Shown here: in pieces, positions 1-64,000 of the stretch
Position numbering within the stretch: position 1 is the stretch's first letter
How the letters are laid out: each line of letters starts with the position of its first letter
From: a virus
Length of the DNA stretch: 64,000 bases
IMG/VR virus record: IMGVR_UViG_3300009108_000002
Coordinates: 1-64,000 of that record
Reading direction: 5' to 3' (one strand)
The notes under the pieces: generated by a model
The model's input: the letters and a program-made list of their open reading frames with translations, nothing else
Databases searched by the model: none
What the model was told of the DNA's origin: nothing
Made by a program: the position numbers and the translations under genes

Positions 1-1959
1 AGTGGTACTTATGAAGTGACCTTTGATAAGCCTCATAATTGGAAGACTTGTCAGCCAGGTATTAAAGAAGCTAATGCAACTGACCAAAGTTTCGGCAAAA
101 CGGCGTATTATATACGAGCTAGACTAGGTAGTAATGTTTCTAGTCCTGCTACATCTGCTGCCAAGATTTCACAGGGATGGGTCGGGCCGAATTTTTGGCA
201 TCCTGGCATGGAAGTAGGCACTGTTAGGCATTCGACACCTATTACATATGGTCTTACTTTATCGGATAATCAACAACAAACAGAACAAGTTATCCCAATA
301 TCAGAATATGCTTTAAATGAAAAACCTGTAGATTTTGTTAATAAAGTAAGTGTACGTGGACGTAGTGGGGCATATGGAGTAGCTGAAGATACTACTAGTA
401 TTGATGCTTATGGATTAGTTAAAGAGCGGGTAGTAGATGATTCTTCATTGACTACTTCGGTACAGTGCGAAACTAGAGCACGTTCTCTTTTGGCACAATT
501 ACAGCCTGAAAATAATGCCTTTTTTAGGGAATGTAAGATTACTATTCAATATCCTCCTATGTATTCACATCTAAAGCGTCCTAGGATGGTGCGAGCCGGA
601 GATCGAGTTAATGTCGAAATAACTGGATTAGATCCCATTATTGATAATGAGGCTTGGCTAGTTTACTCCATATCTTGCTCTTATTCGGAAGCTTCAATGT
701 GGCGATGTGAGCTTATTCTATTCAGAGATATGACCTCTGTCTCTGAACCTGGGTCGGCAGAACGTCGTCTTATGCGAGACTTAGTCAGTCGGACACGGGA
801 AACTGCTAATGCCGTCTTCCAACCTCTCGATAAGGCGGTAGTAGACGGCTTAGATTATATGCCACAGGGGCCAGGTAGGTTTGTAGGTAGAGAAGAGTAT
901 GCACCTTTAGGCACTGAATTAGGCATTATGCCTCAGGGAGGCAGTTCCGTAGCTAATTATCAGAATGAATTTCGCTGGACTAGGAAATTATACGTTAATC
1001 ATAATACTAGAGAGACACTTGATACGGATTTGATGCGTATAGATCATTTAGGTATCAATCCAGAAGAAGACGGGGTGGCTCAAGGAGGCGCAGGATTAAC
1101 ATTTATCGCTAGAGATAAGCGAGGTAGCGGTACTCCTGATTTTCACCCTGGTACAGATGAAGCGACTTTATATTTACGTAATTCAGGGACAGTTACAGAA
1201 GGTTCAGGATTATATATAGCTCACAGAGACATCTTTAATAGCGGGACTACTTATGATGAGTGGAATACTGACACTCCTAAGATAAATGCAGAGGTTATGA
1301 CTGGGTTTACTGGGTTTGTAGATGTTACTCAGATGGACAGTAGTGGCAGATTCAATATAGTTTTGCCTGAGTTGGATTCGGCACCATTAGTATTTACTTC
1401 GTGGTGTGGACATGAGGAAGTAGCTGGTCAAAGTACTCCTAATAGCTATACTGGAGCTATAATCAACCCATATCGATGGACTACAAGTGGTGGTAAATAT
1501 ACGAATGTCCAGATGCAAGTCCGAATAACACGTAATGCAAAACAAACTTGGAATAGTGCATCTGATGGTTACAATAGTTACTACACTATCAGTAGTAATT
1601 CCGCAGCGAATCCTACGGTAATTACTACTACGTTTGACCATGACCGCAGTAGTAATGAAGCTGTATGGATTGGTGGTAGTAATTCCAGTCCTAGTATTGA
1701 TGGATTGCATAAGATTACTGTGACAAGTAGTACGACATTTACTATTCCAGTAAATGTTAGCAGTGCCGGAACTGCGGGTCTTATGTTACCGTTAAAACAT
1801 ACACATGTTACCGCTACTGGTCAGTACATTGACCCTACTTCTGGCGGAAATTGGGAAAATATTGGAGGTGGTGTGATGTATATGGTAGTCTTTAATTCAG
1901 GTAAGAACACTACAGGATTGAACACCCACTTCAGTCAAAATCATATTAATCATCCGTAG
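1..1959 (+). CDS. Tail/baseplate hub-like protein with receptor-binding C terminus (5' truncated)
   Basis: The reading frame is open to the window edge, so the true start lies upstream; the GTG at 16 is not necessarily the start. The segment FVNKVSVRGRSGAYG and, further on, an AYGLVKERVVDDSSL stretch is the type of sequence found in siphophage tail-tip/hub proteins. The last 300 residues are Ser/Thr/Asn/Gly-rich and beta-rich, with an FTGFVDVTQMDSSGRF stretch like carbohydrate-binding or receptor-binding tips. Likely role: distal tail protein contacting the host. Family assignment is by pattern recall only. Confidence 0.6.
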   Translation, partial: SGTYEVTFDKPHNWKTCQPGIKEANATDQSFGKTAYYIRARLGSNVSSPATSAAKISQGWVGPNFWHPGMEVGTVRHSTPITYGLTLSDNQQQTEQVIPISEYALNEKPVDFVNKVSVRGRSGAYGVAEDTTSIDAYGLVKERVVDDSSLTTSVQCETRARSLLAQLQPENNAFFRECKITIQYPPMYSHLKRPRMVRAGDRVNVEITGLDPIIDNEAWLVYSISCSYSEASMWRCELILFRDMTSVSEPGSAERRLMRDLVSRTRETANAVFQPLDKAVVDGLDYMPQGPGRFVGREEYAPLGTELGIMPQGGSSVANYQNEFRWTRKLYVNHNTRETLDTDLMRIDHLGINPEEDGVAQGGAGLTFIARDKRGSGTPDFHPGTDEATLYLRNSGTVTEGSGLYIAHRDIFNSGTTYDEWNTDTPKINAEVMTGFTGFVDVTQMDSSGRFNIVLPELDSAPLVFTSWCGHEEVAGQSTPNSYTGAIINPYRWTTSGGKYTNVQMQVRITRNAKQTWNSASDGYNSYYTISSNSAANPTVITTTFDHDRSSNEAVWIGGSNSSPSIDGLHKITVTSSTTFTIPVNVSSAGTAGLMLPLKHTHVTATGQYIDPTSGGNWENIGGGVMYMVVFNSGKNTTGLNTHFSQNHINHP

Positions 1960-1966
1960 GTGGTTT

Positions 1967-2221
1967 ATGGCAGTTATTAATCGTAAAGTTGGTCTAGTTG
2001 ATTTTGTAAGAGATGATTCGGATGCTGTCACAGGTATTCGCTTAAATATTGATTATCAAAGTCAAGTATCTGATGGTTCTGGTGGAACTATAACTCATTC
2101 GGGTTTTACTTGTACTTTGCCGTACTGGAATGAACTATCTGCGGAAGCTAAAACTGCTGCTGCAACGCTTTATACTGCATTGAAGTCTTTAGCTGAAGCT
2201 GCTACTTGTCCTGAAGATTAG
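1967..2221 (+). CDS. Small hypothetical protein next to tail gene
   Basis: 84 residues, not recognised. It starts 8 bp after the tail gene with an AGGTGG Shine-Dalgarno overlapping the tail stop, so it is co-transcribed and probably belongs to the structural module. It has a beta-rich N-terminal half and an Ala-rich helical C-terminal half, with no cysteine motif beyond two scattered Cys. Confidence 0.6.
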   Translation: MAVINRKVGLVDFVRDDSDAVTGIRLNIDYQSQVSDGSGGTITHSGFTCTLPYWNELSAEAKTAAATLYTALKSLAEAATCPED

Positions 2222-2236
2222 GTACTAAATTACCTA

Positions 2237-2265
2237 TTGACTTGGTTTAGACTTTTTGGTAGACT
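2237..2265 (+). promoter_or_regulatory. Putative sigma70 promoter for the replication module
   Basis: TTGACT, 17 bp, TAGACT. It lies in the 90-bp gap before the helicase gene. The -35 hexamer and spacing equal those of the minus-strand promoter family, and the same TAGACT -10 recurs at 55519. Confidence 0.6.
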
Positions 2266-2311
2266 AGCTACCCAGTCACAAGAGATTGGAGGTCATATAT
2301 AGAGGCACTGA

Positions 2312-3577
2312 ATGGAACCAGAAGAAATTGAACGTACTTTATTAAGTTCTTTACAAACACCAGAACATTTAAATACATTAAGACAAAAATATAGATTATC
2401 ACCTCGACATTTTCCTTACTATCCTGAACAAGCCACGTTTATTTGGGATTACATTGTCCAATGGGGCAAAGCACCAGATCTTCATCTGATTTCCGCTACT
2501 TTCCCCAACTTTCGATATACCCCCACAGACAGTTTTGACTATATAGCTGAGGTCTTTAGAAAGGATTTTGTTCGGCGAGGTATTTACTTGGCTATGACAG
2601 GCCATGAAAATGCTATTGAAAAGGATGCCGAAGCTGCGGTAGTGGGATTAATCCATCAGTTACAGAATTTACAACGTCATGATGATGTCTCTCGTGTTGT
2701 AATGGATTCTGATGCTGTTCAACGATTTGAAGAATATAAATTAAGGGCTGATGGCATCTCAGAACAACGTCTATGGTGGGGCATAGAACCATTTGATAAC
2801 TTTCCAGTTATGATGTTACGTGGACAAATGGTGGGTATTATAGCTGATACTAAGGTAGGTAAATCTTGGTTAGGCTTAAAGATTGCCTTAACTAACTATT
2901 TACGTGGACTTAAAGTAGTTATTATTTCTCCAGAGTTAAATAAGGTCAATATGGAAGCCAGAGTGGATACTATTTTAGCTTATGATTCTGGTTTTCCTAT
3001 ATCTCATGAAAAATTGCTATATGGAGTGCCTGGTATAGAGGATAATTATCAACAATATCTAAATAAGATTGATCGTTCTGATTTAGTTTTCTATTCCAAT
3101 ACGCCATCTGATAGGTTTACGGTTAGTTCAGTGGCCTCTGTTATTAAAACCGATAAGCCTGATGTCGTATTTATTGATGGTATTTATCTAATGCAAGATG
3201 AAGAACATGGTTCGCAGTCTTGGGAGCAGATTCGTAATATCTGTAGAGGTCTTAAAACTTTATCTACTGATTCTAATGTAGTGGTATTGGTCACAAATCA
3301 AACAGGAAGACAACGAGAAAATAATGAAAGTACTGCAACTCCTGCACAAGCGTCCTCGGTTGCCTACGGTTACGATTTCAACAGGTTTGTTGATATATTG
3401 GTTTCAATCGGCGGGTCTGCAAATAGTCCTGATATTAGAGAGGTTGCTATACCACTTATCCGTTCTGGTCGCTCAGTTCCGGGATCTTATCCGATTTCTT
3501 TTAACACCGATTCGGGTGATATTGGCAATTCCGTTGGTGAAGTCCCTGCAATGTCTTTGGCTAATATCGACTTTTAG
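2312..3577 (+). CDS. DnaB-like replicative helicase
   Basis: 421 residues. This is a RecA-fold helicase expected to unwind the fork 5'-3' and recruit the primase encoded just downstream. The N-terminal 140 residues look like a helical DnaB-type N domain. The P-loop is the variant ADTKVGKS (about residue 190), and the Walker B-like strand PDVVFIDGIYLM is followed by VVVLVTNQTGRQ, a DnaB/RecA sensor-type segment. It is shorter than cellular DnaB (about 450-470), as is usual for phage versions. First gene of the replication operon behind the 2237 promoter. Confidence 0.8.
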   Translation: MEPEEIERTLLSSLQTPEHLNTLRQKYRLSPRHFPYYPEQATFIWDYIVQWGKAPDLHLISATFPNFRYTPTDSFDYIAEVFRKDFVRRGIYLAMTGHENAIEKDAEAAVVGLIHQLQNLQRHDDVSRVVMDSDAVQRFEEYKLRADGISEQRLWWGIEPFDNFPVMMLRGQMVGIIADTKVGKSWLGLKIALTNYLRGLKVVIISPELNKVNMEARVDTILAYDSGFPISHEKLLYGVPGIEDNYQQYLNKIDRSDLVFYSNTPSDRFTVSSVASVIKTDKPDVVFIDGIYLMQDEEHGSQSWEQIRNICRGLKTLSTDSNVVVLVTNQTGRQRENNESTATPAQASSVAYGYDFNRFVDILVSIGGSANSPDIREVAIPLIRSGRSVPGSYPISFNTDSGDIGNSVGEVPAMSLANIDF

Positions 3578-3740
3578 TTTGTATTTGGCAGTAAACGCAG
3601 GATTTGCATATGCAGGATATCGAATAAGTGAATATTCTATTTATTTAGGAGTATGGGTAGGAATTATTTCAAGCACTCTTTTTACAACAATTGCTTTGTA
3701 TTTTGCATTAAGGGTAGCCCAACAAATTAAACGACCATGA
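3537..3740 (+). CDS. Possible small two-helix membrane protein
   Basis: The frame extends past the helicase stop and ends in an ATGA overlap with the primase start, which suggests translational coupling. The unique part (after 3577) encodes about 53 residues with two hydrophobic stretches, YLAVNAGFAYAGY and GVWVGIISSTLFTTIALYF. No ATG is available; GTG at 3537 or TTG at 3579/3585 are the candidate starts and none has a good Shine-Dalgarno. Without this ORF there would be an unexplained 160-bp gap between helicase and primase. Confidence 0.45.
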   Translation: MKSLQCLWLISTFSLYLAVNAGFAYAGYRISEYSIYLGVWVGIISSTLFTTIALYFALRVAQQIKRP

Positions 3741-4648
3741 CCACTGTAGTAGAATTTTTAGAAAATGCAGGACTTGTGTTTACCAAAACATATGGTGATG
3801 AAGTAGTCGCTTATTGTCCGTGGCATAATGATACTAATGCTTCTTTAGCGATAAATATAAAGAAAGGTGCATATCATTGTTTTAATGGCTGTATTAAAGG
3901 TAGAGACGGACTGAAAAGGTTACTTGAAAAGTTAAATCCTAATAAGAATCTATATCAAATCTATTTAGACACATTTCCTCAGCAATATATTAAAAGTTAT
4001 GCGTTTCATACAGAACCAAAAGCAGTAGACGATGTTAAATATGTTGTAAAAGAATTACCATCAGCGGTAGATAATTCTTATTTATTGAATCGTGGAATAA
4101 GTAACCAAACTATTTTAGATTTTGACATACGATATCACATAGCGTTTAACAGTGTTATAGTTCCGATTTACCAGAAAGGGGAATTAATCGGAAGTGTACA
4201 ACGTAATATTTCTACTAACCCAAAATATATTAATAGTAAGGGTATGGATAGAGATAAAGCTATATTTCCGTTAGACAAGGTTAAAGTCCATGATGGAAAG
4301 GTTATTATAGTAGAAGGTTTATTTGATTCTATCAATGCACACCAAAAGGGGGTGATGAATACAGTATGTACATTTGGCGGTAATGTTTCTCACGAACAGG
4401 CTAAGATTTTAGGGACTCTAGCGAGAACCGTAGTTATCTGTCCTGATAAAGATTCTAGTGGTCTAAAAATGGCGTATAAGACTACTGATACGCTTATGAA
4501 ACTAGGATTAAATGTAGAATACACTTTTCCGCCTGGACGAGCCAAAGATTTTGGCGATATACAAGATTTCACACAATTAGAATATCATTCTTATTGGAAA
4601 CTTAAGGCTTTAAAAAAAGATTTAGAATATATGATGGAGCGTTCTTAA
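3737..4648 (+). CDS. DnaG-type DNA primase (CHC2 zinc finger + TOPRIM)
   Basis: 303 residues. It synthesises RNA primers for lagging-strand replication. The N-terminal zinc finger is C27-x2-H30 with C48-x3-C52 (CPWH, CFNGC). The TOPRIM core has the catalytic Glu in IIVEGLFD (about residue 193) and the metal-binding acidic pair in CPDKDSSG (about residue 240). It lacks the long C-terminal helicase-binding domain of cellular DnaG, like other compact phage primases. It sits in the operon directly after the helicase. Confidence 0.88.
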   Translation: MTTVVEFLENAGLVFTKTYGDEVVAYCPWHNDTNASLAINIKKGAYHCFNGCIKGRDGLKRLLEKLNPNKNLYQIYLDTFPQQYIKSYAFHTEPKAVDDVKYVVKELPSAVDNSYLLNRGISNQTILDFDIRYHIAFNSVIVPIYQKGELIGSVQRNISTNPKYINSKGMDRDKAIFPLDKVKVHDGKVIIVEGLFDSINAHQKGVMNTVCTFGGNVSHEQAKILGTLARTVVICPDKDSSGLKMAYKTTDTLMKLGLNVEYTFPPGRAKDFGDIQDFTQLEYHSYWKLKALKKDLEYMMERS

Positions 4649-4649
4649 A

Positions 4650-5444
4650 ATGCCATTAATTAGCAAGGGTATGTACCAAAATACGACAGGTTCTGGAGAT
4701 GGAGCTAGTAGCGAATTTCGCAATCCTAATTCCATCTGGCGGAATACTATTAGGATTCGACCTGGCGAGCATGCAGTTCTTCGGTTTATAACGGATTTCA
4801 CCAATGGTGATATGTCTCGTTTTCATGGAATTCCAGGGACTACTACCAAAGGTCAACAATTTACTTCTTATGAGTACTGTAATCGGTTAAACGTTAATGA
4901 ATCAGGGCCAGTGATTTCCACTCCGTGTGAGCATTGTATCTCTGGTGATGAACGTATTGCCAAGACTACTTCACGTTATCTAACTTGGGTATTCCATTAT
5001 GGAACTTTCCATCTGGAACAGAACCCATTCCTTGATCGTGATGGGCAAGAGCCTTGGGATTTGGTTCCTAAAGGCAATAAACAGTTTTTTAGGGAGACAG
5101 TTAAGAAGCCTCAATTGTTGAATACTTCTTTTACTCTGTTTAAGAATATTGAAGAGAAGTATGATAACTATTCGACGCTACTTAATCGTACTTTTGATTA
5201 TCGTTCTAGTCGGCCCTCAAACATCACTCAATATGCGCTAGAGATGTCTGATACGCAAGTACAGAATGATTATGCACAAGAAATTCTTGATATGGAAAAT
5301 AGTCTTCCTGATTTAGAATTAATTGCTGCTAAGTTGATTACTGAAGTCGAAGTACCTTCTTTTAGTGTTCCAGAAGATAATGTAATTAATAAAGATGATG
5401 CCGAAGCTGCTTACGCTAATATGGCTAATATAGAGGAACTATAA
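4650..5444 (+). CDS. Probable single-stranded DNA-binding protein
   Basis: 264 residues. The features resemble T4 gp32-like SSBs: a core beginning with a poly-basic/aromatic N-terminal half, an internal Cys cluster (YEYC near residue 75, then TPCEHC) that could bind zinc, and a strongly acidic C-terminal tail ending NIEEL. Acidic tails of phage SSBs recruit replication partners. Its position between primase and clamp fits. Assignment rests on context and architecture, not on a diagnostic motif. Confidence 0.55.
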   Translation: MPLISKGMYQNTTGSGDGASSEFRNPNSIWRNTIRIRPGEHAVLRFITDFTNGDMSRFHGIPGTTTKGQQFTSYEYCNRLNVNESGPVISTPCEHCISGDERIAKTTSRYLTWVFHYGTFHLEQNPFLDRDGQEPWDLVPKGNKQFFRETVKKPQLLNTSFTLFKNIEEKYDNYSTLLNRTFDYRSSRPSNITQYALEMSDTQVQNDYAQEILDMENSLPDLELIAAKLITEVEVPSFSVPEDNVINKDDAEAAYANMANIEEL

Positions 5445-5445
5445 A

Positions 5446-5754
5446 ATGTCTAAAGTCTCTGTGGAATTAGGTTTAACACTTAAAATGTCTACAGGGGGCG
5501 GATACAACTTCTTCCGCCCCTCTATCACCATCGCTGATATTGATACAGAACAAGAAGCTAAGCCCCAGATTGATCGTGCTTTAGAAGTAGTTAAGGAAGC
5601 ATGGTCTGAGTTAGAAGCTCATATGGGCGAGGTTATTACTACTACAGATGTGACTGAGAATGAATCGCTATTGGTCGAACTAGGTCGTCGAATGTCTTCT
5701 ATGGAAGAGAAACTTGCCTCAGTAGCGAATGGTAAGGCTAAAGTAGGGTTTTAG
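5446..5754 (+). CDS. Hypothetical replication-module protein
   Basis: 102 residues, unrecognised. A beta-rich N-terminal half is followed by helical, acidic sequence (EVVKEAWSELEAHMGE). It starts one base after the SSB-like stop, and its stop overlaps the next GTG. Its conserved position between SSB and clamp suggests an accessory replication role. Confidence 0.65.
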   Translation: MSKVSVELGLTLKMSTGGGYNFFRPSITIADIDTEQEAKPQIDRALEVVKEAWSELEAHMGEVITTTDVTENESLLVELGRRMSSMEEKLASVANGKAKVGF

Positions 5755-6854
5755 TGGCTACTGTTGTCCGTAGTGATTTAGAGCGGAAGTTAACTACGAT
5801 TACTTCCGCTCTACGTTCTAATTCATCCTTTCCTTTATTAGGGGCTAATGTACAAGGGCAATTAAGTTTTTGGCAAGATAGCTTTATGCCAATATGGGAT
5901 GGGTTGGCCTCTGAGGGTGATGATGAATTTAAGTTTTCAGTAGACCCATCTACTTTTCGTAATCTGATAAGTGGATTTAAAAGTAAATATATTGATTTAA
6001 CTACCAATAAAAAGGGAGCCATTGTTATAGTCTCAGATGGTTCAAAAGTGACAGTACCTTATTTTGATGGGCCGTATGATGAAATCCCTGAGAAACCTCC
6101 GGTTCAAGTAAGTTGTACTGTAGGTAGAGATTTTCTTAAGGCATTAACTAAGTCTAAGGACTTTGTTTCTAAGACTTTTGAAAATATGAGTTTAACTTAT
6201 ACTTATCTAGGTAATAAGTATGATGAAAAATACTTTATATCAGGAGCAGGAGCTATTTATCAGTATGCTATTACTGTTCCGTATTCAGGAGAGGCTCTCC
6301 CTGAGATGGTGATACCCCCTGAGTATGCTGCTGTAGTTGAACGGTTATTCTCTGCTCCTAACGTTCAGATTGGGATTTCTGAACGTAAACAGATAATTAT
6401 GTATGATGGCCCTACGTTGATTTCTACTAGGACTGCGGATGAATCGTACCCTAGTGCTTTATATAATCGTATTGAGGCCGAAGGAGAGTTGTTATTTACT
6501 GCTACGAAACGGAAACTATTAGATTCTTTTAGATTAGCATTACAAACTACTAAAGAAGACATGGTAGGTTTAAGTAGTGGGACTCAAGGTTCCGATATTG
6601 CTGGCGTATCAGGATTAGATGCCTATATACCAAATGCAATAATTGAAGCTGAATTATTCGTAGAAGCGGATATTGAAAAAGAATTTTCTCGTACTTATTT
6701 TTCTCTTCCGTTTCTTATCAAGTGTTTGTCTTCTTTTGAGGAAGACCTAGTTTATGTAGAGCGTTTAGATACTTTTAATGGAGCATGGCGAATTGGTACA
6801 GGCACAGAAGAATTTACCGTCTTACAACCTATTCAATACAACGAACCTGGATGA
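5754..6854 (+). CDS. DNA polymerase sliding clamp (DnaN-like beta)
   Basis: 366 residues, exactly the length of a bacterial beta clamp (about 366-375). The central segment DESYPSALYNRIEAEGEL followed by ATKRKLLDSFRLALQTTKED matches the layout of the beta-clamp domain 2/3 junction (eFPdyxxviP, then a helix-forming repeat). The C-terminal EEFTVLQPIQ resembles the terminal strand of DnaN. It should form a ring tethering the downstream polymerase. GTG start (5754) overlaps the previous TAG stop. No clamp-loader genes are visible in the window, so loading may use host proteins. Confidence 0.72.
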   Translation: MATVVRSDLERKLTTITSALRSNSSFPLLGANVQGQLSFWQDSFMPIWDGLASEGDDEFKFSVDPSTFRNLISGFKSKYIDLTTNKKGAIVIVSDGSKVTVPYFDGPYDEIPEKPPVQVSCTVGRDFLKALTKSKDFVSKTFENMSLTYTYLGNKYDEKYFISGAGAIYQYAITVPYSGEALPEMVIPPEYAAVVERLFSAPNVQIGISERKQIIMYDGPTLISTRTADESYPSALYNRIEAEGELLFTATKRKLLDSFRLALQTTKEDMVGLSSGTQGSDIAGVSGLDAYIPNAIIEAELFVEADIEKEFSRTYFSLPFLIKCLSSFEEDLVYVERLDTFNGAWRIGTGTEEFTVLQPIQYNEPG

Positions 6855-8541
6855 TCTTAGAGATTCAATCCTAAGTAGTAACGATAAATTCGTTGCGGTA
6901 GATACCGAAACTACAGGATTGGATTGGACTACTGATCGAGCGTTTGGTGTGTCTTTATCGTGGGATGATAAGGGTATTTTTATCCGTAACACTGATTATG
7001 GTGCTGAGAATATTGGCAAATTAATTAATACTTTATTCTCCGCAACGCATAAAACATATGTATTTCATAATTCTGAATTTGATTTACATATGATGCGAGA
7101 AACATATGGGACTATTGTGCCTACGGATATACTTGATACTCAGCGTTTATCCCATTTGATTGATCCTCGTCCTCCGCATGGCCTTAAAGAATTAGGTGAA
7201 GAGGCATTCGGACAGGCTGCAGGGGCTGCAGAAGACACTATTAAAGAATATATTAGACAATACCGTCTAAAGGGGTATCATCAAGTTCCTGCGGAATTTA
7301 TGGATCCGTATGCCGTGTTAGATACGGTTCTCACTAAAGCATTAGCTCATTTGTATATTGATCGAGTAATGGAAGAGAATGCTTTTCTTTGCAAAGTTGA
7401 ACATAAGTTAATTCCTATAATCTTAAAAATGGAACAAGGTGGATTAAGGATTAATACTGAATATATTAATCAACTCTTAAAAGAATTTCGTGTAGAGCAA
7501 CGAATTATCCAAGATTCTATTTACGAAACAGTAGGTAAACCTATTGAAGTAGCGTCTACTAAGCAATTACAAGAATATTTTTATGACCGTCTACGTATAA
7601 ATCCCCCTAAAGAGACAGAAACAGGACAACGTTCTGTTGATGAAAAGTCGTTAGAGAAGATTCAGCATCCTATTGGAACCAAAGTGGCTGAATTAGTTCT
7701 ACGATGGCGTAGTCTTAATAAATTAGCTAGTACCTATCTTGAGCCGTATAAAGATTTACAAGGTAGAGTGCATCCACATTGGAATGCCACAGGTGCTCGT
7801 ACTGGTAGATTTAGTAGTAGTGGCCCAAATCTACAGAATATTCCGAAGGAAGATAAGATTAGACGAATTTTTATTCCTGATAATGAATTTTTTGATTTTG
7901 ACTACTCTCAAGTGGAATTACGAATAGCAGCAGATATTTCTGGACAACGTAATATGATTCAAGCGTTTAAAGAGAATGCTGATATGCATGGTTATACTTC
8001 TTCAATGGTTTTAAACAAAAATATAGAAGAAGTGACTCCCAAAGAACGTCAGATTGGTAAACATTTAAATTTTAGTGTGATTTATGGTTCTGGTAGTGAT
8101 GGTATTCAAGAAAAATTAGAGATGAATAAGACGCAAGCTGATGCAGTTCTTAATTATTTTCACTCTAGTTTCCCTCAACTTCGTGCTCAATCTAAATATC
8201 TGCAACGTCAGGGAGAACGAGATGGATATGTTAAGACTATGTTTGGACGCAAATTGCCAGTAAGCCCTGAACGCTCGTTTACGGCGTTTAATTATGTGAT
8301 TCAAGGTACTGCTGGAGATATATTAAAGTTGGCGTTACTTAAAACTGCCAAATATGTGGAATCTATAGGAGGCAAAATTCGAAACACGGTACATGATCAG
8401 ATACTTTTTGACGATGTTACTGAGGCACAAGGTGAAGAGATAAGGGCTATTATGCAAGACTTTCAAATGCCTTCAGAAATTCCATTAAAGGTAGATTTAC
8501 AAAGGTCAACGGTATCGTGGGGAGATTTGGTACATGACTGA
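6778..8541 (+). CDS. polA: Family A DNA polymerase with 3'-5' proofreading exonuclease
   Basis: 587 residues. The DEDDy exonuclease has VDTETTGL (D42, E44), FHNSEFDLHM, and YAVLDT with the Tyr. The polymerase domain has GRFSSSGPNLQNIP, motif A DYSQVELR, motif B RQIGKHLNFSVIYG and motif C VHDQILFD. In motif B the residue equivalent to E. coli Pol I 762 is Phe, a state associated with virulent phages. There is no 5'-nuclease domain, as usual for phage PolA. The ATG at 6778 overlaps the clamp gene by 77 bp; no better in-frame start exists downstream. Confidence 0.95.
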   Translation: MEHGELVQAQKNLPSYNLFNTTNLDDLRDSILSSNDKFVAVDTETTGLDWTTDRAFGVSLSWDDKGIFIRNTDYGAENIGKLINTLFSATHKTYVFHNSEFDLHMMRETYGTIVPTDILDTQRLSHLIDPRPPHGLKELGEEAFGQAAGAAEDTIKEYIRQYRLKGYHQVPAEFMDPYAVLDTVLTKALAHLYIDRVMEENAFLCKVEHKLIPIILKMEQGGLRINTEYINQLLKEFRVEQRIIQDSIYETVGKPIEVASTKQLQEYFYDRLRINPPKETETGQRSVDEKSLEKIQHPIGTKVAELVLRWRSLNKLASTYLEPYKDLQGRVHPHWNATGARTGRFSSSGPNLQNIPKEDKIRRIFIPDNEFFDFDYSQVELRIAADISGQRNMIQAFKENADMHGYTSSMVLNKNIEEVTPKERQIGKHLNFSVIYGSGSDGIQEKLEMNKTQADAVLNYFHSSFPQLRAQSKYLQRQGERDGYVKTMFGRKLPVSPERSFTAFNYVIQGTAGDILKLALLKTAKYVESIGGKIRNTVHDQILFDDVTEAQGEEIRAIMQDFQMPSEIPLKVDLQRSTVSWGDLVHD

Positions 8542-9496
8542 TATAGATAGAATAGTTAGTAGTATTAATAAGGAACTAAAGACTAATTTAGTCGTTGGCG
8601 ATGATGAAGCATTAGATACGTTACGCATACCTACAGGTATGCCAGCATTGGATCAAATGCTAGGAGGCGGTGTGCCTCGACAGGCGGTGACAGAGTTATT
8701 TGGTTATCAATCATCTGGTAAGACTTATATAAGTCAACGCATCATTGCCCATGCTCAAACTTTGGGATACACTTGTGGTTTCATAGATGCAGAGTTCTCT
8801 TATGATCCCGAATGGTCGTCTAATGTTGGCATTAACACTCATGATTTAATAGTAGCTAGACCTGATACAGGTGAAGTAGCCTTAGACGTTTTACTGAAGC
8901 TTTGTGAGCAAGGGGTAGATATTGTCGTTTTAGACTCTATAGCAGCTTTATTGCCTACTGCAGAGGCAAAGGAAGGCATGGATCATCTGTCCATTGGATT
9001 ACAAGCTAGATTGATGAATCAGTTGTTCAGAAAACTGGCTCCGGTGAACTCTAAGACTGCGGTAATTTTAATAAACCAGATTAGGGCTGGTATAGGCGGT
9101 TATATAACTCGTGATGCTCTACCTGGCGGAAAAGGCCAAGAATTCTTTGCACGTATTATGGTACGTGTAAGAAAGGGAGAAACTATTGGTGACCAAAAGA
9201 GTCCTCAAGGATTCTTTATAGAAATGAAGGCAGAGAAGAATAAGACGCATACACCGTTATTGACTTCTTCTGTACCTTTTTACTATACAGGCATGCCCGA
9301 TCCAATTTATGAAGCATTCATGATGGCCTCAGATTTAGGAATCGTTGTTCGTAATGGGCCTCAATACTCATTCCCTGATAAAGAAACTGGTGAAGTTCTT
9401 CATAAAGCATTGGGTAGAGAAAAATTCTTACAATTAATGAAAGATGATGAAGGATTATTGACTTCTATTGAAGAAGAAATAAGGAGCATGGCGTAA
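8534..9496 (+). CDS. RecA/UvsX-like recombinase
   Basis: 320 residues. Strand-exchange ATPase for recombination-dependent replication and repair. Walker A is GYQSSGKT (57-64), Walker B-like IVVLDSIAAL, and a RecA-like loop TAVILINQIR followed by GGKGQEFFARIMVRVRK. It overlaps the polymerase stop by 8 bp and its TAA overlaps the next ATG. It lacks the long C-terminal domain of bacterial RecA, fitting a phage UvsX-type enzyme. Confidence 0.92.
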   Translation: MTDIDRIVSSINKELKTNLVVGDDEALDTLRIPTGMPALDQMLGGGVPRQAVTELFGYQSSGKTYISQRIIAHAQTLGYTCGFIDAEFSYDPEWSSNVGINTHDLIVARPDTGEVALDVLLKLCEQGVDIVVLDSIAALLPTAEAKEGMDHLSIGLQARLMNQLFRKLAPVNSKTAVILINQIRAGIGGYITRDALPGGKGQEFFARIMVRVRKGETIGDQKSPQGFFIEMKAEKNKTHTPLLTSSVPFYYTGMPDPIYEAFMMASDLGIVVRNGPQYSFPDKETGEVLHKALGREKFLQLMKDDEGLLTSIEEEIRSMA

Positions 9497-9960
9497 TGAC
9501 TACACAATCGTCAGTTGGCACATTAGCAGGAGATTTAGATAGCATTCTTCGAAGTTTTGCGAGTATGCTTGAAGGTATTTATCATATAGATGAAGAACTA
9601 GCTGCAGAAATGGCAGACAAATTTTCCAATAAATTACGTGAAAATGCTAGGTCAATTTATGCGGAAATGACAGCGGAAATTAGTGAAGGTTTGAAAAAGC
9701 CTGCTAAAAAGCCTCGTAAGCGTCGGACGGTCAAGGCTGAACTTATTGAGCAAACAGAAAGTGATGTACCCGATCGTGCTATTGGTCAAGAAGAGCTTCC
9801 TGATAATGAAAATACATTACTTCATGCGGATGATGCGGGTGATGTTGATTTACTAGCAGAACGGTTACTTAATAATACTCGTGTTACAGACCGCTCTGGT
9901 GCTCCTGCTACTTCTAGTTGGGATACTAATAATCCTACTATGCGACGTATTGGCAGTTGA
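9496..9960 (+). CDS. Hypothetical protein with basic linker
   Basis: 154 residues, unrecognised. A helical N-terminal half (70 residues) is followed by a lysine/arginine patch KKPAKKPRKRRTVKAE near residue 70-85, then an acidic disordered tail. The basic patch suggests nucleic-acid contact. TAATG coupling to the recombinase suggests a recombination accessory role. Confidence 0.6.
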   Translation: MTTQSSVGTLAGDLDSILRSFASMLEGIYHIDEELAAEMADKFSNKLRENARSIYAEMTAEISEGLKKPAKKPRKRRTVKAELIEQTESDVPDRAIGQEELPDNENTLLHADDAGDVDLLAERLLNNTRVTDRSGAPATSSWDTNNPTMRRIGS

Positions 9961-10277
9961 GGCCCGAACCTAGAAAGAAAGATACCCCAGAACAGCTTAA
10001 GATGGCGGAATGGGTTAGAGAAGCTGGATTTGGAAGTATTTTAGAGCAAGATTTTGAACCATATGTGGTAGATATTTATATTCCTGATTTATTATTAGGG
10101 TTAGAGATTGATGGCCCATATCATATGAAACGTAGGGATGCTATTAGAGATGAATATATAAAAGATAATTATAAAATAGATATATGGAGATTTCCTTTAA
10201 AGGAAGTTAAAACATCTCTAAAAGAAGAGTTTATAAATAGATTAATTTTATATGCCCAGGAGCAAGTAGATGCCTAA
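9957..10277 (+). CDS. Vsr/DUF559-like endonuclease (PD-(D/E)XK superfamily)
   Basis: 106 residues. The core VVDIYIPDLLLGLEIDGPYH followed by RRDAIRDEYIKDN and IDIWRFPLKEV is the classic arrangement of small Vsr/DUF559 nucleases: Asp, then E-x-D-G-x-x-H, then an RD...L helix and an RF strand. It starts with TTG (TTGA overlap with the previous stop); ATG 10002 is an alternative. Probably processes branched or nicked DNA in the recombination module. Confidence 0.7.
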   Translation: MRPEPRKKDTPEQLKMAEWVREAGFGSILEQDFEPYVVDIYIPDLLLGLEIDGPYHMKRRDAIRDEYIKDNYKIDIWRFPLKEVKTSLKEEFINRLILYAQEQVDA

Positions 10278-10962
10278 ACTTAGTCAAGTAATAAAAGACA
10301 GAGAAAAACACTGGATAGAATCAGCTTTTGATACTTATGATTTAACTCAACAACGAGCATCATATAAACGGACTTCTTTCAGTCCGTCACAAGCTCATCT
10401 ATGTCCACGAGCTTTATATTATTATATGTTGGGGCAGGAGCAAGACCCTATTGCTTCTCAAAGTCTTCGTCGTATGGGCATTGGGACAGTGTTTCATGAA
10501 TTTATTGAGAAGAAGTTGATTGAAACTGGATTGATGGTGTCCTCCGAACAAGAAGTTACCTATGATGACCCGCCCATACGTGGATTTTATGATGCTATTA
10601 TTAAGCGTCCTACAGATGACAAAGAGATTTTATTAGAACTTAAAAGTATGGCGGAGCCTAAGAATCCTAAGTATGCTCAATATCTGCCTAGACATGAGCA
10701 TTTGATTCAATGGAATCTATATTCCTTAATGACTGGCTTAGATGAAGGAATTATTTTTTATATCAATAAAAATAATCAACAATATATTATCTGTGAAACA
10801 GAACGTAATGATTCTATCATTGAAACTACATTAGAGAAGTTCAGACAAGTACAAGATTATCTAGCACGTGATGAACATTTTCCATATCAACCGGAATGGA
10901 AACATGATTGGTGTAATTATAAAGCTACGTGTGAGCAAAATTATTTTATAAGAGGCATCTAA
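10270..10962 (+). CDS. Cas4/RecB-like PD-(D/E)XK exonuclease
   Basis: 230 residues. FSPSQAHLCPRALYYYMLG is the N-terminal conserved Cys-containing helix of Cas4-like nucleases. GTVFHEFIEKKL, GFYDAIIK and ILLELKSM supply the H, D and E-x-K of the active site, and QWNLYSLMTGL is motif QxxxY-like. The C terminus has H-D-W-C-N-Y-K-A-T-C, so the usual C-x2-C-x5-C iron-sulfur triad seems to read H-x2-C-x5-C. There is no cas1/cas2 nearby; it acts in phage recombination rather than in CRISPR adaptation. Confidence 0.78.
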   Translation: MPKLSQVIKDREKHWIESAFDTYDLTQQRASYKRTSFSPSQAHLCPRALYYYMLGQEQDPIASQSLRRMGIGTVFHEFIEKKLIETGLMVSSEQEVTYDDPPIRGFYDAIIKRPTDDKEILLELKSMAEPKNPKYAQYLPRHEHLIQWNLYSLMTGLDEGIIFYINKNNQQYIICETERNDSIIETTLEKFRQVQDYLARDEHFPYQPEWKHDWCNYKATCEQNYFIRGI

Positions 10963-10963
10963 A

Positions 10964-11443
10964 TTGGTAAAAGTATCTACATTTTTAAATAAAGCAGCGG
11001 AATTACATAATGTTGATATACAGTATCCGGTGCCGGAACGGCCTGAAGGCAATCATCATTACACATTTCCTATTAATGCAGACCGCCTAACTGATGTTGA
11101 AATAGATAGTTGGCTTCTATTCTTAGGAGCATGGAGAAGTTATCTGAGTTATCAGATATCTCGTTTAGATGGAGAGTATGCTGTTCTTGCTGAGGGCTAT
11201 GATTTACTTTTGTCTGCTAAGGTAGCCACGTTAGAGAAAGAATCAGAGAAACGTCTTCTTAAAGATTCGTTGAAAGGTCAAGCTCTAGCAGAAGATGATC
11301 AATTACAGCAACTCAAAGTTCGTACTATTGAGATTAATGGAGAGTTGAAGCTATTAAAAGGTCGGCTTAGTCTTTATGATTCTCAATTTGAGACTATTAG
11401 TCGTGTAATTACACGTCGTGGACAAGAACGTTTTAAGATATGA
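10964..11443 (+). CDS. Helical protein, possible recombination mediator
   Basis: 159 residues, largely helical/coiled coil (EKESEKRLLKDSLKGQALAE region). TTG start with an AGAGG Shine-Dalgarno. Size, coiled-coil content and position between a nuclease and a resolvase are compatible with a UvsY-like recombination mediator, but no diagnostic motif is visible, so the function is inference only. Confidence 0.55.
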   Translation: MVKVSTFLNKAAELHNVDIQYPVPERPEGNHHYTFPINADRLTDVEIDSWLLFLGAWRSYLSYQISRLDGEYAVLAEGYDLLLSAKVATLEKESEKRLLKDSLKGQALAEDDQLQQLKVRTIEINGELKLLKGRLSLYDSQFETISRVITRRGQERFKI

Positions 11444-11895
11444 GTATCTATGGCTTAGACATTAGCACATCGAAAATAGCTATCGCTAAACTTTCCTCGG
11501 AAGGGTTCGATGTGGTAGAATTGATCTCTAAATCAAAATCTTGGGAAACACGACTTAAAGACCTTTATCTTCAACTTCTTCCTTGGGTAGCCTCAAATGT
11601 TTCTTCTGATGATTTAGTTTGTATTGAGGATATTCCTCTCGTTCAGAATCGACAATCGTTGATTAAGTTGGTACATGTATTAGCTATGTGTCGTGTTGTA
11701 TTTATGCATCATGACATGGAAATCTTTACGGTTAATGTAAAGACTTGGAAGAAAGACGTAGTCGGCGATGGCGGAGCCGATAAGGATAAGGTAAAGGCGA
11801 TGGCTATTAAGATTTTGGGGCAAGACGTTAGTAAATTATCACAGGACTCAATAGATGCCTTGATGATAGCTAAATGGGGCCAAATACGTGTATAG
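11440..11895 (+). CDS. RuvC-like Holliday junction resolvase
   Basis: 151 residues, RNase H fold. The first acidic residue is in IYGLDIST (D7), the second in LVCIEDIPL (E63/D64), and the C-terminal pair in QDSIDALMIA (D136, D139), as in RuvC. It would resolve recombination junctions before packaging. ATGA overlap with the previous gene; last gene of the replication operon, before the terminator at 11933. Confidence 0.82.
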   Translation: MSIYGLDISTSKIAIAKLSSEGFDVVELISKSKSWETRLKDLYLQLLPWVASNVSSDDLVCIEDIPLVQNRQSLIKLVHVLAMCRVVFMHHDMEIFTVNVKTWKKDVVGDGGADKDKVKAMAIKILGQDVSKLSQDSIDALMIAKWGQIRV

Positions 11896-11932
11896 CCAAT
11901 GGAAAATTAATACAATTTAAGTATTGTTAAAC

Positions 11933-11980
11933 AAACGGCTTCTGGTTTGTATCTGAGGCACAGAAGCCGTTTTATTTTAT
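11933..11980 (+). terminator. Rho-independent terminator closing the replication operon
   Basis: AAACGGCTTCTG (11933-11944) pairs perfectly with CAGAAGCCGTTT (11961-11972) around a 16-nt loop, followed by a T-rich tract. Confidence 0.88.
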
Positions 11981-11999
11981 AATAATGGAGTAGAGTAAA

Positions 12000-14261
12000 G
12001 TGAAAGCAGCTGTATCAAATCTAACGGATAATGCACTTAAGATTTTGGAGAAGCGATATTATCTGAAGGATGAACAAGGCGTACCTATTGAAAATGCCGA
12101 AGGTATGTTTACTAGAGTAGCCCGTACTATGGCAGAAGTAGAATATAAGTATGGGGCTACAGAAGATCAAGTTAAAGAATTAGAAAGTAATTTCTTTGAC
12201 TTGATGTGGAATTTGGACTTTGTGCCTAATAGTCCTACACTCATGAATGCAGGCACAGGTCAAGGAACTATGTCAGCATGCTATGTAATGGATATTCCCG
12301 ATAGCATGGAAGATATCATGCGTGTGGCGCATGATCAGGCTATGATTGAAAAATTTGGGGGAGGCATTGGTTTTAGCCTTTCAGCATTACGTCCTAAAGG
12401 GGAAGGTATTGCTACTACCCAAGGTAAAGCATGTGGGCCTATTCATGTGCTTAAGGTGCTCTCTCAAGTTGGCACGATGATTACGCAAGGCGGAAAACGT
12501 GATGGCGCACATATGGCTATCATGGAAGTCTATCATCCTGATATTGAAGAATTTATTCATTGTAAGAATACTGAAGGACAAATAACGAACTTTAATATCT
12601 CAATAGGGGCAGATAGTAATTTCATGGAGGCGGTTAGGCAAGATAAATATATTCGTCTAGCATGGCCTCTTGATAATCAATTTTATGATGCTCCTGATGC
12701 GACAATGGATGGTCGTTTTGTAAAGGCTGCTGAGTTATATAGTGAAATTATTAAAGGTGCTTGGATGAATGGCGAACCTGGTATGGTATGGCTTGACCGT
12801 ATCAATCAGGATAACACTACTCCGATGCTTGGTCAGATAAATGCGACTAACCCGTGTGGAGAACAGCCATTACTATCAGGAGAGTCTTGTAATCTAGGTA
12901 GTATCAACGTTGGCAATTTCATTAAACATAATTATTTTGATGAAGAGCGTTTTACGAATGTTATAGCAACATGTACTCGTTTCTTGGATAACGTTGTAGA
13001 TGCTAATAGGCATCCTACTGAGTACACTACATCTATGAATCAATCTACTCGTAAGATTGGTCTAGGCATAATGGGCTTTGCTGATTTATTGGTACGTCTT
13101 AATATTCCTTATGATAGTACTGAAGCTCTAGAGTTAGCCGATAAAGTAGGTTCTATTCTTAAATCAGAAGCAGATAAGACTTCTTCGGGCATAGCACAGC
13201 ATAAAGGTAGTTTTCCTGCTTTTGACAAATCACCGCTTAATCAAATAAACGGTGGCGAGTGGGATACTATGCGTAATGCGTGGCGGTTATCTATTGCGCC
13301 TACAGGCACGATTAGTATGATTGCTAACTGTTCTAGTGGCATTGAGCCTCTGTTTGCATTGGCCTATAAGAAGCATAATATGTCAGCTGCCTTAGAGAAC
13401 TTAGAACTCTTTTATATAAATGATGATTTAAAGAATAGTTTAGGTATGTCCTATAAGGATATTGAAGAATATCTTGAAGATGGACATAGTATTGATGGTT
13501 TAATGGATCCTAAACTCCGTGAAGTTTTCACAGTTAGTGATGAAATAGGCCATGAAGATCACATAAAGATGCAAGCAGCGTTCCAGCAATATGTGGACTC
13601 AGGCATATCTAAGACCATTAATCTTCCTAATGAAGCAACTGAGCATGATATTGCTATGGCGTATAGTCAGGCGTGGGAGTCGGGGTGTAAAGGAATCACA
13701 GTATACCGACGTGGGTCTAGAGAACGAGAAGTTTTAGTATCCACGGCGAATAATACGACAGAAACTGTATCTCCTGCTCCACGAGTAAAAGCTAGAGCGA
13801 CTAAGTTAGTTGGTTCTACTACTTCAGTGAATACAGGTCATGGCAAAATGTATGTCACTGTTAACTATGATAAAGATCAAATTTATGAAGTTTTGGCACA
13901 AACTGGAAAAACAGGCAAGTGTCAGGCAGCCGATACTGAGGCAATGGGACGTTTGATATCTACGGCTATTCAATATGGAGTACCTGTAGATGTTATTACA
14001 AAACAATTGTTAGGAATTACTTGTTGTCCGGTATGGAATGACGGTAAAATGGTATTGTCACTTGCTGATGGTATAGGACAGGTGCTATCAGGCTCGGTAG
14101 GAGTGTCTATACATGCTAATGGGCATGGAGATGCTACTACATTAGAGAATTTTAGCGAAATAGTTGTAGGGGGGTCACGGTGTCCAGAGTGTGATGGACC
14201 ACTCTCTATGTCTGAAGGATGTTCTTCATGCATGGAGTGCGGGTACTCTAAATGCGGGTAG
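12000..14261 (+). CDS. nrdJ: Class II adenosylcobalamin-dependent ribonucleotide reductase
   Basis: 753 residues. Reduces ribonucleotides to deoxyribonucleotides for phage DNA synthesis. Visible are SACYV (first redox Cys), the active-site loop NPCGEQPLL with radical Cys and Glu, and ESCNLGS. The PTGTISMIANCSSGIEP segment is the phosphate-binding region. The C terminus carries a TSCPD-like domain and a Cys-rich tail (CPECDG, CSSCMECGYSKC) that delivers electrons. A single gene with no R2 subunit or activase supports class II and so a B12-supplying host environment. GTG start with GGAG 9 bp upstream. Confidence 0.93.
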   Translation: MKAAVSNLTDNALKILEKRYYLKDEQGVPIENAEGMFTRVARTMAEVEYKYGATEDQVKELESNFFDLMWNLDFVPNSPTLMNAGTGQGTMSACYVMDIPDSMEDIMRVAHDQAMIEKFGGGIGFSLSALRPKGEGIATTQGKACGPIHVLKVLSQVGTMITQGGKRDGAHMAIMEVYHPDIEEFIHCKNTEGQITNFNISIGADSNFMEAVRQDKYIRLAWPLDNQFYDAPDATMDGRFVKAAELYSEIIKGAWMNGEPGMVWLDRINQDNTTPMLGQINATNPCGEQPLLSGESCNLGSINVGNFIKHNYFDEERFTNVIATCTRFLDNVVDANRHPTEYTTSMNQSTRKIGLGIMGFADLLVRLNIPYDSTEALELADKVGSILKSEADKTSSGIAQHKGSFPAFDKSPLNQINGGEWDTMRNAWRLSIAPTGTISMIANCSSGIEPLFALAYKKHNMSAALENLELFYINDDLKNSLGMSYKDIEEYLEDGHSIDGLMDPKLREVFTVSDEIGHEDHIKMQAAFQQYVDSGISKTINLPNEATEHDIAMAYSQAWESGCKGITVYRRGSREREVLVSTANNTTETVSPAPRVKARATKLVGSTTSVNTGHGKMYVTVNYDKDQIYEVLAQTGKTGKCQAADTEAMGRLISTAIQYGVPVDVITKQLLGITCCPVWNDGKMVLSLADGIGQVLSGSVGVSIHANGHGDATTLENFSEIVVGGSRCPECDGPLSMSEGCSSCMECGYSKCG

Positions 14262-14268
14262 CGTGTCC

Positions 14269-14361
14269 ATGAATGAAAAAATTATCGCCATCGGAATGGT
14301 AATCGCAGCAGCAGCGGATGTTCTTACCGCTGCTGCTTGTTGGATTTTAGTCTTCATGTAG
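14269..14361 (+). CDS. Possible 30-residue hydrophobic microprotein
   Basis: ATG-TAG frame encoding a 30-residue peptide with one transmembrane-length stretch (IIAIGMVIAAAADVLTAAAC). It fills the gap between RNR and the kinase-like gene. Part of its sequence forms a 10-bp perfect hairpin (GCAGCAGCGG/CCGCTGCTGC), so the region may instead be a structured leader or a weak terminator. The Shine-Dalgarno is poor. Confidence 0.35.
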   Translation: MNEKIIAIGMVIAAAADVLTAAACWILVFM

Positions 14362-14371
14362 AAAATGTGAT

Positions 14372-15925
14372 ATGTCTACCGATTTAACAAAACTTTTAAC
14401 TCTTGAGACGGTATTAGAGCATCTGTTGAAAGCTACACCTGGGGAGAAACTTGAGTATCTTAGTCCTACTCAACGTCCTCCAGAAGATACACAGGTGCAT
14501 ACTACTCGTCGTGGTGCTCGTGGATATTATCCCTCTGAAGTTGGCACTACAGAAATAGATGACGCATTAGATAGACTTACTATACCGCCTGATACAGAAG
14601 AAGGTATTCGTGAAGAAGTCCGTCGCTTAGCTGAGTTGCCTGAAGAAGAACGAGAGATTGAAGTAGTTACTCCTGATAGTTCCTCTGATGATACGAGAGA
14701 TTCGGCTTGGGCAACTAGAGAGCAAGTTAATGCCCAATTTGAAAATATGTATGCGGATTTAAGGGACGCTATTGGGGAACATCAGCCATTCTTAGGAAGT
14801 TCTATTGATCCTGCGGATTTAACCTCTGAGAATTTAACTAAAGCGGGATTTACCGATGGTTCAGATGAAGGTTCAGCGACGGATTCAGGTCTGGGAATCA
14901 CTTCATATGCTAATTTTACTGTTGAAGTAGCAGGTAAAAAGTTTATATTTAAAGCTTCTCATGATAAAGGCGATAACAGGTCTGAGATGCTTGCATATAG
15001 TGTTGATAGAGCGTTGGGGTTGAATTTAGTTCCGTATGTACAACCGCATTCGATAGATCCTGAGCGGTTATTGAAAGTATTTACGGATACTCATCCTGAT
15101 CATGGGACATCTGTTGACGAATGGGGTGATCCAGGTGGGTTGGATAGAGCCGAAGTCGATAAGATAAAAGAGAATTCTTTAGGTTCTCAGGCTGCCGGAC
15201 ATTTTCAAGAGTTTTGTGAAAATTGTCTTTCTAGAGATGATTCTATTTCGGCTGTTGCTGAAATGTTAGCTAGTAAAGAGGGGCGAGAAGAATTTCTTAA
15301 ACTTATATTATTAGATGCTATTACAGGTAATCCTGATAGGCATACTGGTAATTATATGATTACAGCTGATCATAAGATTTTAGCTATTGATAATGGATTT
15401 GCGGGACGTATGGCTCATTCTTTCCCTCATGATCGAACAGCACATATCGAATTACATGAAATTTCTAGAGATGTTGGCTTAGATTTTCCTTATAGATATA
15501 GGGATCATTTGGATGAGCTTCTTACGGACGAAGAAAAGATACAAATTCGTACCGGATTAGAACAAGAAGCTCTAGATGTATTTGATAAATATTTTGATGA
15601 AGATACTCTCTCTGCTGCTTTAGGCGCAGTTAATTGGGAAGCAGATAATTTAGATATCGATAGGTTTAAAAATTTATATACAATCCAAGTTAATCGATTA
15701 ATGGGAGATGCTGTTAGCGGAAGAGCAGGCTATGGTTATGGTTCAACCCCATTCTCCCCTGATGGATTTGGGTGGGAAAGCTTCCCTGTTAGTTCCCAGC
15801 CTGGAGATAGGGATCGAAATAGGGATTGGAAAGGTGCAGATCCGGTAGATGATGGAGAAATGGGATGGGGTGGCGATACTCCTGCACATCTACAGGGTGG
15901 GCCAAGACAAGGAGTACGTCGTTAA
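14372..15925 (+). CDS. PI3/4-kinase-like (DRHxxN-type) kinase-fold protein 1
   Basis: 517 residues. The N terminus (1-56) has a short helix and a PPEDTQVHTTRRGARGYYP motif repeated in TopIB downstream. The kinase-like core has FIFKAS (K194, nucleotide-binding Lys), SEMLAYSVDRAL (E205), NPDRHTGN (catalytic loop D322, N327) and LAIDNG (metal Asp340). This order is that of PI3K/PI4K, HipA-like and actin-fragmin-type kinases. A GHFQEFCENC segment precedes the loop and recurs in the second kinase-like gene. The C terminus is Gly/Asp-rich and disordered. Substrate unknown. TAATG overlap with TopIB. Confidence 0.72.
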   Translation: MSTDLTKLLTLETVLEHLLKATPGEKLEYLSPTQRPPEDTQVHTTRRGARGYYPSEVGTTEIDDALDRLTIPPDTEEGIREEVRRLAELPEEEREIEVVTPDSSSDDTRDSAWATREQVNAQFENMYADLRDAIGEHQPFLGSSIDPADLTSENLTKAGFTDGSDEGSATDSGLGITSYANFTVEVAGKKFIFKASHDKGDNRSEMLAYSVDRALGLNLVPYVQPHSIDPERLLKVFTDTHPDHGTSVDEWGDPGGLDRAEVDKIKENSLGSQAAGHFQEFCENCLSRDDSISAVAEMLASKEGREEFLKLILLDAITGNPDRHTGNYMITADHKILAIDNGFAGRMAHSFPHDRTAHIELHEISRDVGLDFPYRYRDHLDELLTDEEKIQIRTGLEQEALDVFDKYFDEDTLSAALGAVNWEADNLDIDRFKNLYTIQVNRLMGDAVSGRAGYGYGSTPFSPDGFGWESFPVSSQPGDRDRNRDWKGADPVDDGEMGWGGDTPAHLQGGPRQGVRR

Positions 15926-17916
15926 TGCCTGCTGTTACTATATATAACCAAAAAGACTTAGCTTATATTGTCTTGCCTTCTCGTAAGATTCTATCTAAAG
16001 AGCCGGATGAAATCGCTCGTTCCATTTCCAAGGCAGAGAATCATATATCTTGGGTAGATAAAAGCCTACGAGAACGTCTACAAGCTAGTGGTGATGCTTT
16101 CTTTAAAGAGCATTCCAAGCAACTAGGAACAGACCTTAGCATGTCGGATGAAGAAGGCAAGATGTCTGATGGATTCTTTTTATATCAGACATATACTCGC
16201 TTTCAGAATCCCGTATTCCGTGCGTACTTTATTACGGATGAGCAAGTAGATAAATTAACTAATTCTGATATACAAAAGAGTGCGGATTTATCGAAGTTAT
16301 TAGTACTTGAGACTGCTTTAGAATATTTAGTTAAAGCAGAACGGGGAGAGCGATTAGAATACTTAGGCTCTGGTGAAAAACCTCCAGAGAATACACAAGT
16401 ACACACAACTCGTCGTGGAGCACGAGGATATTTTCCTTCTGAGATAGGCAAATTAGGTACACTAGAGCGTCCTTTAGAGCCAGAAGCTGCTCGACCTATT
16501 GAAGGTGTACAAGCTCCTGAAGACGTTGGAATGGTAAATGTTGATGAAAACGTAGATGACGATGAAGACGAGAATGAAGGGCAAGGCATTATTGGCGATA
16601 AGATTGATGCTGAATCTTTTATTGCAAAAATGAAAGAACAGGGCTTCCGTCCATTAGATGACTTAATTCAAACATTACCTAAAATTTCTGTAGACCAGAA
16701 AAAAGAATTAGTTAGACAGGCAGCCTTGGAAGGAAAAGGCCCACAAACAGATGCAACTCCTATTACTCCTAATATAGCGGTAGTTAATGAAGACGGTAAA
16801 GTGGTTAATATAACCACCGCTGACGGACAATTACAGGCCGTTCAGGAGTTTGACCCAGAGAATCCTGACCGTGGAGGCAAGCAGCACTTATTCTTTAGTA
16901 CCGATTCAGATGATAAGGTTCAAGTAGCTTGGATTGATGGTAAAGGACGACAACATGCTGGCTACAGTGTAGAGCATACTAAAGGTCAAGCTATTAAGAA
17001 ATTTGAGAAGATTAAAAAATTAGCTAAAAGTATCTCTCGTATTGAAAAGAGTTGTAAACAAGATATCCAGAATAACGGACGTAATAAAGAAGCAGCATTA
17101 GCTCTTGCTCTGATTCATAATACTTATCGTCGAGTCGGTAGTGGTGAATCTAAAGTTGTTTGGGACGGAGAAGAAGGACGACCTGGCCCTAAAAAAGATA
17201 AAGATGGCAAGTTTATACGAGAATATGTTTCTACTTTTGGAGTAACTAGCTTTCAGGCGCAGCATATAATAATTAAAGGTAAGAAAGTTTATCTTAATTT
17301 CTTAGGTAAATCCGGTAAATTAAATAATGTGGAAGTTACTGACCCATTAGTTAAGAATGAATTGATTGCTCGCCGTAAAGCAGCAGGTAAAGATAAGACA
17401 GCTACGGTGCTAAATGTTAGTCCTCCTGCGGTTAATGCTTATTTAAAGCAAGCAGCGGATGGTGATTTTAGTGTAAAGAACTTCCGTACTTATCATGCTA
17501 CTCGATTAGCAGCCGATTTAGTGTCGAAGACTAAGATACCTAAGTTAGATAGAAAGAAATTTGATGCTTTCATGAAGCGACGGGTTAATAACGGAGCTAT
17601 TACTAATGCCCAAGAGTGGAAAGAAGAAGCTTTTTTATGGGCATTAAAAGAACGTAATAAACTTAAATTAGATGTAATTGGTGAGCCTATTTCAGACCAA
17701 TTAAGTAATACTAAACAAGTTTGTGTAGCTCAATATATTGATCCTCAAGTTTTTAAAGATTGGGATATTTCATTTGATGGGGATGTAGATAAGCTATTAC
17801 GTTCTAGGTTCCCTGCAGCTGATGTTAAAGTTGCTCAGCAAAAGTTAAAGAATAAAGATAAGGCTCCGGTTAAAGCCAAAGGCAAGCGTAAACCTGTTAA
17901 GAGGAAGAAGAAATAG
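15925..17916 (+). CDS. Type IB DNA topoisomerase with N-terminal fusion domains
   Basis: 663 residues, starting at the ATG in the TAATG overlap. Residues 1-115 resemble the 97-residue protein at 30418. Residues 121-174 repeat the motif of the upstream kinase-like protein. The TopIB core (about 330-615) has HNTYRRVGSGE (Arg402/403), FLGKSGK (Lys462), KNFRTYHAT (Arg521) and VAQYIDP (nucleophile Tyr604), with Asn in place of the vaccinia His265, as in bacterial TopIB. The tail is highly basic (KGKRKPVKRKKK). It relaxes supercoils by a 3'-phosphotyrosine nick. Stand-alone bacterial TopIB is about 340 residues, so half the protein is extra. Confidence 0.85.
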   Translation: MPAVTIYNQKDLAYIVLPSRKILSKEPDEIARSISKAENHISWVDKSLRERLQASGDAFFKEHSKQLGTDLSMSDEEGKMSDGFFLYQTYTRFQNPVFRAYFITDEQVDKLTNSDIQKSADLSKLLVLETALEYLVKAERGERLEYLGSGEKPPENTQVHTTRRGARGYFPSEIGKLGTLERPLEPEAARPIEGVQAPEDVGMVNVDENVDDDEDENEGQGIIGDKIDAESFIAKMKEQGFRPLDDLIQTLPKISVDQKKELVRQAALEGKGPQTDATPITPNIAVVNEDGKVVNITTADGQLQAVQEFDPENPDRGGKQHLFFSTDSDDKVQVAWIDGKGRQHAGYSVEHTKGQAIKKFEKIKKLAKSISRIEKSCKQDIQNNGRNKEAALALALIHNTYRRVGSGESKVVWDGEEGRPGPKKDKDGKFIREYVSTFGVTSFQAQHIIIKGKKVYLNFLGKSGKLNNVEVTDPLVKNELIARRKAAGKDKTATVLNVSPPAVNAYLKQAADGDFSVKNFRTYHATRLAADLVSKTKIPKLDRKKFDAFMKRRVNNGAITNAQEWKEEAFLWALKERNKLKLDVIGEPISDQLSNTKQVCVAQYIDPQVFKDWDISFDGDVDKLLRSRFPAADVKVAQQKLKNKDKAPVKAKGKRKPVKRKKK

Positions 17917-18059
17917 TGGCTCCTACAAGCTGGAAGAAGTGTCAGAAGTGTGGACGTAAGCAGTCAAAGCGATATTTGCCTGCATTGTGTGGCCCATGTG
18001 ATGCCGATAAGCGTAGAAAAGAACGACGAGAAGCCCGAAAAGTATTGACTTCGGAATAG
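17916..18059 (+). CDS. 47-residue basic zinc-ribbon protein
   Basis: GTG start overlapping the TopIB stop (TAGTG). Cysteines CQKC and CGPC, 13 residues apart, are followed by a very basic tail (DKRRKERREARK). Small zinc-binding nucleic-acid protein. Its 3' end contains the -35 box of the promoter at 18045. Confidence 0.65.
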   Translation: MAPTSWKKCQKCGRKQSKRYLPALCGPCDADKRRKERREARKVLTSE

Positions 18060-18074
18060 TATTTAGGGTATAAT
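18045..18074 (+). promoter_or_regulatory. Strong sigma70-like promoter before thyX operon
   Basis: TTGACT, 18 bp, TATAAT (perfect -10). It is followed by AGGAGA 7 bp before the ATG at 18095. Confidence 0.75.
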
Positions 18075-18094
18075 GCAGGGTAATAGGAGAACGT

Positions 18095-18298
18095 ATGACT
18101 CAGGACAATAAAGCTTTACAAGACCTATTTGATACAGTTCATTATTCAGAAGAATTAGTAGATACCAGTGCAGATGAAGATGAGACTGATCCTGATGACG
18201 ATGAAGACTATGTTCCTGAGCTTACGCCTGAGCAACAATTAGGTATGATGACTGATGAAGAGTTTGAGGCATTTTTAGATAGGCGACGTAGTACTTAA
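18095..18298 (+). CDS. Small acidic hypothetical protein
   Basis: 67 residues, extremely Asp/Glu-rich (DEDETDPDDDEDY), so predicted disordered or a DNA mimic. Not recognised. First gene behind the 18045 promoter with a good Shine-Dalgarno; TAATG coupled to thyX. Confidence 0.7.
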   Translation: MTQDNKALQDLFDTVHYSEELVDTSADEDETDPDDDEDYVPELTPEQQLGMMTDEEFEAFLDRRRST

Positions 18299-19077
18299 TG
18301 ATTGTAGAACCTAAGGTTTTTCTAATCGGCGAATCAACTGTGAATAAGGAAGGACTTAGTGCCTTCCTTAATCATTTGGGCGTACCAGAGTGGACTTCTA
18401 ACGCTCCTACTGATATAGAACTTTTAACTGAGGTATACGGTAGGGCATGCTATAAGTCATTTGGTACTGATTTAAACCCTAATCTCACTCGTGTTCGTAA
18501 TTCAAATGAAGCTTATATTTCTAATGTTATAGCAAAAGGGGATGGGTCTGTTTTAGAACATGGAGTAGTTAATTTCTTTTTCTGCGATGTTAGTCGTGTT
18601 TTTACGCATGAATTAGTACGTCATCGTGTAGGAACGGCTATGTCGCAAGAATCCCTACGTTTTGTACGGTTAACTGATTTAGATTGGTATGCTCCTGTGT
18701 GCATTCAAGAAAATGAGAATGCAATGCATATCTTTACTAAGACTATGGAAGGTCTTTCTAACCTTCAGAAAGATTTAGCAGAGATATATGAATTAGACGA
18801 TACTAATCAATTTGATATTAAAAAGGAAATTACTTCTGCTATGCGTCGTATAGCACCTATTGGTTTAGCCACTAATATAGGGTGGTCGTGTAATATGCGT
18901 ACTTTACGACATGTTATTGAAATGCGTACTAAACCTTGGGCAGAAGAAGAAATTCGTGTTGTTTTCTCTAAAGTGGCAGAAACAGCAATAGAACGGTGGC
19001 CTAATTTATTTGCGGATTATGAAGTAGAAATAATAGATGGTCTTCCTTCCTACAGTACATTAAATAGTAAGGTCTAA
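18298..19077 (+). CDS. thyX: Flavin-dependent thymidylate synthase
   Basis: 259 residues. Converts dUMP to dTMP using FAD and methylenetetrahydrofolate. It has the ThyX signature RHRVGTAMSQES (R98-H99-R100), preceded by SVLEHGVVNFFF, and the C-terminal NMRTLRHVIEMRTKPWAEEEIR helix region that binds substrate. Together with the RNR it secures dNTP supply. Confidence 0.93.
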   Translation: MIVEPKVFLIGESTVNKEGLSAFLNHLGVPEWTSNAPTDIELLTEVYGRACYKSFGTDLNPNLTRVRNSNEAYISNVIAKGDGSVLEHGVVNFFFCDVSRVFTHELVRHRVGTAMSQESLRFVRLTDLDWYAPVCIQENENAMHIFTKTMEGLSNLQKDLAEIYELDDTNQFDIKKEITSAMRRIAPIGLATNIGWSCNMRTLRHVIEMRTKPWAEEEIRVVFSKVAETAIERWPNLFADYEVEIIDGLPSYSTLNSKV

Positions 19078-19132
19078 ATAATATATTATTATGTTATAGT
19101 ATTAAGCATCCTGTGCGGGTTGGAGGGGATTT

Positions 19133-19438
19133 GTGCCACGTACTATTAAAGAAGTTGAATTAACTACAATAGATGTTGAAAACATCTTATGTCATATACT
19201 TGAAACTATAACAGTGTATGAATACCCTACACCGTCTGTTTTTTCAGCCTTAACTAGACTTAGTATAGTTTCATTTTTACGAGGTAAAGGTATTCAAAAA
19301 GATATAGAACTTATAGCTATTGATGTTTTTAGACAATTAAGTGAATTTTCTACAAGTAATTCTAAATATGAGTGGTTTGTAGGATGGTCACGAAAATTAG
19401 TAGATACTATTAAAGAGAAAAAGGTGGAACAAGAGTGA
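19133..19438 (+). CDS. Hypothetical protein
   Basis: 101 residues, unrecognised, mostly helical. GTG start is supported by GGAGGGG 6 bp upstream. GTGA overlap with the next gene. The 55-bp gap upstream is AT-rich with no clear -35. Confidence 0.6.
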   Translation: MPRTIKEVELTTIDVENILCHILETITVYEYPTPSVFSALTRLSIVSFLRGKGIQKDIELIAIDVFRQLSEFSTSNSKYEWFVGWSRKLVDTIKEKKVEQE

Positions 19439-19863
19439 CGGTTTATTGCAATATTACTGAGTGCAAAAATTGGCTTCCTTTAAAGGAAGTTCATCATATG
19501 GAAAATAAACCTGGATTTAAGCCAATTGGTAAAACTGATGAATATACAGGGCAATGTGCGTTTAAATCCATTAAAATAGAGGCTACTACTGCTCGTAGTC
19601 CACATACTAAACAAGTTTTAGCAGTATGTGGTAGTTATAATGCTGAAGAGACTAAAGAATTTCAGTGCTTAGAAGAACGTTGTAAGTACTTTATAGACCC
19701 TACAACATGCGATAAAGTTAAACATAATGAGAATTTATATATAGATTGGACAGTAGCATTTGATGAACTGGAACGAAAGGAGGTTCCTAGATGTAAAACT
19801 TTTGCACATCGTTGGCGTGAGAATGCTATAGATTGGGCAAAAGTAGCACAAGCTCAAAGATAA
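19435..19863 (+). CDS. Cys-rich hypothetical protein
   Basis: 142 residues with nine Cys scattered as CNITEC, GQC, VCG, QCLEERC, TTC and RC, which suggests a multi-zinc or disulfide fold. It ends with a Trp-rich helix. Function unknown. GTGA overlap with the previous gene. Confidence 0.6.
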   Translation: MTVYCNITECKNWLPLKEVHHMENKPGFKPIGKTDEYTGQCAFKSIKIEATTARSPHTKQVLAVCGSYNAEETKEFQCLEERCKYFIDPTTCDKVKHNENLYIDWTVAFDELERKEVPRCKTFAHRWRENAIDWAKVAQAQR

Positions 19864-19913
19864 TTTTTAAAATTACCTAAATATTTAATAATTTGATATA
19901 ATATGGAGATAAG

Positions 19914-20255
19914 ATGCCGAAATATCCTGAATATGGTGATGACGATTTTTCGTTAATGGTAGACCCGTTCACAGGACGTGTTGCTTTAGTTTGTCCTGCA
20001 CCTATCATTGCATTTGATGATATTGGAGAATTCAATGAGTGGGTAAATGGTCTATTAGACGCAATACCCCAAATTAATCGTTCTTTGCATGCTAATGATA
20101 GTCAACCGCCCATTACTAAAGAATATGCTTCGACGGTGATAGATACATGGCAGGAACAAATAATGGAAAGTCTAAAGGAAACTCCCAAGAAGACTGGACG
20201 GAAAAACTCCGTGAAGAAGCAAAAAAGCTCTATGAACGAGGATCCGAACTCTTAG
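19914..20255 (+). CDS. Hypothetical protein upstream of terminase
   Basis: 113 residues, unrecognised. An acidic N terminus, a central DIGEFNEWVNGLLDAI helix and a basic tail (KKTGRKNSVKKQKSS). Its last 109 bp overlap the small terminase in another frame. GGAG Shine-Dalgarno 7 bp before the ATG. Confidence 0.6.
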   Translation: MPKYPEYGDDDFSLMVDPFTGRVALVCPAPIIAFDDIGEFNEWVNGLLDAIPQINRSLHANDSQPPITKEYASTVIDTWQEQIMESLKETPKKTGRKNSVKKQKSSMNEDPNS

Positions 20256-20722
20256 AGATTAGTGAGCAACTTGGCGTACCGCTTGAGTTGCTCACTACTT
20301 GGCAATTCACGGAGCAGTGGGATGTACTGCCGGAAACGTTGATAATAGGCGAAGATGCCTTCCCTACAGCCCTTCAGGCTATAGAAAAGAAAGAAGACTC
20401 TATTTATGATATTACACCTGCTGATCTTAATCAGGAGGCCACGGATAGATTATTAGAGGGATATAAATTAGTTACCAATGTTGCTCAAGATGCTCTTTTA
20501 AATGACAACATTAAATTTAAAGATAAAAAACAAGCAACTGATGCATACCTAGAAAGTCTAAAAGGACAAGTAGCACTGTTAGGTGCGGATTTATCTCAAG
20601 AATTTTTATTAGATGTTGCGAAGATAATACGTGAAGAAGTTACAGACCAAGAAACCCTCCAAAGGCTCGGAGTCAAACTCACAGCCCTTGGTAGACTTTA
20701 CAATACTAGGCTCTCTGCTTAA
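20147..20722 (+). CDS. terS: Terminase small subunit
   Basis: 191 residues. YERGSELLEISEQLGVPLEL then TTWQFTEQWD is the helix-turn-helix plus Trp segment typical of phage small terminases that recognise the packaging site. The remainder is helical, fitting oligomerisation. Directly upstream of, and overlapping, the large terminase. The long overlap with 19914-20255 and a weak GGTGAT Shine-Dalgarno make the exact start uncertain. Confidence 0.72.
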   Translation: MAGTNNGKSKGNSQEDWTEKLREEAKKLYERGSELLEISEQLGVPLELLTTWQFTEQWDVLPETLIIGEDAFPTALQAIEKKEDSIYDITPADLNQEATDRLLEGYKLVTNVAQDALLNDNIKFKDKKQATDAYLESLKGQVALLGADLSQEFLLDVAKIIREEVTDQETLQRLGVKLTALGRLYNTRLSA

Positions 20723-22598
20723 CGATCCTAGTCTTGTAGCTACTGAGGATACTGTTAGCGAGTCCGAAGATGATATTTGGAGTTTTACTCCAGTTGATTT
20801 AGAAACTTTTCTCTATGGCGAAGAGTATTTGAATCTAACTATGAGACTGTCTCAGCCTCAGATTGATTTTGTTTATAACACATCTAATATATTTGACCCG
20901 CCTTTCTTTACTGAAAGTGTGTTAATGGCAGGTCAAGGCTCTGGTAAGGATACGTGTTCTATATTAATTGGTTTACGTATAGTGTATTTACTTCACTGTC
21001 TTAAGAATCCTCAAGTATATTTTGGGATGGACAGTAACAGCTTTATTGATTCGATAAATGTGGCCCAGAATGCGGATATCGCCCGTAACATTTACTTCAG
21101 CACTTTGTCTAATATTTTACGTAGTGCTCCTTTATTTACTGACGATACTTTACCTCAGTATATTTCCTCTCGTATTACTCAGCAGACTGTTACATTTCCT
21201 AAGAATATACGCCTTATTTCGGGTAACTCTGAAAATGAGTCTTGGCAGGGTTATACCCCTATCTTGATTATTCTTGATGAGATTGATGCATTTAAGAGTG
21301 AACAAGAGCTACAACGTAGTCATTCTTTGCGTAGTGAGGGAGCCGAAGGTGTGTATAACACCGCTAAGGCTTTGATTCAGTCTCGTTTCCCAGGTGTTGG
21401 TAAGGTTATCTGTTTATCTTGGCCTCGTTTTAAGGGATCATTTATTCAACGACGGTTTACCAATGGTAAGACAGAGAATCGTACCTTTGTTTCTTGTAAA
21501 GAAGGAGGTACGCCTTTTGCCACTTGGGAGTTTAATCCTTCTAAGAAGAAAGAAGACTTTATTGATTTTTATGAAACGGATCCTGTTCTAGCTCGTGCTC
21601 GTTATGAATGTGACCCTCCATTTGCACGGGATGCATATATAAAAGATTCATTGCCTATTCTACGTGCATTTGACGCAGATATAGATGAAGTAGGTCAAAT
21701 AACTTGGGCTAGATTGAAAGAAATTAGAGAAGAAGCTGGTCTACAGGCGGGAATTAAATACTTTATTCACGTTGACTTAGGATTAAGACATGCTAATGCT
21801 GCTGTCTGTATCGCTCATCAGGGCGAAGAACATGTAATAATTGATTTAATAAAGATTTGGGAACCTGATCCTGAATATGATGTAGATTTTTCCTCTATTG
21901 AAAATTTCATCTTAGGCTTACGTGATAAAGGATACCGAATTGTTAGCGTAACGTATGATAACTATCAGTCCGTTAGTTCGTTACAGACGTTAGCTAAATT
22001 TGGTATTCCTGCTAAATATAAATCTATAGGTAGAAGTAGTCGTGAAGCTTACGATACTTTTAAGGATTTAATTTATCAAGAAAAATTAGATGGATATTTT
22101 GATAAAGAGACTATAGAAGAGATTCTTGGCTTAGATGTTGTTTATGGAGATAAAATCGAAGCTAGGCCAGGAATGAAGAAAGATCGAGCAGATGCGGTAG
22201 TAGGAGCGGTTCATGGTGTATTAAAAGAACATAGTACTCTTACTAGTATGCGAAGTATGGGTGGAGTTAATGGATTTTTTGAAAATCCTAATAATAATCA
22301 AACATCTCAAAATGAAAAAGCAAGAAATCCTTTAAAAACTCCCACTAATGCAGGGTGGGGACGCGATGCTGTCCAAGAACGCATAGTTAGTAGCAGTTCT
22401 GATATATGTGTTGTATGTAACCGTGTCGGTGGTATAGAATATACTGACGAATTACAAAATAGAGTCTTTGATAATGAGGAAGCATATTGGCGAATGTGTT
22501 TGGTTTGTGCTTCTAAATGGGAAAAACAAGGTTCAGATTGGGTAATTTCTCGTGCACCCGATGAATACTCACTAAAAGAAATAATAGGAACGATTTAA
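20631..22598 (+). CDS. terL: Terminase large subunit (packaging ATPase/nuclease)
   Basis: 655 residues. The ATPase has MAGQGSGKD (Walker A, 100-107) and LIILDEIDAF (Walker B, about 212-221). The RNase H-like nuclease has FIHVDLGLRH, VTYDNYQS and KKDRADAVVGAVHG. An unusual C-terminal extension carries a Cys pair set, CVVC then CLVC about 31 residues later, a probable zinc ribbon. The GTG at 20631 overlaps terS by 92 bp; a TTG near 20690 is an alternative start. Confidence 0.9.
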   Translation: MKKLQTKKPSKGSESNSQPLVDFTILGSLLNDPSLVATEDTVSESEDDIWSFTPVDLETFLYGEEYLNLTMRLSQPQIDFVYNTSNIFDPPFFTESVLMAGQGSGKDTCSILIGLRIVYLLHCLKNPQVYFGMDSNSFIDSINVAQNADIARNIYFSTLSNILRSAPLFTDDTLPQYISSRITQQTVTFPKNIRLISGNSENESWQGYTPILIILDEIDAFKSEQELQRSHSLRSEGAEGVYNTAKALIQSRFPGVGKVICLSWPRFKGSFIQRRFTNGKTENRTFVSCKEGGTPFATWEFNPSKKKEDFIDFYETDPVLARARYECDPPFARDAYIKDSLPILRAFDADIDEVGQITWARLKEIREEAGLQAGIKYFIHVDLGLRHANAAVCIAHQGEEHVIIDLIKIWEPDPEYDVDFSSIENFILGLRDKGYRIVSVTYDNYQSVSSLQTLAKFGIPAKYKSIGRSSREAYDTFKDLIYQEKLDGYFDKETIEEILGLDVVYGDKIEARPGMKKDRADAVVGAVHGVLKEHSTLTSMRSMGGVNGFFENPNNNQTSQNEKARNPLKTPTNAGWGRDAVQERIVSSSSDICVVCNRVGGIEYTDELQNRVFDNEEAYWRMCLVCASKWEKQGSDWVISRAPDEYSLKEIIGTI

Positions 22599-24475
22599 TG
22601 GGTTTAGTTGATTCATTAGCTGGTGTGTTCGGAGAGCCAGGTAGTCCTGGGGCTGCCTCATTGGCTAGTCGTAATTTAGCAGCTGGCGAAATTCCTAGTA
22701 ATTTAGACCAATATCAACGAGTTAATGGACTAATAGGTACATTAGATTCGTTGGTTAAGGCTGCGGAAACGGCTCAAGGTGCTAATGGTGCCACGGGACG
22801 TATGTCTCCTTTGGGTCTTGATGCAATTATTCAAGACTGGGTTCGCCAACAATTTATTTATCGACGTAGCATATTACAAGATCTTTACGTATTAGCCTAT
22901 CAAGTTACTGAGATACGCTCAGTTGTATTAGCAATATTGCGTGAAGTTTTCCGTAAAGGCTTTTCTAACTGGCAACAAAAATATGTTCGTAAATGTGTTC
23001 AATGTGGTAAAGAATTTGAAGAAGATGAAGATGAACATTGTGATTCTTGTTTTGCTTTTGAAATAGTACAACAAGAAGTCTATGACAAAGAATACGATGA
23101 AATCATCACTAAAAATGTACGTAGATATAAAAGAGATTCACAAACTGGGGATAAAGTTCCTGTAGGGACTAGTATTCCCGATTTTACCCAACAAAAATCA
23201 TTTGATGTATTAATCGGTAATGCCAATAGTTTCCATCAGTCGCTCTTAGATGTCTTAAATGAGTTTATGACAGACATTTTAATTGCGGATGATGGCTTCT
23301 TACTATTTAACAAAGAATATGAAATAGACCCAGTAACTGGGAAAATTAGTAAATCAAAGATTTTTGAAGTCACCCGATTACATCCGGCTTTAACTGAATA
23401 TGATATAGATAGGAAAGACGGTCTACCAGAACGTTCTCATTTCTTATGTCCTATTCATAGAGAGCAACAGACTCACACATCTCCTGGCAAGTGCGATGTA
23501 GTAGCGGCAGAAGGGTTCCGTTGTAACGCTACCTTACTGCCAGCTATGTTTAGGTATTATTGGCGTGGACGTTATCGTTACTATCTAGCTGATGAAATCT
23601 GTCACGCCTCTTTCTTTAATCCATCTAAAACTTATGGATATTCTCCCGTTCTTACAGTCTTTGAGAAAGTTCTGTCCCTTGTAGGGGCAGACAGGACGCT
23701 CTATAGATACTGGTATGAACGGAGAATTCCACCGGGGTTATTAATTACTTATACCGATGATCCTGAATCCTTAGAAACGGAAATCGAGCGTATTAAGACT
23801 CAAATGCTTAATGACCCGAATACGTTCCCGTGGGTTGCAGCATCGGCTAGAAATAATCGAGGTAAAACTGACTTCGTTAAGTTAGCATATACCTTCCAAG
23901 AACTGGACTATCTACCTGTTAGGCAGGAGATTCGTGACCGTGTAGCTATGCTATGGGGCGTGACTCCTCTGTTCTCAGGAGATGCATCTAGTGTTGGCGG
24001 TCTGACTAGAGAGTCTGCTCAGACTGATATGCATAATAAATTAATTGAATCGTATCAAAATGTAATTAACGAAAACGTTATTCCATTCATGCTTAAACAA
24101 TTAGAGATTTCTGATTGGACTATTCATCTACAGCCTCCGCAGGAGGAGACTGAAGAAATTCAGTTGTCTATTGAAAAACTGCGACTTGAGAATGCTAGTA
24201 TGATGCTCCAGTTAGGATATGAGCCTATTAAAGAAAAAGGTAAAGATATTCGATTTAAATTTAAAAAGATGGAGCAAGCTCCAGGTATGCCTGGAATGCC
24301 TGGGGCTGAAGGCGCACCTGGTGCTCCTGGTGCTCCCGCTATGATGCCTGGAATGGAGGAACAACCTGCGGAAGGACAGCCTGCTGGTGTAGACCAATTA
24401 CCTGCACCTCCGCCAATAGCTGGGCCAGAGATGTCTGAAGCAGGAATTCCTCTCTCAGAAGATGATGAAGAATGA
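22598..24475 (+). CDS. Portal protein with zinc-knuckle insertion and collagen-like tail
   Basis: 625 residues. Order after TerL, the YRRSILQDLYVLAYQVTEIR helix, SFFNPSKTYGYSPVLTVFEK and GVTPLFSGDASSVGG are typical of portals (dodecameric DNA gate). Odd features are a KCVQCGKEF...HCDSC zinc knuckle near residue 130, a second Cys group (LCPIH, KCD, RCN) near 290, and about eight Gly-Pro-X triplets (PGMPGMPGAEGAPGAPGAP) before a Pro/Glu tail. TAATG coupling to TerL. Confidence 0.85.
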   Translation: MGLVDSLAGVFGEPGSPGAASLASRNLAAGEIPSNLDQYQRVNGLIGTLDSLVKAAETAQGANGATGRMSPLGLDAIIQDWVRQQFIYRRSILQDLYVLAYQVTEIRSVVLAILREVFRKGFSNWQQKYVRKCVQCGKEFEEDEDEHCDSCFAFEIVQQEVYDKEYDEIITKNVRRYKRDSQTGDKVPVGTSIPDFTQQKSFDVLIGNANSFHQSLLDVLNEFMTDILIADDGFLLFNKEYEIDPVTGKISKSKIFEVTRLHPALTEYDIDRKDGLPERSHFLCPIHREQQTHTSPGKCDVVAAEGFRCNATLLPAMFRYYWRGRYRYYLADEICHASFFNPSKTYGYSPVLTVFEKVLSLVGADRTLYRYWYERRIPPGLLITYTDDPESLETEIERIKTQMLNDPNTFPWVAASARNNRGKTDFVKLAYTFQELDYLPVRQEIRDRVAMLWGVTPLFSGDASSVGGLTRESAQTDMHNKLIESYQNVINENVIPFMLKQLEISDWTIHLQPPQEETEEIQLSIEKLRLENASMMLQLGYEPIKEKGKDIRFKFKKMEQAPGMPGMPGAEGAPGAPGAPAMMPGMEEQPAEGQPAGVDQLPAPPPIAGPEMSEAGIPLSEDDEE

Positions 24476-27400
24476 CGACTGAAGAGCGAATTTTACATAA
24501 ATTAGATTTGCTTACTAAAGAGCAGGAAGAGCTTTTAGTTTTTTCTGCTCTTAATGACGTTATTGATCGTTTTGAGAATATTATTAATATTCCGTATTCT
24601 GAAGCTGGCATTCCATTAATAACTGATAATTATTTAGATAAAGCTGCTAGACGTAAGAAAGACGATCTTGAATTAAGTTCTGAGGGTGAGGCACTCGTTA
24701 ATGCTGACCCTAATAGTCTTACTCCTGCAGAACAAGAACGGGCTGTTTATGCTAGAGGCGTAAGAGATGTTTATAATAATTTAAAGAAAGAACATGTCAA
24801 AGTAGGAGAGAATCTAGATTTCTTACAACCTATTTATAATGACATGATGAAAGGATTGGGCTTTGACCAACCTGCTCCTGAGGGAGGAGGACGTAGACAA
24901 CGTACTCAAGGCGCACCTCCTAAGCCTGTAAAACAATTAATGAGTGCCTTTGCTCAGCAAGCTGATGCGGTTGCTTCGGCAGTGGCGGAAGGTAAGTCTA
25001 CTAGTGAAATAGTAGGACAAGCGTTTCCTCGTAATGGTTTGCGTATGAACGTCGGTAAAGATGCAGGCGTTGATATTCAAGTCCGTATTAAGATGAATCC
25101 TGATGGTAAATCTTTCAAGATAGAGCAACGTGAAGGTGGTAAAGGTAAATTCAAGACTGTTAAAGGTGGAGAACGAGTCAAGAATTTTGGTGCTGCTGTC
25201 CGAAATGGTGAGAAATTAATCGTCGATAAAGCAATGGGCCGTGATGCTCAGCTTGCAGGAGTTGATGTTACCCCTAAGAATCGACGTAAATGGCTTAATG
25301 AGAATGTAAAGCAGGACTTCAGAGGGCCAATGACCCGTATGGAGCCTACTACAAAGGATAAAGAAAAATTTGCAGCTGAATATGAAAAGAATAGTTTATC
25401 TAATTTAGAAGAAAATGGTATTGATGAAAACTTTATTGAAGAATCATTGAGACATAATGCCAGTGATTTATTTGATGTATCAGATGCAAATGAGGCAGAC
25501 GATCTTCCTAGCGTAATTGCTAATTCTCCGTGGGGTATGGCTAAGTCTATTTTTACTAGTGTACTTGGCGGAAAAGTTAGAAGTATCGATGATGTAAAAC
25601 GAGTTGTGAAAGAAAGTAGTGTGCGGGTTGCTAATCATCCCACACATGGAGCCGATAGTTCTAATAATGAGAAGCCTGGAAGTTCTTTTTGGAGAGGTAA
25701 CGCCGAAGCTAAAAGTGGTTTAGGTGGAATGTTTTCCGAATGGGGTAAGGCATGGTCATCAGGTTGGAACGAGGGTTGGGAAAAAGGGCAATATTTTGGA
25801 GCACATACACTAGGTGGAGTTAAATATCGTGCTCCTAATAGTGAATTATATAGACAAGATCCTCGTGGGTATTGGAATGAACGTGGAAAATTAGTCACTA
25901 TGATGGCTCGTGCTGACGCTAAATACGATGATGCTATATCTAAGGCTATGAATATGCCTGAAGTAGCTGTTGATGACAAAGGGAATGTCATCACACGGGA
26001 TTATCGTACTGGAGTGGATGACGATGGGAATGACATAATAGCTAAAGTTCCTGTTAATCCTCGTAGTGATGCTCTTGAAAAAGCAATGGTTGATTTTGCT
26101 AAGGCAGAGGATTCTATTGAAGCCATTGCACGTGATAAAACTGGAGTATCATTAGACGCTGTTAGAGCACATCTTGATGAGATAGTTAAAGGAAATAAAG
26201 ATGCCATGCCTCCTGGGGAAGGCTTTCCAGATCGGTATGGTGGTCATATTTTACGGCGTAAATTAAATAAAAATATTGAAAAATATGTTCCTGAGAAAGT
26301 TCAAGGGGCTGGAGGACTTCTTACAGGCATAGGTGAACGGATGATGGGAGAGCGAGGACGCTCTAAGGATGCATCTGGTGAAGGGGCTGGACAATCTCAG
26401 GGAGAACAAGGTGAAGCCAGACTGCATGCTCAAGATCGACCTGAATTATCTGCTCCGACACAAGAACCTATATTGGATTCACAAGGTAATCCTGCTATAG
26501 GACCAGATGGGCAGCCGATGATGCGTACCGTGCAGAGAGAAACTGGCGAAAAAAGTCAGTCAGCTGTTTCTACTAGTGATCGTGAATATTTACAGCCTGG
26601 AGATCAGCCTCCTAAAGGCGTTCAGGAGTATACAGCAGAGCGTAGAGGTAAAGACGGAAAACGAGCTAGATATTATTCTAGAAAAGAAGCTGCTGCTGTT
26701 CGTGACCAGCAAGAAAATGGCCCTACTAAGGACGATACAACTAAGCCAGAGCCGGAACCTACGACAAAACCAGAGCCAGATGACCCACCACCGCCTCCGC
26801 CACCTCCGGTAAGAGAGCCTACACCGGAAGAAAAAGAGCGATTAAGAGGGCAACGTGCTGCAGTGCAGCAACGGATGCAGGAAGCTGGTGGAGACAAAGC
26901 TTATCTGGAGCAAGAACCGCAACGGGAACAACCTGCACGTATAGATAAAGCTGGAGAAAATGAAATGGCCTCTCCTCAAAAAGACCAATATCAGAAAGCA
27001 ATGGAAAATGAAGTAGCGAGTGCTAAGCGTGTGCAACAGCATTCTAAGGCTCGCTCTGCTAAAGCTCAAGCTCGTGTAGCTAAAGCTAAAGCTGATGAAG
27101 CTGAAGTAAAAGCTAGAAGAGCAGAGGACGATAGAGAAGTCCATATAGCTGAGATATTACATAAATTAGATAGTAATATTTCTGAGATAGCTATTACGTC
27201 TAATTCCGAAGTATCTGATGTTTTTAAACATTTAGACAATACTATTGAGAAATTAGAAAAGGGCATTTTCGGAGGAAAGAAACCTGATGTTAGAGTCGGT
27301 ACTCCTCCGGCCCCCAGTGTAATTGAGTCTGGAGAGCCAGAAAGAAAGCCTAAAGAAGGCGTAGATTACGATCGTCATGTACAGCCTAGGAGCACTCAGA

Positions 27401-27600
27401 AGGCTGATGACGTTGAAAAGTCAGGCGGTAATCCTTTTGCTTCTTTGGCTGGACATATGGGTAGAGCTTTTAGAGAAGCTGCAAAACCTCGTAAAAAAGA
27501 GTCTACACAGGCTCCACAATCTACTCCTAAGCCTCCAGAATCTGCCACTCCTTCCAGTGGAGAATATGGAAGCCCAGATGCTTTTAAGACCGATGCCTAG
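24472..27600 (+). CDS. Giant low-complexity structural/cargo protein
   Basis: 1042 residues; family not recognised. Begins ERILHKLDLLTKEQEE and repeats ILHKLD near residue 900. The middle has WGKAWSSGWNEGWEKGQYFG. Around 704-740 there is EYLQPGDQPPKGVQ plus a basic RRG/RARYY segment matching the motif in the kinase-like protein and TopIB. A Pro stretch (PPPPPPPP near 780) and a long Ala/Lys/Glu coiled coil (about 850-900) follow. The head-gene position suggests a head or ejected internal protein. ATGA overlap with portal. No capsid-protease motif seen. Confidence 0.6.
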   Translation: MTTEERILHKLDLLTKEQEELLVFSALNDVIDRFENIINIPYSEAGIPLITDNYLDKAARRKKDDLELSSEGEALVNADPNSLTPAEQERAVYARGVRDVYNNLKKEHVKVGENLDFLQPIYNDMMKGLGFDQPAPEGGGRRQRTQGAPPKPVKQLMSAFAQQADAVASAVAEGKSTSEIVGQAFPRNGLRMNVGKDAGVDIQVRIKMNPDGKSFKIEQREGGKGKFKTVKGGERVKNFGAAVRNGEKLIVDKAMGRDAQLAGVDVTPKNRRKWLNENVKQDFRGPMTRMEPTTKDKEKFAAEYEKNSLSNLEENGIDENFIEESLRHNASDLFDVSDANEADDLPSVIANSPWGMAKSIFTSVLGGKVRSIDDVKRVVKESSVRVANHPTHGADSSNNEKPGSSFWRGNAEAKSGLGGMFSEWGKAWSSGWNEGWEKGQYFGAHTLGGVKYRAPNSELYRQDPRGYWNERGKLVTMMARADAKYDDAISKAMNMPEVAVDDKGNVITRDYRTGVDDDGNDIIAKVPVNPRSDALEKAMVDFAKAEDSIEAIARDKTGVSLDAVRAHLDEIVKGNKDAMPPGEGFPDRYGGHILRRKLNKNIEKYVPEKVQGAGGLLTGIGERMMGERGRSKDASGEGAGQSQGEQGEARLHAQDRPELSAPTQEPILDSQGNPAIGPDGQPMMRTVQRETGEKSQSAVSTSDREYLQPGDQPPKGVQEYTAERRGKDGKRARYYSRKEAAAVRDQQENGPTKDDTTKPEPEPTTKPEPDDPPPPPPPPVREPTPEEKERLRGQRAAVQQRMQEAGGDKAYLEQEPQREQPARIDKAGENEMASPQKDQYQKAMENEVASAKRVQQHSKARSAKAQARVAKAKADEAEVKARRAEDDREVHIAEILHKLDSNISEIAITSNSEVSDVFKHLDNTIEKLEKGIFGGKKPDVRVGTPPAPSVIESGEPERKPKEGVDYDRHVQPRSTQKADDVEKSGGNPFASLAGHMGRAFREAAKPRKKESTQAPQSTPKPPESATPSSGEYGSPDAFKTDA

Positions 27601-27614
27601 AATATGGAGTCACT

Positions 27615-30353
27615 ATGACTAGTCCGATAGATTTAACTAATAAAATTGATGATTTTGCAGTTGAAGTCTCTATTAATGAGTTAACTTCTCTTACGAAAGG
27701 ACTACTGCAATTAGCGCATGCTAGATATCCTCATCTAGTTCCTATGTATAGGACTATTCATCGTAAAGTTCCTCGTCCTATGGTTACCAGAGCCATTCGT
27801 TGGGTAAATCCTAAACGCATGTTCCCTGGTGCGGGCCTTACTAAAGAAGAAATGCAGAATATGTCCAAACAGGAACTTTCTGACTTGATAGTCAAATTAA
27901 ATGAATATCGGGCAGAAGCTCATGTTATTCACAATCGCTACAATCAGATGATTGACATGATTAATATGGGAGAACTTCCGTATTTTATTCCTTATGCAGG
28001 GTTCAAACAGGATAAATGGAACATGCTTCAGGAATATATGGACCGTGCAGAGCGTCTAAAAGATGGCACGGAAGAGTGGGAACATGTTCTTGACCGTCAA
28101 GCTATAGAAATCCGTAATATTCTTAATGAACAACATGATACTAAGCTTGATGATATTGACGGCTTATGGGAAGACGCTAAAGGTAATCCGGCTGCTCCTA
28201 ACTTTATGGACTTAAAGAAGGGAGAGAAGGCAAAGAAATTCCTACGTAGTTCTCGTATTACACCAGATGGTAAACGAGTTCGTCTAAAACAGAACATATA
28301 TGCTCGTCGTTTTATAGCTGTTCCTAAAGCAGAAGTACGTAAGGGAGAAATAGTACGTATGCCTGCGGGAGGCAATATTCGTCGTCCAGGCCGTGAGAAT
28401 CGCCGTGATAGGGCATTATTTGATAAGCACGGAGGAGCAGTAGCTCATTTAGTTAGAATCCCTAAAGTCCCGTGGATTGTTGGTTCTATGGAACAAGAAC
28501 TACGAGAAAAGGGACAAATGATCAGTTTGCCTCCAGGTCGTAAAGACCCCATGATTATTACTTTTGGGGAAATAAGTGATGAGGATGTAGCTAACCGCCG
28601 ATTAGCTCGATGGACACACACTGACCCATTGGGTATGCGTGGTAGAAGACCTCATATTGGTGCAGCTTCTCGTGGTGCCGAAGGCAGTTTGGCACAAGAA
28701 GGCCCAGAACCTCACCAAGAAGGCGCACCTGTACGACGAGAGCCTGCTCGTAGAGATCCAAGACAAGTACGGCGTGTTGAAGACCTATTCCGAAGAAGAC
28801 AACGGAGAGGAGGAAGAGGTCAACCGGACGAAGGGCCGTCAGAAGCAGAACAAGCAGCAGCTAGGAAGATAAATCAGGAATTTGCAGACGCAGCTGTTAG
28901 TTTGTTCGAAAAACATGGTGTTTCTGATGAAGTAAAAGCTAATCACGAAAGATTAAAAGCTGTTAATGATAGTGATATCGCCGAAGCACGATTGCTAGGT
29001 GGCGGTATCAACGCCCAAGAAGGTGTAGTAATAGCTTTAAAACTTAATGACGGTTCTGAAGTAGTATATAAAATCGTAAAGAATGAGCAAAAGGCTGAAT
29101 TAGTTTCTGAAGCTATTGATAAGATATTTAATTTAAATATTAACTCTGATACTGCAATTAACCGTAATATATCCGCTGATGCTATTGCTGAAAAATTAGG
29201 TTTAAGTCCTAATGATGCCCAAACTACAGCTTTACGTAATGCAATCGCTAGTGGTGGAGGACATCTCCAAGAGTTCTGTAAACCTAATTGTGTAAATATG
29301 GGAAACCACAATAATAAGTCAGGCTTGTATGCCAATGAAGGTTTCCGTAATGATATGCATAAAATGATGATTAATGACTGGTTAACAGGAAACTGGGACA
29401 GACATTCAGGTAACTGGATGGTAGATAGTAACGGAAGAGGTATCCAGATTGACAGCGGATTCGGCTCAGATTTTGCACATTATGGAGATCCTACCAGGTC
29501 AGCTAGTAATCGTGGGCAGTTAATGGCTACCACAGGGGGTGGAGCAACTTCTCGTAATCAACATAGTGGTAGAAAACCTGGAGATTTGTCCAGAGAAGAC
29601 CTTAAAGCTGAGCTTGAAGCTGTTTTTGAAGACCACTTCTCTGTTGATAAATTCCAAAGTCTAAAAGCAGAATTTGGAATGGGACAGGCTAATAATCTTA
29701 GTACTATTGAAGAATTTAAACAAGATTTTCTTGATAAAGCAGGTAGGGTTTGGGGTCTAAGTTTCGGACAAGCTAGTCCTCCAGAACAAGAACAATCTGC
29801 TCAAGAAGAGATTAATTGGAATCAAACCAATCAAGAACCTTCAATGCCAGAGGAAGACTTAGCATCTGCTCCAGAGTCTTCTGATGGATCTGAGTGGTCT
29901 TCACAAGCTCTACGTGATGAAGAAGATAGAGAGTTAGCAAGACAACTACGAGAGCGAGAAGGAGCACAACAAGATGAAGGCAATAGGCCGAATATAGAGG
30001 AAGACGCACTTAATGTTAATGACCCCGATGCAGAAAGAGGATTAGGTGGACAATCAGCACCTAGACAACAGACACCTACTCCAGAACCTGAGCCAGAACC
30101 GGAGCCTGTAGGCGCAGCCAGTGCTGCTCAGCCTAGTAGAGGACAGTCAGTACCTCGTGCGGAGAGAGCTTCTGCTGGATCGCCTTCAGATGATGCAGAG
30201 TTAGATGATGTTGATGAAGATGTAGAACCTTCCTCTGATGACTTACGTAGACGGTCTAGCTCTAGACCTAGTGGACAGTCAGCATATGATTTTGATGATG
30301 ACGATGAAGACTCCGATATGGGCATAGATTTTAATGATCCCCGTATACGGTAG
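27615..30353 (+). CDS. PI3/4-kinase-like kinase-fold protein 2
   Basis: 912 residues. Residues 1-340 are unrecognised and basic; a RAIRWVNPK motif at 59-67 recurs in the CCA enzyme. A very Arg-rich linker spans about 350-405. The kinase-like core has SEVVYKIVKN (K486), KAELVSEAI (E495), GHLQEFC (550-556), TGNWDRHSGN (catalytic Asp595, Asn600) and IQIDSGFG (Asp613). The last 200 residues are Pro/Glu/Ser-rich and disordered. Paralogue of the protein at 14372 by motif order and the GH(F/L)QEFC block. Likely virion or injected protein; substrate unknown. Confidence 0.68.
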   Translation: MTSPIDLTNKIDDFAVEVSINELTSLTKGLLQLAHARYPHLVPMYRTIHRKVPRPMVTRAIRWVNPKRMFPGAGLTKEEMQNMSKQELSDLIVKLNEYRAEAHVIHNRYNQMIDMINMGELPYFIPYAGFKQDKWNMLQEYMDRAERLKDGTEEWEHVLDRQAIEIRNILNEQHDTKLDDIDGLWEDAKGNPAAPNFMDLKKGEKAKKFLRSSRITPDGKRVRLKQNIYARRFIAVPKAEVRKGEIVRMPAGGNIRRPGRENRRDRALFDKHGGAVAHLVRIPKVPWIVGSMEQELREKGQMISLPPGRKDPMIITFGEISDEDVANRRLARWTHTDPLGMRGRRPHIGAASRGAEGSLAQEGPEPHQEGAPVRREPARRDPRQVRRVEDLFRRRQRRGGRGQPDEGPSEAEQAAARKINQEFADAAVSLFEKHGVSDEVKANHERLKAVNDSDIAEARLLGGGINAQEGVVIALKLNDGSEVVYKIVKNEQKAELVSEAIDKIFNLNINSDTAINRNISADAIAEKLGLSPNDAQTTALRNAIASGGGHLQEFCKPNCVNMGNHNNKSGLYANEGFRNDMHKMMINDWLTGNWDRHSGNWMVDSNGRGIQIDSGFGSDFAHYGDPTRSASNRGQLMATTGGGATSRNQHSGRKPGDLSREDLKAELEAVFEDHFSVDKFQSLKAEFGMGQANNLSTIEEFKQDFLDKAGRVWGLSFGQASPPEQEQSAQEEINWNQTNQEPSMPEEDLASAPESSDGSEWSSQALRDEEDRELARQLREREGAQQDEGNRPNIEEDALNVNDPDAERGLGGQSAPRQQTPTPEPEPEPEPVGAASAAQPSRGQSVPRAERASAGSPSDDAELDDVDEDVEPSSDDLRRRSSSRPSGQSAYDFDDDDEDSDMGIDFNDPRIR

Positions 30354-30355
30354 CA

Positions 30356-30385
30356 TTGACTTATAGTAGTATTTTATGTTATACT
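30356..30385 (+). promoter_or_regulatory. sigma70-like promoter
   Basis: TTGACT, 18 bp, TATACT, immediately after the kinase-like gene stop. CGGAG Shine-Dalgarno before the ATG at 30418. Confidence 0.7.
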
Positions 30386-30417
30386 ACTAGTACTATCAAA
30401 TCTCGGAGTGTATAATT

Positions 30418-30711
30418 ATGGCAGACGTATGGGTATTAACTAGTATTAAAAATTTTGATGCTGAATTAGAATTAGATGCTGTAGTTTTAGGTAATCGAAA
30501 GATTCTTTCTAAACATGAAGGTGTTAAAGAGATGTTAGAGTCTGATTTTAAAGCTGCAGATAGTATTTGGGCTGAAGAAAATGACGGCCCAATGCCTTCT
30601 AGCGAATTATTTGGTTTCTTAAATGTCATACATCGGAATCCTCATGGTATCGGACAGATTATGCCAGTTGACGATGCTAGAGAATTAGTAAAGAAGCAAG
30701 GTGGGCTATAA
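30418..30711 (+). CDS. Hypothetical protein related to TopIB N-terminal domain
   Basis: 97 residues. VVLGNRKILSK plus a spaced SDFKAADSIW match IVLPSRKILSK and SISKAENHISW at residues 15-43 of the TopIB fusion. The C-terminal parts (GFLNVIHRNP...PVDDARELV against FLYQTYTRFQNP...ITDEQVDKL) also line up. So this is a free-standing copy of that domain. Function unknown. Confidence 0.65.
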   Translation: MADVWVLTSIKNFDAELELDAVVLGNRKILSKHEGVKEMLESDFKAADSIWAEENDGPMPSSELFGFLNVIHRNPHGIGQIMPVDDARELVKKQGGL

Positions 30712-31124
30712 TGGAAGACGTATTACTAAAGGCTGAAGAAGCCGATGATGATAAAGATGAAAAAGAAGAAGACCAATATCCTGAGATATGGTTTATTTTT
30801 GATGGGATAGGTACTTATTTAGGACAAGTTGCTGAGAATGCCACTGGCAACTTCCACGCTCAGATTACTAAAGATGAGCGAAATGAGTACTTCGAAGAGA
30901 TGTTTACATTTCTCCGCCCGCTCGGTTCTGATGGGAAGGAATTGTCCCATAGTGCGGTCATTATGGATGTCGATAAAGAAGAAGCTTTGGATGCTATAAC
31001 TGGAGCGGGGTTTATAGCCAAGAAAGCTACAGATGATGATCACGAGGAAATTCTTCGTGAATTAGATAAATTACAAACTATTAAGGGCGGGGAGAGCAAA
31101 CGCTATTCTCGTGCCAAAAAATAA
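30711..31124 (+). CDS. Acidic hypothetical protein
   Basis: 137 residues, not recognised. N terminus LLKAEEADDDKDEKEED, then a compact mixed alpha/beta part (YPEIWFIFDGIGTYLG). TAATG coupled to the previous gene. Confidence 0.6.
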   Translation: MEDVLLKAEEADDDKDEKEEDQYPEIWFIFDGIGTYLGQVAENATGNFHAQITKDERNEYFEEMFTFLRPLGSDGKELSHSAVIMDVDKEEALDAITGAGFIAKKATDDDHEEILRELDKLQTIKGGESKRYSRAKK

Positions 31125-31136
31125 GTAAGAGGTTGT

Positions 31137-31304
31137 ATGTTAGCTAAACTAGTAGATAAGATCCGTCCCCAGGCATTTATGGCAGTCGTGATTTTGGGTG
31201 GGGTAGCTGGGTATGCAATGTTCATGACCCAGACTGAAATAGCTGCTGGAGCCACTGGCGGTATTGTAGCTTTGGTAAAAGACATCATTCAGACTGATAA
31301 GTAA
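31137..31304 (+). CDS. 55-residue membrane protein
   Basis: ATG-TAA frame with AAGAGG Shine-Dalgarno 7 bp upstream. The central hydrophobic stretch FMAVVILGGVAGYAMFM forms one transmembrane helix, followed by an amphipathic Gly/Ala segment (AAGATGGIVALVKDII). It fills the gap between two coding genes. A holin-like role is possible but not shown. Confidence 0.6.
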   Translation: MLAKLVDKIRPQAFMAVVILGGVAGYAMFMTQTEIAAGATGGIVALVKDIIQTDK

Positions 31305-31309
31305 GATAA

Positions 31310-32845
31310 ATGGATTCAGTTGACCGCACATTATTAAAGTTGGACTACTTCCTCGCTAAACACGAGGAAGTAGGTCCATCTTATGATCGTCCTGAGGCAG
31401 CCGATGACCCACGAGCCGAAAAACATCGATTAGAAGAACAAGCTCCTGGTGAAAAAGGTTCACCTGAAACCCCTAAAGGCAAAGTCAGAACGAAAATATA
31501 TGAGCTTGTTCATCGTGGTGGACGTACTTTTGAACGAGCTAGGACTGCTTGGGTAAATCCTAAGGTAGCAGAACATTTAGAGCAGCGGAAAAAGGCTGCT
31601 GATTGGATTAGAACTTTAGGTAATTATCTTCCTATTTATTTTGTTGGAGGATATGTCAGAGATAAGTTCTTTAAAAAAGTATCTAAGGATTTAGATTTAG
31701 TTGCAACTGTTGATTTAGAACAAGCGAAAAATATCCTAAAGCAATTAAATATAGAGTTTAAAGAAAAAAATAACTCTCACGCACGATTGTCTTTCATGAT
31801 AGGAGGAATTCGTGTTGATTTAATCTCTACTACTGGTGAGGAATTATTAGAAAACCTCCGTAGTAGAGATTTTACTATTAATGCTATTGCTCAATCGGTA
31901 ACTGGACAGTTTTATGATCCTACTCGTGGTTTAGAAGATGTAAAAAAGAAATGGTTACGTTCTCCTAATAGTGATAGTGTAACGGCATTTGAATCTGACC
32001 CTGCACGTATTTTACGAGGAGCTAGATTTTTAGCTGATTATCCCCTAAAACCGCATCCTACTTTCCTTTCAGGTGTTAAAAAGACGGCTGAAAAAGTAGG
32101 AACTCTTAAAAAACGTCGTATTGGTTACGAAGTAGTTAAGATAATTCAGACAGAAAAGCCGTGGATATCCCTAAAATTCTTAGCTGATTATGATATATTA
32201 AAGTATATTTGTACTGATTTAGAAAAAATGGTAGGATTTAAGCAACGTGGCCCAACGCATATGAAAGATGTATGGGGACATACGCTTGCTGCCTTAAAAC
32301 ATGCTCAGTCAGATGATTTAGTGCTAAATCTAGCTATTTTATTCCATGATATAGGAAAGCCTCATACTGCTACGGATGACCAGAAATCATTCCCTGGACA
32401 CGATAAAAAGGGCGCAGAGATAACTAAAAAGGCTCTTACTGATTTAGGAATACCTATTTCAGTAGTAAAGCGTGTAACTAATATAGTTGAAAATCATCTC
32501 TTCGTTAGTAAAGTTGGAACTAAAGGACAGCCTGAAGAATATAGGAAATTAGCTTTAACTTTAGGTGGCGATATCGATAGGTTCTTTAAACTTGTGGAAG
32601 CGGATGCAGCTGCTCATAAACAAGGTAAGGATTGGGATCCAGATCTAGTAAAAAAGGTTAAAGCGTTAGTTAAAAAATCAGAAGCTGCTCCTATAGTAGC
32701 TGATACTAAAGCTGATGAAGAATTAGAAAAGTCTCTTGATTTAGAACGTGTGTTAGTAGAAGATTCTTTAAATATTTTACTTGGACATGATATTGGTTTG
32801 AATGATGTGGATTACATGTTAAATTTGGTGGACGTGAATGGGTAG
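31310..32845 (+). CDS. cca: CCA-adding tRNA nucleotidyltransferase with HD domain
   Basis: 511 residues. Class II nucleotidyltransferase signatures in order: YFVGGYVRD (about 110-118), KDLDLVAT (metal Asp127/129), LRSRDFTINAIAQ, FYDPTRGLEDV and SDPARILRGARF. A C-terminal HD domain has LAILFHDIGKPH. An extra N-terminal 85 residues (LLKLDYFLAKHEE, ERARTAWVNPK) are absent from cellular enzymes and resemble other late proteins here. Repairs or completes tRNA 3' CCA ends. Last 8 bp overlap the next gene. Confidence 0.88.
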   Translation: MDSVDRTLLKLDYFLAKHEEVGPSYDRPEAADDPRAEKHRLEEQAPGEKGSPETPKGKVRTKIYELVHRGGRTFERARTAWVNPKVAEHLEQRKKAADWIRTLGNYLPIYFVGGYVRDKFFKKVSKDLDLVATVDLEQAKNILKQLNIEFKEKNNSHARLSFMIGGIRVDLISTTGEELLENLRSRDFTINAIAQSVTGQFYDPTRGLEDVKKKWLRSPNSDSVTAFESDPARILRGARFLADYPLKPHPTFLSGVKKTAEKVGTLKKRRIGYEVVKIIQTEKPWISLKFLADYDILKYICTDLEKMVGFKQRGPTHMKDVWGHTLAALKHAQSDDLVLNLAILFHDIGKPHTATDDQKSFPGHDKKGAEITKKALTDLGIPISVVKRVTNIVENHLFVSKVGTKGQPEEYRKLALTLGGDIDRFFKLVEADAAAHKQGKDWDPDLVKKVKALVKKSEAAPIVADTKADEELEKSLDLERVLVEDSLNILLGHDIGLNDVDYMLNLVDVNG

Positions 32846-33239
32846 GGCAGGACGACCTAAATTACTACAAAAAGACGGACACCATCAACATGATGGTTAT
32901 AGTCGTTGGCATCCTGTAGGTCAGGTGCATTATCCTGACTTGCATATTGATTTACAAAAATCTGAAGATGCTGTATCTGAAGCTGTTGTAATAGAAGACG
33001 TAAATACTGCCACGTCTTCTGGTCCTGCTTTAGAGATTTATAATTTAGTTTTAAATCTAGAGAAAATGGAATATGGTAAGGCGTTACTGTTTGAATTGCA
33101 AAATACAATTCAAACTTTAATGCAGAATCGGAAACTGCAGGAAGAGGCTAGACCTCGTAGAGAAGACCGTACAGAGCAATCTGCGATTGGTGGGGAAGAT
33201 GCGGAAGATCGTGAACCAAATACTTATGGATTACCGTAA
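32838..33239 (+). CDS. Hypothetical protein
   Basis: 133 residues, unrecognised. His-rich, basic N terminus (GRPKLLQKDGHHQHDGYSRW), a helical centre, and a charged tail (RPRREDRTEQ). Overlaps cca by 8 bp and the next gene by TAATG. Confidence 0.55.
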   Translation: MGRAGRPKLLQKDGHHQHDGYSRWHPVGQVHYPDLHIDLQKSEDAVSEAVVIEDVNTATSSGPALEIYNLVLNLEKMEYGKALLFELQNTIQTLMQNRKLQEEARPRREDRTEQSAIGGEDAEDREPNTYGLP

Positions 33240-33634
33240 TGAGTAAATTAAGTTTAATTGCTACGGTTATACCTTTAATAATAATAGCGATTGGTCTAAT
33301 TGGTTGGGTACTAACTCTTCGTAATGATGTTACAGGTACTGGCAGCCAAATAGATGTATTACAAGAAGAAGTTACAGGCATTCACGAACAGATAGATAGT
33401 GAAGTAGAACGACTTCATACTATCTGGGATAACAGATTTAGAGAACTTACTTCTAAGATTGACGAACAGGAAGAAACTATTGTAAATTTAAAAGAACAGA
33501 TAGCTTTAGCTGATAATGAAATGCGTACTATCATGGCTGATCATTCTGGATTCAATGATGTTCTTAAAGAACTAGGCCAAGCAGGATTGTTGCCTAGCGG
33601 AGAACGAAGGACTTACGGGGGATACGGTAATTAG
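33239..33634 (+). CDS. Membrane-anchored coiled-coil protein
   Basis: 131 residues. One N-terminal transmembrane helix (LIATVIPLIIIAIGLIGWVL, residues 5-24) is followed by about 80 residues of heptad-like coiled coil and a Gly/Tyr tail. The topology resembles i-spanin-type or tail-lysis membrane proteins, but no lysis gene is identified nearby. Confidence 0.65.
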   Translation: MSKLSLIATVIPLIIIAIGLIGWVLTLRNDVTGTGSQIDVLQEEVTGIHEQIDSEVERLHTIWDNRFRELTSKIDEQEETIVNLKEQIALADNEMRTIMADHSGFNDVLKELGQAGLLPSGERRTYGGYGN

Positions 33635-33656
33635 AAAACGGACAAGGAGAAAGGTT

Positions 33657-34094
33657 ATGGTACAGAATAATGAGGTACAGGACGAAGTTGAAGAGCATCT
33701 AGATAGCGTAACAGAAGAACCTGTTATTGAGATTAAAAAAGGACGAGGTCGTCCAGCAGGTTCTACTAATAAGCCTAATGAAGAGGTAATAGAACTTAGA
33801 AAAGAGATTGAAGAACTTAAAAATAGAATAACTGCTCTTGATTCTGGTTCTGGTACTAATCGTCTAGCGGATGCCAACTCAGAAAGTAGACTAAACGCTA
33901 GGATGGATAAGTTAGATTTACGATTAAGTGTCATTCAACAATGGGTGGAGATGTTTCACATGTTCTTGACTACTAGTCGTATCACTAATTCTGCAGATAG
34001 AGTCGCAGAGGATGAACTAACAATAGTAATATCTAAATTACCTGAACAATCGCATCCTCTTTTTATCGGTGTACATGCCGAAACTGAAAACTAG
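33657..34094 (+). CDS. AT-hook/coiled-coil protein
   Basis: 145 residues. KKGRGRPAGSTNK near residue 30 is an AT-hook that binds the minor groove of AT-rich DNA. It is followed by a coiled coil (EEVIELRKEIEELKNRIT) and a helical C terminus. AAGGAGAAAGG Shine-Dalgarno. Confidence 0.65.
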   Translation: MVQNNEVQDEVEEHLDSVTEEPVIEIKKGRGRPAGSTNKPNEEVIELRKEIEELKNRITALDSGSGTNRLADANSESRLNARMDKLDLRLSVIQQWVEMFHMFLTTSRITNSADRVAEDELTIVISKLPEQSHPLFIGVHAETEN

Positions 34095-34503
34095 AAAACG
34101 GACTACTGCTAGTAGTAAGCCCAGAAAGAAGCGACAGATAAGTAAATCCGCTGCTTTCTGGGACAGATTATCCCGACAAGAGCCAAACAATGCGGAAATG
34201 ACTCTGTTCGGGATAATGTGTTATTTGGGGTTACCTTATAAATATACGGGAAATGGACAATTTATTTTAAGCGGGATGTGTCCAGACTTTATACATCTTG
34301 AAAGTCGAAAGATTGTTGAAATGTATGGAGAACGATGGCATCTACCTAAAGAGGAACAAGAAAGAATAGATTTGTTTGCACGTAGTGATTATCAAACTTT
34401 AATAATCTGGTCTAAAGAGTTAGCTCCAAAGAGTAGAGATAAATTGTACAAACGTCTATTAGATTTCGAAGCGTTGCCAGATGTTGAACGAACTACTAAC
34501 TAA
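34075..34503 (+). CDS. Vsr-like endonuclease
   Basis: 142 residues from the ATG (GTG 34069 also possible). Basic N-terminal tail, then GMCPDFIH, KIVEMYGERWH and DYQTLIIWSKEL, the Vsr/homing-type PD-(D/E)XK pattern (PDF, VE-x-x-G-x-x-WH, TLIIW-x-x-EL). May nick DNA at mismatches or act as a free-standing selfish nuclease; target unknown. A second nuclease of this fold is at 9957. Confidence 0.72.
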   Translation: MPKLKTRKRTTASSKPRKKRQISKSAAFWDRLSRQEPNNAEMTLFGIMCYLGLPYKYTGNGQFILSGMCPDFIHLESRKIVEMYGERWHLPKEEQERIDLFARSDYQTLIIWSKELAPKSRDKLYKRLLDFEALPDVERTTN

Positions 34504-34669
34504 ACACTCTTGTCCGAAATGTGCTGGTCGGATTGAATTAGATTACAGCATTTTACCGGACAACACATATGAGGTATACTGTATAAATTGCGGAAATCGT
34601 TCATTTCCTGCAGAACTAGTGATTGCAGTGAATCTTTTATTTAAATTAAAGAGTAAAACTTTGAGATGA
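34481..34669 (+). CDS. Zinc-ribbon protein
   Basis: 62 residues with CPKC (11-14) and CINC about 21 residues later, a classic two-strand zinc ribbon, then a helical basic tail. Overlaps both neighbours by a few bases. Confidence 0.65.
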   Translation: MLNELLTKHSCPKCAGRIELDYSILPDNTYEVYCINCGNRSFPAELVIAVNLLFKLKSKTLR

Positions 34670-35091
34670 ATACTGAAATAGTATCTATAATAGGTGCAAT
34701 CTCAGGTGTTTTAGCAGTTGCTGGAATTGTTTATGGTTTTGGCGTTAAGTTTTCACGCTTAGAAACTAAAGTTTCTCTAATTTGGGGAGTGTTTGTAGAA
34801 GATGCTCTTAGAAACCAAGTAAAAGTTGGAATGTTAGCGCACCATTCTCCGTATCATCGTACTGAGATGAGTGAGCATTTAGGAGAATTAGTTCCACCTC
34901 TAATTATTTCTAAACTTATTAATAAAAAGATTCGTAAAGATGATGCATTAACTTCTGCACTAATTAAAGAAATGGGATATACCGAAATAGTGGAAGAAAG
35001 TAGGAAATTGGATATATCGGTACAGGAATTCTTAGCTTTAAGTGTTGGTACGGTACGAGGGATAGAGGCAGATACTAATGGCGAGAGATGA
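34666..35091 (+). CDS. Single-pass membrane protein
   Basis: 141 residues. N-terminal transmembrane helix (IVSIIGAISGVLAVAGIVYGF) with a short outside tail, then a soluble helical domain. Unrecognised. ATGA overlap upstream and 14-bp overlap downstream. Confidence 0.62.
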   Translation: MNTEIVSIIGAISGVLAVAGIVYGFGVKFSRLETKVSLIWGVFVEDALRNQVKVGMLAHHSPYHRTEMSEHLGELVPPLIISKLINKKIRKDDALTSALIKEMGYTEIVEESRKLDISVQEFLALSVGTVRGIEADTNGER

Positions 35092-35407
35092 GAGAGATCA
35101 AATCCAAGAAATGCGGGAAGAGCTAGCCCAAGCTAGAGAGGAGATTGCCAATTTACGAGTTAAAGCTACTACAACCCTCAGTGGTACAGAATTCCTAACC
35201 CTTTTAATGGTTGGCCCTGTGATTGCTGCTTTCGTGATCCTTGGTATCATAATTGTATGGAAAACGACAAGTAATCCAGACCAAGTGGCTCCGCATCTCG
35301 ACATAATTTTGGTGGCATTTGCGATATTCGCAAACCCAGTATCCGGCGCACTAGGAGCCGTAGTCGGAAGGTTTGCTGAAGATAAAAAAAATAAAGATAG
35401 GGAATAA
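35078..35407 (+). CDS. Coiled-coil two-helix membrane protein (holin-like topology)
   Basis: 109 residues. N-terminal coiled coil (QEMREELAQAREEIANLR), then two hydrophobic helices (GPVIAAFVILGIIIVW and HLDIILVAFAIFANPVSGAL) and a charged tail. The topology fits holins, but no endolysin gene is present nearby to confirm it. Confidence 0.6.
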   Translation: MARDERDQIQEMREELAQAREEIANLRVKATTTLSGTEFLTLLMVGPVIAAFVILGIIIVWKTTSNPDQVAPHLDIILVAFAIFANPVSGALGAVVGRFAEDKKNKDRE

Positions 35408-35410
35408 ATA

Positions 35411-36289
35411 ATGAGATTTAAATTAGGGCCGAAGACGATTTCTATCCCTTCAGCACGTATACCCCAAATAGGGTTACCGTACTTGAAGTTACTTACTGCT
35501 ATACGTATTCCAATCCCTAAGATGATTAGGGTAGGTGGAGCAAAAGTTGCTCTACTTGGTCTACTTACAGTGGCAATAGGTTTTGGTGGTACTTTCGCAT
35601 TAGTGATTAGTAACACTGATAATGTACCTACATGGCCTGAGCCTGGTGCTGAATATGGTTTGCCAAATACCAATGGTATTGCATTAGCTCCAGATGCTGA
35701 GGATCCAGCCAGAGCTTCCCAAACTCTAAAAATTAATCTAGCTGCTGGAGTTAGATTAACCTCGCTTACACTAAATAATTTAGATTTGGGAAAAACTGGG
35801 CTAACAGATTGTATCGAAATCACCAGAAAACAGAATACGTCAGGTTGGCTGTACGTGGACAACTGGACTGCAACGGGTGTTAGCGCACCTAGTGCTGATT
35901 TCGCTAATGCGGAGATTGCTAATCTGTCTCTAGCACCATACGTCGATGGGCATACCGTGGAAACGACTATCGATTCGACTATTACAGATTTGGAAATCAA
36001 TTCCACTCGTGGTTCTGGTGAGTTCATCGCTCAGAACTCAGTGGTTGACCGTGTTCTGATTGTTTTGGGCGGTGATGCGGTGATTGGTACTCTAGCTATG
36101 ACTGATGTGGACTGTAGTGTTGGTGGTTGGAACGTAGATTACGTTAAAGCTGGGTCGTTCACAATGGATAATACATCCAAATTTGGTGATGGTGACGGAA
36201 TCGACACAGCCGATTTTGTCGTAAATGATACGGTGAAAGCCCGTGTAATGACGGATAACATCGTTGATACGCCAATCACAGTTAAATAA
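35411..36289 (+). CDS. Membrane-anchored beta-rich hypothetical protein
   Basis: 292 residues. Basic N terminus, one transmembrane helix (KVALLGLLTVAIGFGGTFAL, about 45-64), then a Thr/Asp/Asn/Val-rich repetitive beta-type domain without Cys motifs. The C-terminal half of the gene is visibly GC-richer than its neighbours. Last plus-strand gene before the bidirectional terminator; function unknown. Confidence 0.62.
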   Translation: MRFKLGPKTISIPSARIPQIGLPYLKLLTAIRIPIPKMIRVGGAKVALLGLLTVAIGFGGTFALVISNTDNVPTWPEPGAEYGLPNTNGIALAPDAEDPARASQTLKINLAAGVRLTSLTLNNLDLGKTGLTDCIEITRKQNTSGWLYVDNWTATGVSAPSADFANAEIANLSLAPYVDGHTVETTIDSTITDLEINSTRGSGEFIAQNSVVDRVLIVLGGDAVIGTLAMTDVDCSVGGWNVDYVKAGSFTMDNTSKFGDGDGIDTADFVVNDTVKARVMTDNIVDTPITVK

Positions 36290-36303
36290 TCATAAATCTT
36301 GGC

Positions 36304-36341
36304 AAAAAGAAAACCCCAGTCATAAAGACTGGGGTTTTTTT
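36304..36341. terminator. Bidirectional terminator between convergent operons
   Basis: AAACCCCAGTC (36311-36321), loop ATAAA, GACTGGGGTTT (36327-36337), flanked by an A-run on the left and seven T on the right, so it can stop transcription from both strands. Confidence 0.92.
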
Positions 36342-36520
36342 CGTAGGCACCATATGCACATTATCATGGCTCCCATCATCGGTGTTCCTGGGTGAATCGG
36401 TTTACCCTTATTATCACAACCGCATATCTGCCACTGGCATCTCCTGAATAAGCACTTTAGTTTCCGGATCCATTTTCCCTGCGGGGGAGATAAGCCTGCT
36501 GGGAGTCCATCGCTTCTCAT
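36320..36520 (-). CDS. Possible Cys-rich small protein
   Basis: 66-codon frame overlapping the next feature by 107 bp. The non-overlapping part contains CGCDNKG and MCIWCLRK, a C-x-C...C-x2-C zinc pattern common in this region, which argues that the frame is translated. The start is uncertain: only the ATG at 36520 is in frame. The end runs into the terminator stem. Confidence 0.4.
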   Translation of the reverse strand: MRSDGLPAGLSPPQGKWIRKLKCLFRRCQWQICGCDNKGKPIHPGTPMMGAMIMCIWCLRKKPQSL

Positions 36521-36599
36521 AATCCATCCTTCCTAAATGTATACATATTAGGATTAATACGACTAAAGCTATGATAATTCGTTTAGGTGTTATCTTCAT
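36414..36599 (-). CDS. Small single-pass membrane protein
   Basis: 61 residues with an N-terminal transmembrane helix (RIIIALVVLILICIHLG). Its ATG overlaps the helicase TGA (ATGA), so it is probably translationally coupled to it. Unrecognised. Confidence 0.6.
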   Translation of the reverse strand: MKITPKRIIIALVVLILICIHLGRMDYEKRWTPSRLISPAGKMDPETKVLIQEMPVADMRL

Positions 36600-38266
36600 C
36601 TAGCTAATTCTGCTAATAATTCGTTGATAACGCTTTCACCTTTATCTCGTTTCTTTTCCCCATCCAAAACTTCATCCAATATTATTCGTTTATTCTCTAC
36701 CAATTTATCCATTTTTTCGTCTAAGCTGCCTTCTACTTGCATATAATGGACAAGTACGGCATTAGTTTGTCCAATCCTATGTAGACGGTCTTCCATCTGT
36801 TCTTCTATACCTGGAGTCCATTGTCGTTCTACAAATAATGCATTGGATGCTGCAGTCAATGTTACGCCCATTCCCATAGCTGTGGATGCAACAAAAACCA
36901 TACAATCTGGATCTGTTTGAAATTTATCTATAGCTTCTTGTCTATTAGGTCCTGCTGTACGTCCATCTACGGCTACGTGAGAAATCTTATCTTTAGTCAG
37001 ATATTCATCCATTAAGTCTATGACATCATGATGGTGAGCAAAGACCACTAATTTTTCTCCTGCATCTACGAAATTCTTGATTATAGCTTGAGCTTCTTCT
37101 GCTTTAGACAGTCCTACTATGTGACGTAAGTAATTAAGTTTGGATAGAAGCCACATTCGACTTTCTTCGTATTCATTAGAAACTTTACCTGATGGCAAAC
37201 TTCTAAGAGTCTCTACTAAATTATTTTCAGCAGCGACATAATCCTGATAATACTTACCTGGCATGTCTATGAATATGGTTCTACGACTCTTAGCAGGCAG
37301 TTCCGTTAGTACATCATCCTTCAGTCTACGTATCATTAAAGGTTGTATCTGTTCTCTCAGTTCATCTGTACGAGAAGAACCCTTAAATACATAACCAAAT
37401 CCATTATGGTACCCATTACAATACCGCATACCGAATTTAAATTGGGAACTAAATTGCTTTGGTTCTATTAAATTCAATATATTATAAAATTCTATAGGTC
37501 TGTTTAGTATAGGTGTGCCAGATAAACCAATAGTGAATTCTGCTCTACGTCCTAATTTCTTCGCAGATTTAGTTCTTTTAGCTGAGGATTCTTTAATAGA
37601 TGTCACTTCGTCATAAACAACTACAGGGAATTTACGTTTAAGAAGTTGTTCTTCAATCCCTTTCCGCCATATAAGATCATAATTTATTATGACTATATCT
37701 GCATTGGTATCTAAAACGTCTTTACCTTGGTCGAGCATTTGTACGTTAGCAGTAGGTAGCCACTTTTCTACTTCTCTATACCAGTTACGTTTAATAGATG
37801 CTTGAGTAATTACTAAGGCGGGAAGTTTAGAAGAATTTAATGATAACCAAGCTAGGGTTTCTATAGTTTTACCTAGTCCTGGTTGGTCACCTATCAATGC
37901 TCCTTTACCATCTTGTATACGAGATTCTAAGAACGCTACAGCTATTTCTTGATACGCATATAAATCATATGGAGTTTGTAAGCGGTCTTTAATATCTTGT
38001 ACTGCTCTTTGACTGTACTTTACATCTAATTCTTCGATGTCTTTTGCGGTAGCAATATTACCTAAGTCGGGTTTGGGATTAGTGAGTGTGTGGAAATCTC
38101 TAACAATATCAGCAATATTTGGATAATATTCCTGAATCATGTTTGCAGCCATAGGTAAAAACTGGTCAGGAATATCCCAACCCTTTTCATTAGGGTCATA
38201 TTTCCTGCCAGGTATTTGTTTAATCTCTTCGATTAATTCTTTGTTATATGGAAATTTAACTAACAT
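36596..38266 (-). CDS. SNF2-family helicase with HARP-like N terminus
   Basis: 556 residues. N-terminal IKQIPGRKYDPNEKGWDIP is a HARP/SMARCAL1-like DNA-annealing segment. Then come motif I GDQPGLGKT, motif II VVYDEVTS (DEVT rather than DEAH), motif III-like GLSGTPILNRP and motif VI EDRLHRIGQ. Cellular HARP-SNF2 proteins rewind or remodel stalled forks, so a role in fork remodelling or displacing bound proteins is likely. Its own upstream region (38267-38412) probably carries its promoter. Confidence 0.88.
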   Translation of the reverse strand: MLVKFPYNKELIEEIKQIPGRKYDPNEKGWDIPDQFLPMAANMIQEYYPNIADIVRDFHTLTNPKPDLGNIATAKDIEELDVKYSQRAVQDIKDRLQTPYDLYAYQEIAVAFLESRIQDGKGALIGDQPGLGKTIETLAWLSLNSSKLPALVITQASIKRNWYREVEKWLPTANVQMLDQGKDVLDTNADIVIINYDLIWRKGIEEQLLKRKFPVVVYDEVTSIKESSAKRTKSAKKLGRRAEFTIGLSGTPILNRPIEFYNILNLIEPKQFSSQFKFGMRYCNGYHNGFGYVFKGSSRTDELREQIQPLMIRRLKDDVLTELPAKSRRTIFIDMPGKYYQDYVAAENNLVETLRSLPSGKVSNEYEESRMWLLSKLNYLRHIVGLSKAEEAQAIIKNFVDAGEKLVVFAHHHDVIDLMDEYLTKDKISHVAVDGRTAGPNRQEAIDKFQTDPDCMVFVASTAMGMGVTLTAASNALFVERQWTPGIEEQMEDRLHRIGQTNAVLVHYMQVEGSLDEKMDKLVENKRIILDEVLDGEKKRDKGESVINELLAELAR

Positions 38267-38412
38267 GGCTCATTCAGGGTATATGTAATTATCTAGTATA
38301 TTGATTTATTCCTTTAAAGAGGTACTCTACGCAAACATGATTCACTCTATTTCATTGATACTAAGCGATGCAATGGTTCATTCAGGTCACAGGTTACTAT
38401 CAGGTCACATGA
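38267..38412 (-). promoter_or_regulatory. Non-coding leader with repeated TCAGGTCACA
   Basis: Intergenic region upstream of the SNF2 gene. TCAGGTCACA occurs at 38382-38391 and again at 38400-38409 (18 bp apart), and a related CTCATTCAGGG lies next to the start codon. This suggests an operator or binding site. No TTGACT-17-TATAAT promoter of the regional family is found here; a TATACT (minus strand, near 38312) is a weak -10 candidate. Confidence 0.4.
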
Positions 38413-38457
38413 TTAAAAGCCTCATACTGGCTCTGAGAAGCCAAATACGAGGCTTTA
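38413..38457 (-). terminator. Rho-independent terminator after the Zot-like ATPase gene
   Basis: Minus strand AAAGCCTCGTATTTGGCT pairs, with small mismatches, with AGCCAGTATGAGGCTTTT around a CTCAG-type loop; T-rich 3' side. Confidence 0.8.
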
Positions 38458-38476
38458 TTGTCATATAGGTATCTTT

Positions 38477-39241
38477 TTATTGTGCTGACTGTTTGCGTGG
38501 CCTACCACGGCCTCGTTTCGGAGCTTCAGTTTGATTAGCATATGCGGAAACTTTTTCTTCTATGCCATTAGGAAGTTCCAAGTTCATTGATTTTGTATCT
38601 ACTATGCCTATAGACATCTCAGCGTAGGCTTTAGAGATACGGTCAGACCAGAATTTGGGTAGTTGACATCGTAGCATTTTGGCATTGCCATTATGATAGT
38701 CCACTACATAAGCCCATTTTCGTGTATCGCCCTTTATTGCTTGGAATTCTTCATATGCTGTTTCTAGTTCTGGTTTAAATTCAGGTCTAGTAAATCGTAG
38801 ATGAAGCAGAGAAGGCTTCTTCATGATTACCAAGTCAGCGTCTGCAAGTATTTGAACGTCTAGTTGACGGTTATGCTGGCTAACAAAGATTAGCAGATGG
38901 TCTTTGTGTCGGCAGATAGCAATTAATTTAAGCCACTCTATATTAGTTTCTTGCATTGCTCGTCTAGAGTTAGCAGTGAAAGCAGCCTCATCAATTACTA
39001 TAATTGAGGGCTTAGCCATTGAGACTTCTTCCAACGTATTCATATGGGAAATCCATTTCGGTAGTGCTTTTCGTGCTACGTCTGGCATACCAAATGCGAT
39101 TACTCGTTTCCCACGTTTATCGGCACGTTTAAGTTCTGCTATGTACCAAGCTAGAGAAGTTTTACCTTGTCCTCGTTGTCCCTCAACAACTATTAATCCA
39201 TTAGAGGGAAAACCTTTCCATGATAGAGTTCCTTTGGGCAT
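38477..39241 (-). CDS. Zot/FtsK-like P-loop ATPase with AT-hook tail
   Basis: 254 residues. Walker A VEGQRGQGKTSLA (about 20-32), Walker B SIIVIDEAAFTAN, and LIFVSQHNRQLDVQILADAD resemble Zot/HerA-FtsK DNA-translocase ATPases. The C-terminal KRGRGRPRKQ is an AT-hook. Possibly a DNA pump or a segregation or scaffold ATPase; filamentous-phage assembly is not expected here. First gene behind promoter 39271. Confidence 0.7.
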   Translation of the reverse strand: MPKGTLSWKGFPSNGLIVVEGQRGQGKTSLAWYIAELKRADKRGKRVIAFGMPDVARKALPKWISHMNTLEEVSMAKPSIIVIDEAAFTANSRRAMQETNIEWLKLIAICRHKDHLLIFVSQHNRQLDVQILADADLVIMKKPSLLHLRFTRPEFKPELETAYEEFQAIKGDTRKWAYVVDYHNGNAKMLRCQLPKFWSDRISKAYAEMSIGIVDTKSMNLELPNGIEEKVSAYANQTEAPKRGRGRPRKQSAQ

Positions 39242-39270
39242 TTTATACCTCTTCCTTAACCTTTTGTAAT

Positions 39271-39299
39271 ATTATACCATATAAATCTATTGAAGTCAA
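39271..39299 (-). promoter_or_regulatory. Early-type promoter 1
   Basis: Minus strand TTGACT-17-TATAAT. Its TTGACT contains the TGA stop codon of the gene at 39296. Drives the Zot-like ATPase. Confidence 0.85.
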
Positions 39300-39640
39300 G
39301 ACCCTTGTTGTTTCCTTATCTCCTGTACTTGTTTAAGGACATCTTCACCAAAGTTTTCTTTTAGGGCTGTATCCCAATCCTCGATAGCTTGTTGAGGAGT
39401 AATGCCTAAAGCTTCCCATTGAGTATCGAGTTCTCGTTCTACATATCCGGCACCATTACAGTATAGACATTTGGGAGTACTATCTTCCCATGTACCTGCA
39501 TTCTCTCGGTACTCATCTTCATAAGGAAGTAATTCGGTATTAACTTCACCACTACCATGACATTTAGGGCAATTCTGTAGATAATCAGGTAATTTCCAAA
39601 TATTTATTCCATTGTTATCTAAGTGAGTTTCTTCATTCAT
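39296..39640 (-). CDS. DnaJ-type zinc-finger protein
   Basis: 114 residues from the ATG at 39640. It has two CxxCxGxG units, CPKCHGSGEV and CLYCNGAGYV, separated by about 27 residues, like half of a DnaJ cysteine-rich domain. It may bind unfolded protein or be a structural zinc module. An upstream in-frame ATG at 39664 would overlap the preceding gene by 32 bp, so 39640 is preferred. Confidence 0.68.
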   Translation of the reverse strand: MNEETHLDNNGINIWKLPDYLQNCPKCHGSGEVNTELLPYEDEYRENAGTWEDSTPKCLYCNGAGYVERELDTQWEALGITPQQAIEDWDTALKENFGEDVLKQVQEIRKQQGS

Positions 39641-39830
39641 TGTTACGTAGCACATCGCCTTCATCTTTTATTTTTGGAATAGTATTTTTAACGTCATCTT
39701 CATCGAGTTTTCCCAACCAACCTATTTCGTTATGGTGAGCATATGAATGCCAATCACATACTGAAATAGCTAATTCTTTAATTGTATCTACTGCTTCGTT
39801 TGAGCATGTAGGGATATCACATTTAGCCAT
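39633..39830 (-). CDS. Small zinc-type protein
   Basis: 65 residues. CDIPTC near the N terminus and CDWH about 15 residues later could bind one zinc. Unrecognised; overlaps the next gene by 8 bp. Confidence 0.6.
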   Translation of the reverse strand: MAKCDIPTCSNEAVDTIKELAISVCDWHSYAHHNEIGWLGKLDEDDVKNTIPKIKDEGDVLRNNE

Positions 39831-39846
39831 TACACTCTACATATGT

Positions 39847-40029
39847 TTAAGGATTACGAATAGTTCGTTTAGTTTTTCTAGAAACTTCCACTATTCCTTT
39901 AGTTACTCTAGTAGTTCGTGTAGAGGTGCTAGGAGTCTCCTTCGGACGGACTGACTCATTAGGAATTATGCGAGGTGTAGTAGTTTCTTGTTTTTTATCT
40001 GCTAACAAATTAATTAGCCATTTAAACAT
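39847..40029 (-). CDS. Small basic protein
   Basis: 60 residues. A hydrophobic N-terminal helix (MFKWLINLLAD) is followed by a Thr/Arg/Lys-rich disordered tail. Unrecognised; could be membrane-peripheral. Confidence 0.5.
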   Translation of the reverse strand: MFKWLINLLADKKQETTTPRIIPNESVRPKETPSTSTRTTRVTKGIVEVSRKTKRTIRNP

Positions 40030-40040
40030 TTTGATACCTT

Positions 40041-40325
40041 CTAACTGCTAATATCTGGAAAAGAAGGACGGTCTACTCTCTCACTGAGATTAATAGCCCA
40101 CGGCCCCCAAAGGTCAGCTATGCCTATAAGCTGGTCGTCTTTCTTTCCTACAACAATATCTCTGTCACTTGTAGGTTCATAAATGATTTCATATTCTTCT
40201 TCAAGTAATAGCTGTTGCATAGTCCGTGTTTCATTTTCCTTTCCTACGTGATACCCCCTTCCCATGTTATATAACATAACATATAAAAATCGATAATCTT
40301 CGCCAGTGGGCATATGAATCACCAC
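40041..40325 (-). CDS. Hypothetical protein
   Basis: 94 residues, alpha/beta, unrecognised. Candidate starts are GTG 40325, GTG 40322 or ATG 40313; the first two overlap the preceding TGA. Part of the 39.3-41.7 kb operon. Confidence 0.6.
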   Translation of the reverse strand: MVIHMPTGEDYRFLYVMLYNMGRGYHVGKENETRTMQQLLLEEEYEIIYEPTSDRDIVVGKKDDQLIGIADLWGPWAINLSERVDRPSFPDISS

Positions 40326-40777
40326 TCAGTTACACAAATCCTTGTTTCTTGTACATTTCCCTTTTCCCAACTCCTAAGTTTGCGACTACCGTCCGTTTTT
40401 GTATCTATTCTGGCAGATAAATATTTGGTAATACCTTGATTCTTTTTAACCATAATAAGGTTGGTTACTTCAAATCTATCATCAAGAGGCATATTCGCTA
40501 CACGCCCCTCGTACACATCTACGGCTTTGTCTACAAACGTAGTAGACCAAGCTTCTAGTATTAATAGATACGCTTTAGCTTGTCTCTTAATTAGCCAGCC
40601 TTTAATTGCACTGGCTAATTCATCTTTAGGAGCCTCTATATGGGCTACTTCTACTCTATTATTTTCAGTTAATACCATTAATGTAGGAATTAATTCATCG
40701 GATAAAACTTCAATATTGTACTGAGCACCACGTTTTGCAGCGACTTCCATGCCTTTAATTAATTGTTCTTCAGTCAT
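40319..40777 (-). CDS. Hypothetical protein
   Basis: 152 residues, unrecognised. Mixed alpha/beta N-terminal half (ELIPTLMVLTENNRVEVAHIE) followed by a helix and a charged C terminus. Overlaps both neighbours by 7-8 bp. Confidence 0.6.
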   Translation of the reverse strand: MTEEQLIKGMEVAAKRGAQYNIEVLSDELIPTLMVLTENNRVEVAHIEAPKDELASAIKGWLIKRQAKAYLLILEAWSTTFVDKAVDVYEGRVANMPLDDRFEVTNLIMVKKNQGITKYLSARIDTKTDGSRKLRSWEKGNVQETRICVTEW

Positions 40778-41222
40778 TATGCTCTAAATTATACCTTATT
40801 CTAGGTTTTCCTCGCCTAGTAGCATCTCGACAGACTCTACTACAGTGTACATTAGTGGCTCTTTTAGTTCTAGCTCTATAAATAGAGGACATAACTGTTA
40901 TTTCTTTATTACAATAATGACAATTAAGGGTAGTTTTGCCCTCAGGTCGTTGACATTCTGCACTACAGTATATACGTTTTCGTAAAGGAACAGGATTATT
41001 ACAGGTTTTGCATAATGGCATAGGAACTGGAATTCTATCTACGGAACGTGTTTCTAATTGTTCGCTATGTAATATTTGTCTGACACGTTCTCTAGATACG
41101 CCTACTGTCTCTCCTATCTCTTGTAGAGTCATATTAGGATTATTCTTTCTAAGTTCTGTAATCTGAGAACGAGTAGGTGTCCAATTTTTATGAGTTATTA
41201 CCCAATCATTCGTGTAACTCAT
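40770..41222 (-). CDS. Sigma-region-4-like HTH + double zinc-knuckle protein A
   Basis: 150 residues. MTLQEIGETVGVSRERVRQ (about 31-49) is the helix-turn-helix signature of sigma70 region 4, which reads -35 boxes. It is followed by two Cys clusters, CKTC...CSAEC and CHYC...CSRVC. Paralogue of the protein at 44894. Probably a phage transcription regulator or RNAP-recruiting factor; an HNH-less zinc protein of selfish origin is the alternative. Confidence 0.66.
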   Translation of the reverse strand: MSYTNDWVITHKNWTPTRSQITELRKNNPNMTLQEIGETVGVSRERVRQILHSEQLETRSVDRIPVPMPLCKTCNNPVPLRKRIYCSAECQRPEGKTTLNCHYCNKEITVMSSIYRARTKRATNVHCSRVCRDATRRGKPRIRYNLEHND

Positions 41223-41494
41223 TAAAAAGCCTCAACTGTTGTATTGGCAGATTCTCCAGGCTCTCCTAGATTGACCATAAGAGGAGTAGATTGAGTCTTT
41301 GCTCCACAGGTACATTCGGTGCAATCACAGCCCATATCACCTGTAGAATCAATTAAATCTATTGTGCATTCATGTTGATTATCTAACGTCATTGCGATGA
41401 CCGTATCGAAATCAATATTATTAGGGTCATCCATAATATCCGTATTGCGTATCACATATCCTGTGAGATTTACTTTATAAACTTGTATTGCCAT
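41222..41494 (-). CDS. Hypothetical protein with Cys cluster
   Basis: 90 residues. Beta-rich N terminus, then CDCTECTC near residue 56-63, a dense metal-binding-like cluster. TAATG-type overlap with the next gene. Unrecognised. Confidence 0.58.
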   Translation of the reverse strand: MAIQVYKVNLTGYVIRNTDIMDDPNNIDFDTVIAMTLDNQHECTIDLIDSTGDMGCDCTECTCGAKTQSTPLMVNLGEPGESANTTVEAF

Positions 41495-41503
41495 TAGTTT
41501 CTC

Positions 41504-41719
41504 CTAAATATTTACATTTGGTGTATCGTCTAAATCATTCATAGTCATAAATGGGATAGTTTCATCTATCGTTAATTCGGGCGGATTAGCTTTTTCAAGT
41601 TCATTGACTAATTCCATTAAGGAAATCCATTTTTCAATCATGCCTGTATCATTACAAATGGAGCAACTTATTTCTAATCCAAAACAATCCCAACATCTGT
41701 CTCGTATTAATACATCCAT
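41504..41719 (-). CDS. Small zinc-knuckle protein (paralogue of 42669)
   Basis: 71 residues. CWDC and CSIC, then EKWISLMELVNEL, matching CLECDGTEYINRWVSIHDLL in the gene at 42669. First gene of an operon behind promoter 41730. Confidence 0.6.
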   Translation of the reverse strand: MDVLIRDRCWDCFGLEISCSICNDTGMIEKWISLMELVNELEKANPPELTIDETIPFMTMNDLDDTPNVNI

Positions 41720-41729
41720 ATATGCTCCT

Positions 41730-41758
41730 AGTATACCATGAGTAAATTATGAAGTCAA
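41730..41758 (-). promoter_or_regulatory. Early-type promoter 2
   Basis: Minus strand TTGACT-17-TATACT. The -35 box is encoded by the Leu-Thr codons at the 3' end of the gene at 41747. Confidence 0.85.
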
Positions 41759-42028
41759 TGCCCTAGCTAACGCTACCGACATCGCAATACGTACCCATCG
41801 TAGTTCTTCTAATGTGAATCTTTCATGGTGTAAATAAGCAATTGCTAGTGTAAAGCCATTAATAAAATCTTCTTTATTCTTGAAAATTTCTTGATGCTCT
41901 TCCACACTTCGGGCTTTAGCTTTATTTCGATAATACTGAATAAATGGGTCTAGATATCCGCCATCTATTTCATCATTAATCCAGAAATAGATGTCAGAAG
42001 GCATGTCATCTAATTCATGTGTGTCCAT
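41747..42028 (-). CDS. Hypothetical helical protein
   Basis: 93 residues, unrecognised. Acidic N terminus and two long helices (FTLAIAYLHHERFTLEELRW). Its 3' end overlaps promoter 2. Confidence 0.58.
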   Translation of the reverse strand: MDTHELDDMPSDIYFWINDEIDGGYLDPFIQYYRNKAKARSVEEHQEIFKNKEDFINGFTLAIAYLHHERFTLEELRWVRIAMSVALARALTS

Positions 42029-42260
42029 TACTTCCTTTGCTAAAGGAGGGATGTACCTTAGTCTTTAACAGTGTAGAACTACGAATCTCATTTACCTGTA
42101 ATGCATAGTCTACTGCCAATTCATGAATCGGTAGTTCGCTAGGAGATGTTTTCCATTGCCTACCATGTTTAGCCTTGTTTCGGGCTTCGCCAACCGATTC
42201 AGCTTCAACGTACCCTTCAACGTATGTAATGTAATGTCCATTAATCTTATATAGTGCCAT
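42015..42260 (-). CDS. Hypothetical protein
   Basis: 81 residues from the ATG at 42260, chosen because AGGAGA lies 7 bp upstream. HYITYVEGYVEAESVGEARN is a beta-hairpin plus helix pattern of small phage proteins. Overlaps the SLOG gene end by 14 bp. Confidence 0.58.
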   Translation of the reverse strand: MALYKINGHYITYVEGYVEAESVGEARNKAKHGRQWKTSPSELPIHELAVDYALQVNEIRSSTLLKTKVHPSFSKGSNGHT

Positions 42261-42660
42261 AAGGTTCTCCTGTTTCTCCATTAATTACTTCAATTTTATT
42301 ATTAATAGCACGTGTTACCATATCTTTAGTGCCTTTACTATTTTCCAAATCTTTATGAAAATACACTATAAGGTCTGGATGTTCTTCATCAAGCATTTGT
42401 TGATTACGTAATATTCCTGCTGCGTTTCCATACTTATCCCAATCTGCTGAATATTTTATAACTTTCATATTTAAATATTTACCTAAATTTCCAGCTATAC
42501 TATCAGCCCCTTTTGCTCCGCCATGAATGATAATGGTAGTACGAGAAATCGTATCTAGATATTCCCGCACTTTCATCCAATCCTTATAATTCCTATCTCC
42601 GCAGATAAGAACTCGCATTCTTGGAGGGTCTATGCCCTTTTCATTAAGAAAATACTGCAT
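42247..42660 (-). CDS. SLOG/DUF2493-like nucleotide-binding protein
   Basis: 137 residues. MRVLICGDRNYKD, IIIHGGAKGADSIAG and DWDKYGNAAGILRNQQML are the Rossmann-like signature of the DUF2493 branch of the SLOG/DprA superfamily, which binds nucleotide-derived ligands. Its placement beside a DNA methyltransferase suggests DNA metabolism or counter-defence, as inference. The start may be ATG 42618 (residue 15). Confidence 0.75.
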   Translation of the reverse strand: MQYFLNEKGIDPPRMRVLICGDRNYKDWMKVREYLDTISRTTIIIHGGAKGADSIAGNLGKYLNMKVIKYSADWDKYGNAAGILRNQQMLDEEHPDLIVYFHKDLENSKGTKDMVTRAINNKIEVINGETGEPYGTI

Positions 42661-42668
42661 ATTATTAC

Positions 42669-42875
42669 CTATTGTTCATTGATAAGTGGTGGATGCCATT
42701 GTAAATTTACAGGCATGTTATCCAGTGTTACTTGATGCAATAAATCATGAATACTAACCCAACGATTAATATACTCTGTACCATCACATTCTAAGCATAT
42801 TTCGTTTTCATGTGGATATGGACATATGGCTCGTATTTGAATCTCGTCAAAGACAGGATTGAGTATTTTACGCAT
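42669..42875 (-). CDS. Small zinc-knuckle protein (paralogue of 41504)
   Basis: 68 residues. ICPYP and CLECDGTEYINRWVSIHDLL; the latter part aligns with the gene at 41504. Overlaps the methyltransferase by 8 bp. Confidence 0.58.
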   Translation of the reverse strand: MRKILNPVFDEIQIRAICPYPHENEICLECDGTEYINRWVSIHDLLHQVTLDNMPVNLQWHPPLINEQ

Positions 42876-44139
42876 GTATTGCTACCTTTTTAGTTTCTAA
42901 TTCATCTATAACCCTATCTATTACCTTTCCTATATGAGCGATAAGTCCTACTACTAATGCATTACCCATAACGAAAGCACGTTTATTATTTGACATATTA
43001 TCTATATTTGTCCATTCATCAGGAAATCCATTTAGACGTTCTAATTCTACAGGAGTTAATCTACGATACCGTCCTGATGGCGTTTGTACAACATGCTTAT
43101 TACGAGAAGGAGAACCACCGCCCTCTCCTGTAATTATAGTCCTAGATGGCTTATCAGGTGAGTCAGGAAATGCTATCGCCCCTTCCTGATACGTATACTG
43201 ATGTCCAGTATATTTACTAGTACGTGGTTCGTTTTTTGCACCTTTTAGATATTCCCATTTAGCTAGGTCATTCAAGAAGAATTCTTCTGGAACATCCTTT
43301 TCATCTATAAGAACATCACCTAAGGTTTGCTTTAGTCCCCCATAAACAGGTTCGGTTTTAGCCGTATACATCACACCGCTATAGAAAACTCCTGCATCTT
43401 TGAAGGGTGAGATTCTATGAGCCATCTTATCCCATGCTTCCGATACTGAATGGATATACGTAGCAAAGTCTTTTTCCAGACCTTCACCGCCGATTTTCTC
43501 AGTCCCAATATAGTATGAAGGCGTATCAGCAATTACATTACACGGAAAGGCTTGTCCTAGGATTCCATCTGTTATGGTATCGATATTAACTACTGAAGCA
43601 TCCTTAAACGGCTGATAAGCCATGATGAATATGCGCTTACGGCGTTGTGGGTATCCATAGTCAGCAGCATTAATTACTCGCCATTCAACTATATAACCAA
43701 ACCATTCTAAGCAGGACAGTATCACTGCAAAATCTCGTCCACGTGCATTAGCTGGAGATACCAATAAACGGTTAACATTTTCTAATAGTATGAAGGGTGG
43801 ACGTTTTTCTTCTATAAGTCTAACTATTTCCCACCAGAGTACACCTTTTTTACCTTGAATACCGTTGGAATATACTAGAGGCTTGGCAACGCTATAATCT
43901 TGGCAAGGGAATCCTCCTACTAATAGCGTATGGTCTGGTATATCATTAGTATCTACTTTGGCAATATCTATGTTCGAATGTCCTTTTTCTCCAAAATTAT
44001 ATGTATATATGTTAGATGCGTGTTGAGTTTGAGTAGATGGTTCATATTGATTAGAATATACGGCTTCCCAGCCTGTTGCTTCTAGTCCTAGACGGAAGCC
44101 ACCTACGCCAGCAAATAGTTCACAAAATGTTTTAGTCAT
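42868..44139 (-). CDS. DNA (cytosine-5) methyltransferase
   Basis: 423 residues. Motif I LFAGVGGFRLGLE, motif IV GGFPCQDYSV with the catalytic Cys, motif VI LLENVNRLL, motif VIII-like YPQRRKRIFI, and motif IX/X RRLTPVELERLNGFP and GNALVVGL. Transfers methyl from AdoMet to cytosine C5. No cognate restriction endonuclease lies next to it, so it most likely protects the phage genome from host restriction. The target-recognition region spans roughly 200-340. Confidence 0.95.
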   Translation of the reverse strand: MTKTFCELFAGVGGFRLGLEATGWEAVYSNQYEPSTQTQHASNIYTYNFGEKGHSNIDIAKVDTNDIPDHTLLVGGFPCQDYSVAKPLVYSNGIQGKKGVLWWEIVRLIEEKRPPFILLENVNRLLVSPANARGRDFAVILSCLEWFGYIVEWRVINAADYGYPQRRKRIFIMAYQPFKDASVVNIDTITDGILGQAFPCNVIADTPSYYIGTEKIGGEGLEKDFATYIHSVSEAWDKMAHRISPFKDAGVFYSGVMYTAKTEPVYGGLKQTLGDVLIDEKDVPEEFFLNDLAKWEYLKGAKNEPRTSKYTGHQYTYQEGAIAFPDSPDKPSRTIITGEGGGSPSRNKHVVQTPSGRYRRLTPVELERLNGFPDEWTNIDNMSNNKRAFVMGNALVVGLIAHIGKVIDRVIDELETKKVAIHA

Positions 44140-44147
44140 TATTTTCC

Positions 44148-44534
44148 TTACGCTATTTCAGATTTTCTATAATTATTTATAAGATTTTGTACTGTCGTAC
44201 ATTCTTCAGTAGTCCAATTCTCTTCGTTATCCATCATATCTCTAAATATCGGAGACTGTGGAAAGTATTTATCTATTACTGGAACATGAATTTCCCAAAA
44301 TTCATCGAATGCTTCAAAGCTAAATTCACTAAGTTCTTCACATTCGCAGTCACCAGTTTCCTGGTATATAGGACAGTCATCTCCCTTTGGACATTCATAA
44401 TCAGGATACCCGCTTTCAGCACAACCACCGCACATATATCCTTCTATATTAGTTCGGAAAGACGGTATTCGATTTACATACCCATAAAATAAAGTATCAG
44501 TTCCGCACGTTAAACAAAGACTAGTATCTATCAT
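44148..44534 (-). CDS. Cys-rich hypothetical protein
   Basis: 128 residues. Cysteines CLTC, CGGC, CPKGDDC and CEC in the first 75 residues suggest two zinc sites; the C-terminal half is acidic and helical. Function unknown. Confidence 0.62.
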   Translation of the reverse strand: MIDTSLCLTCGTDTLFYGYVNRIPSFRTNIEGYMCGGCAESGYPDYECPKGDDCPIYQETGDCECEELSEFSFEAFDEFWEIHVPVIDKYFPQSPIFRDMMDNEENWTTEECTTVQNLINNYRKSEIA

Positions 44535-44555
44535 ATGATTCTCCTGTGTATTTGA

Positions 44556-44849
44556 TTAATTTTGTTTCCAATGAATGAAATCTGAGTCCAATCCACATGT
44601 AAGTTGTGCTTCTACTTCGGCTCTTATGAAATCTTCTCTAGTCACATTGTGAGCAAGTGTTTTAACTATGCTAATTACTTCTTTGATAGTTTCATAAGTC
44701 GGAGGTGGAACATATCGATTTGAAATAGGACTAAAATGTTCCACCGCAGGTTTTTCTGCATGCTTTAACCTAATGTAAGTCATTTCATACGCTAAGATTA
44801 AGCCTTGTACTATACCGTCATATGGATTGTCTGCTATTGATTCATGCAT
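44556..44849 (-). CDS. Hypothetical helical protein
   Basis: 97 residues, unrecognised; helices flanking a Pro-rich middle (YVPPPTYETIKE). First gene after promoter 44869. Confidence 0.6.
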   Translation of the reverse strand: MHESIADNPYDGIVQGLILAYEMTYIRLKHAEKPAVEHFSPISNRYVPPPTYETIKEVISIVKTLAHNVTREDFIRAEVEAQLTCGLDSDFIHWKQN

Positions 44850-44868
44850 CAGTTCACTTTACTTTGTT

Positions 44869-44897
44869 AGTATAACATATATCTTACGTTAAGTCAA
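44869..44897 (-). promoter_or_regulatory. Early-type promoter 3
   Basis: Minus strand TTGACT-17-TATACT; the TGA within TTGACT is the stop codon of the gene at 44894. Drives the 44.8-42 kb operon including the methyltransferase. Confidence 0.85.
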
Positions 44898-45394
44898 GTA
44901 GTAGGTCGTTGATTGCGTATCGCTGAATCTTTATCATCCCATTGTGCTTTTAAGGAACAAGAATGACTGCAATATATATTTTTAAATGTATTAACTTGTC
45001 GTTGATACAGTCCGGTACGCATTGTCTTTTCTAGCCCACAGTACTCACATTGATAGGTAGTACGACGGTCTGGATTTTCATTATGAAATCTAATCCAATA
45101 TTTATCACGGGCCTTAGTGATACATGTCGTACTACAATAGAGAGAATGTTTAGTAATAAATTGCTTATCAAGAGTTCCGCATTCTGCACAAGGTAGAGGG
45201 TTTTTAATCTTTGTTGAACTCCTACCTTTTGATACGGTAGGTAAATTTTCTTGTACTAAGACTTGGCGTACTCGTTCTTTAGATACTCCTACGTCATTAC
45301 CTATGGACTCTAGGGTCATCTCTGGGTGTAATCGGCGTAACTCTATGATTCGTTCTCGACTATGTCTTTTATCGTTCACGATAAGTACGCCCAA
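44894..45394 (-). CDS. Sigma-region-4-like HTH + double zinc-knuckle protein B
   Basis: 166 residues. MTLESIGNDVGVSKERVRQ is a sigma70 region-4-type HTH, followed by CAEC...CSTTC and CEYC...CSHSC. Same order and spacing as the protein at 40770, so a paralogue. Overlaps the preceding gene by 26 bp. Confidence 0.66.
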   Translation of the reverse strand: MGVLIVNDKRHSRERIIELRRLHPEMTLESIGNDVGVSKERVRQVLVQENLPTVSKGRSSTKIKNPLPCAECGTLDKQFITKHSLYCSTTCITKARDKYWIRFHNENPDRRTTYQCEYCGLEKTMRTGLYQRQVNTFKNIYCSHSCSLKAQWDDKDSAIRNQRPTT

Positions 45395-45584
45395 TGACTA
45401 ATCTATTTCGCCATTTATTTTCATCTTTAACTTCTACTGAAGATTGTGCCATGCACTTATTGAACATGGCGATATCCATAAGGTCATTCATATGAGGTCT
45501 ATCTTCGATACGTTCTCCAAATCCATCAGGGTCTAGAATCTGTACGCCAAATTCTTCAGCCCACTCTATTCCTGTTTTATTCAT
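45369..45584 (-). CDS. Hypothetical protein
   Basis: 71 residues, unrecognised: IEWAEEFGVQILDPDGFGER, then a helix with NKCMAQ. GGAG Shine-Dalgarno. Confidence 0.58.
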   Translation of the reverse strand: MNKTGIEWAEEFGVQILDPDGFGERIEDRPHMNDLMDIAMFNKCMAQSSVEVKDENKWRNRLVIGRTYRER

Positions 45585-45594
45585 TTGATTCTCC

Positions 45595-45780
45595 TTATGC
45601 CGAAATGTCTTGACTAGTCATGCATTTTTCTAAATTAACTTGTTCTTGAGCTTCTATTTGTGCTTTATATGTAGGCGAATATTCCTTAGCTATCGCATCC
45701 ATAGCTTCCGCTAGTGTTGATATCGATTGCACAATATCTTCTAAATATAATGCTATCTGAGATAGTCTTTCAGTAGACAT
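45595..45780 (-). CDS. Small helical protein
   Basis: 61 residues from the ATG at 45780, chosen because AAAGGTGA lies 5 bp upstream (ATG 45789 lacks one). Amphipathic helices (LYLEDIVQSISTLAEAMDAI) suggest oligomerisation. Unrecognised. Confidence 0.58.
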   Translation of the reverse strand: MSTERLSQIALYLEDIVQSISTLAEAMDAIAKEYSPTYKAQIEAQEQVNLEKCMTSQDISA

Positions 45781-46120
45781 AAACTTCACCTTTATTATTT
45801 AAATATACTGCATTAGATTTAAAAATTGGTTCTTCTGAGTCAGCATATACAAATGATTCATATTTATACGGGTCATAGTAAATTTGAGTTGCATATGGAA
45901 CTTTATTTATGTGTTCCGATAGAAATGATGCTGTACCTTTTATAAAAGCATGAACATTTTTTCGCTTCTCTTGTAACACTTTGGCTCGTCCTGCTGGCCT
46001 AACTACGAATGTAGCATCATCTAGATGTATATAGTTAACGTGGTCTATGACTTTACCTGTTTTACTATCTCGTACTGACCAACAATTTTTATGTAAATTT
46101 TTATAAACTTCTACTTTCAT
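45770..46120 (-). CDS. Conserved phage-type hypothetical protein
   Basis: 116 residues from the ATG in the ATGA overlap with the previous gene. VYKNLHKNCWSVRDSKTGKV and RPAGRAKVLQEKRKNVHAFI resemble a family I recall from many phages without an assigned function. Confidence 0.65.
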   Translation of the reverse strand: MKVEVYKNLHKNCWSVRDSKTGKVIDHVNYIHLDDATFVVRPAGRAKVLQEKRKNVHAFIKGTASFLSEHINKVPYATQIYYDPYKYESFVYADSEEPIFKSNAVYLNNKGEVYVY

Positions 46121-46515
46121 GGTTTTTGAAATTTCATCTCCCATATTGCAGTACTAAGTACAAGTCCTGCTTCTATATCAGGTACATGTGAATAGAGATA
46201 CGGCAATAAATGTTCATTACGCTCATGTATTACTACTCGTTTAGGTAGTGTTGAGAACCGTTCATGGTATCGCTCTACAGCCTTTTCCATATCATCAGGC
46301 TTTAATTCCATATCAGGAATATTAGCGTAGTTCATATATTCTGTAAGACCAAACGCTTTCATAACTTCTTGAAAGCCATGTATCGGTTCTATAGTTCCTT
46401 CTGCTTTCGGAGGTAAGACCACGTTTTTACTACCTACTGGTCGTCCTCGTTTCTTAGCATTAGGGTCAATTTGTGGTTCTTTTGGTTTATTTTTTGAACC
46501 TTTAGGTCGTCCCAT
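46117..46515 (-). CDS. Double AT-hook protein
   Basis: 132 residues. Two AT-hooks in tandem near the N terminus, GRPKGSKNK (2-10) and KRGRPVGSKN (22-31), followed by a helical domain. Likely binds AT-rich phage or host DNA; a nucleoid-type role is inference. Confidence 0.66.
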   Translation of the reverse strand: MGRPKGSKNKPKEPQIDPNAKKRGRPVGSKNVVLPPKAEGTIEPIHGFQEVMKAFGLTEYMNYANIPDMELKPDDMEKAVERYHERFSTLPKRVVIHERNEHLLPYLYSHVPDIEAGLVLSTAIWEMKFQKP

Positions 46516-46516
46516 A

Positions 46517-46606
46517 TTAGATAACTCCAGTGATTAAACAGATAAAAGTTGTCCATACTCCTAACATAATTACAGCATTAGTGACCATCATCCAAGTATT
46601 AAACAT
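46517..46606 (-). CDS. 29-residue membrane microprotein
   Basis: ATG-TAA frame with a perfect AAGGAG Shine-Dalgarno 7 bp upstream. The peptide is one transmembrane stretch (VIMLGVWTTFICLITGVI). It exactly fills the gap between two genes. Confidence 0.55.
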   Translation of the reverse strand: MFNTWMMVTNAVIMLGVWTTFICLITGVI

Positions 46607-46628
46607 AGAACTCCTTTTTTTTAATAAT

Positions 46629-46862
46629 TTATACATTAGTTTTGTTATATAGTAAATTAGCTTCTTCTAAAGCTGTGCCGTCCAGTAATACTGACCATTT
46701 TTCGAACCATTCATTCCATGTAGCAGGCGATATAGCAGGCTTTTTAGCGTATCTCACTATTCCTGGGGCTTTAGGATTATCTGAATGGCTACATATCCAT
46801 GTGTCTTGGTTATTCATAACCCCTATATATTTGCATGTAGGTTCTTCACATAGATGTTCCAT
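46629..46862 (-). CDS. Zinc-motif protein, YIG...CSHSD type
   Basis: 77 residues. CKYIGVMNNQDTWICSHSDNP shares the pattern C-x-YIG-x(5-7)-W-x-C-x-HSD-x-P with its upstream neighbour. Quoted in full it is one compact metal-site candidate (C10, C24, H26). TAATG coupled. Confidence 0.6.
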   Translation of the reverse strand: MEHLCEEPTCKYIGVMNNQDTWICSHSDNPKAPGIVRYAKKPAISPATWNEWFEKWSVLLDGTALEEANLLYNKTNV

Positions 46863-47209
46863 TATGCTTCCCCCGGATATTTAAATAACGGTAGTTGTAT
46901 CCATTCATTTTCCCCTAAGTCCGGTAAATCAGAGTGACCACAGTTCCATAGATTATTTCCAATATATTGACAATTAGTATGGTCATACTCGATATCATCA
47001 GAGGGGAATAAATCATGTGCCGTTTCTATTATCACTGCATTTAAATATTCTTCTTCACCGTTCCATTCTGGGTCTGTAGCAGAAGTTTCTACTACACCTC
47101 TTTCCATTTTATCGGCACGTTGCCAAGCATCTTGGTGACTATCGGCAAGAACTCTATAAAATACGGATGAGTAATACCATCGTGTTGATTCAACTTCATA
47201 TAATTCCAT
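46862..47209 (-). CDS. Hypothetical protein with YIG...CGHSD motif
   Basis: 115 residues. The N-terminal half looks like a small domain with YRVLADSHQDAWQRADKME; the C-terminal CQYIGNNLWNCGHSDLP matches the neighbouring gene at 46629. Unrecognised. Confidence 0.6.
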   Translation of the reverse strand: MELYEVESTRWYYSSVFYRVLADSHQDAWQRADKMERGVVETSATDPEWNGEEEYLNAVIIETAHDLFPSDDIEYDHTNCQYIGNNLWNCGHSDLPDLGENEWIQLPLFKYPGEA

Positions 47210-47211
47210 GA

Positions 47212-47427
47212 TTATGCTCCTGTATAAATGACTGCGCCTTCTGATGTGTGGATATGTGGCTTATGAGAAACCTTATCTTTAGTGGCTATATCTTTAAGCA
47301 TGACATCGGCTATATCTTCAGCCTTTGCGCCAGCAGGAAAGCCTTTGACTAATTCTACGGTTACGGATTCACCATCAATAGTGACATGAACTTCTTTGTT
47401 GCCTTCAGTAAGTATTAGAGTTTTCAT
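47212..47427 (-). CDS. Hypothetical protein
   Basis: 71 residues, beta-rich (EVHVTIDGESVTVELVKGF), unrecognised; tightly packed between neighbours (2-bp gaps). Confidence 0.58.
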   Translation of the reverse strand: MKTLILTEGNKEVHVTIDGESVTVELVKGFPAGAKAEDIADVMLKDIATKDKVSHKPHIHTSEGAVIYTGA

Positions 47428-47429
47428 GA

Positions 47430-47681
47430 TTATCCTTTCACCTGTACCTGTTTAATTTCTTTGACTTTCCAATTACGCTTCTTAGCTTCCTTGGTTATCT
47501 TCCGAATCGTAAGTTCTTCCATCGCATTAGTTGGCGGAGTTGTGGTTACGATATTGAAAGTGTTTGCGTCTATTCGTTCTAAGGTGTACCGCAAGTTTTG
47601 TTCCTTGGCGATAGCTTTGAACAGTTCGACATCAGTGGCTTTTATTTGAGTCCGAATTTTATATGTTACATAGCAGGGCAT
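47430..47681 (-). CDS. Hypothetical protein
   Basis: 83 residues. The ATG at 47681 is chosen because a longer frame would start inside promoter 4. MPCYVTYKIRTQIKATDVEL has the look of a small ferredoxin-like fold (DUF1257/Ycf35-like), but this is a weak resemblance. Confidence 0.6.
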   Translation of the reverse strand: MPCYVTYKIRTQIKATDVELFKAIAKEQNLRYTLERIDANTFNIVTTTPPTNAMEELTIRKITKEAKKRNWKVKEIKQVQVKG

Positions 47682-47706
47682 ATTATTCTCCTTTCCTTTG
47701 GTACGT

Positions 47707-47735
47707 ATTATATCATTTCTATGGATTGAAGTCAA
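47707..47735 (-). promoter_or_regulatory. Early-type promoter 4
   Basis: Minus strand TTGACT-17-TATAAT, 26 bp upstream of the ATG at 47681. Confidence 0.88.
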
Positions 47736-47741
47736 GGTCTT

Positions 47742-47987
47742 TTAATCGAGTAGCACCGCACGTACTACAAAACCTTGTTTGTCTTGGACTGGATTATTAG
47801 GTACTGTGCCTATAAAGTCTGCACCATCAACCATAAAGCGTTCTAAGTGTTTACAAGATTTAGGCGTACACTTTGAAAACTTCCATGAAGCACAGGTACA
47901 GTAAGTTCGAAAATCATTACCTACTCTAATTTCATAAATCTTATCGGTATTATCACTTTCTATCTGTGCCAGAATTTTCATTACCAT
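47742..47987 (-). CDS. SWIM-type zinc-finger protein
   Basis: 81 residues. RTYCTCASWKF...SCKHLERF is a CxCx(n)CxH SWIM motif, found in proteins that bind DNA or partner proteins. The C-terminal RAVLLD is identical to that of the next upstream gene (48045), with a nearly identical DNA stretch. Confidence 0.68.
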   Translation of the reverse strand: MVMKILAQIESDNTDKIYEIRVGNDFRTYCTCASWKFSKCTPKSCKHLERFMVDGADFIGTVPNNPVQDKQGFVVRAVLLD

Positions 47988-48044
47988 GTTGAGTCACTCT
48001 TCTCTTTTGTTACTATTTTTTTAGTAAGGTTGTGGCGGTCTGCT

Positions 48045-48920
48045 CTAATCGAGCAGAACCGCACGTATGGACTCCATGTCTACATCAGTAGCTACTTGAG
48101 TAAGAACATCTGCATTTGCTACTGAAGCATCATTGGCTAAAGCCAAAGCAGCATTTCGCAGGTTAACGTCTTCCAGCATGTCCATATTTTCTAATCTATC
48201 AATTAGGGTTTGAACCCTACGCATTGTGCGTCCGTCTAGATTACCTTCATTAGACGATTTACGTATAGAGGATGCTACTTCACGAGCCTCAGACCGCAAT
48301 CCATTCATGGATTCCATCGCCCACTGGACATACATATCATCCGCACCGTCTTCCCCTGTGACTGTTCCAGACATGGAAGCTACATAATAGATAGCTTTCA
48401 TATTGAACTTGCTACGCACGTAATCAGGACTAGGATAGTATGGGTCAAGTTTTTCCCAATGTTCTGAATATTTCTCTAGGAATTCAGCCCTACGTTCTGT
48501 ATAGCCTTCAATAAACCTATCAGTCATATAGTCAAAACGAGATTGTTGTTTATCAATGGTTTCCTTGAGGCGGTCAAAGTTACCGAAAGGCACAAAGTAT
48601 GAGCCAGTGAGAACGAATCCGAAACCTAATCGTTCAGCAGCAGACCTAGCCTTACCAATAACATTAAGGAATTGATTCTTGTATTTCGGGTCAAGCAATC
48701 GCTTTTTACCCAGAGTTGCAAATCCTGGGATTTGATTTGCTCCCATGTTCAAATCATCAGCCGTCAGTCTAGTTTCCATAGACCATACGCCACCTTGAAT
48801 TTGAACCAAGACTCCTTTACGCCATAGCCCCTGTTTATTGTTATTAGTAGCTGGAGTTATAACATTGAATGGGTCAGTGCCGTTAGTATTATTTATAGTA
48901 TTTAGAAGATTTGTAGTCAT
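48045..48920 (-). CDS. DUF3150-like protein paired with AAA ATPase
   Basis: 291 residues. GLWRKGVLVQIQGGVWSMETRLTAD, split around the conserved W and R, with LGKKRLLDP resembles DUF3150-type phage proteins that accompany AAA/MoxR-like ATPases. A long central helix-rich segment precedes the Ala/Asn-rich C terminus. Located directly downstream of the AAA ATPase gene, with its own promoter (48949). Confidence 0.6.
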   Translation of the reverse strand: MTTNLLNTINNTNGTDPFNVITPATNNNKQGLWRKGVLVQIQGGVWSMETRLTADDLNMGANQIPGFATLGKKRLLDPKYKNQFLNVIGKARSAAERLGFGFVLTGSYFVPFGNFDRLKETIDKQQSRFDYMTDRFIEGYTERRAEFLEKYSEHWEKLDPYYPSPDYVRSKFNMKAIYYVASMSGTVTGEDGADDMYVQWAMESMNGLRSEAREVASSIRKSSNEGNLDGRTMRRVQTLIDRLENMDMLEDVNLRNAALALANDASVANADVLTQVATDVDMESIRAVLLD

Positions 48921-48948
48921 TACCTTATCCTTTTTTGAATGTATTGTT

Positions 48949-48977
48949 ATTATATCAAATTTTATTATTTAAGTCAA
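48949..48977 (-). promoter_or_regulatory. Early-type promoter 5
   Basis: Minus strand TTGACT-17-TATAAT, 28 bp before the ATG at 48920. Confidence 0.88.
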
Positions 48978-48981
48978 TATG

Positions 48982-50544
48982 TTAGTTTAAATTTATCGAC
49001 CTAATCATTGTTCGATTTATCGCTTTCAAATCTACAGGTTCCTCATCTTGAGCGAATTCGCATCGTTCTTTAGCCCATGCTCGTGAGGCTTCAATATCCT
49101 CTTTACGGAGTTGTGCCAGAGGAACGATTTTCTGAGCCGATTCAATAAGATGAGTTAAGGTTATCTTATCTACATCATCATTAAAGGCTTTAAACATGGC
49201 AGAGTGAACAACACGTTCAATCTCTGCACCTGAGAATCCTGTAGTCAACGAAACTACCTCACCTAGTCCTTGTTCAACCTCATCGGACATTTGCTTGTTT
49301 TTAGATAGTTGGATTCTAAGGATTTCAAATCTATCGCTAGTGGTAGGTAAGTCTACCCAGAATAGAGCATCAAATCGGCGTAACAGGGCTGGCGGTAGGC
49401 TAAGAGCCTCATTCGCTGTAGCGATTACATATATGAGTTTGTCTTTCGGACGCTCTTCCATCCATGTAAGTAGTTGTCCAAATACACGTTTGGTAACACC
49501 AGAGTCCATGCTACCGCTAGAATCTGCACCAGCCATACCTTTTTCGATTTCATCAATCCATACCGTGGCTGGAGCAAGGCTTTCAATCTGAGCAAGAACC
49601 ATACGCATACGTTCTTCAGACTGGCCTACCAAGGAACCGAATACCTTGCCCAAGTCGAATCGGATTAGAGGCAAGCCCCATTCTCGTGATAAACATTTAG
49701 CCGATAGAGATTTTCCAGTGCCTGGAGGCCCAAGTAGGAATAATCCTTTAGGGTTAGGTAGACCGAATTCTTTAGCCTTAGGACTAAGAACAGCCTTCTT
49801 ACGCTCATTAAGCCATGCTTTAAGGTTTGTTAATCCCCCAACAGCATCCAAACTATCTGGATAAGGCCAGTACTCTAGGTAACCAGTTTTTTCTAGAATC
49901 TTGGCTTTTTCATTCATAATGATATCAGGGTCAATTTTAGGTTCACCATTACTAGATTTAGACTTTACCAAAGATAATGCCAGAGAGGATTCTACTTCAT
50001 CCTCAGTCATACCTGAGGCATTTGCCACAACACGGTCATGGTGTTCAATAGATTCCCATGTACAAGTATCTTTGTACTCATCCGCAAACTTGTCTACGAT
50101 GCCAGTAATCTGAGTCACATCAGGCAAAGTGTATGTGAGATTCTGTACAAAACGTTCTAGTTCGGGAGCAATCTTATAAATTGGAGATAGAATAATCACA
50201 GTACGATTAGTTCCTACGCCTTTCCATCTAGAATATGCATCTATCATAGACTGTACTCGTACAGGGTCTGGGTTCTCCCCTATAAATGCATGGTAGTTAC
50301 ATAAGATTGATACGGAGTTGTTGGCAAATTGGTCTATAGCTGAGAAAACTTCATCAGGGTCATCACCATTGCCACTATTGTCCCAACCATTAGTAACTTT
50401 CCAAACATGACAAGAAAGGCCACCAGCGATTTCTTCACAAACTTTTTCAATAGCAGTAATAGCACGTGTTGGTTCCAGTGCTGTTACATAAAGTATTGGA
50501 TATCCTGCACGTATATAAGAAGTTAATTCAGTGTGAAAATTCAT
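48982..50544 (-). CDS. Ycf46/FtsH-like AAA+ ATPase
   Basis: 520 residues. An N-terminal degenerate RecA-like half (to about 235) precedes a AAA module: LFLLGPPGTGKSLSAK (Walker A, about 268-283), ATVWIDEIEKGMAG (Walker B), IYVIATANEALSLPPALLRR (sensor 1, arginine finger region) and TTGFSGAEIERVV (sensor 2). The architecture fits Ycf46-type ATPases. No protease domain. It may remodel complexes together with the DUF3150-like protein. Confidence 0.85.
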   Translation of the reverse strand: MNFHTELTSYIRAGYPILYVTALEPTRAITAIEKVCEEIAGGLSCHVWKVTNGWDNSGNGDDPDEVFSAIDQFANNSVSILCNYHAFIGENPDPVRVQSMIDAYSRWKGVGTNRTVIILSPIYKIAPELERFVQNLTYTLPDVTQITGIVDKFADEYKDTCTWESIEHHDRVVANASGMTEDEVESSLALSLVKSKSSNGEPKIDPDIIMNEKAKILEKTGYLEYWPYPDSLDAVGGLTNLKAWLNERKKAVLSPKAKEFGLPNPKGLFLLGPPGTGKSLSAKCLSREWGLPLIRFDLGKVFGSLVGQSEERMRMVLAQIESLAPATVWIDEIEKGMAGADSSGSMDSGVTKRVFGQLLTWMEERPKDKLIYVIATANEALSLPPALLRRFDALFWVDLPTTSDRFEILRIQLSKNKQMSDEVEQGLGEVVSLTTGFSGAEIERVVHSAMFKAFNDDVDKITLTHLIESAQKIVPLAQLRKEDIEASRAWAKERCEFAQDEEPVDLKAINRTMIRSINLN

Positions 50545-50572
50545 TTAATGTCTCCTGTTTTAGTATGCTGTA

Positions 50573-50601
50573 ATTATATCATTAAGTTAGATTGAAGTCA
50601 A
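50573..50601 (-). promoter_or_regulatory. Early-type promoter 6
   Basis: Minus strand TTGACT-17-TATAAT, 28 bp before the AAA gene ATG. Confidence 0.88.
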
Positions 50602-50624
50602 GTACTCAATAGTTCCTATTTTCC

Positions 50625-50894
50625 CTACTCCTCTGCTTGAGGAGTAGGTAGTCCAAATATAAAACCTTGACCATTTCCTTCTTCATCTTGAGAAACTTCA
50701 AGAGTAAAGGTGTTTTTGCCCTTGGTAGCTGTAAATGTAGGCCATAGAGTATTCTCGTCATACTCATCTTGGACTAATTCAAATCCAGTTATTTTGGCTC
50801 CAACCAGTTGAGTGTAATATTTAGTATAGAAATCCATTTCTTTTTGTCTACGTTGTGCTTGTTTTTCTTGTGCTTTTTCTAATGGTGTTGTCAT
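50625..50894 (-). CDS. Hypothetical protein
   Basis: 89 residues. Charged coiled N terminus (KAQEKQAQRRQKEMDF), then a beta-rich domain (KITGFELVQDEY, TFTLEVSQDE). Unrecognised. Its ATG overlaps the TAA of the gene at 50894. Confidence 0.6.
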   Translation of the reverse strand: MTTPLEKAQEKQAQRRQKEMDFYTKYYTQLVGAKITGFELVQDEYDENTLWPTFTATKGKNTFTLEVSQDEEGNGQGFIFGLPTPQAEE

Positions 50895-51067
50895 TATTTT
50901 ATTGCTCCATATATTTTTTCGACTTCATCGATTCTAGAGTCAGGCATATTTTCCTGCTGTTGTCCACATTCTATGCACATAGTTTGTGATTTTGGGTGTA
51001 TGTATTCTTCGATTGACCCTACACACTCGCAGTCCCAATAATCCTCAGTAGTCATAATATGTTTCAT
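50894..51067 (-). CDS. 57-residue zinc-knuckle protein
   Basis: ATG preceded by AAGGAGATGCGT; the stop is a TAATG overlap. Cysteines CEC (13-15) and CIEC (31-34) form a C-x-C...C-x2-C site. Short enough to be missed by size cut-offs but has excellent translation signals. Confidence 0.7.
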   Translation of the reverse strand: MKHIMTTEDYWDCECVGSIEEYIHPKSQTMCIECGQQQENMPDSRIDEVEKIYGAIK

Positions 51068-51094
51068 ACGCATCTCCTTATTTAATCTATTGTT

Positions 51095-51123
51095 ATTATA
51101 ACATATTAATTACTTTAAGTCAA
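51095..51123 (-). promoter_or_regulatory. Early-type promoter 7
   Basis: Minus strand TTGACT-17-TATAAT, 27 bp before the ATG at 51067. Confidence 0.88.
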
Positions 51124-51127
51124 TAGT

Positions 51128-51502
51128 TTAACTAGAGGCCCATCCACAAAAATAATATGTGTTAGGTTTTACTTCCATACAGACTGCTGGCCCCCACTTA
51201 TCTTCAAAGGTGTTAGCCATCTTTGTAAGCGTATAGGTGGAGAACTTAGGATATTTTTTCGCTATTTTATTTTTCTTTTTATCATCTCCAAAGTGAAAAT
51301 CAACTAAATCATGCATCAAAGTGCGTACCGTCTTCTCTCGTATTCCTTTAGGACGTTGAAATTCTGTAAATCCTTGCTTTTCAGCGATTGACCCAGAATA
51401 GCCACCGTGACCATGTATCCAATATGCATCTGCTTTTGCATTATTAAATGCTTCTTGAGCGTTTTTGCCTTTTTCTGTTTGATAAAATGTTTCTGCACCC
51501 AT
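51128..51502 (-). CDS. Conserved phage-type hypothetical protein
   Basis: 124 residues. MGAETFYQTEKGKNAQEAF and HGHGGYSGSIAEKQGF are a pattern I recall in several unrelated phages without known function. The C terminus has VCMEVKPNTYYFCGWA. Overlaps the previous gene by one base. Confidence 0.62.
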   Translation of the reverse strand: MGAETFYQTEKGKNAQEAFNNAKADAYWIHGHGGYSGSIAEKQGFTEFQRPKGIREKTVRTLMHDLVDFHFGDDKKKNKIAKKYPKFSTYTLTKMANTFEDKWGPAVCMEVKPNTYYFCGWASS

Positions 51503-51726
51503 TATTCAGTCTCCTCTATTTCCCAATTTGTCTCATAAGTGTCTACGGCATCACCCTCTTCACCCGAATCCCACGCCCAAGTAGCCTTTTGACCGTCTAC
51601 CATGCGCCAAGGGTCTTCACTATTGGATTCAAACAGTTCCTCTGCTTCTTCTAATGATTCAGCTTGTACGTTGATTGTCCATAGTCGTTCTTGCATTTCG
51701 GTATATTTAATCTGAAATATTGGCAT
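51502..51726 (-). CDS. Small acidic hypothetical protein
   Basis: 74 residues from the ATG at 51726, chosen for AAGGAG 8 bp upstream. MPIFQIKYTEMQERLWTINV then acidic, Trp-rich sequence. Unrecognised; overlaps the preceding gene by 20 bp. Confidence 0.6.
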   Translation of the reverse strand: MPIFQIKYTEMQERLWTINVQAESLEEAEELFESNSEDPWRMVDGQKATWAWDSGEEGDAVDTYETNWEIEETE

Positions 51727-51919
51727 TTTCATTCTCCTTCCAACATCGGGGACATTCGCATCTATCATCGTTATAACAAGGTTCTTCAAATCCCCATGCT
51801 ACAAATGATTTAAATTCTAATCCATCGTCTTCTTGTAATTCGTAATTAAATTGCCATTTATCTCCAATCGTAGACCTACAAAACGCATCAAGTTGGTCTA
51901 TAAATTCATCTACAGTCAT
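51707..51919 (-). CDS. Small protein with C-terminal zinc knuckle
   Basis: 70 residues. The C-terminal CYNDDRCECPRCW contains four Cys in 12 residues. Helical N terminus. ATGA overlap with the previous gene. Confidence 0.6.
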   Translation of the reverse strand: MTVDEFIDQLDAFCRSTIGDKWQFNYELQEDDGLEFKSFVAWGFEEPCYNDDRCECPRCWKENENANISD

Positions 51920-52119
51920 ATATCATCCGCTCCACAAAAATCTCTAATCTCAGTTAATGTTTTAGCCACGCCATCTAATACGAAACCGTATATTACTTGA
52001 GAGCCTAATGCTTCTCTATGATTTTTTACCAACTCATCCGCATTGGTTTCAAAGCCAGCATCTAGTAGCGCATTTATCTGAATGTAGGCTAGTCTAAGTA
52101 GATTCGCTTCTGGTGACAT
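51916..52119 (-). CDS. Hypothetical protein
   Basis: 67 residues, helical, unrecognised (ANLLRLAYIQINALLDAGFE). TAATG overlap upstream and ATGA downstream. Confidence 0.6.
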   Translation of the reverse strand: MSPEANLLRLAYIQINALLDAGFETNADELVKNHREALGSQVIYGFVLDGVAKTLTEIRDFCGADDI

Positions 52120-52553
52120 TAGATTGTCACCGCTGGAATAGGATTGCCATCGAATTGTGACTTTGCCGTATGTAGCTTATAGGCACGTACTACAGACTCA
52201 TGTGGTGCAATAAAGGTCTTGCCTTTGGCATCCTCTATTTGGATATCGTTCTTGCGTCGATTTGGAAGCAATCCAGTGACGGTAAAGAATTTTCCATTAT
52301 AGTTGAAAGTAGAGCCTAACATGTCCAAAGGCAACTGATAGAGATTAGCGTATTGTTTGTAGTCTACTTCTGCTTGAGTTTCGCCATTTTCAGTTTTCAT
52401 TCCAACGACTAACTTCATCGTAAATTCTTGTGGCCCATATTTTCCCCCACCATTAGTTAGGGTAACGTCATATCCTAGTTCTGCGAATTTCTCGTTAAGG
52501 GTTTGGACTGCAATGGTTGCCATTTCCTTAGCTAGTTTTCCTGTAAATTCCAT
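52119..52553 (-). CDS. Hypothetical protein
   Basis: 144 residues. Beta-rich with TLNEKFAELGYDVTLTNGGG and GLLPNRRKNDIQIEDAKGK. Not recognised, though the two-domain look (alpha/beta then SH3-like) suggests a nucleic-acid or substrate-binding protein. First gene after promoter 8. Confidence 0.6.
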   Translation of the reverse strand: MEFTGKLAKEMATIAVQTLNEKFAELGYDVTLTNGGGKYGPQEFTMKLVVGMKTENGETQAEVDYKQYANLYQLPLDMLGSTFNYNGKFFTVTGLLPNRRKNDIQIEDAKGKTFIAPHESVVRAYKLHTAKSQFDGNPIPAVTI

Positions 52554-52584
52554 TTTTTATCTCCTGTTATTTTTGATTACCTTT

Positions 52585-52613
52585 AGTATACCATAGTAGT
52601 TACTTCAAGTCAA
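52585..52613 (-). promoter_or_regulatory. Early-type promoter 8
   Basis: Minus strand TTGACT-17-TATACT. The -35 lies inside the last codons of the gene at 52600. Confidence 0.86.
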
Positions 52614-52926
52614 TAGGGTTGTAGAAATTGTCCTCTGAACCTACATCTAGACACGCAAGTCTAAAAGTACCCAAAGACATACGAGATTTCTCTATCAAGT
52701 TTTGGGCTTGCACAAAGGCACAATCTTCGTTGAAGCACATCATATCTAAGGTTGGCATCATGTTTTCGTATTCCTCTCCACAGATAGGACAGTTTTCCCC
52801 ATTGTCATGCACTTCTACGATAGTATCGAGAAGGTTTTGCATCACCTTTTGGAATTTAAATCCTAACAAAGTGATTTCTTCAATTTCTTCTGGCTTCAAG
52901 GTTACTGATGCATTTCGTATTTTCAT
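52600..52926 (-). CDS. Zinc-ribbon hypothetical protein
   Basis: 108 residues from the ATG at 52926 (AGGAAA upstream). CPICGEEY and MCFNEDC form a C-x2-C...C-x4-C site in the middle; helical ends. Unrecognised. Confidence 0.62.
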   Translation of the reverse strand: MKIRNASVTLKPEEIEEITLLGFKFQKVMQNLLDTIVEVHDNGENCPICGEEYENMMPTLDMMCFNEDCAFVQAQNLIEKSRMSLGTFRLACLDVGSEDNFYNPIDLK

Positions 52927-52928
52927 TT

Positions 52929-53138
52929 TTATTTTCCTAAATATTCTTGAGTTTTCTTTAGCCATTGTGTAGCGTAATCTGGCCTACCGTATGCTGTTAG
53001 GTCTGTATATTCTTCATGGCACTCCGCACAACAACGAATGTATCGACCTATCGTATCGCCGTAGATAAGCGAATCTCCCATAATATTTTCCAGTTCCACC
53101 TCACATCCCGCCATTTCACATAGTCCCTCGTTTTCCAT
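52929..53138 (-). CDS. Small Cys-rich protein
   Basis: 69 residues. CEMAGC and CCAEC with a following His-rich helix (CHEEYTDL) suggest a zinc site. GAGCG Shine-Dalgarno. First gene after promoter 9. Confidence 0.6.
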   Translation of the reverse strand: MENEGLCEMAGCEVELENIMGDSLIYGDTIGRYIRCCAECHEEYTDLTAYGRPDYATQWLKKTQEYLGK

Positions 53139-53166
53139 TTCGCTCCTCTTTTTACCGTGTTACTCT

Positions 53167-53195
53167 AGTATACACTACCACTTGCTTCAAGTCAA
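53167..53195 (-). promoter_or_regulatory. Early-type promoter 9
   Basis: Minus strand TTGACT-17-TATACT, 28 bp before the ATG at 53138. Confidence 0.87.
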
Positions 53196-53208
53196 CCCTT
53201 AGGGCAAA

Positions 53209-53266
53209 ATTAAACCGCCTATTGTATAGGACGCATTTTATAGGTGCGTAGTTACAGAGGCGGTTT
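53209..53266 (-). terminator. Long-loop terminator enclosing a bipartite element
   Basis: AAACCGCCT and AGGCGGTTT form a 9-bp perfect stem with T-rich flanks downstream of the gene at 53272. The 40-nt loop holds GTAAC-N17-CGTC (see 53230). Confidence 0.6.
53230..53256 (-). promoter_or_regulatory. Bipartite element copy 1 (TGTAAC-N17-CGTC)
   Basis: Minus strand TGTAAC, exactly 17 nt, CGTC then CTATACAAT. Same spacing as five other copies; here it sits inside a terminator loop upstream of promoter 9. Confidence 0.6.
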
Positions 53267-53271
53267 TTTAA

Positions 53272-54150
53272 TTAAAATCCTTGATATATTGAATTCATCT
53301 GTTCTTTATAGTCAGCTATCTCCTCTTCTGAAAGTTCTGGCTCGTTTATTTTCTCATCTAATTTATTTCTTAATTCGATAATCTGATTATCTAATTCTTG
53401 GATTCTATTTTTTAATCGCTGTTCCTCTGCTATCCAATATCTATGCTTCTCTAATAATGCGTCCACGGTATTTTTATAAAAATCCTTGGAGCCGATAGCA
53501 TCTGGTGGCGTAGGCGTAGCAGTTAAATAGTTCTGAGACTGAATTTCCTGGGGATTAACTGGAAAGGGATTAATTAATTCTGAGAAGGAATCTGACTCCG
53601 ATTCAGATACCACAGTAGACATTCCTACCTGAACCTCATTCTCCCAATACCTATCCATTAAATTATCATTTTTATCCTTTACTATCTTTATTCTATTGTT
53701 AGTGCGTATTTCTTGTATCTGGGTATTAAGTACTTCATGTACTTCTGAAATTTCTTTTTCTCGCTTTCCCCATTTAGGTAATTTTTTATTCTGCGATTTA
53801 AAGAAGTTCCTTAATTCTTCCTCAGACCGTCCATATAGCACTGACAATAAATAAATATTCTTTCCTGTGGGAGATTCCTCAAATAATGTCAGTAGAAATT
53901 CTTGTTCATCTTCAGTCCAAGGATGTACACGCTTGAAATGTCCATAATTACCAGATGGGTTAATGACTATTTCTTGGCAGGGTTTGTAATATCTACATTG
54001 ATGTGGAAATTTATCTACGTCAGCTTTACCTATTCGCACCATACTTTTATTTACCTTCCCTTCTATTTCTTCTAAGTGACTTTTTACTTGTTTATAATAT
54101 TGAAAATCTTGTTTTTTTCTTCTTCCTGACCCTAATACTATTTTATCCAC
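53272..54150 (-). CDS. Zinc finger + Myb/SANT-like DNA-binding protein with coiled coil
   Basis: 292 residues. HQCRYYKPCQ with GNYGHFKRVH gives a C2H2-like finger (about 50-80). It is followed directly by WTEDEQEFLLTLFEE...YGRSEEELRNFFKSQNKK, a Myb/SANT trihelix pattern. The C-terminal 60 residues are a coiled coil (EEQRLKNRIQELDNQIIELR). The combination suggests a dimeric sequence-specific DNA-binding protein, possibly a regulator. The eukaryote-like finger is unusual in phages. Confidence 0.6.
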   Translation of the reverse strand: MDKIVLGSGRRKKQDFQYYKQVKSHLEEIEGKVNKSMVRIGKADVDKFPHQCRYYKPCQEIVINPSGNYGHFKRVHPWTEDEQEFLLTLFEESPTGKNIYLLSVLYGRSEEELRNFFKSQNKKLPKWGKREKEISEVHEVLNTQIQEIRTNNRIKIVKDKNDNLMDRYWENEVQVGMSTVVSESESDSFSELINPFPVNPQEIQSQNYLTATPTPPDAIGSKDFYKNTVDALLEKHRYWIAEEQRLKNRIQELDNQIIELRNKLDEKINEPELSEEEIADYKEQMNSIYQGF

Positions 54151-54160
54151 ACACGTACAC

Positions 54161-54376
54161 CTATTTTATTTTTAATAATTGTTTTTTATCGACCCCTACT
54201 GCATGTTGTCTACAGACATATAAATCAATGCTTTTAATTAAATATTGTGCGGAGAACGTGCATTGATGGGAGTCCTGTTCATCAGGGTGTGTATATGGTT
54301 CTCCATGCATTGGTTGATATGTACGTTTACTACTTGAAACTTCTTCCTGACAACGGATTTGGGTTATCTTTGACAT
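54161..54376 (-). CDS. Small zinc-type hypothetical protein
   Basis: 71 residues. HQCTFSAQYLIKSIDLYVCRQH has a C-x(17)-C-x2-H layout similar to the protein at 39633. Overlaps the preceding gene by 47 bp; the start may be internal. Confidence 0.5.
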   Translation of the reverse strand: MSKITQIRCQEEVSSSKRTYQPMHGEPYTHPDEQDSHQCTFSAQYLIKSIDLYVCRQHAVGVDKKQLLKIK

Positions 54377-54722
54377 TTTTTTCCATTCCTAATATGCCAC
54401 TTCGTAGCTTCTTTACCGCTAGTAAAGCCTCTCCTACTGTATTTATAGGACAATCACTGGCATGTTCTCTAGAATTTTCTAATTTCCAATTCGGTATACC
54501 TTCTCCACAGAATCTGCACATGATATGCTCGCCATCAGAAGCTGGTGTAAGACAGTTAGCAATAATTAATCTATTAGCCCGCAAGGATAATGTAGTGACT
54601 TCTGTCCATTCTTGAACAAATTGCATGGTTTGTTTCCCATACTCACTATTTTTTATCACATCGTCTAATTGTTCTTGAGAGACTCCAATCATCTCAATCA
54701 GGTCTTTAGGCTTATCTTCCAT
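54330..54722 (-). CDS. Zinc-finger hypothetical protein
   Basis: 130 residues. MCRFCGEGIP...REHASDCPI is a C-x2-C...H-x4-C site in the middle. TAATG coupled to the lipoprotein gene. Confidence 0.6.
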   Translation of the reverse strand: MEDKPKDLIEMIGVSQEQLDDVIKNSEYGKQTMQFVQEWTEVTTLSLRANRLIIANCLTPASDGEHIMCRFCGEGIPNWKLENSREHASDCPINTVGEALLAVKKLRSGILGMEKNVKDNPNPLSGRSFK

Positions 54723-55357
54723 TAACTTAATCCTTCTGTTTTTTGGAATCGCTTTGGCAATTCGGGAAGCTTCTCAGAGATGGTATATCTAAAATTTACT
54801 GAATCAGGGTTTATTGCTAATCTATCTAGTATATCATTTTGCAAATCTGCTGGCTTCCTATTATCTGCATGATTTCGCCATTCAGCGAAATTATTATGGG
54901 CTTTCGCAACTAAATCCTCATCACCTGATAATAATGCGGTCATTAAGAATTCTGATAGTTCAATAAAATGAGTTATTCTATATAATTCTGCTTGTTTAAT
55001 CTCGATTAATTCATCTTGATATTCATTAATGGGGGGATTCCAATTATTTATCCCTTCTTTATATATACCTAATCCTTTTATTATTACTTTAGATGATACA
55101 TAGTTCCTATGATATACATGAGCCTCAAGAGTACTGATATCTTGTGTAGATTTCAGAAAATCTACTACGCTATTATTAAGATTATTGAATTCATTAAGAG
55201 ACTCCATAACCATAGCCTTATCATTAACAACCATAACCGTAGGTGAAGGAGTAGGTATAGGCTCAGGAGTCATAAGCGGTGGGGGCTGATTAGTACATCC
55301 AGTTATAACAATACTAATCATAAGGATAATAGTCATAAGGATATTAGTCATAACCAT
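54722..55357 (-). CDS. Predicted lipoprotein
   Basis: 211 residues. Hydrophobic signal segment (NILMTIILMISIVITG) and lipobox VITGC (Cys21) predict lipid anchoring. A Pro/Thr stalk (TPEPIPTPSPT) precedes a helical extracytoplasmic domain. Phage lipoproteins commonly block superinfection; that role is inference. The 5' end of the gene and its leader are built from repeated TTATGGTTATG-like units. Confidence 0.7.
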   Translation of the reverse strand: MVMTNILMTIILMISIVITGCTNQPPPLMTPEPIPTPSPTVMVVNDKAMVMESLNEFNNLNNSVVDFLKSTQDISTLEAHVYHRNYVSSKVIIKGLGIYKEGINNWNPPINEYQDELIEIKQAELYRITHFIELSEFLMTALLSGDEDLVAKAHNNFAEWRNHADNRKPADLQNDILDRLAINPDSVNFRYTISEKLPELPKRFQKTEGLS

Positions 55358-55440
55358 ACCCCTTCAGTAACCATAAGCATTAACATAACCATTAACAATC
55401 ATAAACCATAACCATAAAGACATCCATAACCATAAGCATG
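55348..55440 (-). repeat. TTATGGTTATG-like degenerate repeat array
   Basis: The plus strand shows repeated ATAACCATA units (about six to eight AACCAT copies) just upstream of and into the lipoprotein start, giving many ATG triplets in the leader. Further copies occur inside the gene near 55200. Confidence 0.6.
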
Positions 55441-55518
55441 AATCATAAGTCTTTACAATCGTCTATTCTTTGTTAGTAGTATACCTTGATTACCGTCTAT
55501 TTCCCCTCGTATGATAGT

Positions 55519-55547
55519 AGTCTACCTATTATACTTACCCAAGTCAA
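55519..55547 (-). promoter_or_regulatory. Early-type promoter 10
   Basis: Minus strand TTGACT-17-TAGACT, the weaker -10 variant also seen at 2260. Gives the lipoprotein mRNA an unusually long leader of about 155 nt. Confidence 0.75.
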
Positions 55548-55831
55548 GCATCTCTATCCACGCCTAGTCAGCTACTGTATTTTCTACTTTATTTTTAAAT
55601 ACATATCCACCTGATAATAACTACCCCTTTGTCTTATTGCCAATTTTATATTTTATTGTTTATCCGTCGCAGAGTCTGCCAGTCTAGAGATGCGAGGCCA
55701 TCCCACACAGGATGTGCCGAGCCTACCCTTGACAGTAGGGAGAGTAATGATGTACAGGGTCAAAACCTATTCAATCGAAGCTAGAGTGATTTATTTCACA
55801 ATCTCACACCTCTAGCTCACTCACGGGAGCC
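55548..55831. ncRNA. Non-coding region with structured-RNA potential
   Basis: About 280 bp without a credible gene. An AT-rich left half, then a GC-richer right half with hairpin-forming segments: CCTAC/GTAGG near 55730, GTGA/TCAC inside AGCTAGAG (55779-55786)/CTCTAGCT (55810-55817). CTAGCTC (55812) could alternatively pair with GAGCTAG (55852). May be a small RNA or a regulatory site; strand not determined. Confidence 0.3.
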
Positions 55832-55902
55832 TAAGGAAAAGATGAGATGAAGAGCTAGACGACTACGACACGGGAGAGTCTGCAGCTAGTTAAGGAAAAG
55901 AT
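55832..55902 (-). repeat. 12-mer element, copies 1 and 2 (55832-55843, 55891-55902)
   Basis: TAAGGAAAAGAT on the plus strand (ATCTTTTCCTTA on the transcribed minus strand), present twice 59 bp apart, downstream of the terminator at 55922. Confidence 0.8.
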
Positions 55903-55914
55903 GAGGATATTGGA

Positions 55915-55956
55915 AAAAAGAAAATCCCCGAAGCGAGGCAACTTCAGGGATTTTTT
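55915..55956 (-). terminator. Rho-independent terminator
   Basis: AAATCCCCGAAG (55922-55933) with CTTCAGGGATTT (55942-55953), one mismatch, loop of 8; A/T runs on both sides. Ends the 56.0-57.0 kb operon. Confidence 0.88.
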
Positions 55957-56008
55957 GTGAAAGCAACTATCCTGGGCCGAGGCAGTTGCATTAATAGTAT
56001 AACAGGTA

Positions 56009-56281
56009 TTAAATAGTAATGCTACTAGTCATCCGTTTTGCTTGTGTTCTATTCCGTTCATAAGCTAGATGATATTCACACATTGTACGATTCATAACCA
56101 CTGGATTCCGACACCTGCGACATAAACCTTGTTTGGGACGTTCAGCACGTTTGGCATTATTGTTCTTAAGTTCATGCATATGTTTAGTGCATAGAGCATA
56201 AACCTTATCGTCTACGGTATGCCTAGGCTTAGGACACCATAGACAAGTTCCGTTCAACCGATACTTTTCCCGCGTCGTCAC
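56009..56281 (-). CDS. Multi-zinc-knuckle basic protein
   Basis: 90 residues. CLWCPKPRH...LCTKHMH and CRRCRNPVVMNRTMCEYH form two zinc knuckles of the C-x2-C...C-x2-H type, separated by a basic linker. Likely nucleic-acid binding. Overlaps the GP88-like gene by 53 bp. Confidence 0.65.
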   Translation of the reverse strand: MTTREKYRLNGTCLWCPKPRHTVDDKVYALCTKHMHELKNNNAKRAERPKQGLCRRCRNPVVMNRTMCEYHLAYERNRTQAKRMTSSITI

Positions 56282-56975
56282 TATCCGCCACCTTTAAACC
56301 TAATTTGTTGGGATTATCCTTAAAACACCATTTACACTTTTCACAAGTGGTTTTAGAAATACCATTTTCAGTCGGACAAACTAAGTTGCCATTAACTTGT
56401 TTAAGTATATCATGCCTATTATCCCGAAATACTATATGAGTATCAGGTTCAATTAAGTACATATCATTATCATCAACCATCATAAAGGCCGTCCTAAAAT
56501 CAGTCCATATGGACTTATTAGGATATCCAGTATCACGGTCAACTGATAGCAATAATTCCATATTAGGTAGTGATGCTAATTCTTTCAGTGAATCTTCCAT
56601 ATCGGACATACGCCATGAGCGAGTATAACCAAAAAACATAACATTAGGATTATTAGTTATAAGCTTAATCCAAGCATAAACATAAGTAGGCGCAAAGAAA
56701 TCACCTGCTACGTGGATGCGGAATATGTCACCATCTTTGACTTTAGATGGTAATTCTAATTCCTCGCCGTATTCTAAGGCGTTGAGGATATCCACGTAAG
56801 TATTTCTATGCGCTTTTAGTACGTTAGGACGACGCTTATATATTTTTAGAACGTAGCACTTCCCATTTTCACCCGCACACGATGCTGACATTCCGCCACA
56901 AGTTTCTACTGCTGGTAATGAGATATTCCAGATTTTTCCAAGTTTGTCGTTTTTAGGTTGGATGTGTAACTGCAT
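56229..56975 (-). CDS. GP88-like phage protein
   Basis: 248 residues. NDKLGKIWNISLPAVETCGG, SASCAGENGKCYVLKIYKRR and FRIHVAGDFF resemble the GP88 family known from actinophages, whose biochemical role is unknown. The C terminus carries a Cys quartet (CEKCKWC). Assignment by recalled pattern. First gene behind promoter 11. Confidence 0.68.
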   Translation of the reverse strand: MQLHIQPKNDKLGKIWNISLPAVETCGGMSASCAGENGKCYVLKIYKRRPNVLKAHRNTYVDILNALEYGEELELPSKVKDGDIFRIHVAGDFFAPTYVYAWIKLITNNPNVMFFGYTRSWRMSDMEDSLKELASLPNMELLLSVDRDTGYPNKSIWTDFRTAFMMVDDNDMYLIEPDTHIVFRDNRHDILKQVNGNLVCPTENGISKTTCEKCKWCFKDNPNKLGLKVADSDDAGKVSVERNLSMVS

Positions 56976-57004
56976 TTTTTTGCCTCTCTTTAATTTCTAC
57001 CTCT

Positions 57005-57033
57005 ATTATAACAGGTTAGGCATTCCAAGTCAA
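57005..57033 (-). promoter_or_regulatory. Early-type promoter 11
   Basis: Minus strand TTGACT-17-TATAAT, 29 bp before the ATG at 56975. The bipartite element lies 24 bp upstream. Confidence 0.88.
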
Positions 57034-57057
57034 GTATTTAAAGGTATCACTTTTATA

Positions 57058-57084
57058 GACGAAGAAAATTACCAATTGGTTACA
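57058..57084 (-). promoter_or_regulatory. Bipartite element copy 2
   Basis: Minus strand TGTAAC-N17-CGTC followed by TATAAAAG, between the 12-mer at 57095 and promoter 11. Confidence 0.65.
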
Positions 57085-57094
57085 TTTAGGGGGG

Positions 57095-57106
57095 TAAGGA
57101 AAAGAT
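57095..57106 (-). repeat. 12-mer element, copy 3
   Basis: TAAGGAAAAGAT on the plus strand, followed by GAGATGGGG and the A-run of the terminator. Confidence 0.85.
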
Positions 57107-57115
57107 GAGATGGGG

Positions 57116-57163
57116 ATAAAAAAAATCCTCTGAGCGAGTTAATACTCGTCCCAGAGGATTTAA
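57116..57163 (-). terminator. Rho-independent terminator
   Basis: AAATCCTCTG (57123-57132)/CAGAGGATTT (57152-57161) with an inner CGAG/CTCG stem; long A-run on the plus strand. The inner CGAGTTAATACTCG palindrome recurs at 57171 across the stop codon of the next gene. Confidence 0.88.
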
Positions 57164-57174
57164 TGACTTACGAG

Positions 57175-57687
57175 TTAATACTCGTTAGAGAGGTAGCCGG
57201 AGATTTCCATTCCTGGTTCATCATAGAACCATGAGATATGTACTTCTGGAAATTGTTCTCGCAAGGCTAGATAGATTCCTTCGGGTGGCCCCCAAGGAGT
57301 ATCAAAGCTATAAGAGGCACAACCATGTTCACTATCGTCGTTTACTTCGACTTCATCACCATTATTCCATTTGCAACCCCATGTCTCAATTGACCAGCTA
57401 TACCATTCCGCATGACCATACTTTTTAAGTAGTGCCTTGTGTTTGGCATTAGTGATAGCCTTGCCAATTTCATAGCCACCAGGGAGTTCTTGGTTATTGT
57501 ATTCATCAACTTCAGCCTTGGTCTTAAAGGCTTTTACTGGTGCACATAGTCCCTCTAGTTCTTTCGGCATTGGAATGACTTGATTAAAGTCAAAGTGAGA
57601 TTTCTCACTAGCCAGTTGTGTTATTAGATTTTCAATATCACCAGATGTACCTGTAAAAGTAACTCTATTAAAACACCAATTAGGCAT
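57175..57687 (-). CDS. YubB/DUF1281-like protein
   Basis: 170 residues from the ATG at 57687 (GAGGAGA upstream). MPNWCFNRVTFTG, NQVIPMPKEL and SWSIETWGCKWN match the ferredoxin-like YubB/DUF1281 family found on plasmids and phages; function unknown. Overlaps the preceding gene by 8 bp. Confidence 0.75.
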   Translation of the reverse strand: MPNWCFNRVTFTGTSGDIENLITQLASEKSHFDFNQVIPMPKELEGLCAPVKAFKTKAEVDEYNNQELPGGYEIGKAITNAKHKALLKKYGHAEWYSWSIETWGCKWNNGDEVEVNDDSEHGCASYSFDTPWGPPEGIYLALREQFPEVHISWFYDEPGMEISGYLSNEY

Positions 57688-58078
57688 GCTCAATCTCCTC
57701 TGCAGTTTGATATACTGGCTTTTTATGGTCGCCGTCCCAGCGTGTTCGATTGGATAGAATCTCCCGAACATATCTATCTTCCGCTATATGGTTAATAACC
57801 ATTTCTGATATATCATTGTAGGATTTATAAGCTTCATCAAAGATTTCTGAATTATCATAATCGCCTACGATGAGAACATGGTCGCCTATCCAACGTCCTG
57901 TGACTGCTTCACAATCTACGTGAACACCCTCAGATGATTGTGCCATTAGATGAGCAAAACCATGTAAGATACCAGCACTATCCATAGTGAATTCCATGAA
58001 TTTAAGACCTTCGCCAAATCTATGTGGATGTAGGTATTCTTTCTTAGTTGTATTAGCTATGACGAAATATTGACCCAT
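57680..58078 (-). CDS. Conserved hypothetical protein
   Basis: 132 residues. MGQYFVIANTTKKEYLHPHR, FGEGLKFMEF and GRWIGDHVLIVGDYD are the pattern of a widespread bacterial/phage family without known function. Good Shine-Dalgarno not evident; 2-bp gap to the upstream gene. Confidence 0.7.
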   Translation of the reverse strand: MGQYFVIANTTKKEYLHPHRFGEGLKFMEFTMDSAGILHGFAHLMAQSSEGVHVDCEAVTGRWIGDHVLIVGDYDNSEIFDEAYKSYNDISEMVINHIAEDRYVREILSNRTRWDGDHKKPVYQTAEEIEHA

Positions 58079-58080
58079 TC

Positions 58081-58296
58081 TTATTTAACCTCATTAGTTA
58101 GATTGATTGAGAGCCGTGCTGGAGAAGCCATATCAGCGAATTGATGCTCTAAGAGATATTCCATATCCATTATGTTGGAAACTTCTTTCATAGCACCAGG
58201 AACTTTTTCTAATTCCTTGATTCCTAGTATTAACGCTTGAGCGATGATGTATCGCTCACGCATTGTAAAGGTGAGAGTGGTTTCGTCTTTAATCAT
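58081..58296 (-). CDS. Hypothetical protein (paralogue of 60090)
   Basis: 71 residues. RERYIIAQALILGIKELEKV and AMKEVSNIMDMEYLLE align with the protein at 60090. Helical; function unknown. TAATG-type overlap with the upstream gene. Confidence 0.62.
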   Translation of the reverse strand: MIKDETTLTFTMRERYIIAQALILGIKELEKVPGAMKEVSNIMDMEYLLEHQFADMASPARLSINLTNEVK

Positions 58297-58586
58297 TATC
58301 GTAAGTCCTCTACTTCAGATTCTGCAGTGTCTAGAGCATTGACCGCATCTTGGATTGCGGATTCTATGGATTCTAGCTGGTAACGAGCATCCTGAATCTC
58401 GTTGAGAGCGGTATCAACGTCAATCTCGTCGTTGTAGTTCTCCAACTCTGAGATATATCCTTGGAGTTGCTCCGATTTTTCCGTACCCAGTAGTTCTTCC
58501 AACTTGAGGGTCAAGTCAACATCCTCACGATGTAGGTCTTCCCAGAAGTTCGCCAGTTCCGCTACGCTATCATTTAGTTGTGACAT
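58296..58586 (-). CDS. Acidic coiled-coil protein
   Basis: 96 residues, nearly all helical and acidic (LNEIQDARYQLESIESAIQD, ALDTAESEVEDLR). Unrecognised. First gene behind promoter 12. Confidence 0.6.
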   Translation of the reverse strand: MSQLNDSVAELANFWEDLHREDVDLTLKLEELLGTEKSEQLQGYISELENYNDEIDVDTALNEIQDARYQLESIESAIQDAVNALDTAESEVEDLR

Positions 58587-58613
58587 ATCCTGTCTCCTTT
58601 ATTTGATGTTAGT

Positions 58614-58642
58614 AGTATACCATGTTAGAGAACCTAAGTCAA
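58614..58642 (-). promoter_or_regulatory. Early-type promoter 12
   Basis: Minus strand TTGACT-17-TATACT, 27 bp before the ATG at 58586. Confidence 0.87.
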
Positions 58643-58645
58643 CCC

Positions 58646-58774
58646 CTAGTAACCACGTCGCATTCGTTGACGTTGTGCCTCGATGATTACTTCAAGGTTT
58701 TTGCGATTGTTCGCTCGTCGCCGTTTAGCGAATGCTCGCTCTTGCTTCTGTTCTCGCCGTTCTCCCTTAGTCAC
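58646..58774 (-). CDS. 42-residue highly basic protein
   Basis: GTG start at 58774 chosen because AAAGGAGG lies 7 bp upstream (the longer frame would begin inside promoter 13). About 14 Arg and 4-5 Lys in 42 residues (KRRRANNRKN, RQRMRRGY): probable nucleic-acid-binding peptide. Confidence 0.65.
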   Translation of the reverse strand: MTKGERREQKQERAFAKRRRANNRKNLEVIIEAQRQRMRRGY

Positions 58775-58804
58775 CGTACTACCTCCTTTTCTTAATCTAC
58801 CTTT

Positions 58805-58833
58805 ATTATACACTAGTCTAAGTCCCAAGTCAA
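58805..58833 (-). promoter_or_regulatory. Early-type promoter 13
   Basis: Minus strand TTGACT-17-TATAAT upstream of the 42-residue basic protein. Confidence 0.87.
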
Positions 58834-58889
58834 GTATTTAAAAAAACCAATATTTTGACTTATGGATTCCCGCGACCATTGCAGCGGGC

Positions 58890-58901
58890 TAAGGAAAAGA
58901 T
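58890..58901 (-). repeat. 12-mer element, copy 4
   Basis: TAAGGAAAAGAT followed by GAGATGGGG, 12 bp before the terminator A-run, 57 bp upstream of promoter 13. Confidence 0.85.
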
Positions 58902-58911
58902 GAGATGGGGG

Positions 58912-58939
58912 GTAAAAAAAATACCCCCTAGCGGGGGTA
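58912..58939 (-). terminator. Rho-independent terminator overlapping a stop codon
   Basis: TACCCCC/GGGGGTA with loop TAGC and a long A-run on the plus strand. The TAG stop of the gene at 58928 lies in the hairpin. Confidence 0.85.
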
Positions 58940-59041
58940 CTTCTTGCTAGCCATAAACCATGCATTGGCTATTTCTTGTTGTAGGTGTTTAAGTTTACAC
59001 ACTACTCTAATGGACAAACCAGTAACTTTATCGTCTACCAT
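58928..59041 (-). CDS. 37-residue hypothetical protein
   Basis: ATG at 59041 with a perfect AAAGGAGG Shine-Dalgarno 3-4 bp upstream; a longer frame to 59143 is a shadow of the next gene. Helical, basic (CKLKHLQQEIANAWFMASKK). Its stop lies in the terminator hairpin. Confidence 0.58.
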   Translation of the reverse strand: MVDDKVTGLSIRVVCKLKHLQQEIANAWFMASKKYPR

Positions 59042-59177
59042 TTTCCTCCTTTGTGAATTTAGATATCCAATCTGATTTTCGACATACCAGACATAACTGT
59101 CTAGTCGTAAATGATTTGGCGTTTGGATGAACGCCGAAATCATTTCGACATATGACGCATATCTTACGTTCCCACAT
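59028..59177 (-). CDS. 49-residue zinc-finger protein
   Basis: ATG in a TAATG overlap with the phosphatase stop. CVIC (7-10) and CLVC (29-32) in a basic peptide, a treble-clef or ribbon-like zinc site. Its 3' end contains the Shine-Dalgarno of the 37-residue gene. Confidence 0.65.
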   Translation of the reverse strand: MWERKICVICRNDFGVHPNAKSFTTRQLCLVCRKSDWISKFTKEENGRR

Positions 59178-59779
59178 TACATAGTTATCCAGTTTAAGCG
59201 GTCTAATGCTATTGGACGATGTTTCTTAATCTGAGCATATGACTGTTCTAGTCGCATACGCCATTTAGAAGCCATTAGCCATACTACTGCTAGTACAGAC
59301 CGTTCCATACCCATCGCACAGTGAACAACTATTTTCTGATTAGTGGTGGTTAGGATTGTTTCCATCACATCAGCTATTGAGTTTAAGCTATTCAGAACTG
59401 TACCAGTTCCAGGTTCGATAGGCATTTTGACATGAGCATCATTGTAGATTTCGTCAGCTACGTTGATTACGAAGTGACCGTCTTGTAAAGCCTGTTCAAC
59501 TCCATCTCTAGAAGTAATTCCAATACGCTCCGCAACCCAACTTATTACTGCTGGATTAAAGGTTGTATAAACTTCTTCTGGTAGATTGCACTTTGGCCCG
59601 ATGAGTAGCAAAGTGTCTCGTGAAGTCTCAGTCATCAATGCTTTCATCGCAGAGGATGGAGTTTCAGACTGATAGAAGAACTCGTAGTCACCGCAGTCAG
59701 AGCATTTTCCGAAGGATGAAGTAGAGTCTAAGTCCTTGCCTAGTGGTGTTGCGTCGCAACATTTGGATAGTGTTACCAT
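59177..59779 (-). CDS. Dual-specificity/tyrosine phosphatase with N-terminal zinc ribbon
   Basis: 200 residues. The signature HCAMGMERS gives the CX5R(S) loop, nucleophile Cys154 and Arg160. The general-acid candidate is an Asp around NVADEIYNDAH (about 106-116). Residues 7-29 carry CC and CSDC, a probable zinc ribbon. Hydrolyses phosphate esters of Ser/Thr/Tyr or of other phosphorylated substrates. First gene behind promoter 14. Confidence 0.8.
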   Translation of the reverse strand: MVTLSKCCDATPLGKDLDSTSSFGKCSDCGDYEFFYQSETPSSAMKALMTETSRDTLLLIGPKCNLPEEVYTTFNPAVISWVAERIGITSRDGVEQALQDGHFVINVADEIYNDAHVKMPIEPGTGTVLNSLNSIADVMETILTTTNQKIVVHCAMGMERSVLAVVWLMASKWRMRLEQSYAQIKKHRPIALDRLNWITM

Positions 59780-59808
59780 TTGTGTCTCCTGATTTATTTG
59801 ATACTAGT

Positions 59809-59837
59809 ATTATACCACTTATTTATCCCTAAGTCAA
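59809..59837 (-). promoter_or_regulatory. Early-type promoter 14
   Basis: Minus strand TTGACT-17-TATAAT, 29 bp before the phosphatase ATG. Confidence 0.88.
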
Positions 59838-59841
59838 TACC

Positions 59842-60081
59842 CTAGTGTAAGGCGTGTGACCTAGGGTGAGGCATTTTATTAAATCCACGACCTGAGGAAT
59901 CAATCCATAACTTGTATGCTTCTTTACGAGCCTGATTACGAGAACTACAAACCATAAAGGCATGAGGACAATCATTAGGCAATAAAGAATCATAAGGATA
60001 TTTCAAACTATGGATAGGATATGCTTCCACATATTCCTGTCCGTTGAGAACGTAATAAAAAATGAGAAATGTTTTTTTCAT
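59842..60081 (-). CDS. Hypothetical protein
   Basis: 79 residues. KKTFLIFYYVLNGQEYVEAY, then a Cys-containing CPHAFMVC segment and a helix with RNQARKEAYKLW. Unrecognised. Confidence 0.6.
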   Translation of the reverse strand: MKKTFLIFYYVLNGQEYVEAYPIHSLKYPYDSLLPNDCPHAFMVCSSRNQARKEAYKLWIDSSGRGFNKMPHPRSHALH

Positions 60082-60089
60082 TTTAGTAG

Positions 60090-60332
60090 CTATCCCCCTA
60101 TGTGGTTATGTACTTCTTCACCATGCTGTAACGTACAGCGTTGCTGGTCTAGGCGACGAAAAATATCTTCATACCCAGGATACAATTCATCGAGTAAGAA
60201 TTGCATATCTGCTATGTTGGATACTTCTCTTATTGCCCCCTCTACCTCCGATAGTCGTTGTATCGTATAGTAAAGTGCTTGAGCTTGGATGAAACGTCCT
60301 CTACTACTAGCCTGGAAATCTCTTACGTTCAT
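60090..60332 (-). CDS. Hypothetical protein (paralogue of 58081)
   Basis: 80 residues. RFIQAQALYYTIQRLSEV and AIREVSNIADMQFLLDE match the protein at 58081, followed by a different basic tail. First gene behind promoter 15; AAGGAGAAAAG Shine-Dalgarno. Confidence 0.64.
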   Translation of the reverse strand: MNVRDFQASSRGRFIQAQALYYTIQRLSEVEGAIREVSNIADMQFLLDELYPGYEDIFRRLDQQRCTLQHGEEVHNHIGG

Positions 60333-60357
60333 TTCTTTTCTCCTTTAATCTATCCCT

Positions 60358-60386
60358 ATTATACACTATCACTAACCTCAAGTCAA
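60358..60386 (-). promoter_or_regulatory. Early-type promoter 15
   Basis: Minus strand TTGACT-17-TATAAT, 25 bp before the ATG at 60332. Confidence 0.88.
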
Positions 60387-60440
60387 GTATCTTACCAATC
60401 CCATATTCGCACTTCTCCGCCTGCGGGTCCTCCTGGTGCC

Positions 60441-60452
60441 TAAGGAAAAGAT
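60441..60452 (-). repeat. 12-mer element, copy 5
   Basis: TAAGGAAAAGAT then GAGATGTGGG, 12 bp before the terminator A-run and 54 bp upstream of promoter 15. Confidence 0.85.
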
Positions 60453-60463
60453 GAGATGTGGGA

Positions 60464-60506
60464 TAAAAAAATCCCCTCGATGCACCAACCAACATCGAGG
60501 GGATTA
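60464..60506 (-). terminator. Rho-independent terminator downstream of tRNA
   Basis: ATCCCCTCGATG (60471-60482)/CATCGAGGGGAT (60493-60504), perfect 12-bp stem with A-run on the plus strand. Confidence 0.92.
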
Positions 60507-60548
60507 CTGAGACTCGTCGGAGACTACGAGTTAGAGATTTATCTATTT

Positions 60549-60634
60549 TGGTACAGGGGGAGGGAATCGAACCCTCAAACCTTTACAGGTGTTGGATTTT
60601 AAGTCCAATGCGTTTACCGTTTCGCCACCCCTGC
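60549..60634 (-). tRNA. tRNA-Leu (anticodon UAA)
   Basis: 86 nt on the minus strand. Acceptor GCAGGGG pairs with CCCCTGT (one G-U), discriminator A, and CCA is encoded in the gene. Anticodon stem TTGGA/TCCAA with loop CTTAAAA gives anticodon TAA; a long variable arm and T-arm GAGGG-TTCGATT-CCCTC confirm type II tRNA-Leu. Reads TTA/TTG, TTA being abundant in the AT-rich phage genes. Co-transcribed with the genes upstream and followed by the terminator at 60464. Confidence 0.95.
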
Positions 60635-60654
60635 ATGATATTTCTAACCGTGAG

Positions 60655-60897
60655 TTAGGTTTTTTTCCGATACTTACTAGTTCTTATGGTTTCCCATTTC
60701 TCACGTTCAATATTCATTTTATTAAAAACATCATTGTATATAGACATCACATCATCTCCATCATTCTTTAAAATCATATCCGCATCATCCTGTTCCTCTT
60801 GTTCACAAGCAATACATCCATCTATACCAGTAACATGATGTACTCTACAATAGATAACTTTTTCTCCATATTTATCTTCATAGTCTTCTTTAGTCAT
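60655..60897 (-). CDS. Hypothetical acidic protein with Cys pair
   Basis: 80 residues from the ATG at 60897 (GTGAGGAAG upstream). YCRVHHVTGIDGCIACEQEE gives a C-x2-H...C-x2-C site; the rest is acidic. Overlaps the 55-residue gene by 8 bp. Confidence 0.6.
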   Translation of the reverse strand: MTKEDYEDKYGEKVIYCRVHHVTGIDGCIACEQEEQDDADMILKNDGDDVMSIYNDVFNKMNIEREKWETIRTSKYRKKT

Positions 60898-61057
60898 GTT
60901 CTTCCTCACCTTTGATTTCTTTCATTTCAGTTGCGGTTAACGTATATCCACAGTCTACGCATTTATGAACTGTGCAATCCTCAAGACACTCCACATCATC
61001 ACCACTACAGATGATACAAATTCCCTCTTCTATAGATAATAGTTCGGCTGGTGTCAT
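60890..61057 (-). CDS. 55-residue double zinc-knuckle protein
   Basis: ATG in a TAATG overlap with the gene at 61057. CIIC (14-17), C24, C28, then CVDC (33-36): six Cys in 23 residues, enough for one or two zinc ions. Short but tightly coupled to both neighbours. Confidence 0.66.
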   Translation of the reverse strand: MTPAELLSIEEGICIICSGDDVECLEDCTVHKCVDCGYTLTATEMKEIKGEEEHD

Positions 61058-61512
61058 TACTCACCTTCCCAACGAGTGGCGTAGTTATCCAGCCATCGTT
61101 CAAAGTTCATGTAGTTGGTATCTAGTCTATCTCCGAAAGTGCGGATGAATTCATGGAGAGGCTCAGTGTCGCCAGTAGCACATTCTCGCAAGTCCTTTTC
61201 TTCCATTCGCATAAAGAGGCATGGGCCAATTCCCATGTGAGTCACATTTGTTCCCTCTTCTTTACGCTCGTTGAAGAACTCTAACTGATAAGGATGCTCC
61301 TCAGATATTGGTTTTTTGTTGCCGACACCCTCATCACAGAGGACAAACATTCCATCATCAGTGATGATGAAGCCGTGACGATACATGGTCTTACAAGCCG
61401 TTGCCTTTTCTTCACGGTTTTTATTGTAGTGTTCCAAAGCGGAATCATTAAGATGGGTGAATTCCATTAGGTGGACTGTGTACTTTGATGGGGTTCGTGT
61501 GTAAGTTCGCAT
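61057..61512 (-). CDS. Hypothetical protein
   Basis: 151 residues, unrecognised: alpha/beta with FIITDDGMFVLCDEGVGNKK and GIGPCLFMRMEEKDL. First gene behind promoter 16, in the operon ending with tRNA-Leu. Confidence 0.62.
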   Translation of the reverse strand: MRTYTRTPSKYTVHLMEFTHLNDSALEHYNKNREEKATACKTMYRHGFIITDDGMFVLCDEGVGNKKPISEEHPYQLEFFNERKEEGTNVTHMGIGPCLFMRMEEKDLRECATGDTEPLHEFIRTFGDRLDTNYMNFERWLDNYATRWEGE

Positions 61513-61542
61513 TTGTCTCCTGTGTCTTTAGTTGATAAATGT

Positions 61543-61571
61543 ATTATAGCACTTGTAAGAGTCTAAGTCAA
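61543..61571 (-). promoter_or_regulatory. Early-type promoter 16
   Basis: Minus strand TTGACT-17-TATAAT. The -35 is the Leu-Thr codons at the end of the XRE gene. Confidence 0.87.
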
Positions 61572-61985
61572 TAGTTTCTTATATTTCCAAAATGCCTCCT
61601 GTACATGATATGCAGGAAGTTCCGCATACATGAAGGTACAAGCGAGGCGGGCTAGGATTCCTTTATCTACCTCAGAGGGTAAGGCATATCCCTCTTCTAA
61701 TAGTGCTAAGAAAGCACAATCGATTCCAGAGAGCGCAGTAAGTTCCTTACGAGATAATCCTGCTTCATCACGAAGTTCTGATACTTCGATTCCCAAGGCT
61801 TGCATATCCCGATTCTGTGGAGTTCCCTTACGTTCCAACAGATGATGAATCATCCGTTGGTTGATGACAATGTTGGAATCCGTGAAGTTGGGAGCCAGAG
61901 GCCAAGTCTTTTCCATTTTGTTCTCCTTTAGAATTTGATTTACCAGTTTGATGAATTCCTGTGGTGGGGTAATCTTGATTTCCAT
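61563..61985 (-). CDS. XRE-type HTH regulator with two possible starts
   Basis: 140 residues. The C-terminal half has an XRE/Cro-like helix-turn-helix: EVSELRDEAGLSRKELTALS followed by GIDCAFLALLEEG. The ATG at 61985 has AAAGGAGA 6 bp upstream, and an internal ATG at 61916 (residue 24) has its own AAAGGAGA, so two protein forms are possible. Preceded by three tandem bipartite elements and no TTGACT promoter. Probable regulator of the accessory region (inference). Confidence 0.65.
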   Translation of the reverse strand: MEIKITPPQEFIKLVNQILKENKMEKTWPLAPNFTDSNIVINQRMIHHLLERKGTPQNRDMQALGIEVSELRDEAGLSRKELTALSGIDCAFLALLEEGYALPSEVDKGILARLACTFMYAELPAYHVQEAFWKYKKLLT

Positions 61986-62020
61986 TTTTTCTCCTTTTAT
62001 TTTTGTTTCGTATTTTATAA

Positions 62021-62047
62021 GACGTTGAAAGTATCTAATCGGTTACA
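62021..62047 (-). promoter_or_regulatory. Bipartite element copy 3
   Basis: Minus strand TGTAAC-N17-CGTC then TTATAAAAT, about 33 bp upstream of the XRE regulator ATG at 61985. Confidence 0.68.
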
Positions 62048-62087
62048 TCTTGTTTTTTCTCCTTTATTTTTGTTCCTCACTTTATAT

Positions 62088-62114
62088 AACGCAGATGGTA
62101 GGTACTTAGTTACA
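62088..62114 (-). promoter_or_regulatory. Bipartite element copy 4
   Basis: Minus strand TGTAAC-N17-CGTT then ATATAAAG, 67 bp upstream of copy 3 and followed by a duplicate of the XRE Shine-Dalgarno (AAAGGAGAAAAAA) without the gene. Confidence 0.66.
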
Positions 62115-62130
62115 CTATTTTGATTTCCAT
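62110..62130 (-). other. Hexapeptide frame duplicating the XRE gene start
   Basis: Minus strand ATGGAAATCAAAATAG continues to GTG TAA, a copy of the first codons of the XRE gene (ATGGAAATCAAGAT) left between bipartite elements. No Shine-Dalgarno; probably a duplication remnant. Confidence 0.5.
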
Positions 62131-62150
62131 TTTTGCGTTGTACTTACATA

Positions 62151-62177
62151 GACGAATATGCATTTAGTTCGGTTACA
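62151..62177 (-). promoter_or_regulatory. Bipartite element copy 5
   Basis: Minus strand TGTAAC-N17-CGTC then TATGTAAG, 63 bp upstream of copy 4. Confidence 0.65.
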
Positions 62178-62217
62178 TTCCTCTTGCACCTGGTCAGCAG
62201 CTACTATGTTATATAGA

Positions 62218-62229
62218 TAAGGAAAAGAT
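62218..62229 (-). repeat. 12-mer element, copy 6
   Basis: TAAGGAAAAGAT, 15 bp before the terminator A-run. Here it precedes the three tandem bipartite elements. Confidence 0.82.
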
Positions 62230-62242
62230 GATTGCAGCCGGA

Positions 62243-62274
62243 ATAAAAAAATCCTGGGTTTTATCCCAGGATTC
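62243..62274 (-). terminator. Rho-independent terminator
   Basis: ATCCTGGG (62251-62258)/CCCAGGAT (62265-62272) with a 6-nt loop and A-run on the plus strand. Confidence 0.88.
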
Positions 62275-62301
62275 ATCTTTTCGGTATAGAAGAATTAGGA
62301 A

Positions 62302-62847
62302 TTACATTCCTAATTGCTCCCGACAGATAGGCCCGATACCTATGCGACGGGATTCCTCATCCGTGAGGTCACGACCACATTTGCCACATTTGCCAAGTTC
62401 CTGACCAAACCGTGCGAGAGCATCAGAATCATCAGCTATGGCTGAGAGGATGAGGTTGCGAGCATTGCCTTTTATGGCACGGACACCGCCTCCACCGAAT
62501 TGTTCAGTGACGAAAGTGAATCCTGACCAGCGACCCTCAGTAGGAGTGTTCACACGGAAGAACCGAAGCTTACCTTCCATCCATACGGCATAACGACCAT
62601 CAACGACGTTGACTTGCTCACCTGCGTCACGCTCACGCAGTACCTGCGCTCGTATGCAATTGAGGATGCCACGAACCTGTCCTACGGACAAGTTGTCAGG
62701 ATTACGCCGTTTAAGGTCAACGAGGTAGGTGAAATTACCCTCGTAGGTAGCCAGATAGGCGAGGCTAGCTTCACGCAGGTCAGGCGTGACTTGTGAGTCC
62801 GTGAATTTTGCTTCGGAATTGAGTGCGCCTGCGACTAGGGTGTTCAT
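62302..62847 (-). CDS. DUF6011-like protein, GC-rich outlier
   Basis: 181 residues. The C-terminal CGKCGRDLTDEESRRIGIGP with a following C matches the DUF6011 zinc module. A middle alpha/beta part has FRVNTPTEGRWSGFTF. Base composition and codon choice are clearly GC-richer than neighbours (many GCC, GAG, CGC codons), a sign of recent acquisition or of a different host. First gene behind promoter 17. Confidence 0.7.
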   Translation of the reverse strand: MNTLVAGALNSEAKFTDSQVTPDLREASLAYLATYEGNFTYLVDLKRRNPDNLSVGQVRGILNCIRAQVLRERDAGEQVNVVDGRYAVWMEGKLRFFRVNTPTEGRWSGFTFVTEQFGGGGVRAIKGNARNLILSAIADDSDALARFGQELGKCGKCGRDLTDEESRRIGIGPICREQLGM

Positions 62848-62877
62848 AGTGGTGTCTCCTGTTTTCTTGATAATTCG

Positions 62878-62906
62878 ATTATACCATACTACTAGATTGA
62901 AGTCAA
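62878..62906 (-). promoter_or_regulatory. Early-type promoter 17
   Basis: Minus strand TTGACT-17-TATAAT, 30 bp before the ATG at 62847. Confidence 0.88.
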
Positions 62907-62931
62907 TACATTCTTATTTCTTATTATATAT

Positions 62932-62958
62932 AACGAAGTTCTGTTCGACTTGGTTACC
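62932..62958 (-). promoter_or_regulatory. Bipartite element copy 6
   Basis: Minus strand GGTAAC-N17-CGTT then ATATATAAT, 25 bp upstream of promoter 17, the same offset as copy 2 relative to promoter 11. Confidence 0.62.
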
Positions 62959-63012
62959 AATCACATATTCTAACTTCACCTCCTCCTCCATCTCCTGGCG
63001 GTCCTGCGGATC

Positions 63013-63024
63013 TAAGGAAAAGAT
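63013..63024 (-). repeat. 12-mer element, copy 7
   Basis: TAAGGAAAAGAT, 12 bp before the terminator A-run. Confidence 0.84.
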
Positions 63025-63036
63025 AATATGGTCCAC

Positions 63037-63069
63037 AAAAAAAATAGGAGCTATTTCTAGCTCCTATAT
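63037..63069 (-). terminator. Rho-independent terminator
   Basis: ATAGGAGCTA (63044-63053)/TAGCTCCTAT (63058-63067), loop TTTC, A-run on the plus strand. Confidence 0.9.
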
Positions 63070-63096
63070 ATCTTTTCGTTTCCTTTATATGGAGGA

Positions 63097-63447
63097 TTAG
63101 TCAGAGACTCCGTGTAAGCCTTTGTATGGAGCATTTTCCAAGACTGTAACGTAGTTGCTATCCAACTGAGACACCCACTCGATATACTCGGTTACTTCTT
63201 GTGTAGATACCCAACCTTTAACATCGTCCGTATCTGACAGAGGATAGTAACGGTCAGCATCCTTATGCCATACTGCAATCTCAGCAGTATTAGATGCATA
63301 CTCGTGGAAGTTTCCGTCGAAAGGATTGTCGTCTGCGTATTGCTCGTCAGTACGAGTGGAGCAGTAATTGTGTGGCCCCCACTGTACTGAAATTAACCAG
63401 CCATTGGTGAAGTCCATGTGAAAGCCGTAAGGAGTATTTTTAAACAT
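63097..63447 (-). CDS. Hypothetical protein
   Basis: 116 residues from the ATG at 63447 (AAGGAACC upstream; a longer frame would start inside promoter 18). MFKNTPYGFHMDFTNGWLIS and VSVQW-like QWGPHNYCS, then EIAVWHKDADRYYPLSD: beta-rich, resembling small phage proteins recalled without function. Confidence 0.64.
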   Translation of the reverse strand: MFKNTPYGFHMDFTNGWLISVQWGPHNYCSTRTDEQYADDNPFDGNFHEYASNTAEIAVWHKDADRYYPLSDTDDVKGWVSTQEVTEYIEWVSQLDSNYVTVLENAPYKGLHGVSD

Positions 63448-63475
63448 GTTGGTTCCTTCTTTATTTGATACTTGT

Positions 63476-63504
63476 AGTATAGCATAGATATACTCTGATG
63501 TCAA
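63476..63504 (-). promoter_or_regulatory. Early-type promoter 18
   Basis: Minus strand TTGACA-17-TATACT, 28 bp before the ATG at 63447; the only copy with a perfect -35. Confidence 0.86.
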
Positions 63505-63526
63505 GTCTATGAACCTGGAGATGCTT

Positions 63527-63538
63527 TAAGGAAAAGAT
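63527..63538 (-). repeat. 12-mer element, copy 8
   Basis: TAAGGAAAAGAT, 12 bp before the terminator A-run and 22 bp upstream of promoter 18. Confidence 0.83.
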
Positions 63539-63549
63539 CTATACAGTGG

Positions 63550-63592
63550 TAAAAAGAAAGAGCCAGATGTTGGAGGCCATCTGACTCTTTCT
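63550..63592 (-). terminator. Rho-independent terminator
   Basis: AAAGAGCCAGATG (63557-63569)/CATCTGACTCTTT (63578-63590) with one mismatch. Confidence 0.86.
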
Positions 63593-63608
63593 AAGGAAGT
63601 GGACTATG

Positions 63609-63788
63609 TTACCAGACTTGAGTTTTATTCTTATCTCTAATCTCTTTATCTATCTCTAAGCTTTGTTTAAGTAAGTCGGCTAGGATTGTCAAATTCTGAT
63701 TTATCTTCTGTAGTTCTGTTGCTATATCTGGCATTGTTTTCTGATAAAACCTTTGTCCCATTTGTGTTTGGAAGAATTCTGATGCCAT
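63609..63788 (-). CDS. 59-residue coiled-coil protein
   Basis: ATG at 63788 with a TTAGGT Shine-Dalgarno-like site. Amphipathic helix ATELQKINQNLTILADLLKQ and a charged tail. Overlaps the next feature by 122 bp in another frame; it reads as the more protein-like frame in the shared part. Confidence 0.55.
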   Translation of the reverse strand: MASEFFQTQMGQRFYQKTMPDIATELQKINQNLTILADLLKQSLEIDKEIRDKNKTQVW

Positions 63789-63969
63789 TACCTAAGTATT
63801 CCACCTTATCTCTAGTATCGTGACCTATGTGCCACAGTTCATGTTTGTGGCACCAGTATGGACGTATTGGACTAAATAGTAAGGATACGTCGTCTCTGTA
63901 TTGTTCCGCAAAGCGTTGTGCGTCGTTCCAGATTCTGAAACGGTATTTATTCTTACATTTTTTTGCCAT
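63667..63969 (-). CDS. Small protein with CHKH...HIGH motif
   Basis: 100 residues. The N-terminal half (YRFRIWNDAQRFAEQYRDDV, YWCHKHELWHIGHD) looks like a zinc-binding module of small phage proteins. The C-terminal 40 residues, overlapping 63609-63788, are low in protein-like character. Upstream regulatory sequence lies beyond the window. Confidence 0.6.
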   Translation of the reverse strand: MAKKCKNKYRFRIWNDAQRFAEQYRDDVSLLFSPIRPYWCHKHELWHIGHDTRDKVEYLGNGIRILPNTNGTKVLSENNARYSNRTTEDKSEFDNPSRLT

Positions 63970-64000
63970 CAGTTCACCTGATAATGTAATTTTGGATACC

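Follow-up and report, generated by a model that had tools for sequence, protein, structure and literature searches.

Polyvalent proteins, which are encoded by phages and conjugative elements, are large and modular, combine ART, kinase, GNAT and peptidase domains, and are predicted to be packaged and injected (PMC5512222). The kinases among them are related to Hanks kinases, have lost the C-terminal subdomain and carry an insert between His and Asp (PMC5512222). T4 Alt and the T4/phiKZ-type head proteins possess an N-terminal capsid targeting part, and the prohead protease cuts after Glu (motifs in PMC5694885). In haloarchaeal tailed viruses (Mincapvirus), a "phosphatidylinositol kinase" is annotated (HSTV-2 gp16, HRTV-11, HRTV-2 and HCTV-6), in which a PF00454-type kinase forms the C-terminal module and is joined to a conserved N-terminal part; the HSTV-2 gene lies between head-completion and tail genes. 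A sequence-only reading of the DNA analyzed here had called such phage kinases little described, which is right, although the Mincapvirus annotations mean that they are not undescribed. A literature search returned nothing on point for packaged PI3K/PI4K-like phage kinases and no paper on the role of PI4K/FAM20-like kinases in tailed viruses, and a few genomes annotate them.

The window analyzed here, positions 1 to 64,000 of the 141-kb virus record IMGVR_UViG_3300009108_000002, encodes two kinases of this kind, designated K1 and K2:

14372..15925, + strand: K1, 517 aa, with tag, acidic linker, PI4K-like kinase and tail
14879..15721, + strand: K1 kinase core, with FIFK (K194), E205, GHFQEFC, NPDRHTGN (D322, N327) and IDNG (D340)
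27615..30353, + strand: K2, 912 aa, with conserved N-terminal region, Arg-rich stretch, PI4K-like kinase and acidic tail
27615..28688, + strand: K2 N-terminal region, aa 1-358, YPHLVPMYRTIHR...RWVNPKRMFPG, low pLDDT
28857..29774, + strand: K2 kinase core, with VVYK (K486), E495, GHLQEFC, NWDRHSGN (D595, N600) and IDSG (D613); Pfam PI3_PI4_kinase 2.8e-7
29775..30350, + strand: K2 C-terminal tail, acidic and Pro/Ser-rich by sequence

Both open reading frames and their kinase motifs lie where the sequence-only reading had placed them, and comparison of the sequences confirmed its proposal that K1 and K2 are paralogous kinases of the PI3/4-kinase superfamily. The two proteins share 24% identity over 207 aa (BLASTP, E=2e-15), form one clade in the tree (support 0.975) and occur together in three records, namely the window's own, IMGVR 3300025267_000026 and 3300009414_001611. 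Single-sequence queries with K1 and K2 against INPHARED phages, PHROGs and PDB gave no usable match, and relatives were reached by profiles only. Pfam PI3_PI4_kinase (PF00454) was the top family for both proteins; K2 scored 31.1 bits, above the cut-off of 27.1, and K1, the homologue of K2, scored 19.4 bits, below it. A family profile that included two outside relatives (A5) matched PI4K type II-alpha in PDB at 5.6e-10, whereas a profile built from K1 and K2 only, with these two relatives removed, gave a weak match to PI4KII-beta (0.012). Therefore only membership of the superfamily is claimed. Foldseek searches with shallow models returned PI3K, PI4K and VPS34 with a probability of 1.0 and E-values of about 1e-4 at TM-scores of only 0.15-0.3, which are probably that low because the alignments were shallow. 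The HipA-like branch, which had also been proposed, was not supported: HipA_C scored 13.3 bits for K1 against a cut-off of 30.5 and was not listed for K2, and no hipB antitoxin gene was present among the genes flanking K1 or K2. The proposal that these are not Hanks-type kinases held, as no Pfam protein-kinase family matched K1 or K2 at E<=1. An assignment to the polyvalent-type kinases was rejected, since DRHxxN is contiguous and helices follow the core.

The beta3 Lys, the alphaC Glu, the DRHxxN loop and the second Asp (IDxG) are present in the 10-row alignments, and the columns invariant among the 10 relatives are the catalytic set G, K, E, D, N-DRH-N and I-D-G, with the single exception of IDNA in the K2 relative L062. 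Both proteins are predicted to be active kinases. It is highly improbable that they are catalytically dead folds with a structural role: FAM20A-type pseudokinases occur in the neighbouring family (FAM20A is among the profile matches) and the arms are long, but no relative read, distant ones included, departs from K, E, D, N and the second D. The arms, which had been described as disordered or Arg-rich and are in part acidic, have pLDDT values below 50, in agreement with disorder. The K2 N-terminal region is kept in relatives and matches no known family; one relative (P0010) lacks the acidic C-terminal tail. In L062, a K2-type N-terminal region is joined to a K1-like kinase, which together with the single clade of K1 and K2 indicates that the kinase is an exchangeable module.

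PI4K type II-alpha/beta are the closest solved sequences, as would be expected of lipid kinases acting on host or viral inositol lipids. Such a function is nevertheless quite unlikely, because the likeness to PI4K is weak beyond the catalytic core, the PDB matches of the family profile also include FAM20 kinases, and no lipid-binding domain was found in the Pfam scan of K1 and K2. It is also disfavoured by the lack of phosphatidylinositol in most bacteria and by the many protein kinases (PIKK, FAM20C) that the PI3/4-kinase superfamily includes. The substrates are thus presumably proteins rather than lipids.

K1 carries an N-terminal tag, which recurs in the topoisomerase encoded immediately downstream:

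14378..14545, + strand: tag of K1, aa 3-58, helix "DLTKLLTLETVLEHLLKA" and "PGEKLEYL..RPPEDTQVHTTRRGARGYYPSEV", with HMM matches in relatives
14642..14677, + strand: EREIxVVQAP-type motif of K1, EEEREIEVVTPD, candidate processing or docking site
15925..17916, + strand: DNA topoisomerase IB with internal tag, Pfam Topoisom_I 2.1e-19
16285..16455, + strand: tag inside topoisomerase IB, from sequence comparison with the K1 tag and HMM
16486..16521, + strand: topoisomerase IB version of the post-tag motif, AARPIEGVQAPE, from sequence

The start codon of the topoisomerase gene overlaps the K1 stop codon (TAATG), and the two genes are translationally coupled. The K1 tag comprises about 55 residues, is followed by the EREIxVVQAP motif, and is 70% identical to the topoisomerase tag over 57 aa. 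It directly precedes the kinase in all full K1 homologues read and is also present in all topoisomerase IB homologues read. An EREIxVVQAP-type motif comes after most of 33 distinct tags; among the virus's own ORFs the search pattern matched only the K1 copy. In sister viruses, the tag occurs up to three times within one protein of 1,100-2,100 aa, where it stands between modules, and is followed by kinase, ART-like, GNAT, zincin or DUF192 modules. Pfam recovered DUF192 at 1.7e-17, GNAT just over the cut-off (0.0004) and zincin weakly; the ART modules were read from sequence motifs. The tag itself gave no Pfam match at E<=1 within K1, a best PHROG match of 0.0015 to a family without a name, and nothing in a tblastn search of INPHARED with the consensus. 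As the full tag set was too variable, the scan was run with seven closer tags. The tag common to K1, topoisomerase IB and other enzymes is the main clue to function and is absent from the sequence-only reading. A second tag, common to K2 and the CCA enzyme (HR..WVNPK), was considered and dismissed as not significant (E=1.2). Kinase and topoisomerase tags are 63% alike within a genome and 49% across genomes (permutation p=0.0008), as a shared receptor would give. However, gene conversion would likewise make the tags of one genome alike, and the tag could instead mark a seam left by recombination or serve in assembly as some other kind of domain.

The genes upstream of K2 are of a different type:

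20631..22598, + strand: terminase large subunit, PHROG 5.3e-13
22598..24475, + strand: portal protein, PHROG 7.3e-43
24472..27600, + strand: 1042-aa protein, function unknown, with degenerate tag EYLQPGDQPPKGVQEYTAERRG at about 26578-26646

The terminase large subunit is nearest to Streptomyces phages (about 30% identity) and the portal protein shares ~25% identity with the haloarchaeal viruses HVTV-1/HCTV. The tag match in the 1042-aa protein is weak (iE 0.085); its L062 relative scores 0.00019. K2 is flanked by this protein and a 97-aa ORF. The description of both kinases as lying among late and head genes is therefore correct for K2, which belongs to the terminase-portal operon, but not for K1, which lies between ribonucleotide reductase and the topoisomerase IB/ThyX genes. 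Capsid and tail genes are found at 92-141 kb of the record, and the virus encodes an SU10-like capsid protein and, with weak support, a prohead protease. K2 is co-oriented with the terminase, portal and 1042-aa protein genes in an order kept in L006 and L062, which could mean that K2, and perhaps K1, modifies phage structural proteins during head assembly instead of host targets. This is unlikely, as in other virus groups a zincin can take the place of the kinase, which is expected of cargo; in the sister virus HSTV-3, a zincin motif stands where HSTV-2 gp16 has the kinase.

The explanation favoured here, with moderate confidence, is that K1 and K2 are two members of a PI4K-type-II/FAM20-like kinase family of phages and act as virion-delivered effectors. 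The tag on K1 and other enzymes suggests that the virus carries them in its particle so as to reprogram the host upon entry. K1 would be part of an exchangeable cargo locus, in which a head component recognizes the N-terminal tag, made up of a short helix and a Gly/Arg/Tyr-rich motif, at assembly. Tagged enzymes would thereby enter the prohead, namely the kinase and topoisomerase IB and, in relatives, the ART-like, GNAT, zincin and DUF192 modules. Between the tag and the enzyme, the EREIxVVQAP motif is likely either a docking site or the place where the head protease releases the enzyme. The enzymes would be injected along with the DNA, and the kinase may phosphorylate host targets, most likely proteins, favouring early infection. 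K2, encoded in the portal operon, is probably virion-associated via its own N-terminal region.

K1 lies outside the capsid operon and next to nucleotide-metabolism genes, and K2 has no tag, which both count against virion cargo. The kinases might instead be made and act inside the infected cell, to take over the host, counter defence or exclude other viruses, with the tag as a docking or recombination element. The distance of K1 from the capsid genes is consistent with this, as is a weak likeness to the candidate defence kinases PDC-M03A in PADLOC (1e-6 for K1, 1e-7 for the L004 relative). This alternative is doubtful, though of appreciable probability, since the virion is indicated by HVTV-1 gp115, a head-region product with a tag-like motif, by the head-tail location of HSTV-2 gp16 and by a MuF fusion. 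Tag and EREIxVVQAP motif might more generally serve a tailed-virus lineage as a signal for loading and releasing cargo, with cousins in haloarchaeal viruses; unrelated enzymes, such as topoisomerase IB and PI4K-like kinases for which a delivery route is predicted, would be plugged in as injected payload. This generalization is tentative and somewhat less than even in probability. The link of the kinases to a recurring, exchangeable tag turns an "unknown kinase" into a testable claim on effector loading into heads. Should the tag function in this way, enzymes could be packed into phage heads by transplanting it, and other injected effectors could be found from its sequence.

Compared with known kinases, K1 and K2 resemble in their catalytic core, which runs from the beta3 Lys as far as IDNG, PI4K type II, FAM20 kinases and the SCO1664 family (TIGR03843, whose matches to the phage kinases are far under its cut-off), but differ in the GHxQEFC..NC block and the flanks. 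Among cultured viruses, the HSTV-2 gp16-type protein is the best match of K1 in BFVD, and its own kinase is sub-threshold for PF00454 (25.5 bits). Unlike the K1/K2 virus, Mincapvirus-type viruses were seen to have a single such kinase and no K1-type tag. In HVTV-1/HCTV-5 gp115, a similar tag (YVDSPDEAPEGVQVQQGDRGGLWYPSE) precedes effector domains, which are a zeta toxin and an ART instead of a kinase, and the host is haloarchaeal. A putative N-terminal targeting part and a candidate site of protease cleavage liken K1 to T4 Alt and the T4/phiKZ head proteins, but the tag is about 55 aa long, shows no sequence relationship to theirs so far, and is repeated within one protein. MuF (Phage_Mu_F/SPP1 gp7) fusions join a head protein to effector domains; Pfam detected no Phage_Mu_F domain in K1 or K2, and one fusion of MuF to the kinase was found, in a Verrucomicrobia MAG (L038). 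Large modular proteins with enzyme domains are shared with the polyvalent systems, whose kinases differ from K1 and K2 in the catalytic loop and in the helices following the core. On the best reading, K1, K2 and the tag extend the known theme of polyvalent and MuF-type phage cargo.

The virus record comprises 141,341 bp with overlapping ends, and the window covers its first 64 kb. The sequence-only reading had placed two paralogous PI3/4-kinase-like proteins here, and both ORFs were found at the positions it gave. They and the neighboring genes considered here are:

14372-15925, + strand: K1, a PI4K-like kinase of 517 amino acids
15925-17916: topoisomerase IB
20631-22598: terminase
22598-24475: portal
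24472-27600: protein of 1042 amino acids
27615-30353, + strand: K2, the K1 paralogue, 912 amino acids

K1 and K2 share 24% identity across 207 residues (E=2e-15). Aligned with relatives drawn from IMG/VR and from a few genomes, the two keep only the catalytic set invariant; the sole departure from it seen is IDNA in place of IDxG in one K2 relative (locus L062). A tree of the kinase core unites K1 and K2 in a single clade (support 0.975), separate from other phage and bacterial relatives, and both have, where the hinge is expected, a GHxQEFC..NC block that is missing from the outside relatives. Because of this common clade and block, together with their identity and conserved catalytic columns, K1 and K2 are, judged from their sequences, paralogues or exchanged modules within one family. 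They occur together in three records.

Membership of both proteins in the PI3/4-kinase superfamily is regarded as established. K2 lies above the Pfam PI3_PI4_kinase cut-off and K1 below it. A ten-relative profile, which includes two bacterial relatives from outside the K1/K2 group, matches PI4K type II-alpha and -beta first and FAM20 kinases next. With a profile from K1 and K2 alone the best matches, PI4KII and the HipA-like CtkA, weaken to ~0.01; because the PI4KII match falls this far without the outside rows, the branch assignment is held to superfamily level. The structure models have confident cores and poor overall packing, and Foldseek matched them to PI3K, PI4K and VPS34 with a probability near 1, yet with TM-scores of only 0.15-0.29. 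Other architectures occur in phage proteins with three tandem PI3/4K-like domains (L020 7808-11587, preceded by an N-terminal Nudix domain; L022 6902-10579) and in a 1771-aa protein combining such a kinase with DUF7178 and a zeta-toxin kinase domain (L023 8162-13474). At 31310-32845 the window also encodes a phage CCA enzyme, a tRNA nucleotidyltransferase extended by a long N-terminal region.

Residues 2-58 of K1 match an internal stretch of the adjacent topoisomerase IB at 70% identity; the ATG of the topoisomerase gene overlaps the K1 stop codon (TAATG at 15923-15927). An HMM of this tag matches ahead of each K1 kinase read, in each topoisomerase IB homologue read, and repeatedly within long proteins that sister viruses encode at the same locus, such as a 2,100-aa ORF with three copies (L013/L048) and a 1,934-aa ORF with three copies and a kinase at its end (L042). 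Pfam identifies DUF192, GNAT and, by a weak match, zincin among the modules between tags; some inter-tag proteins appear to show the ADP-ribosyltransferase pattern Arg / Ser-x-Ser / Glu-x-Glu, which is our reading and not a Pfam call. Past a variable acidic linker, EEREI(x)xVQAP or a close variant follows most of 33 distinct tags. K1 and topoisomerase tags are more alike within the same genome (63%) than between genomes (49%; p=0.0008, 5,040 permutations); either a shared receptor or gene conversion would account for this. In L005 (5200-9161) the K1 kinase occupies two ORFs joined by TAATG, with ~25 residues absent at the break; this split may be genuine or result from misassembly. In an unrelated 106-kb virus (L027 8027-14170), a zincin-like ORF and a kinase ORF are preceded by similar GxRGGRYY tags, and the kinase ORF additionally carries HLPGxHDQxxHG motifs.

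The simplest reading of the tagged enzymes is a modular payload: the tag would carry them into the prohead, the post-tag motif would allow release or docking, and after injection the kinase would act on host proteins. The kinase family, its conservation, the tag, the motif and the modular build are seen in the sequences, and loading, release, injection and substrate are inferred. The main rival is that the enzymes work inside the infected cell, the tag being a seam or docking element. The payload reading can be set beside the gene context. K2 follows the terminase, the portal and the 1042-aa protein, which contains a degenerate tag, and the L062 relative couples the K2 N-terminal region to a K1-like kinase. 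Among the products of the virus are an SU10-like capsid protein and, with weak support, an S78-type prohead protease at the C-terminus of a 970-aa ORF outside the window (95983-98895 of the full record). This ORF has a Cys-rich segment at ~residues 150-190. The terminase large subunit of L006 (1972-5085) contains an apparent intein (CFDGDTLIISEEGTKPIRDV ... VHNC), which the copy in the window lacks. BFVD structural matches of K1 include phage proteins named portal and ART, and a MuF-kinase fusion is present in a Verrucomicrobia MAG.

The nearest portal relatives belong to haloarchaeal viruses such as HVTV-1. In HVTV-1 the gene for gp115 lies three genes past that for the portal, and the protein opens with a similar tag followed by zeta-toxin and ART domains. 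In haloarchaeal HSTV-2 and its kin, the C-terminal part of gp16 is a kinase of the K1/K2 type, and the gene lies between those for head completion and those for the tail. The gp16 of HSTV-3 has the N-terminal part alone in common with this protein, a HEFGH zincin motif replacing the kinase. This kinase type is annotated in genomes, but no discussion of it was found in the literature examined; the paper covering the haloarchaeal viruses with the annotated kinase (PMC8651126) gave no match for "phosphatidylinositol" in a search of its text. Polyvalent and MuF-linked proteins are known phage effectors delivered along with the DNA (PMC5512222, PMC3482391), and T4 and giant phages are known to have capsid-targeting parts that undergo cleavage after Glu (PMC5694885). 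Beyond these, the kinase pair, the combination of the tag and the conserved motif behind it, and the occurrence of one tag in both kinase and topoisomerase IB are new.
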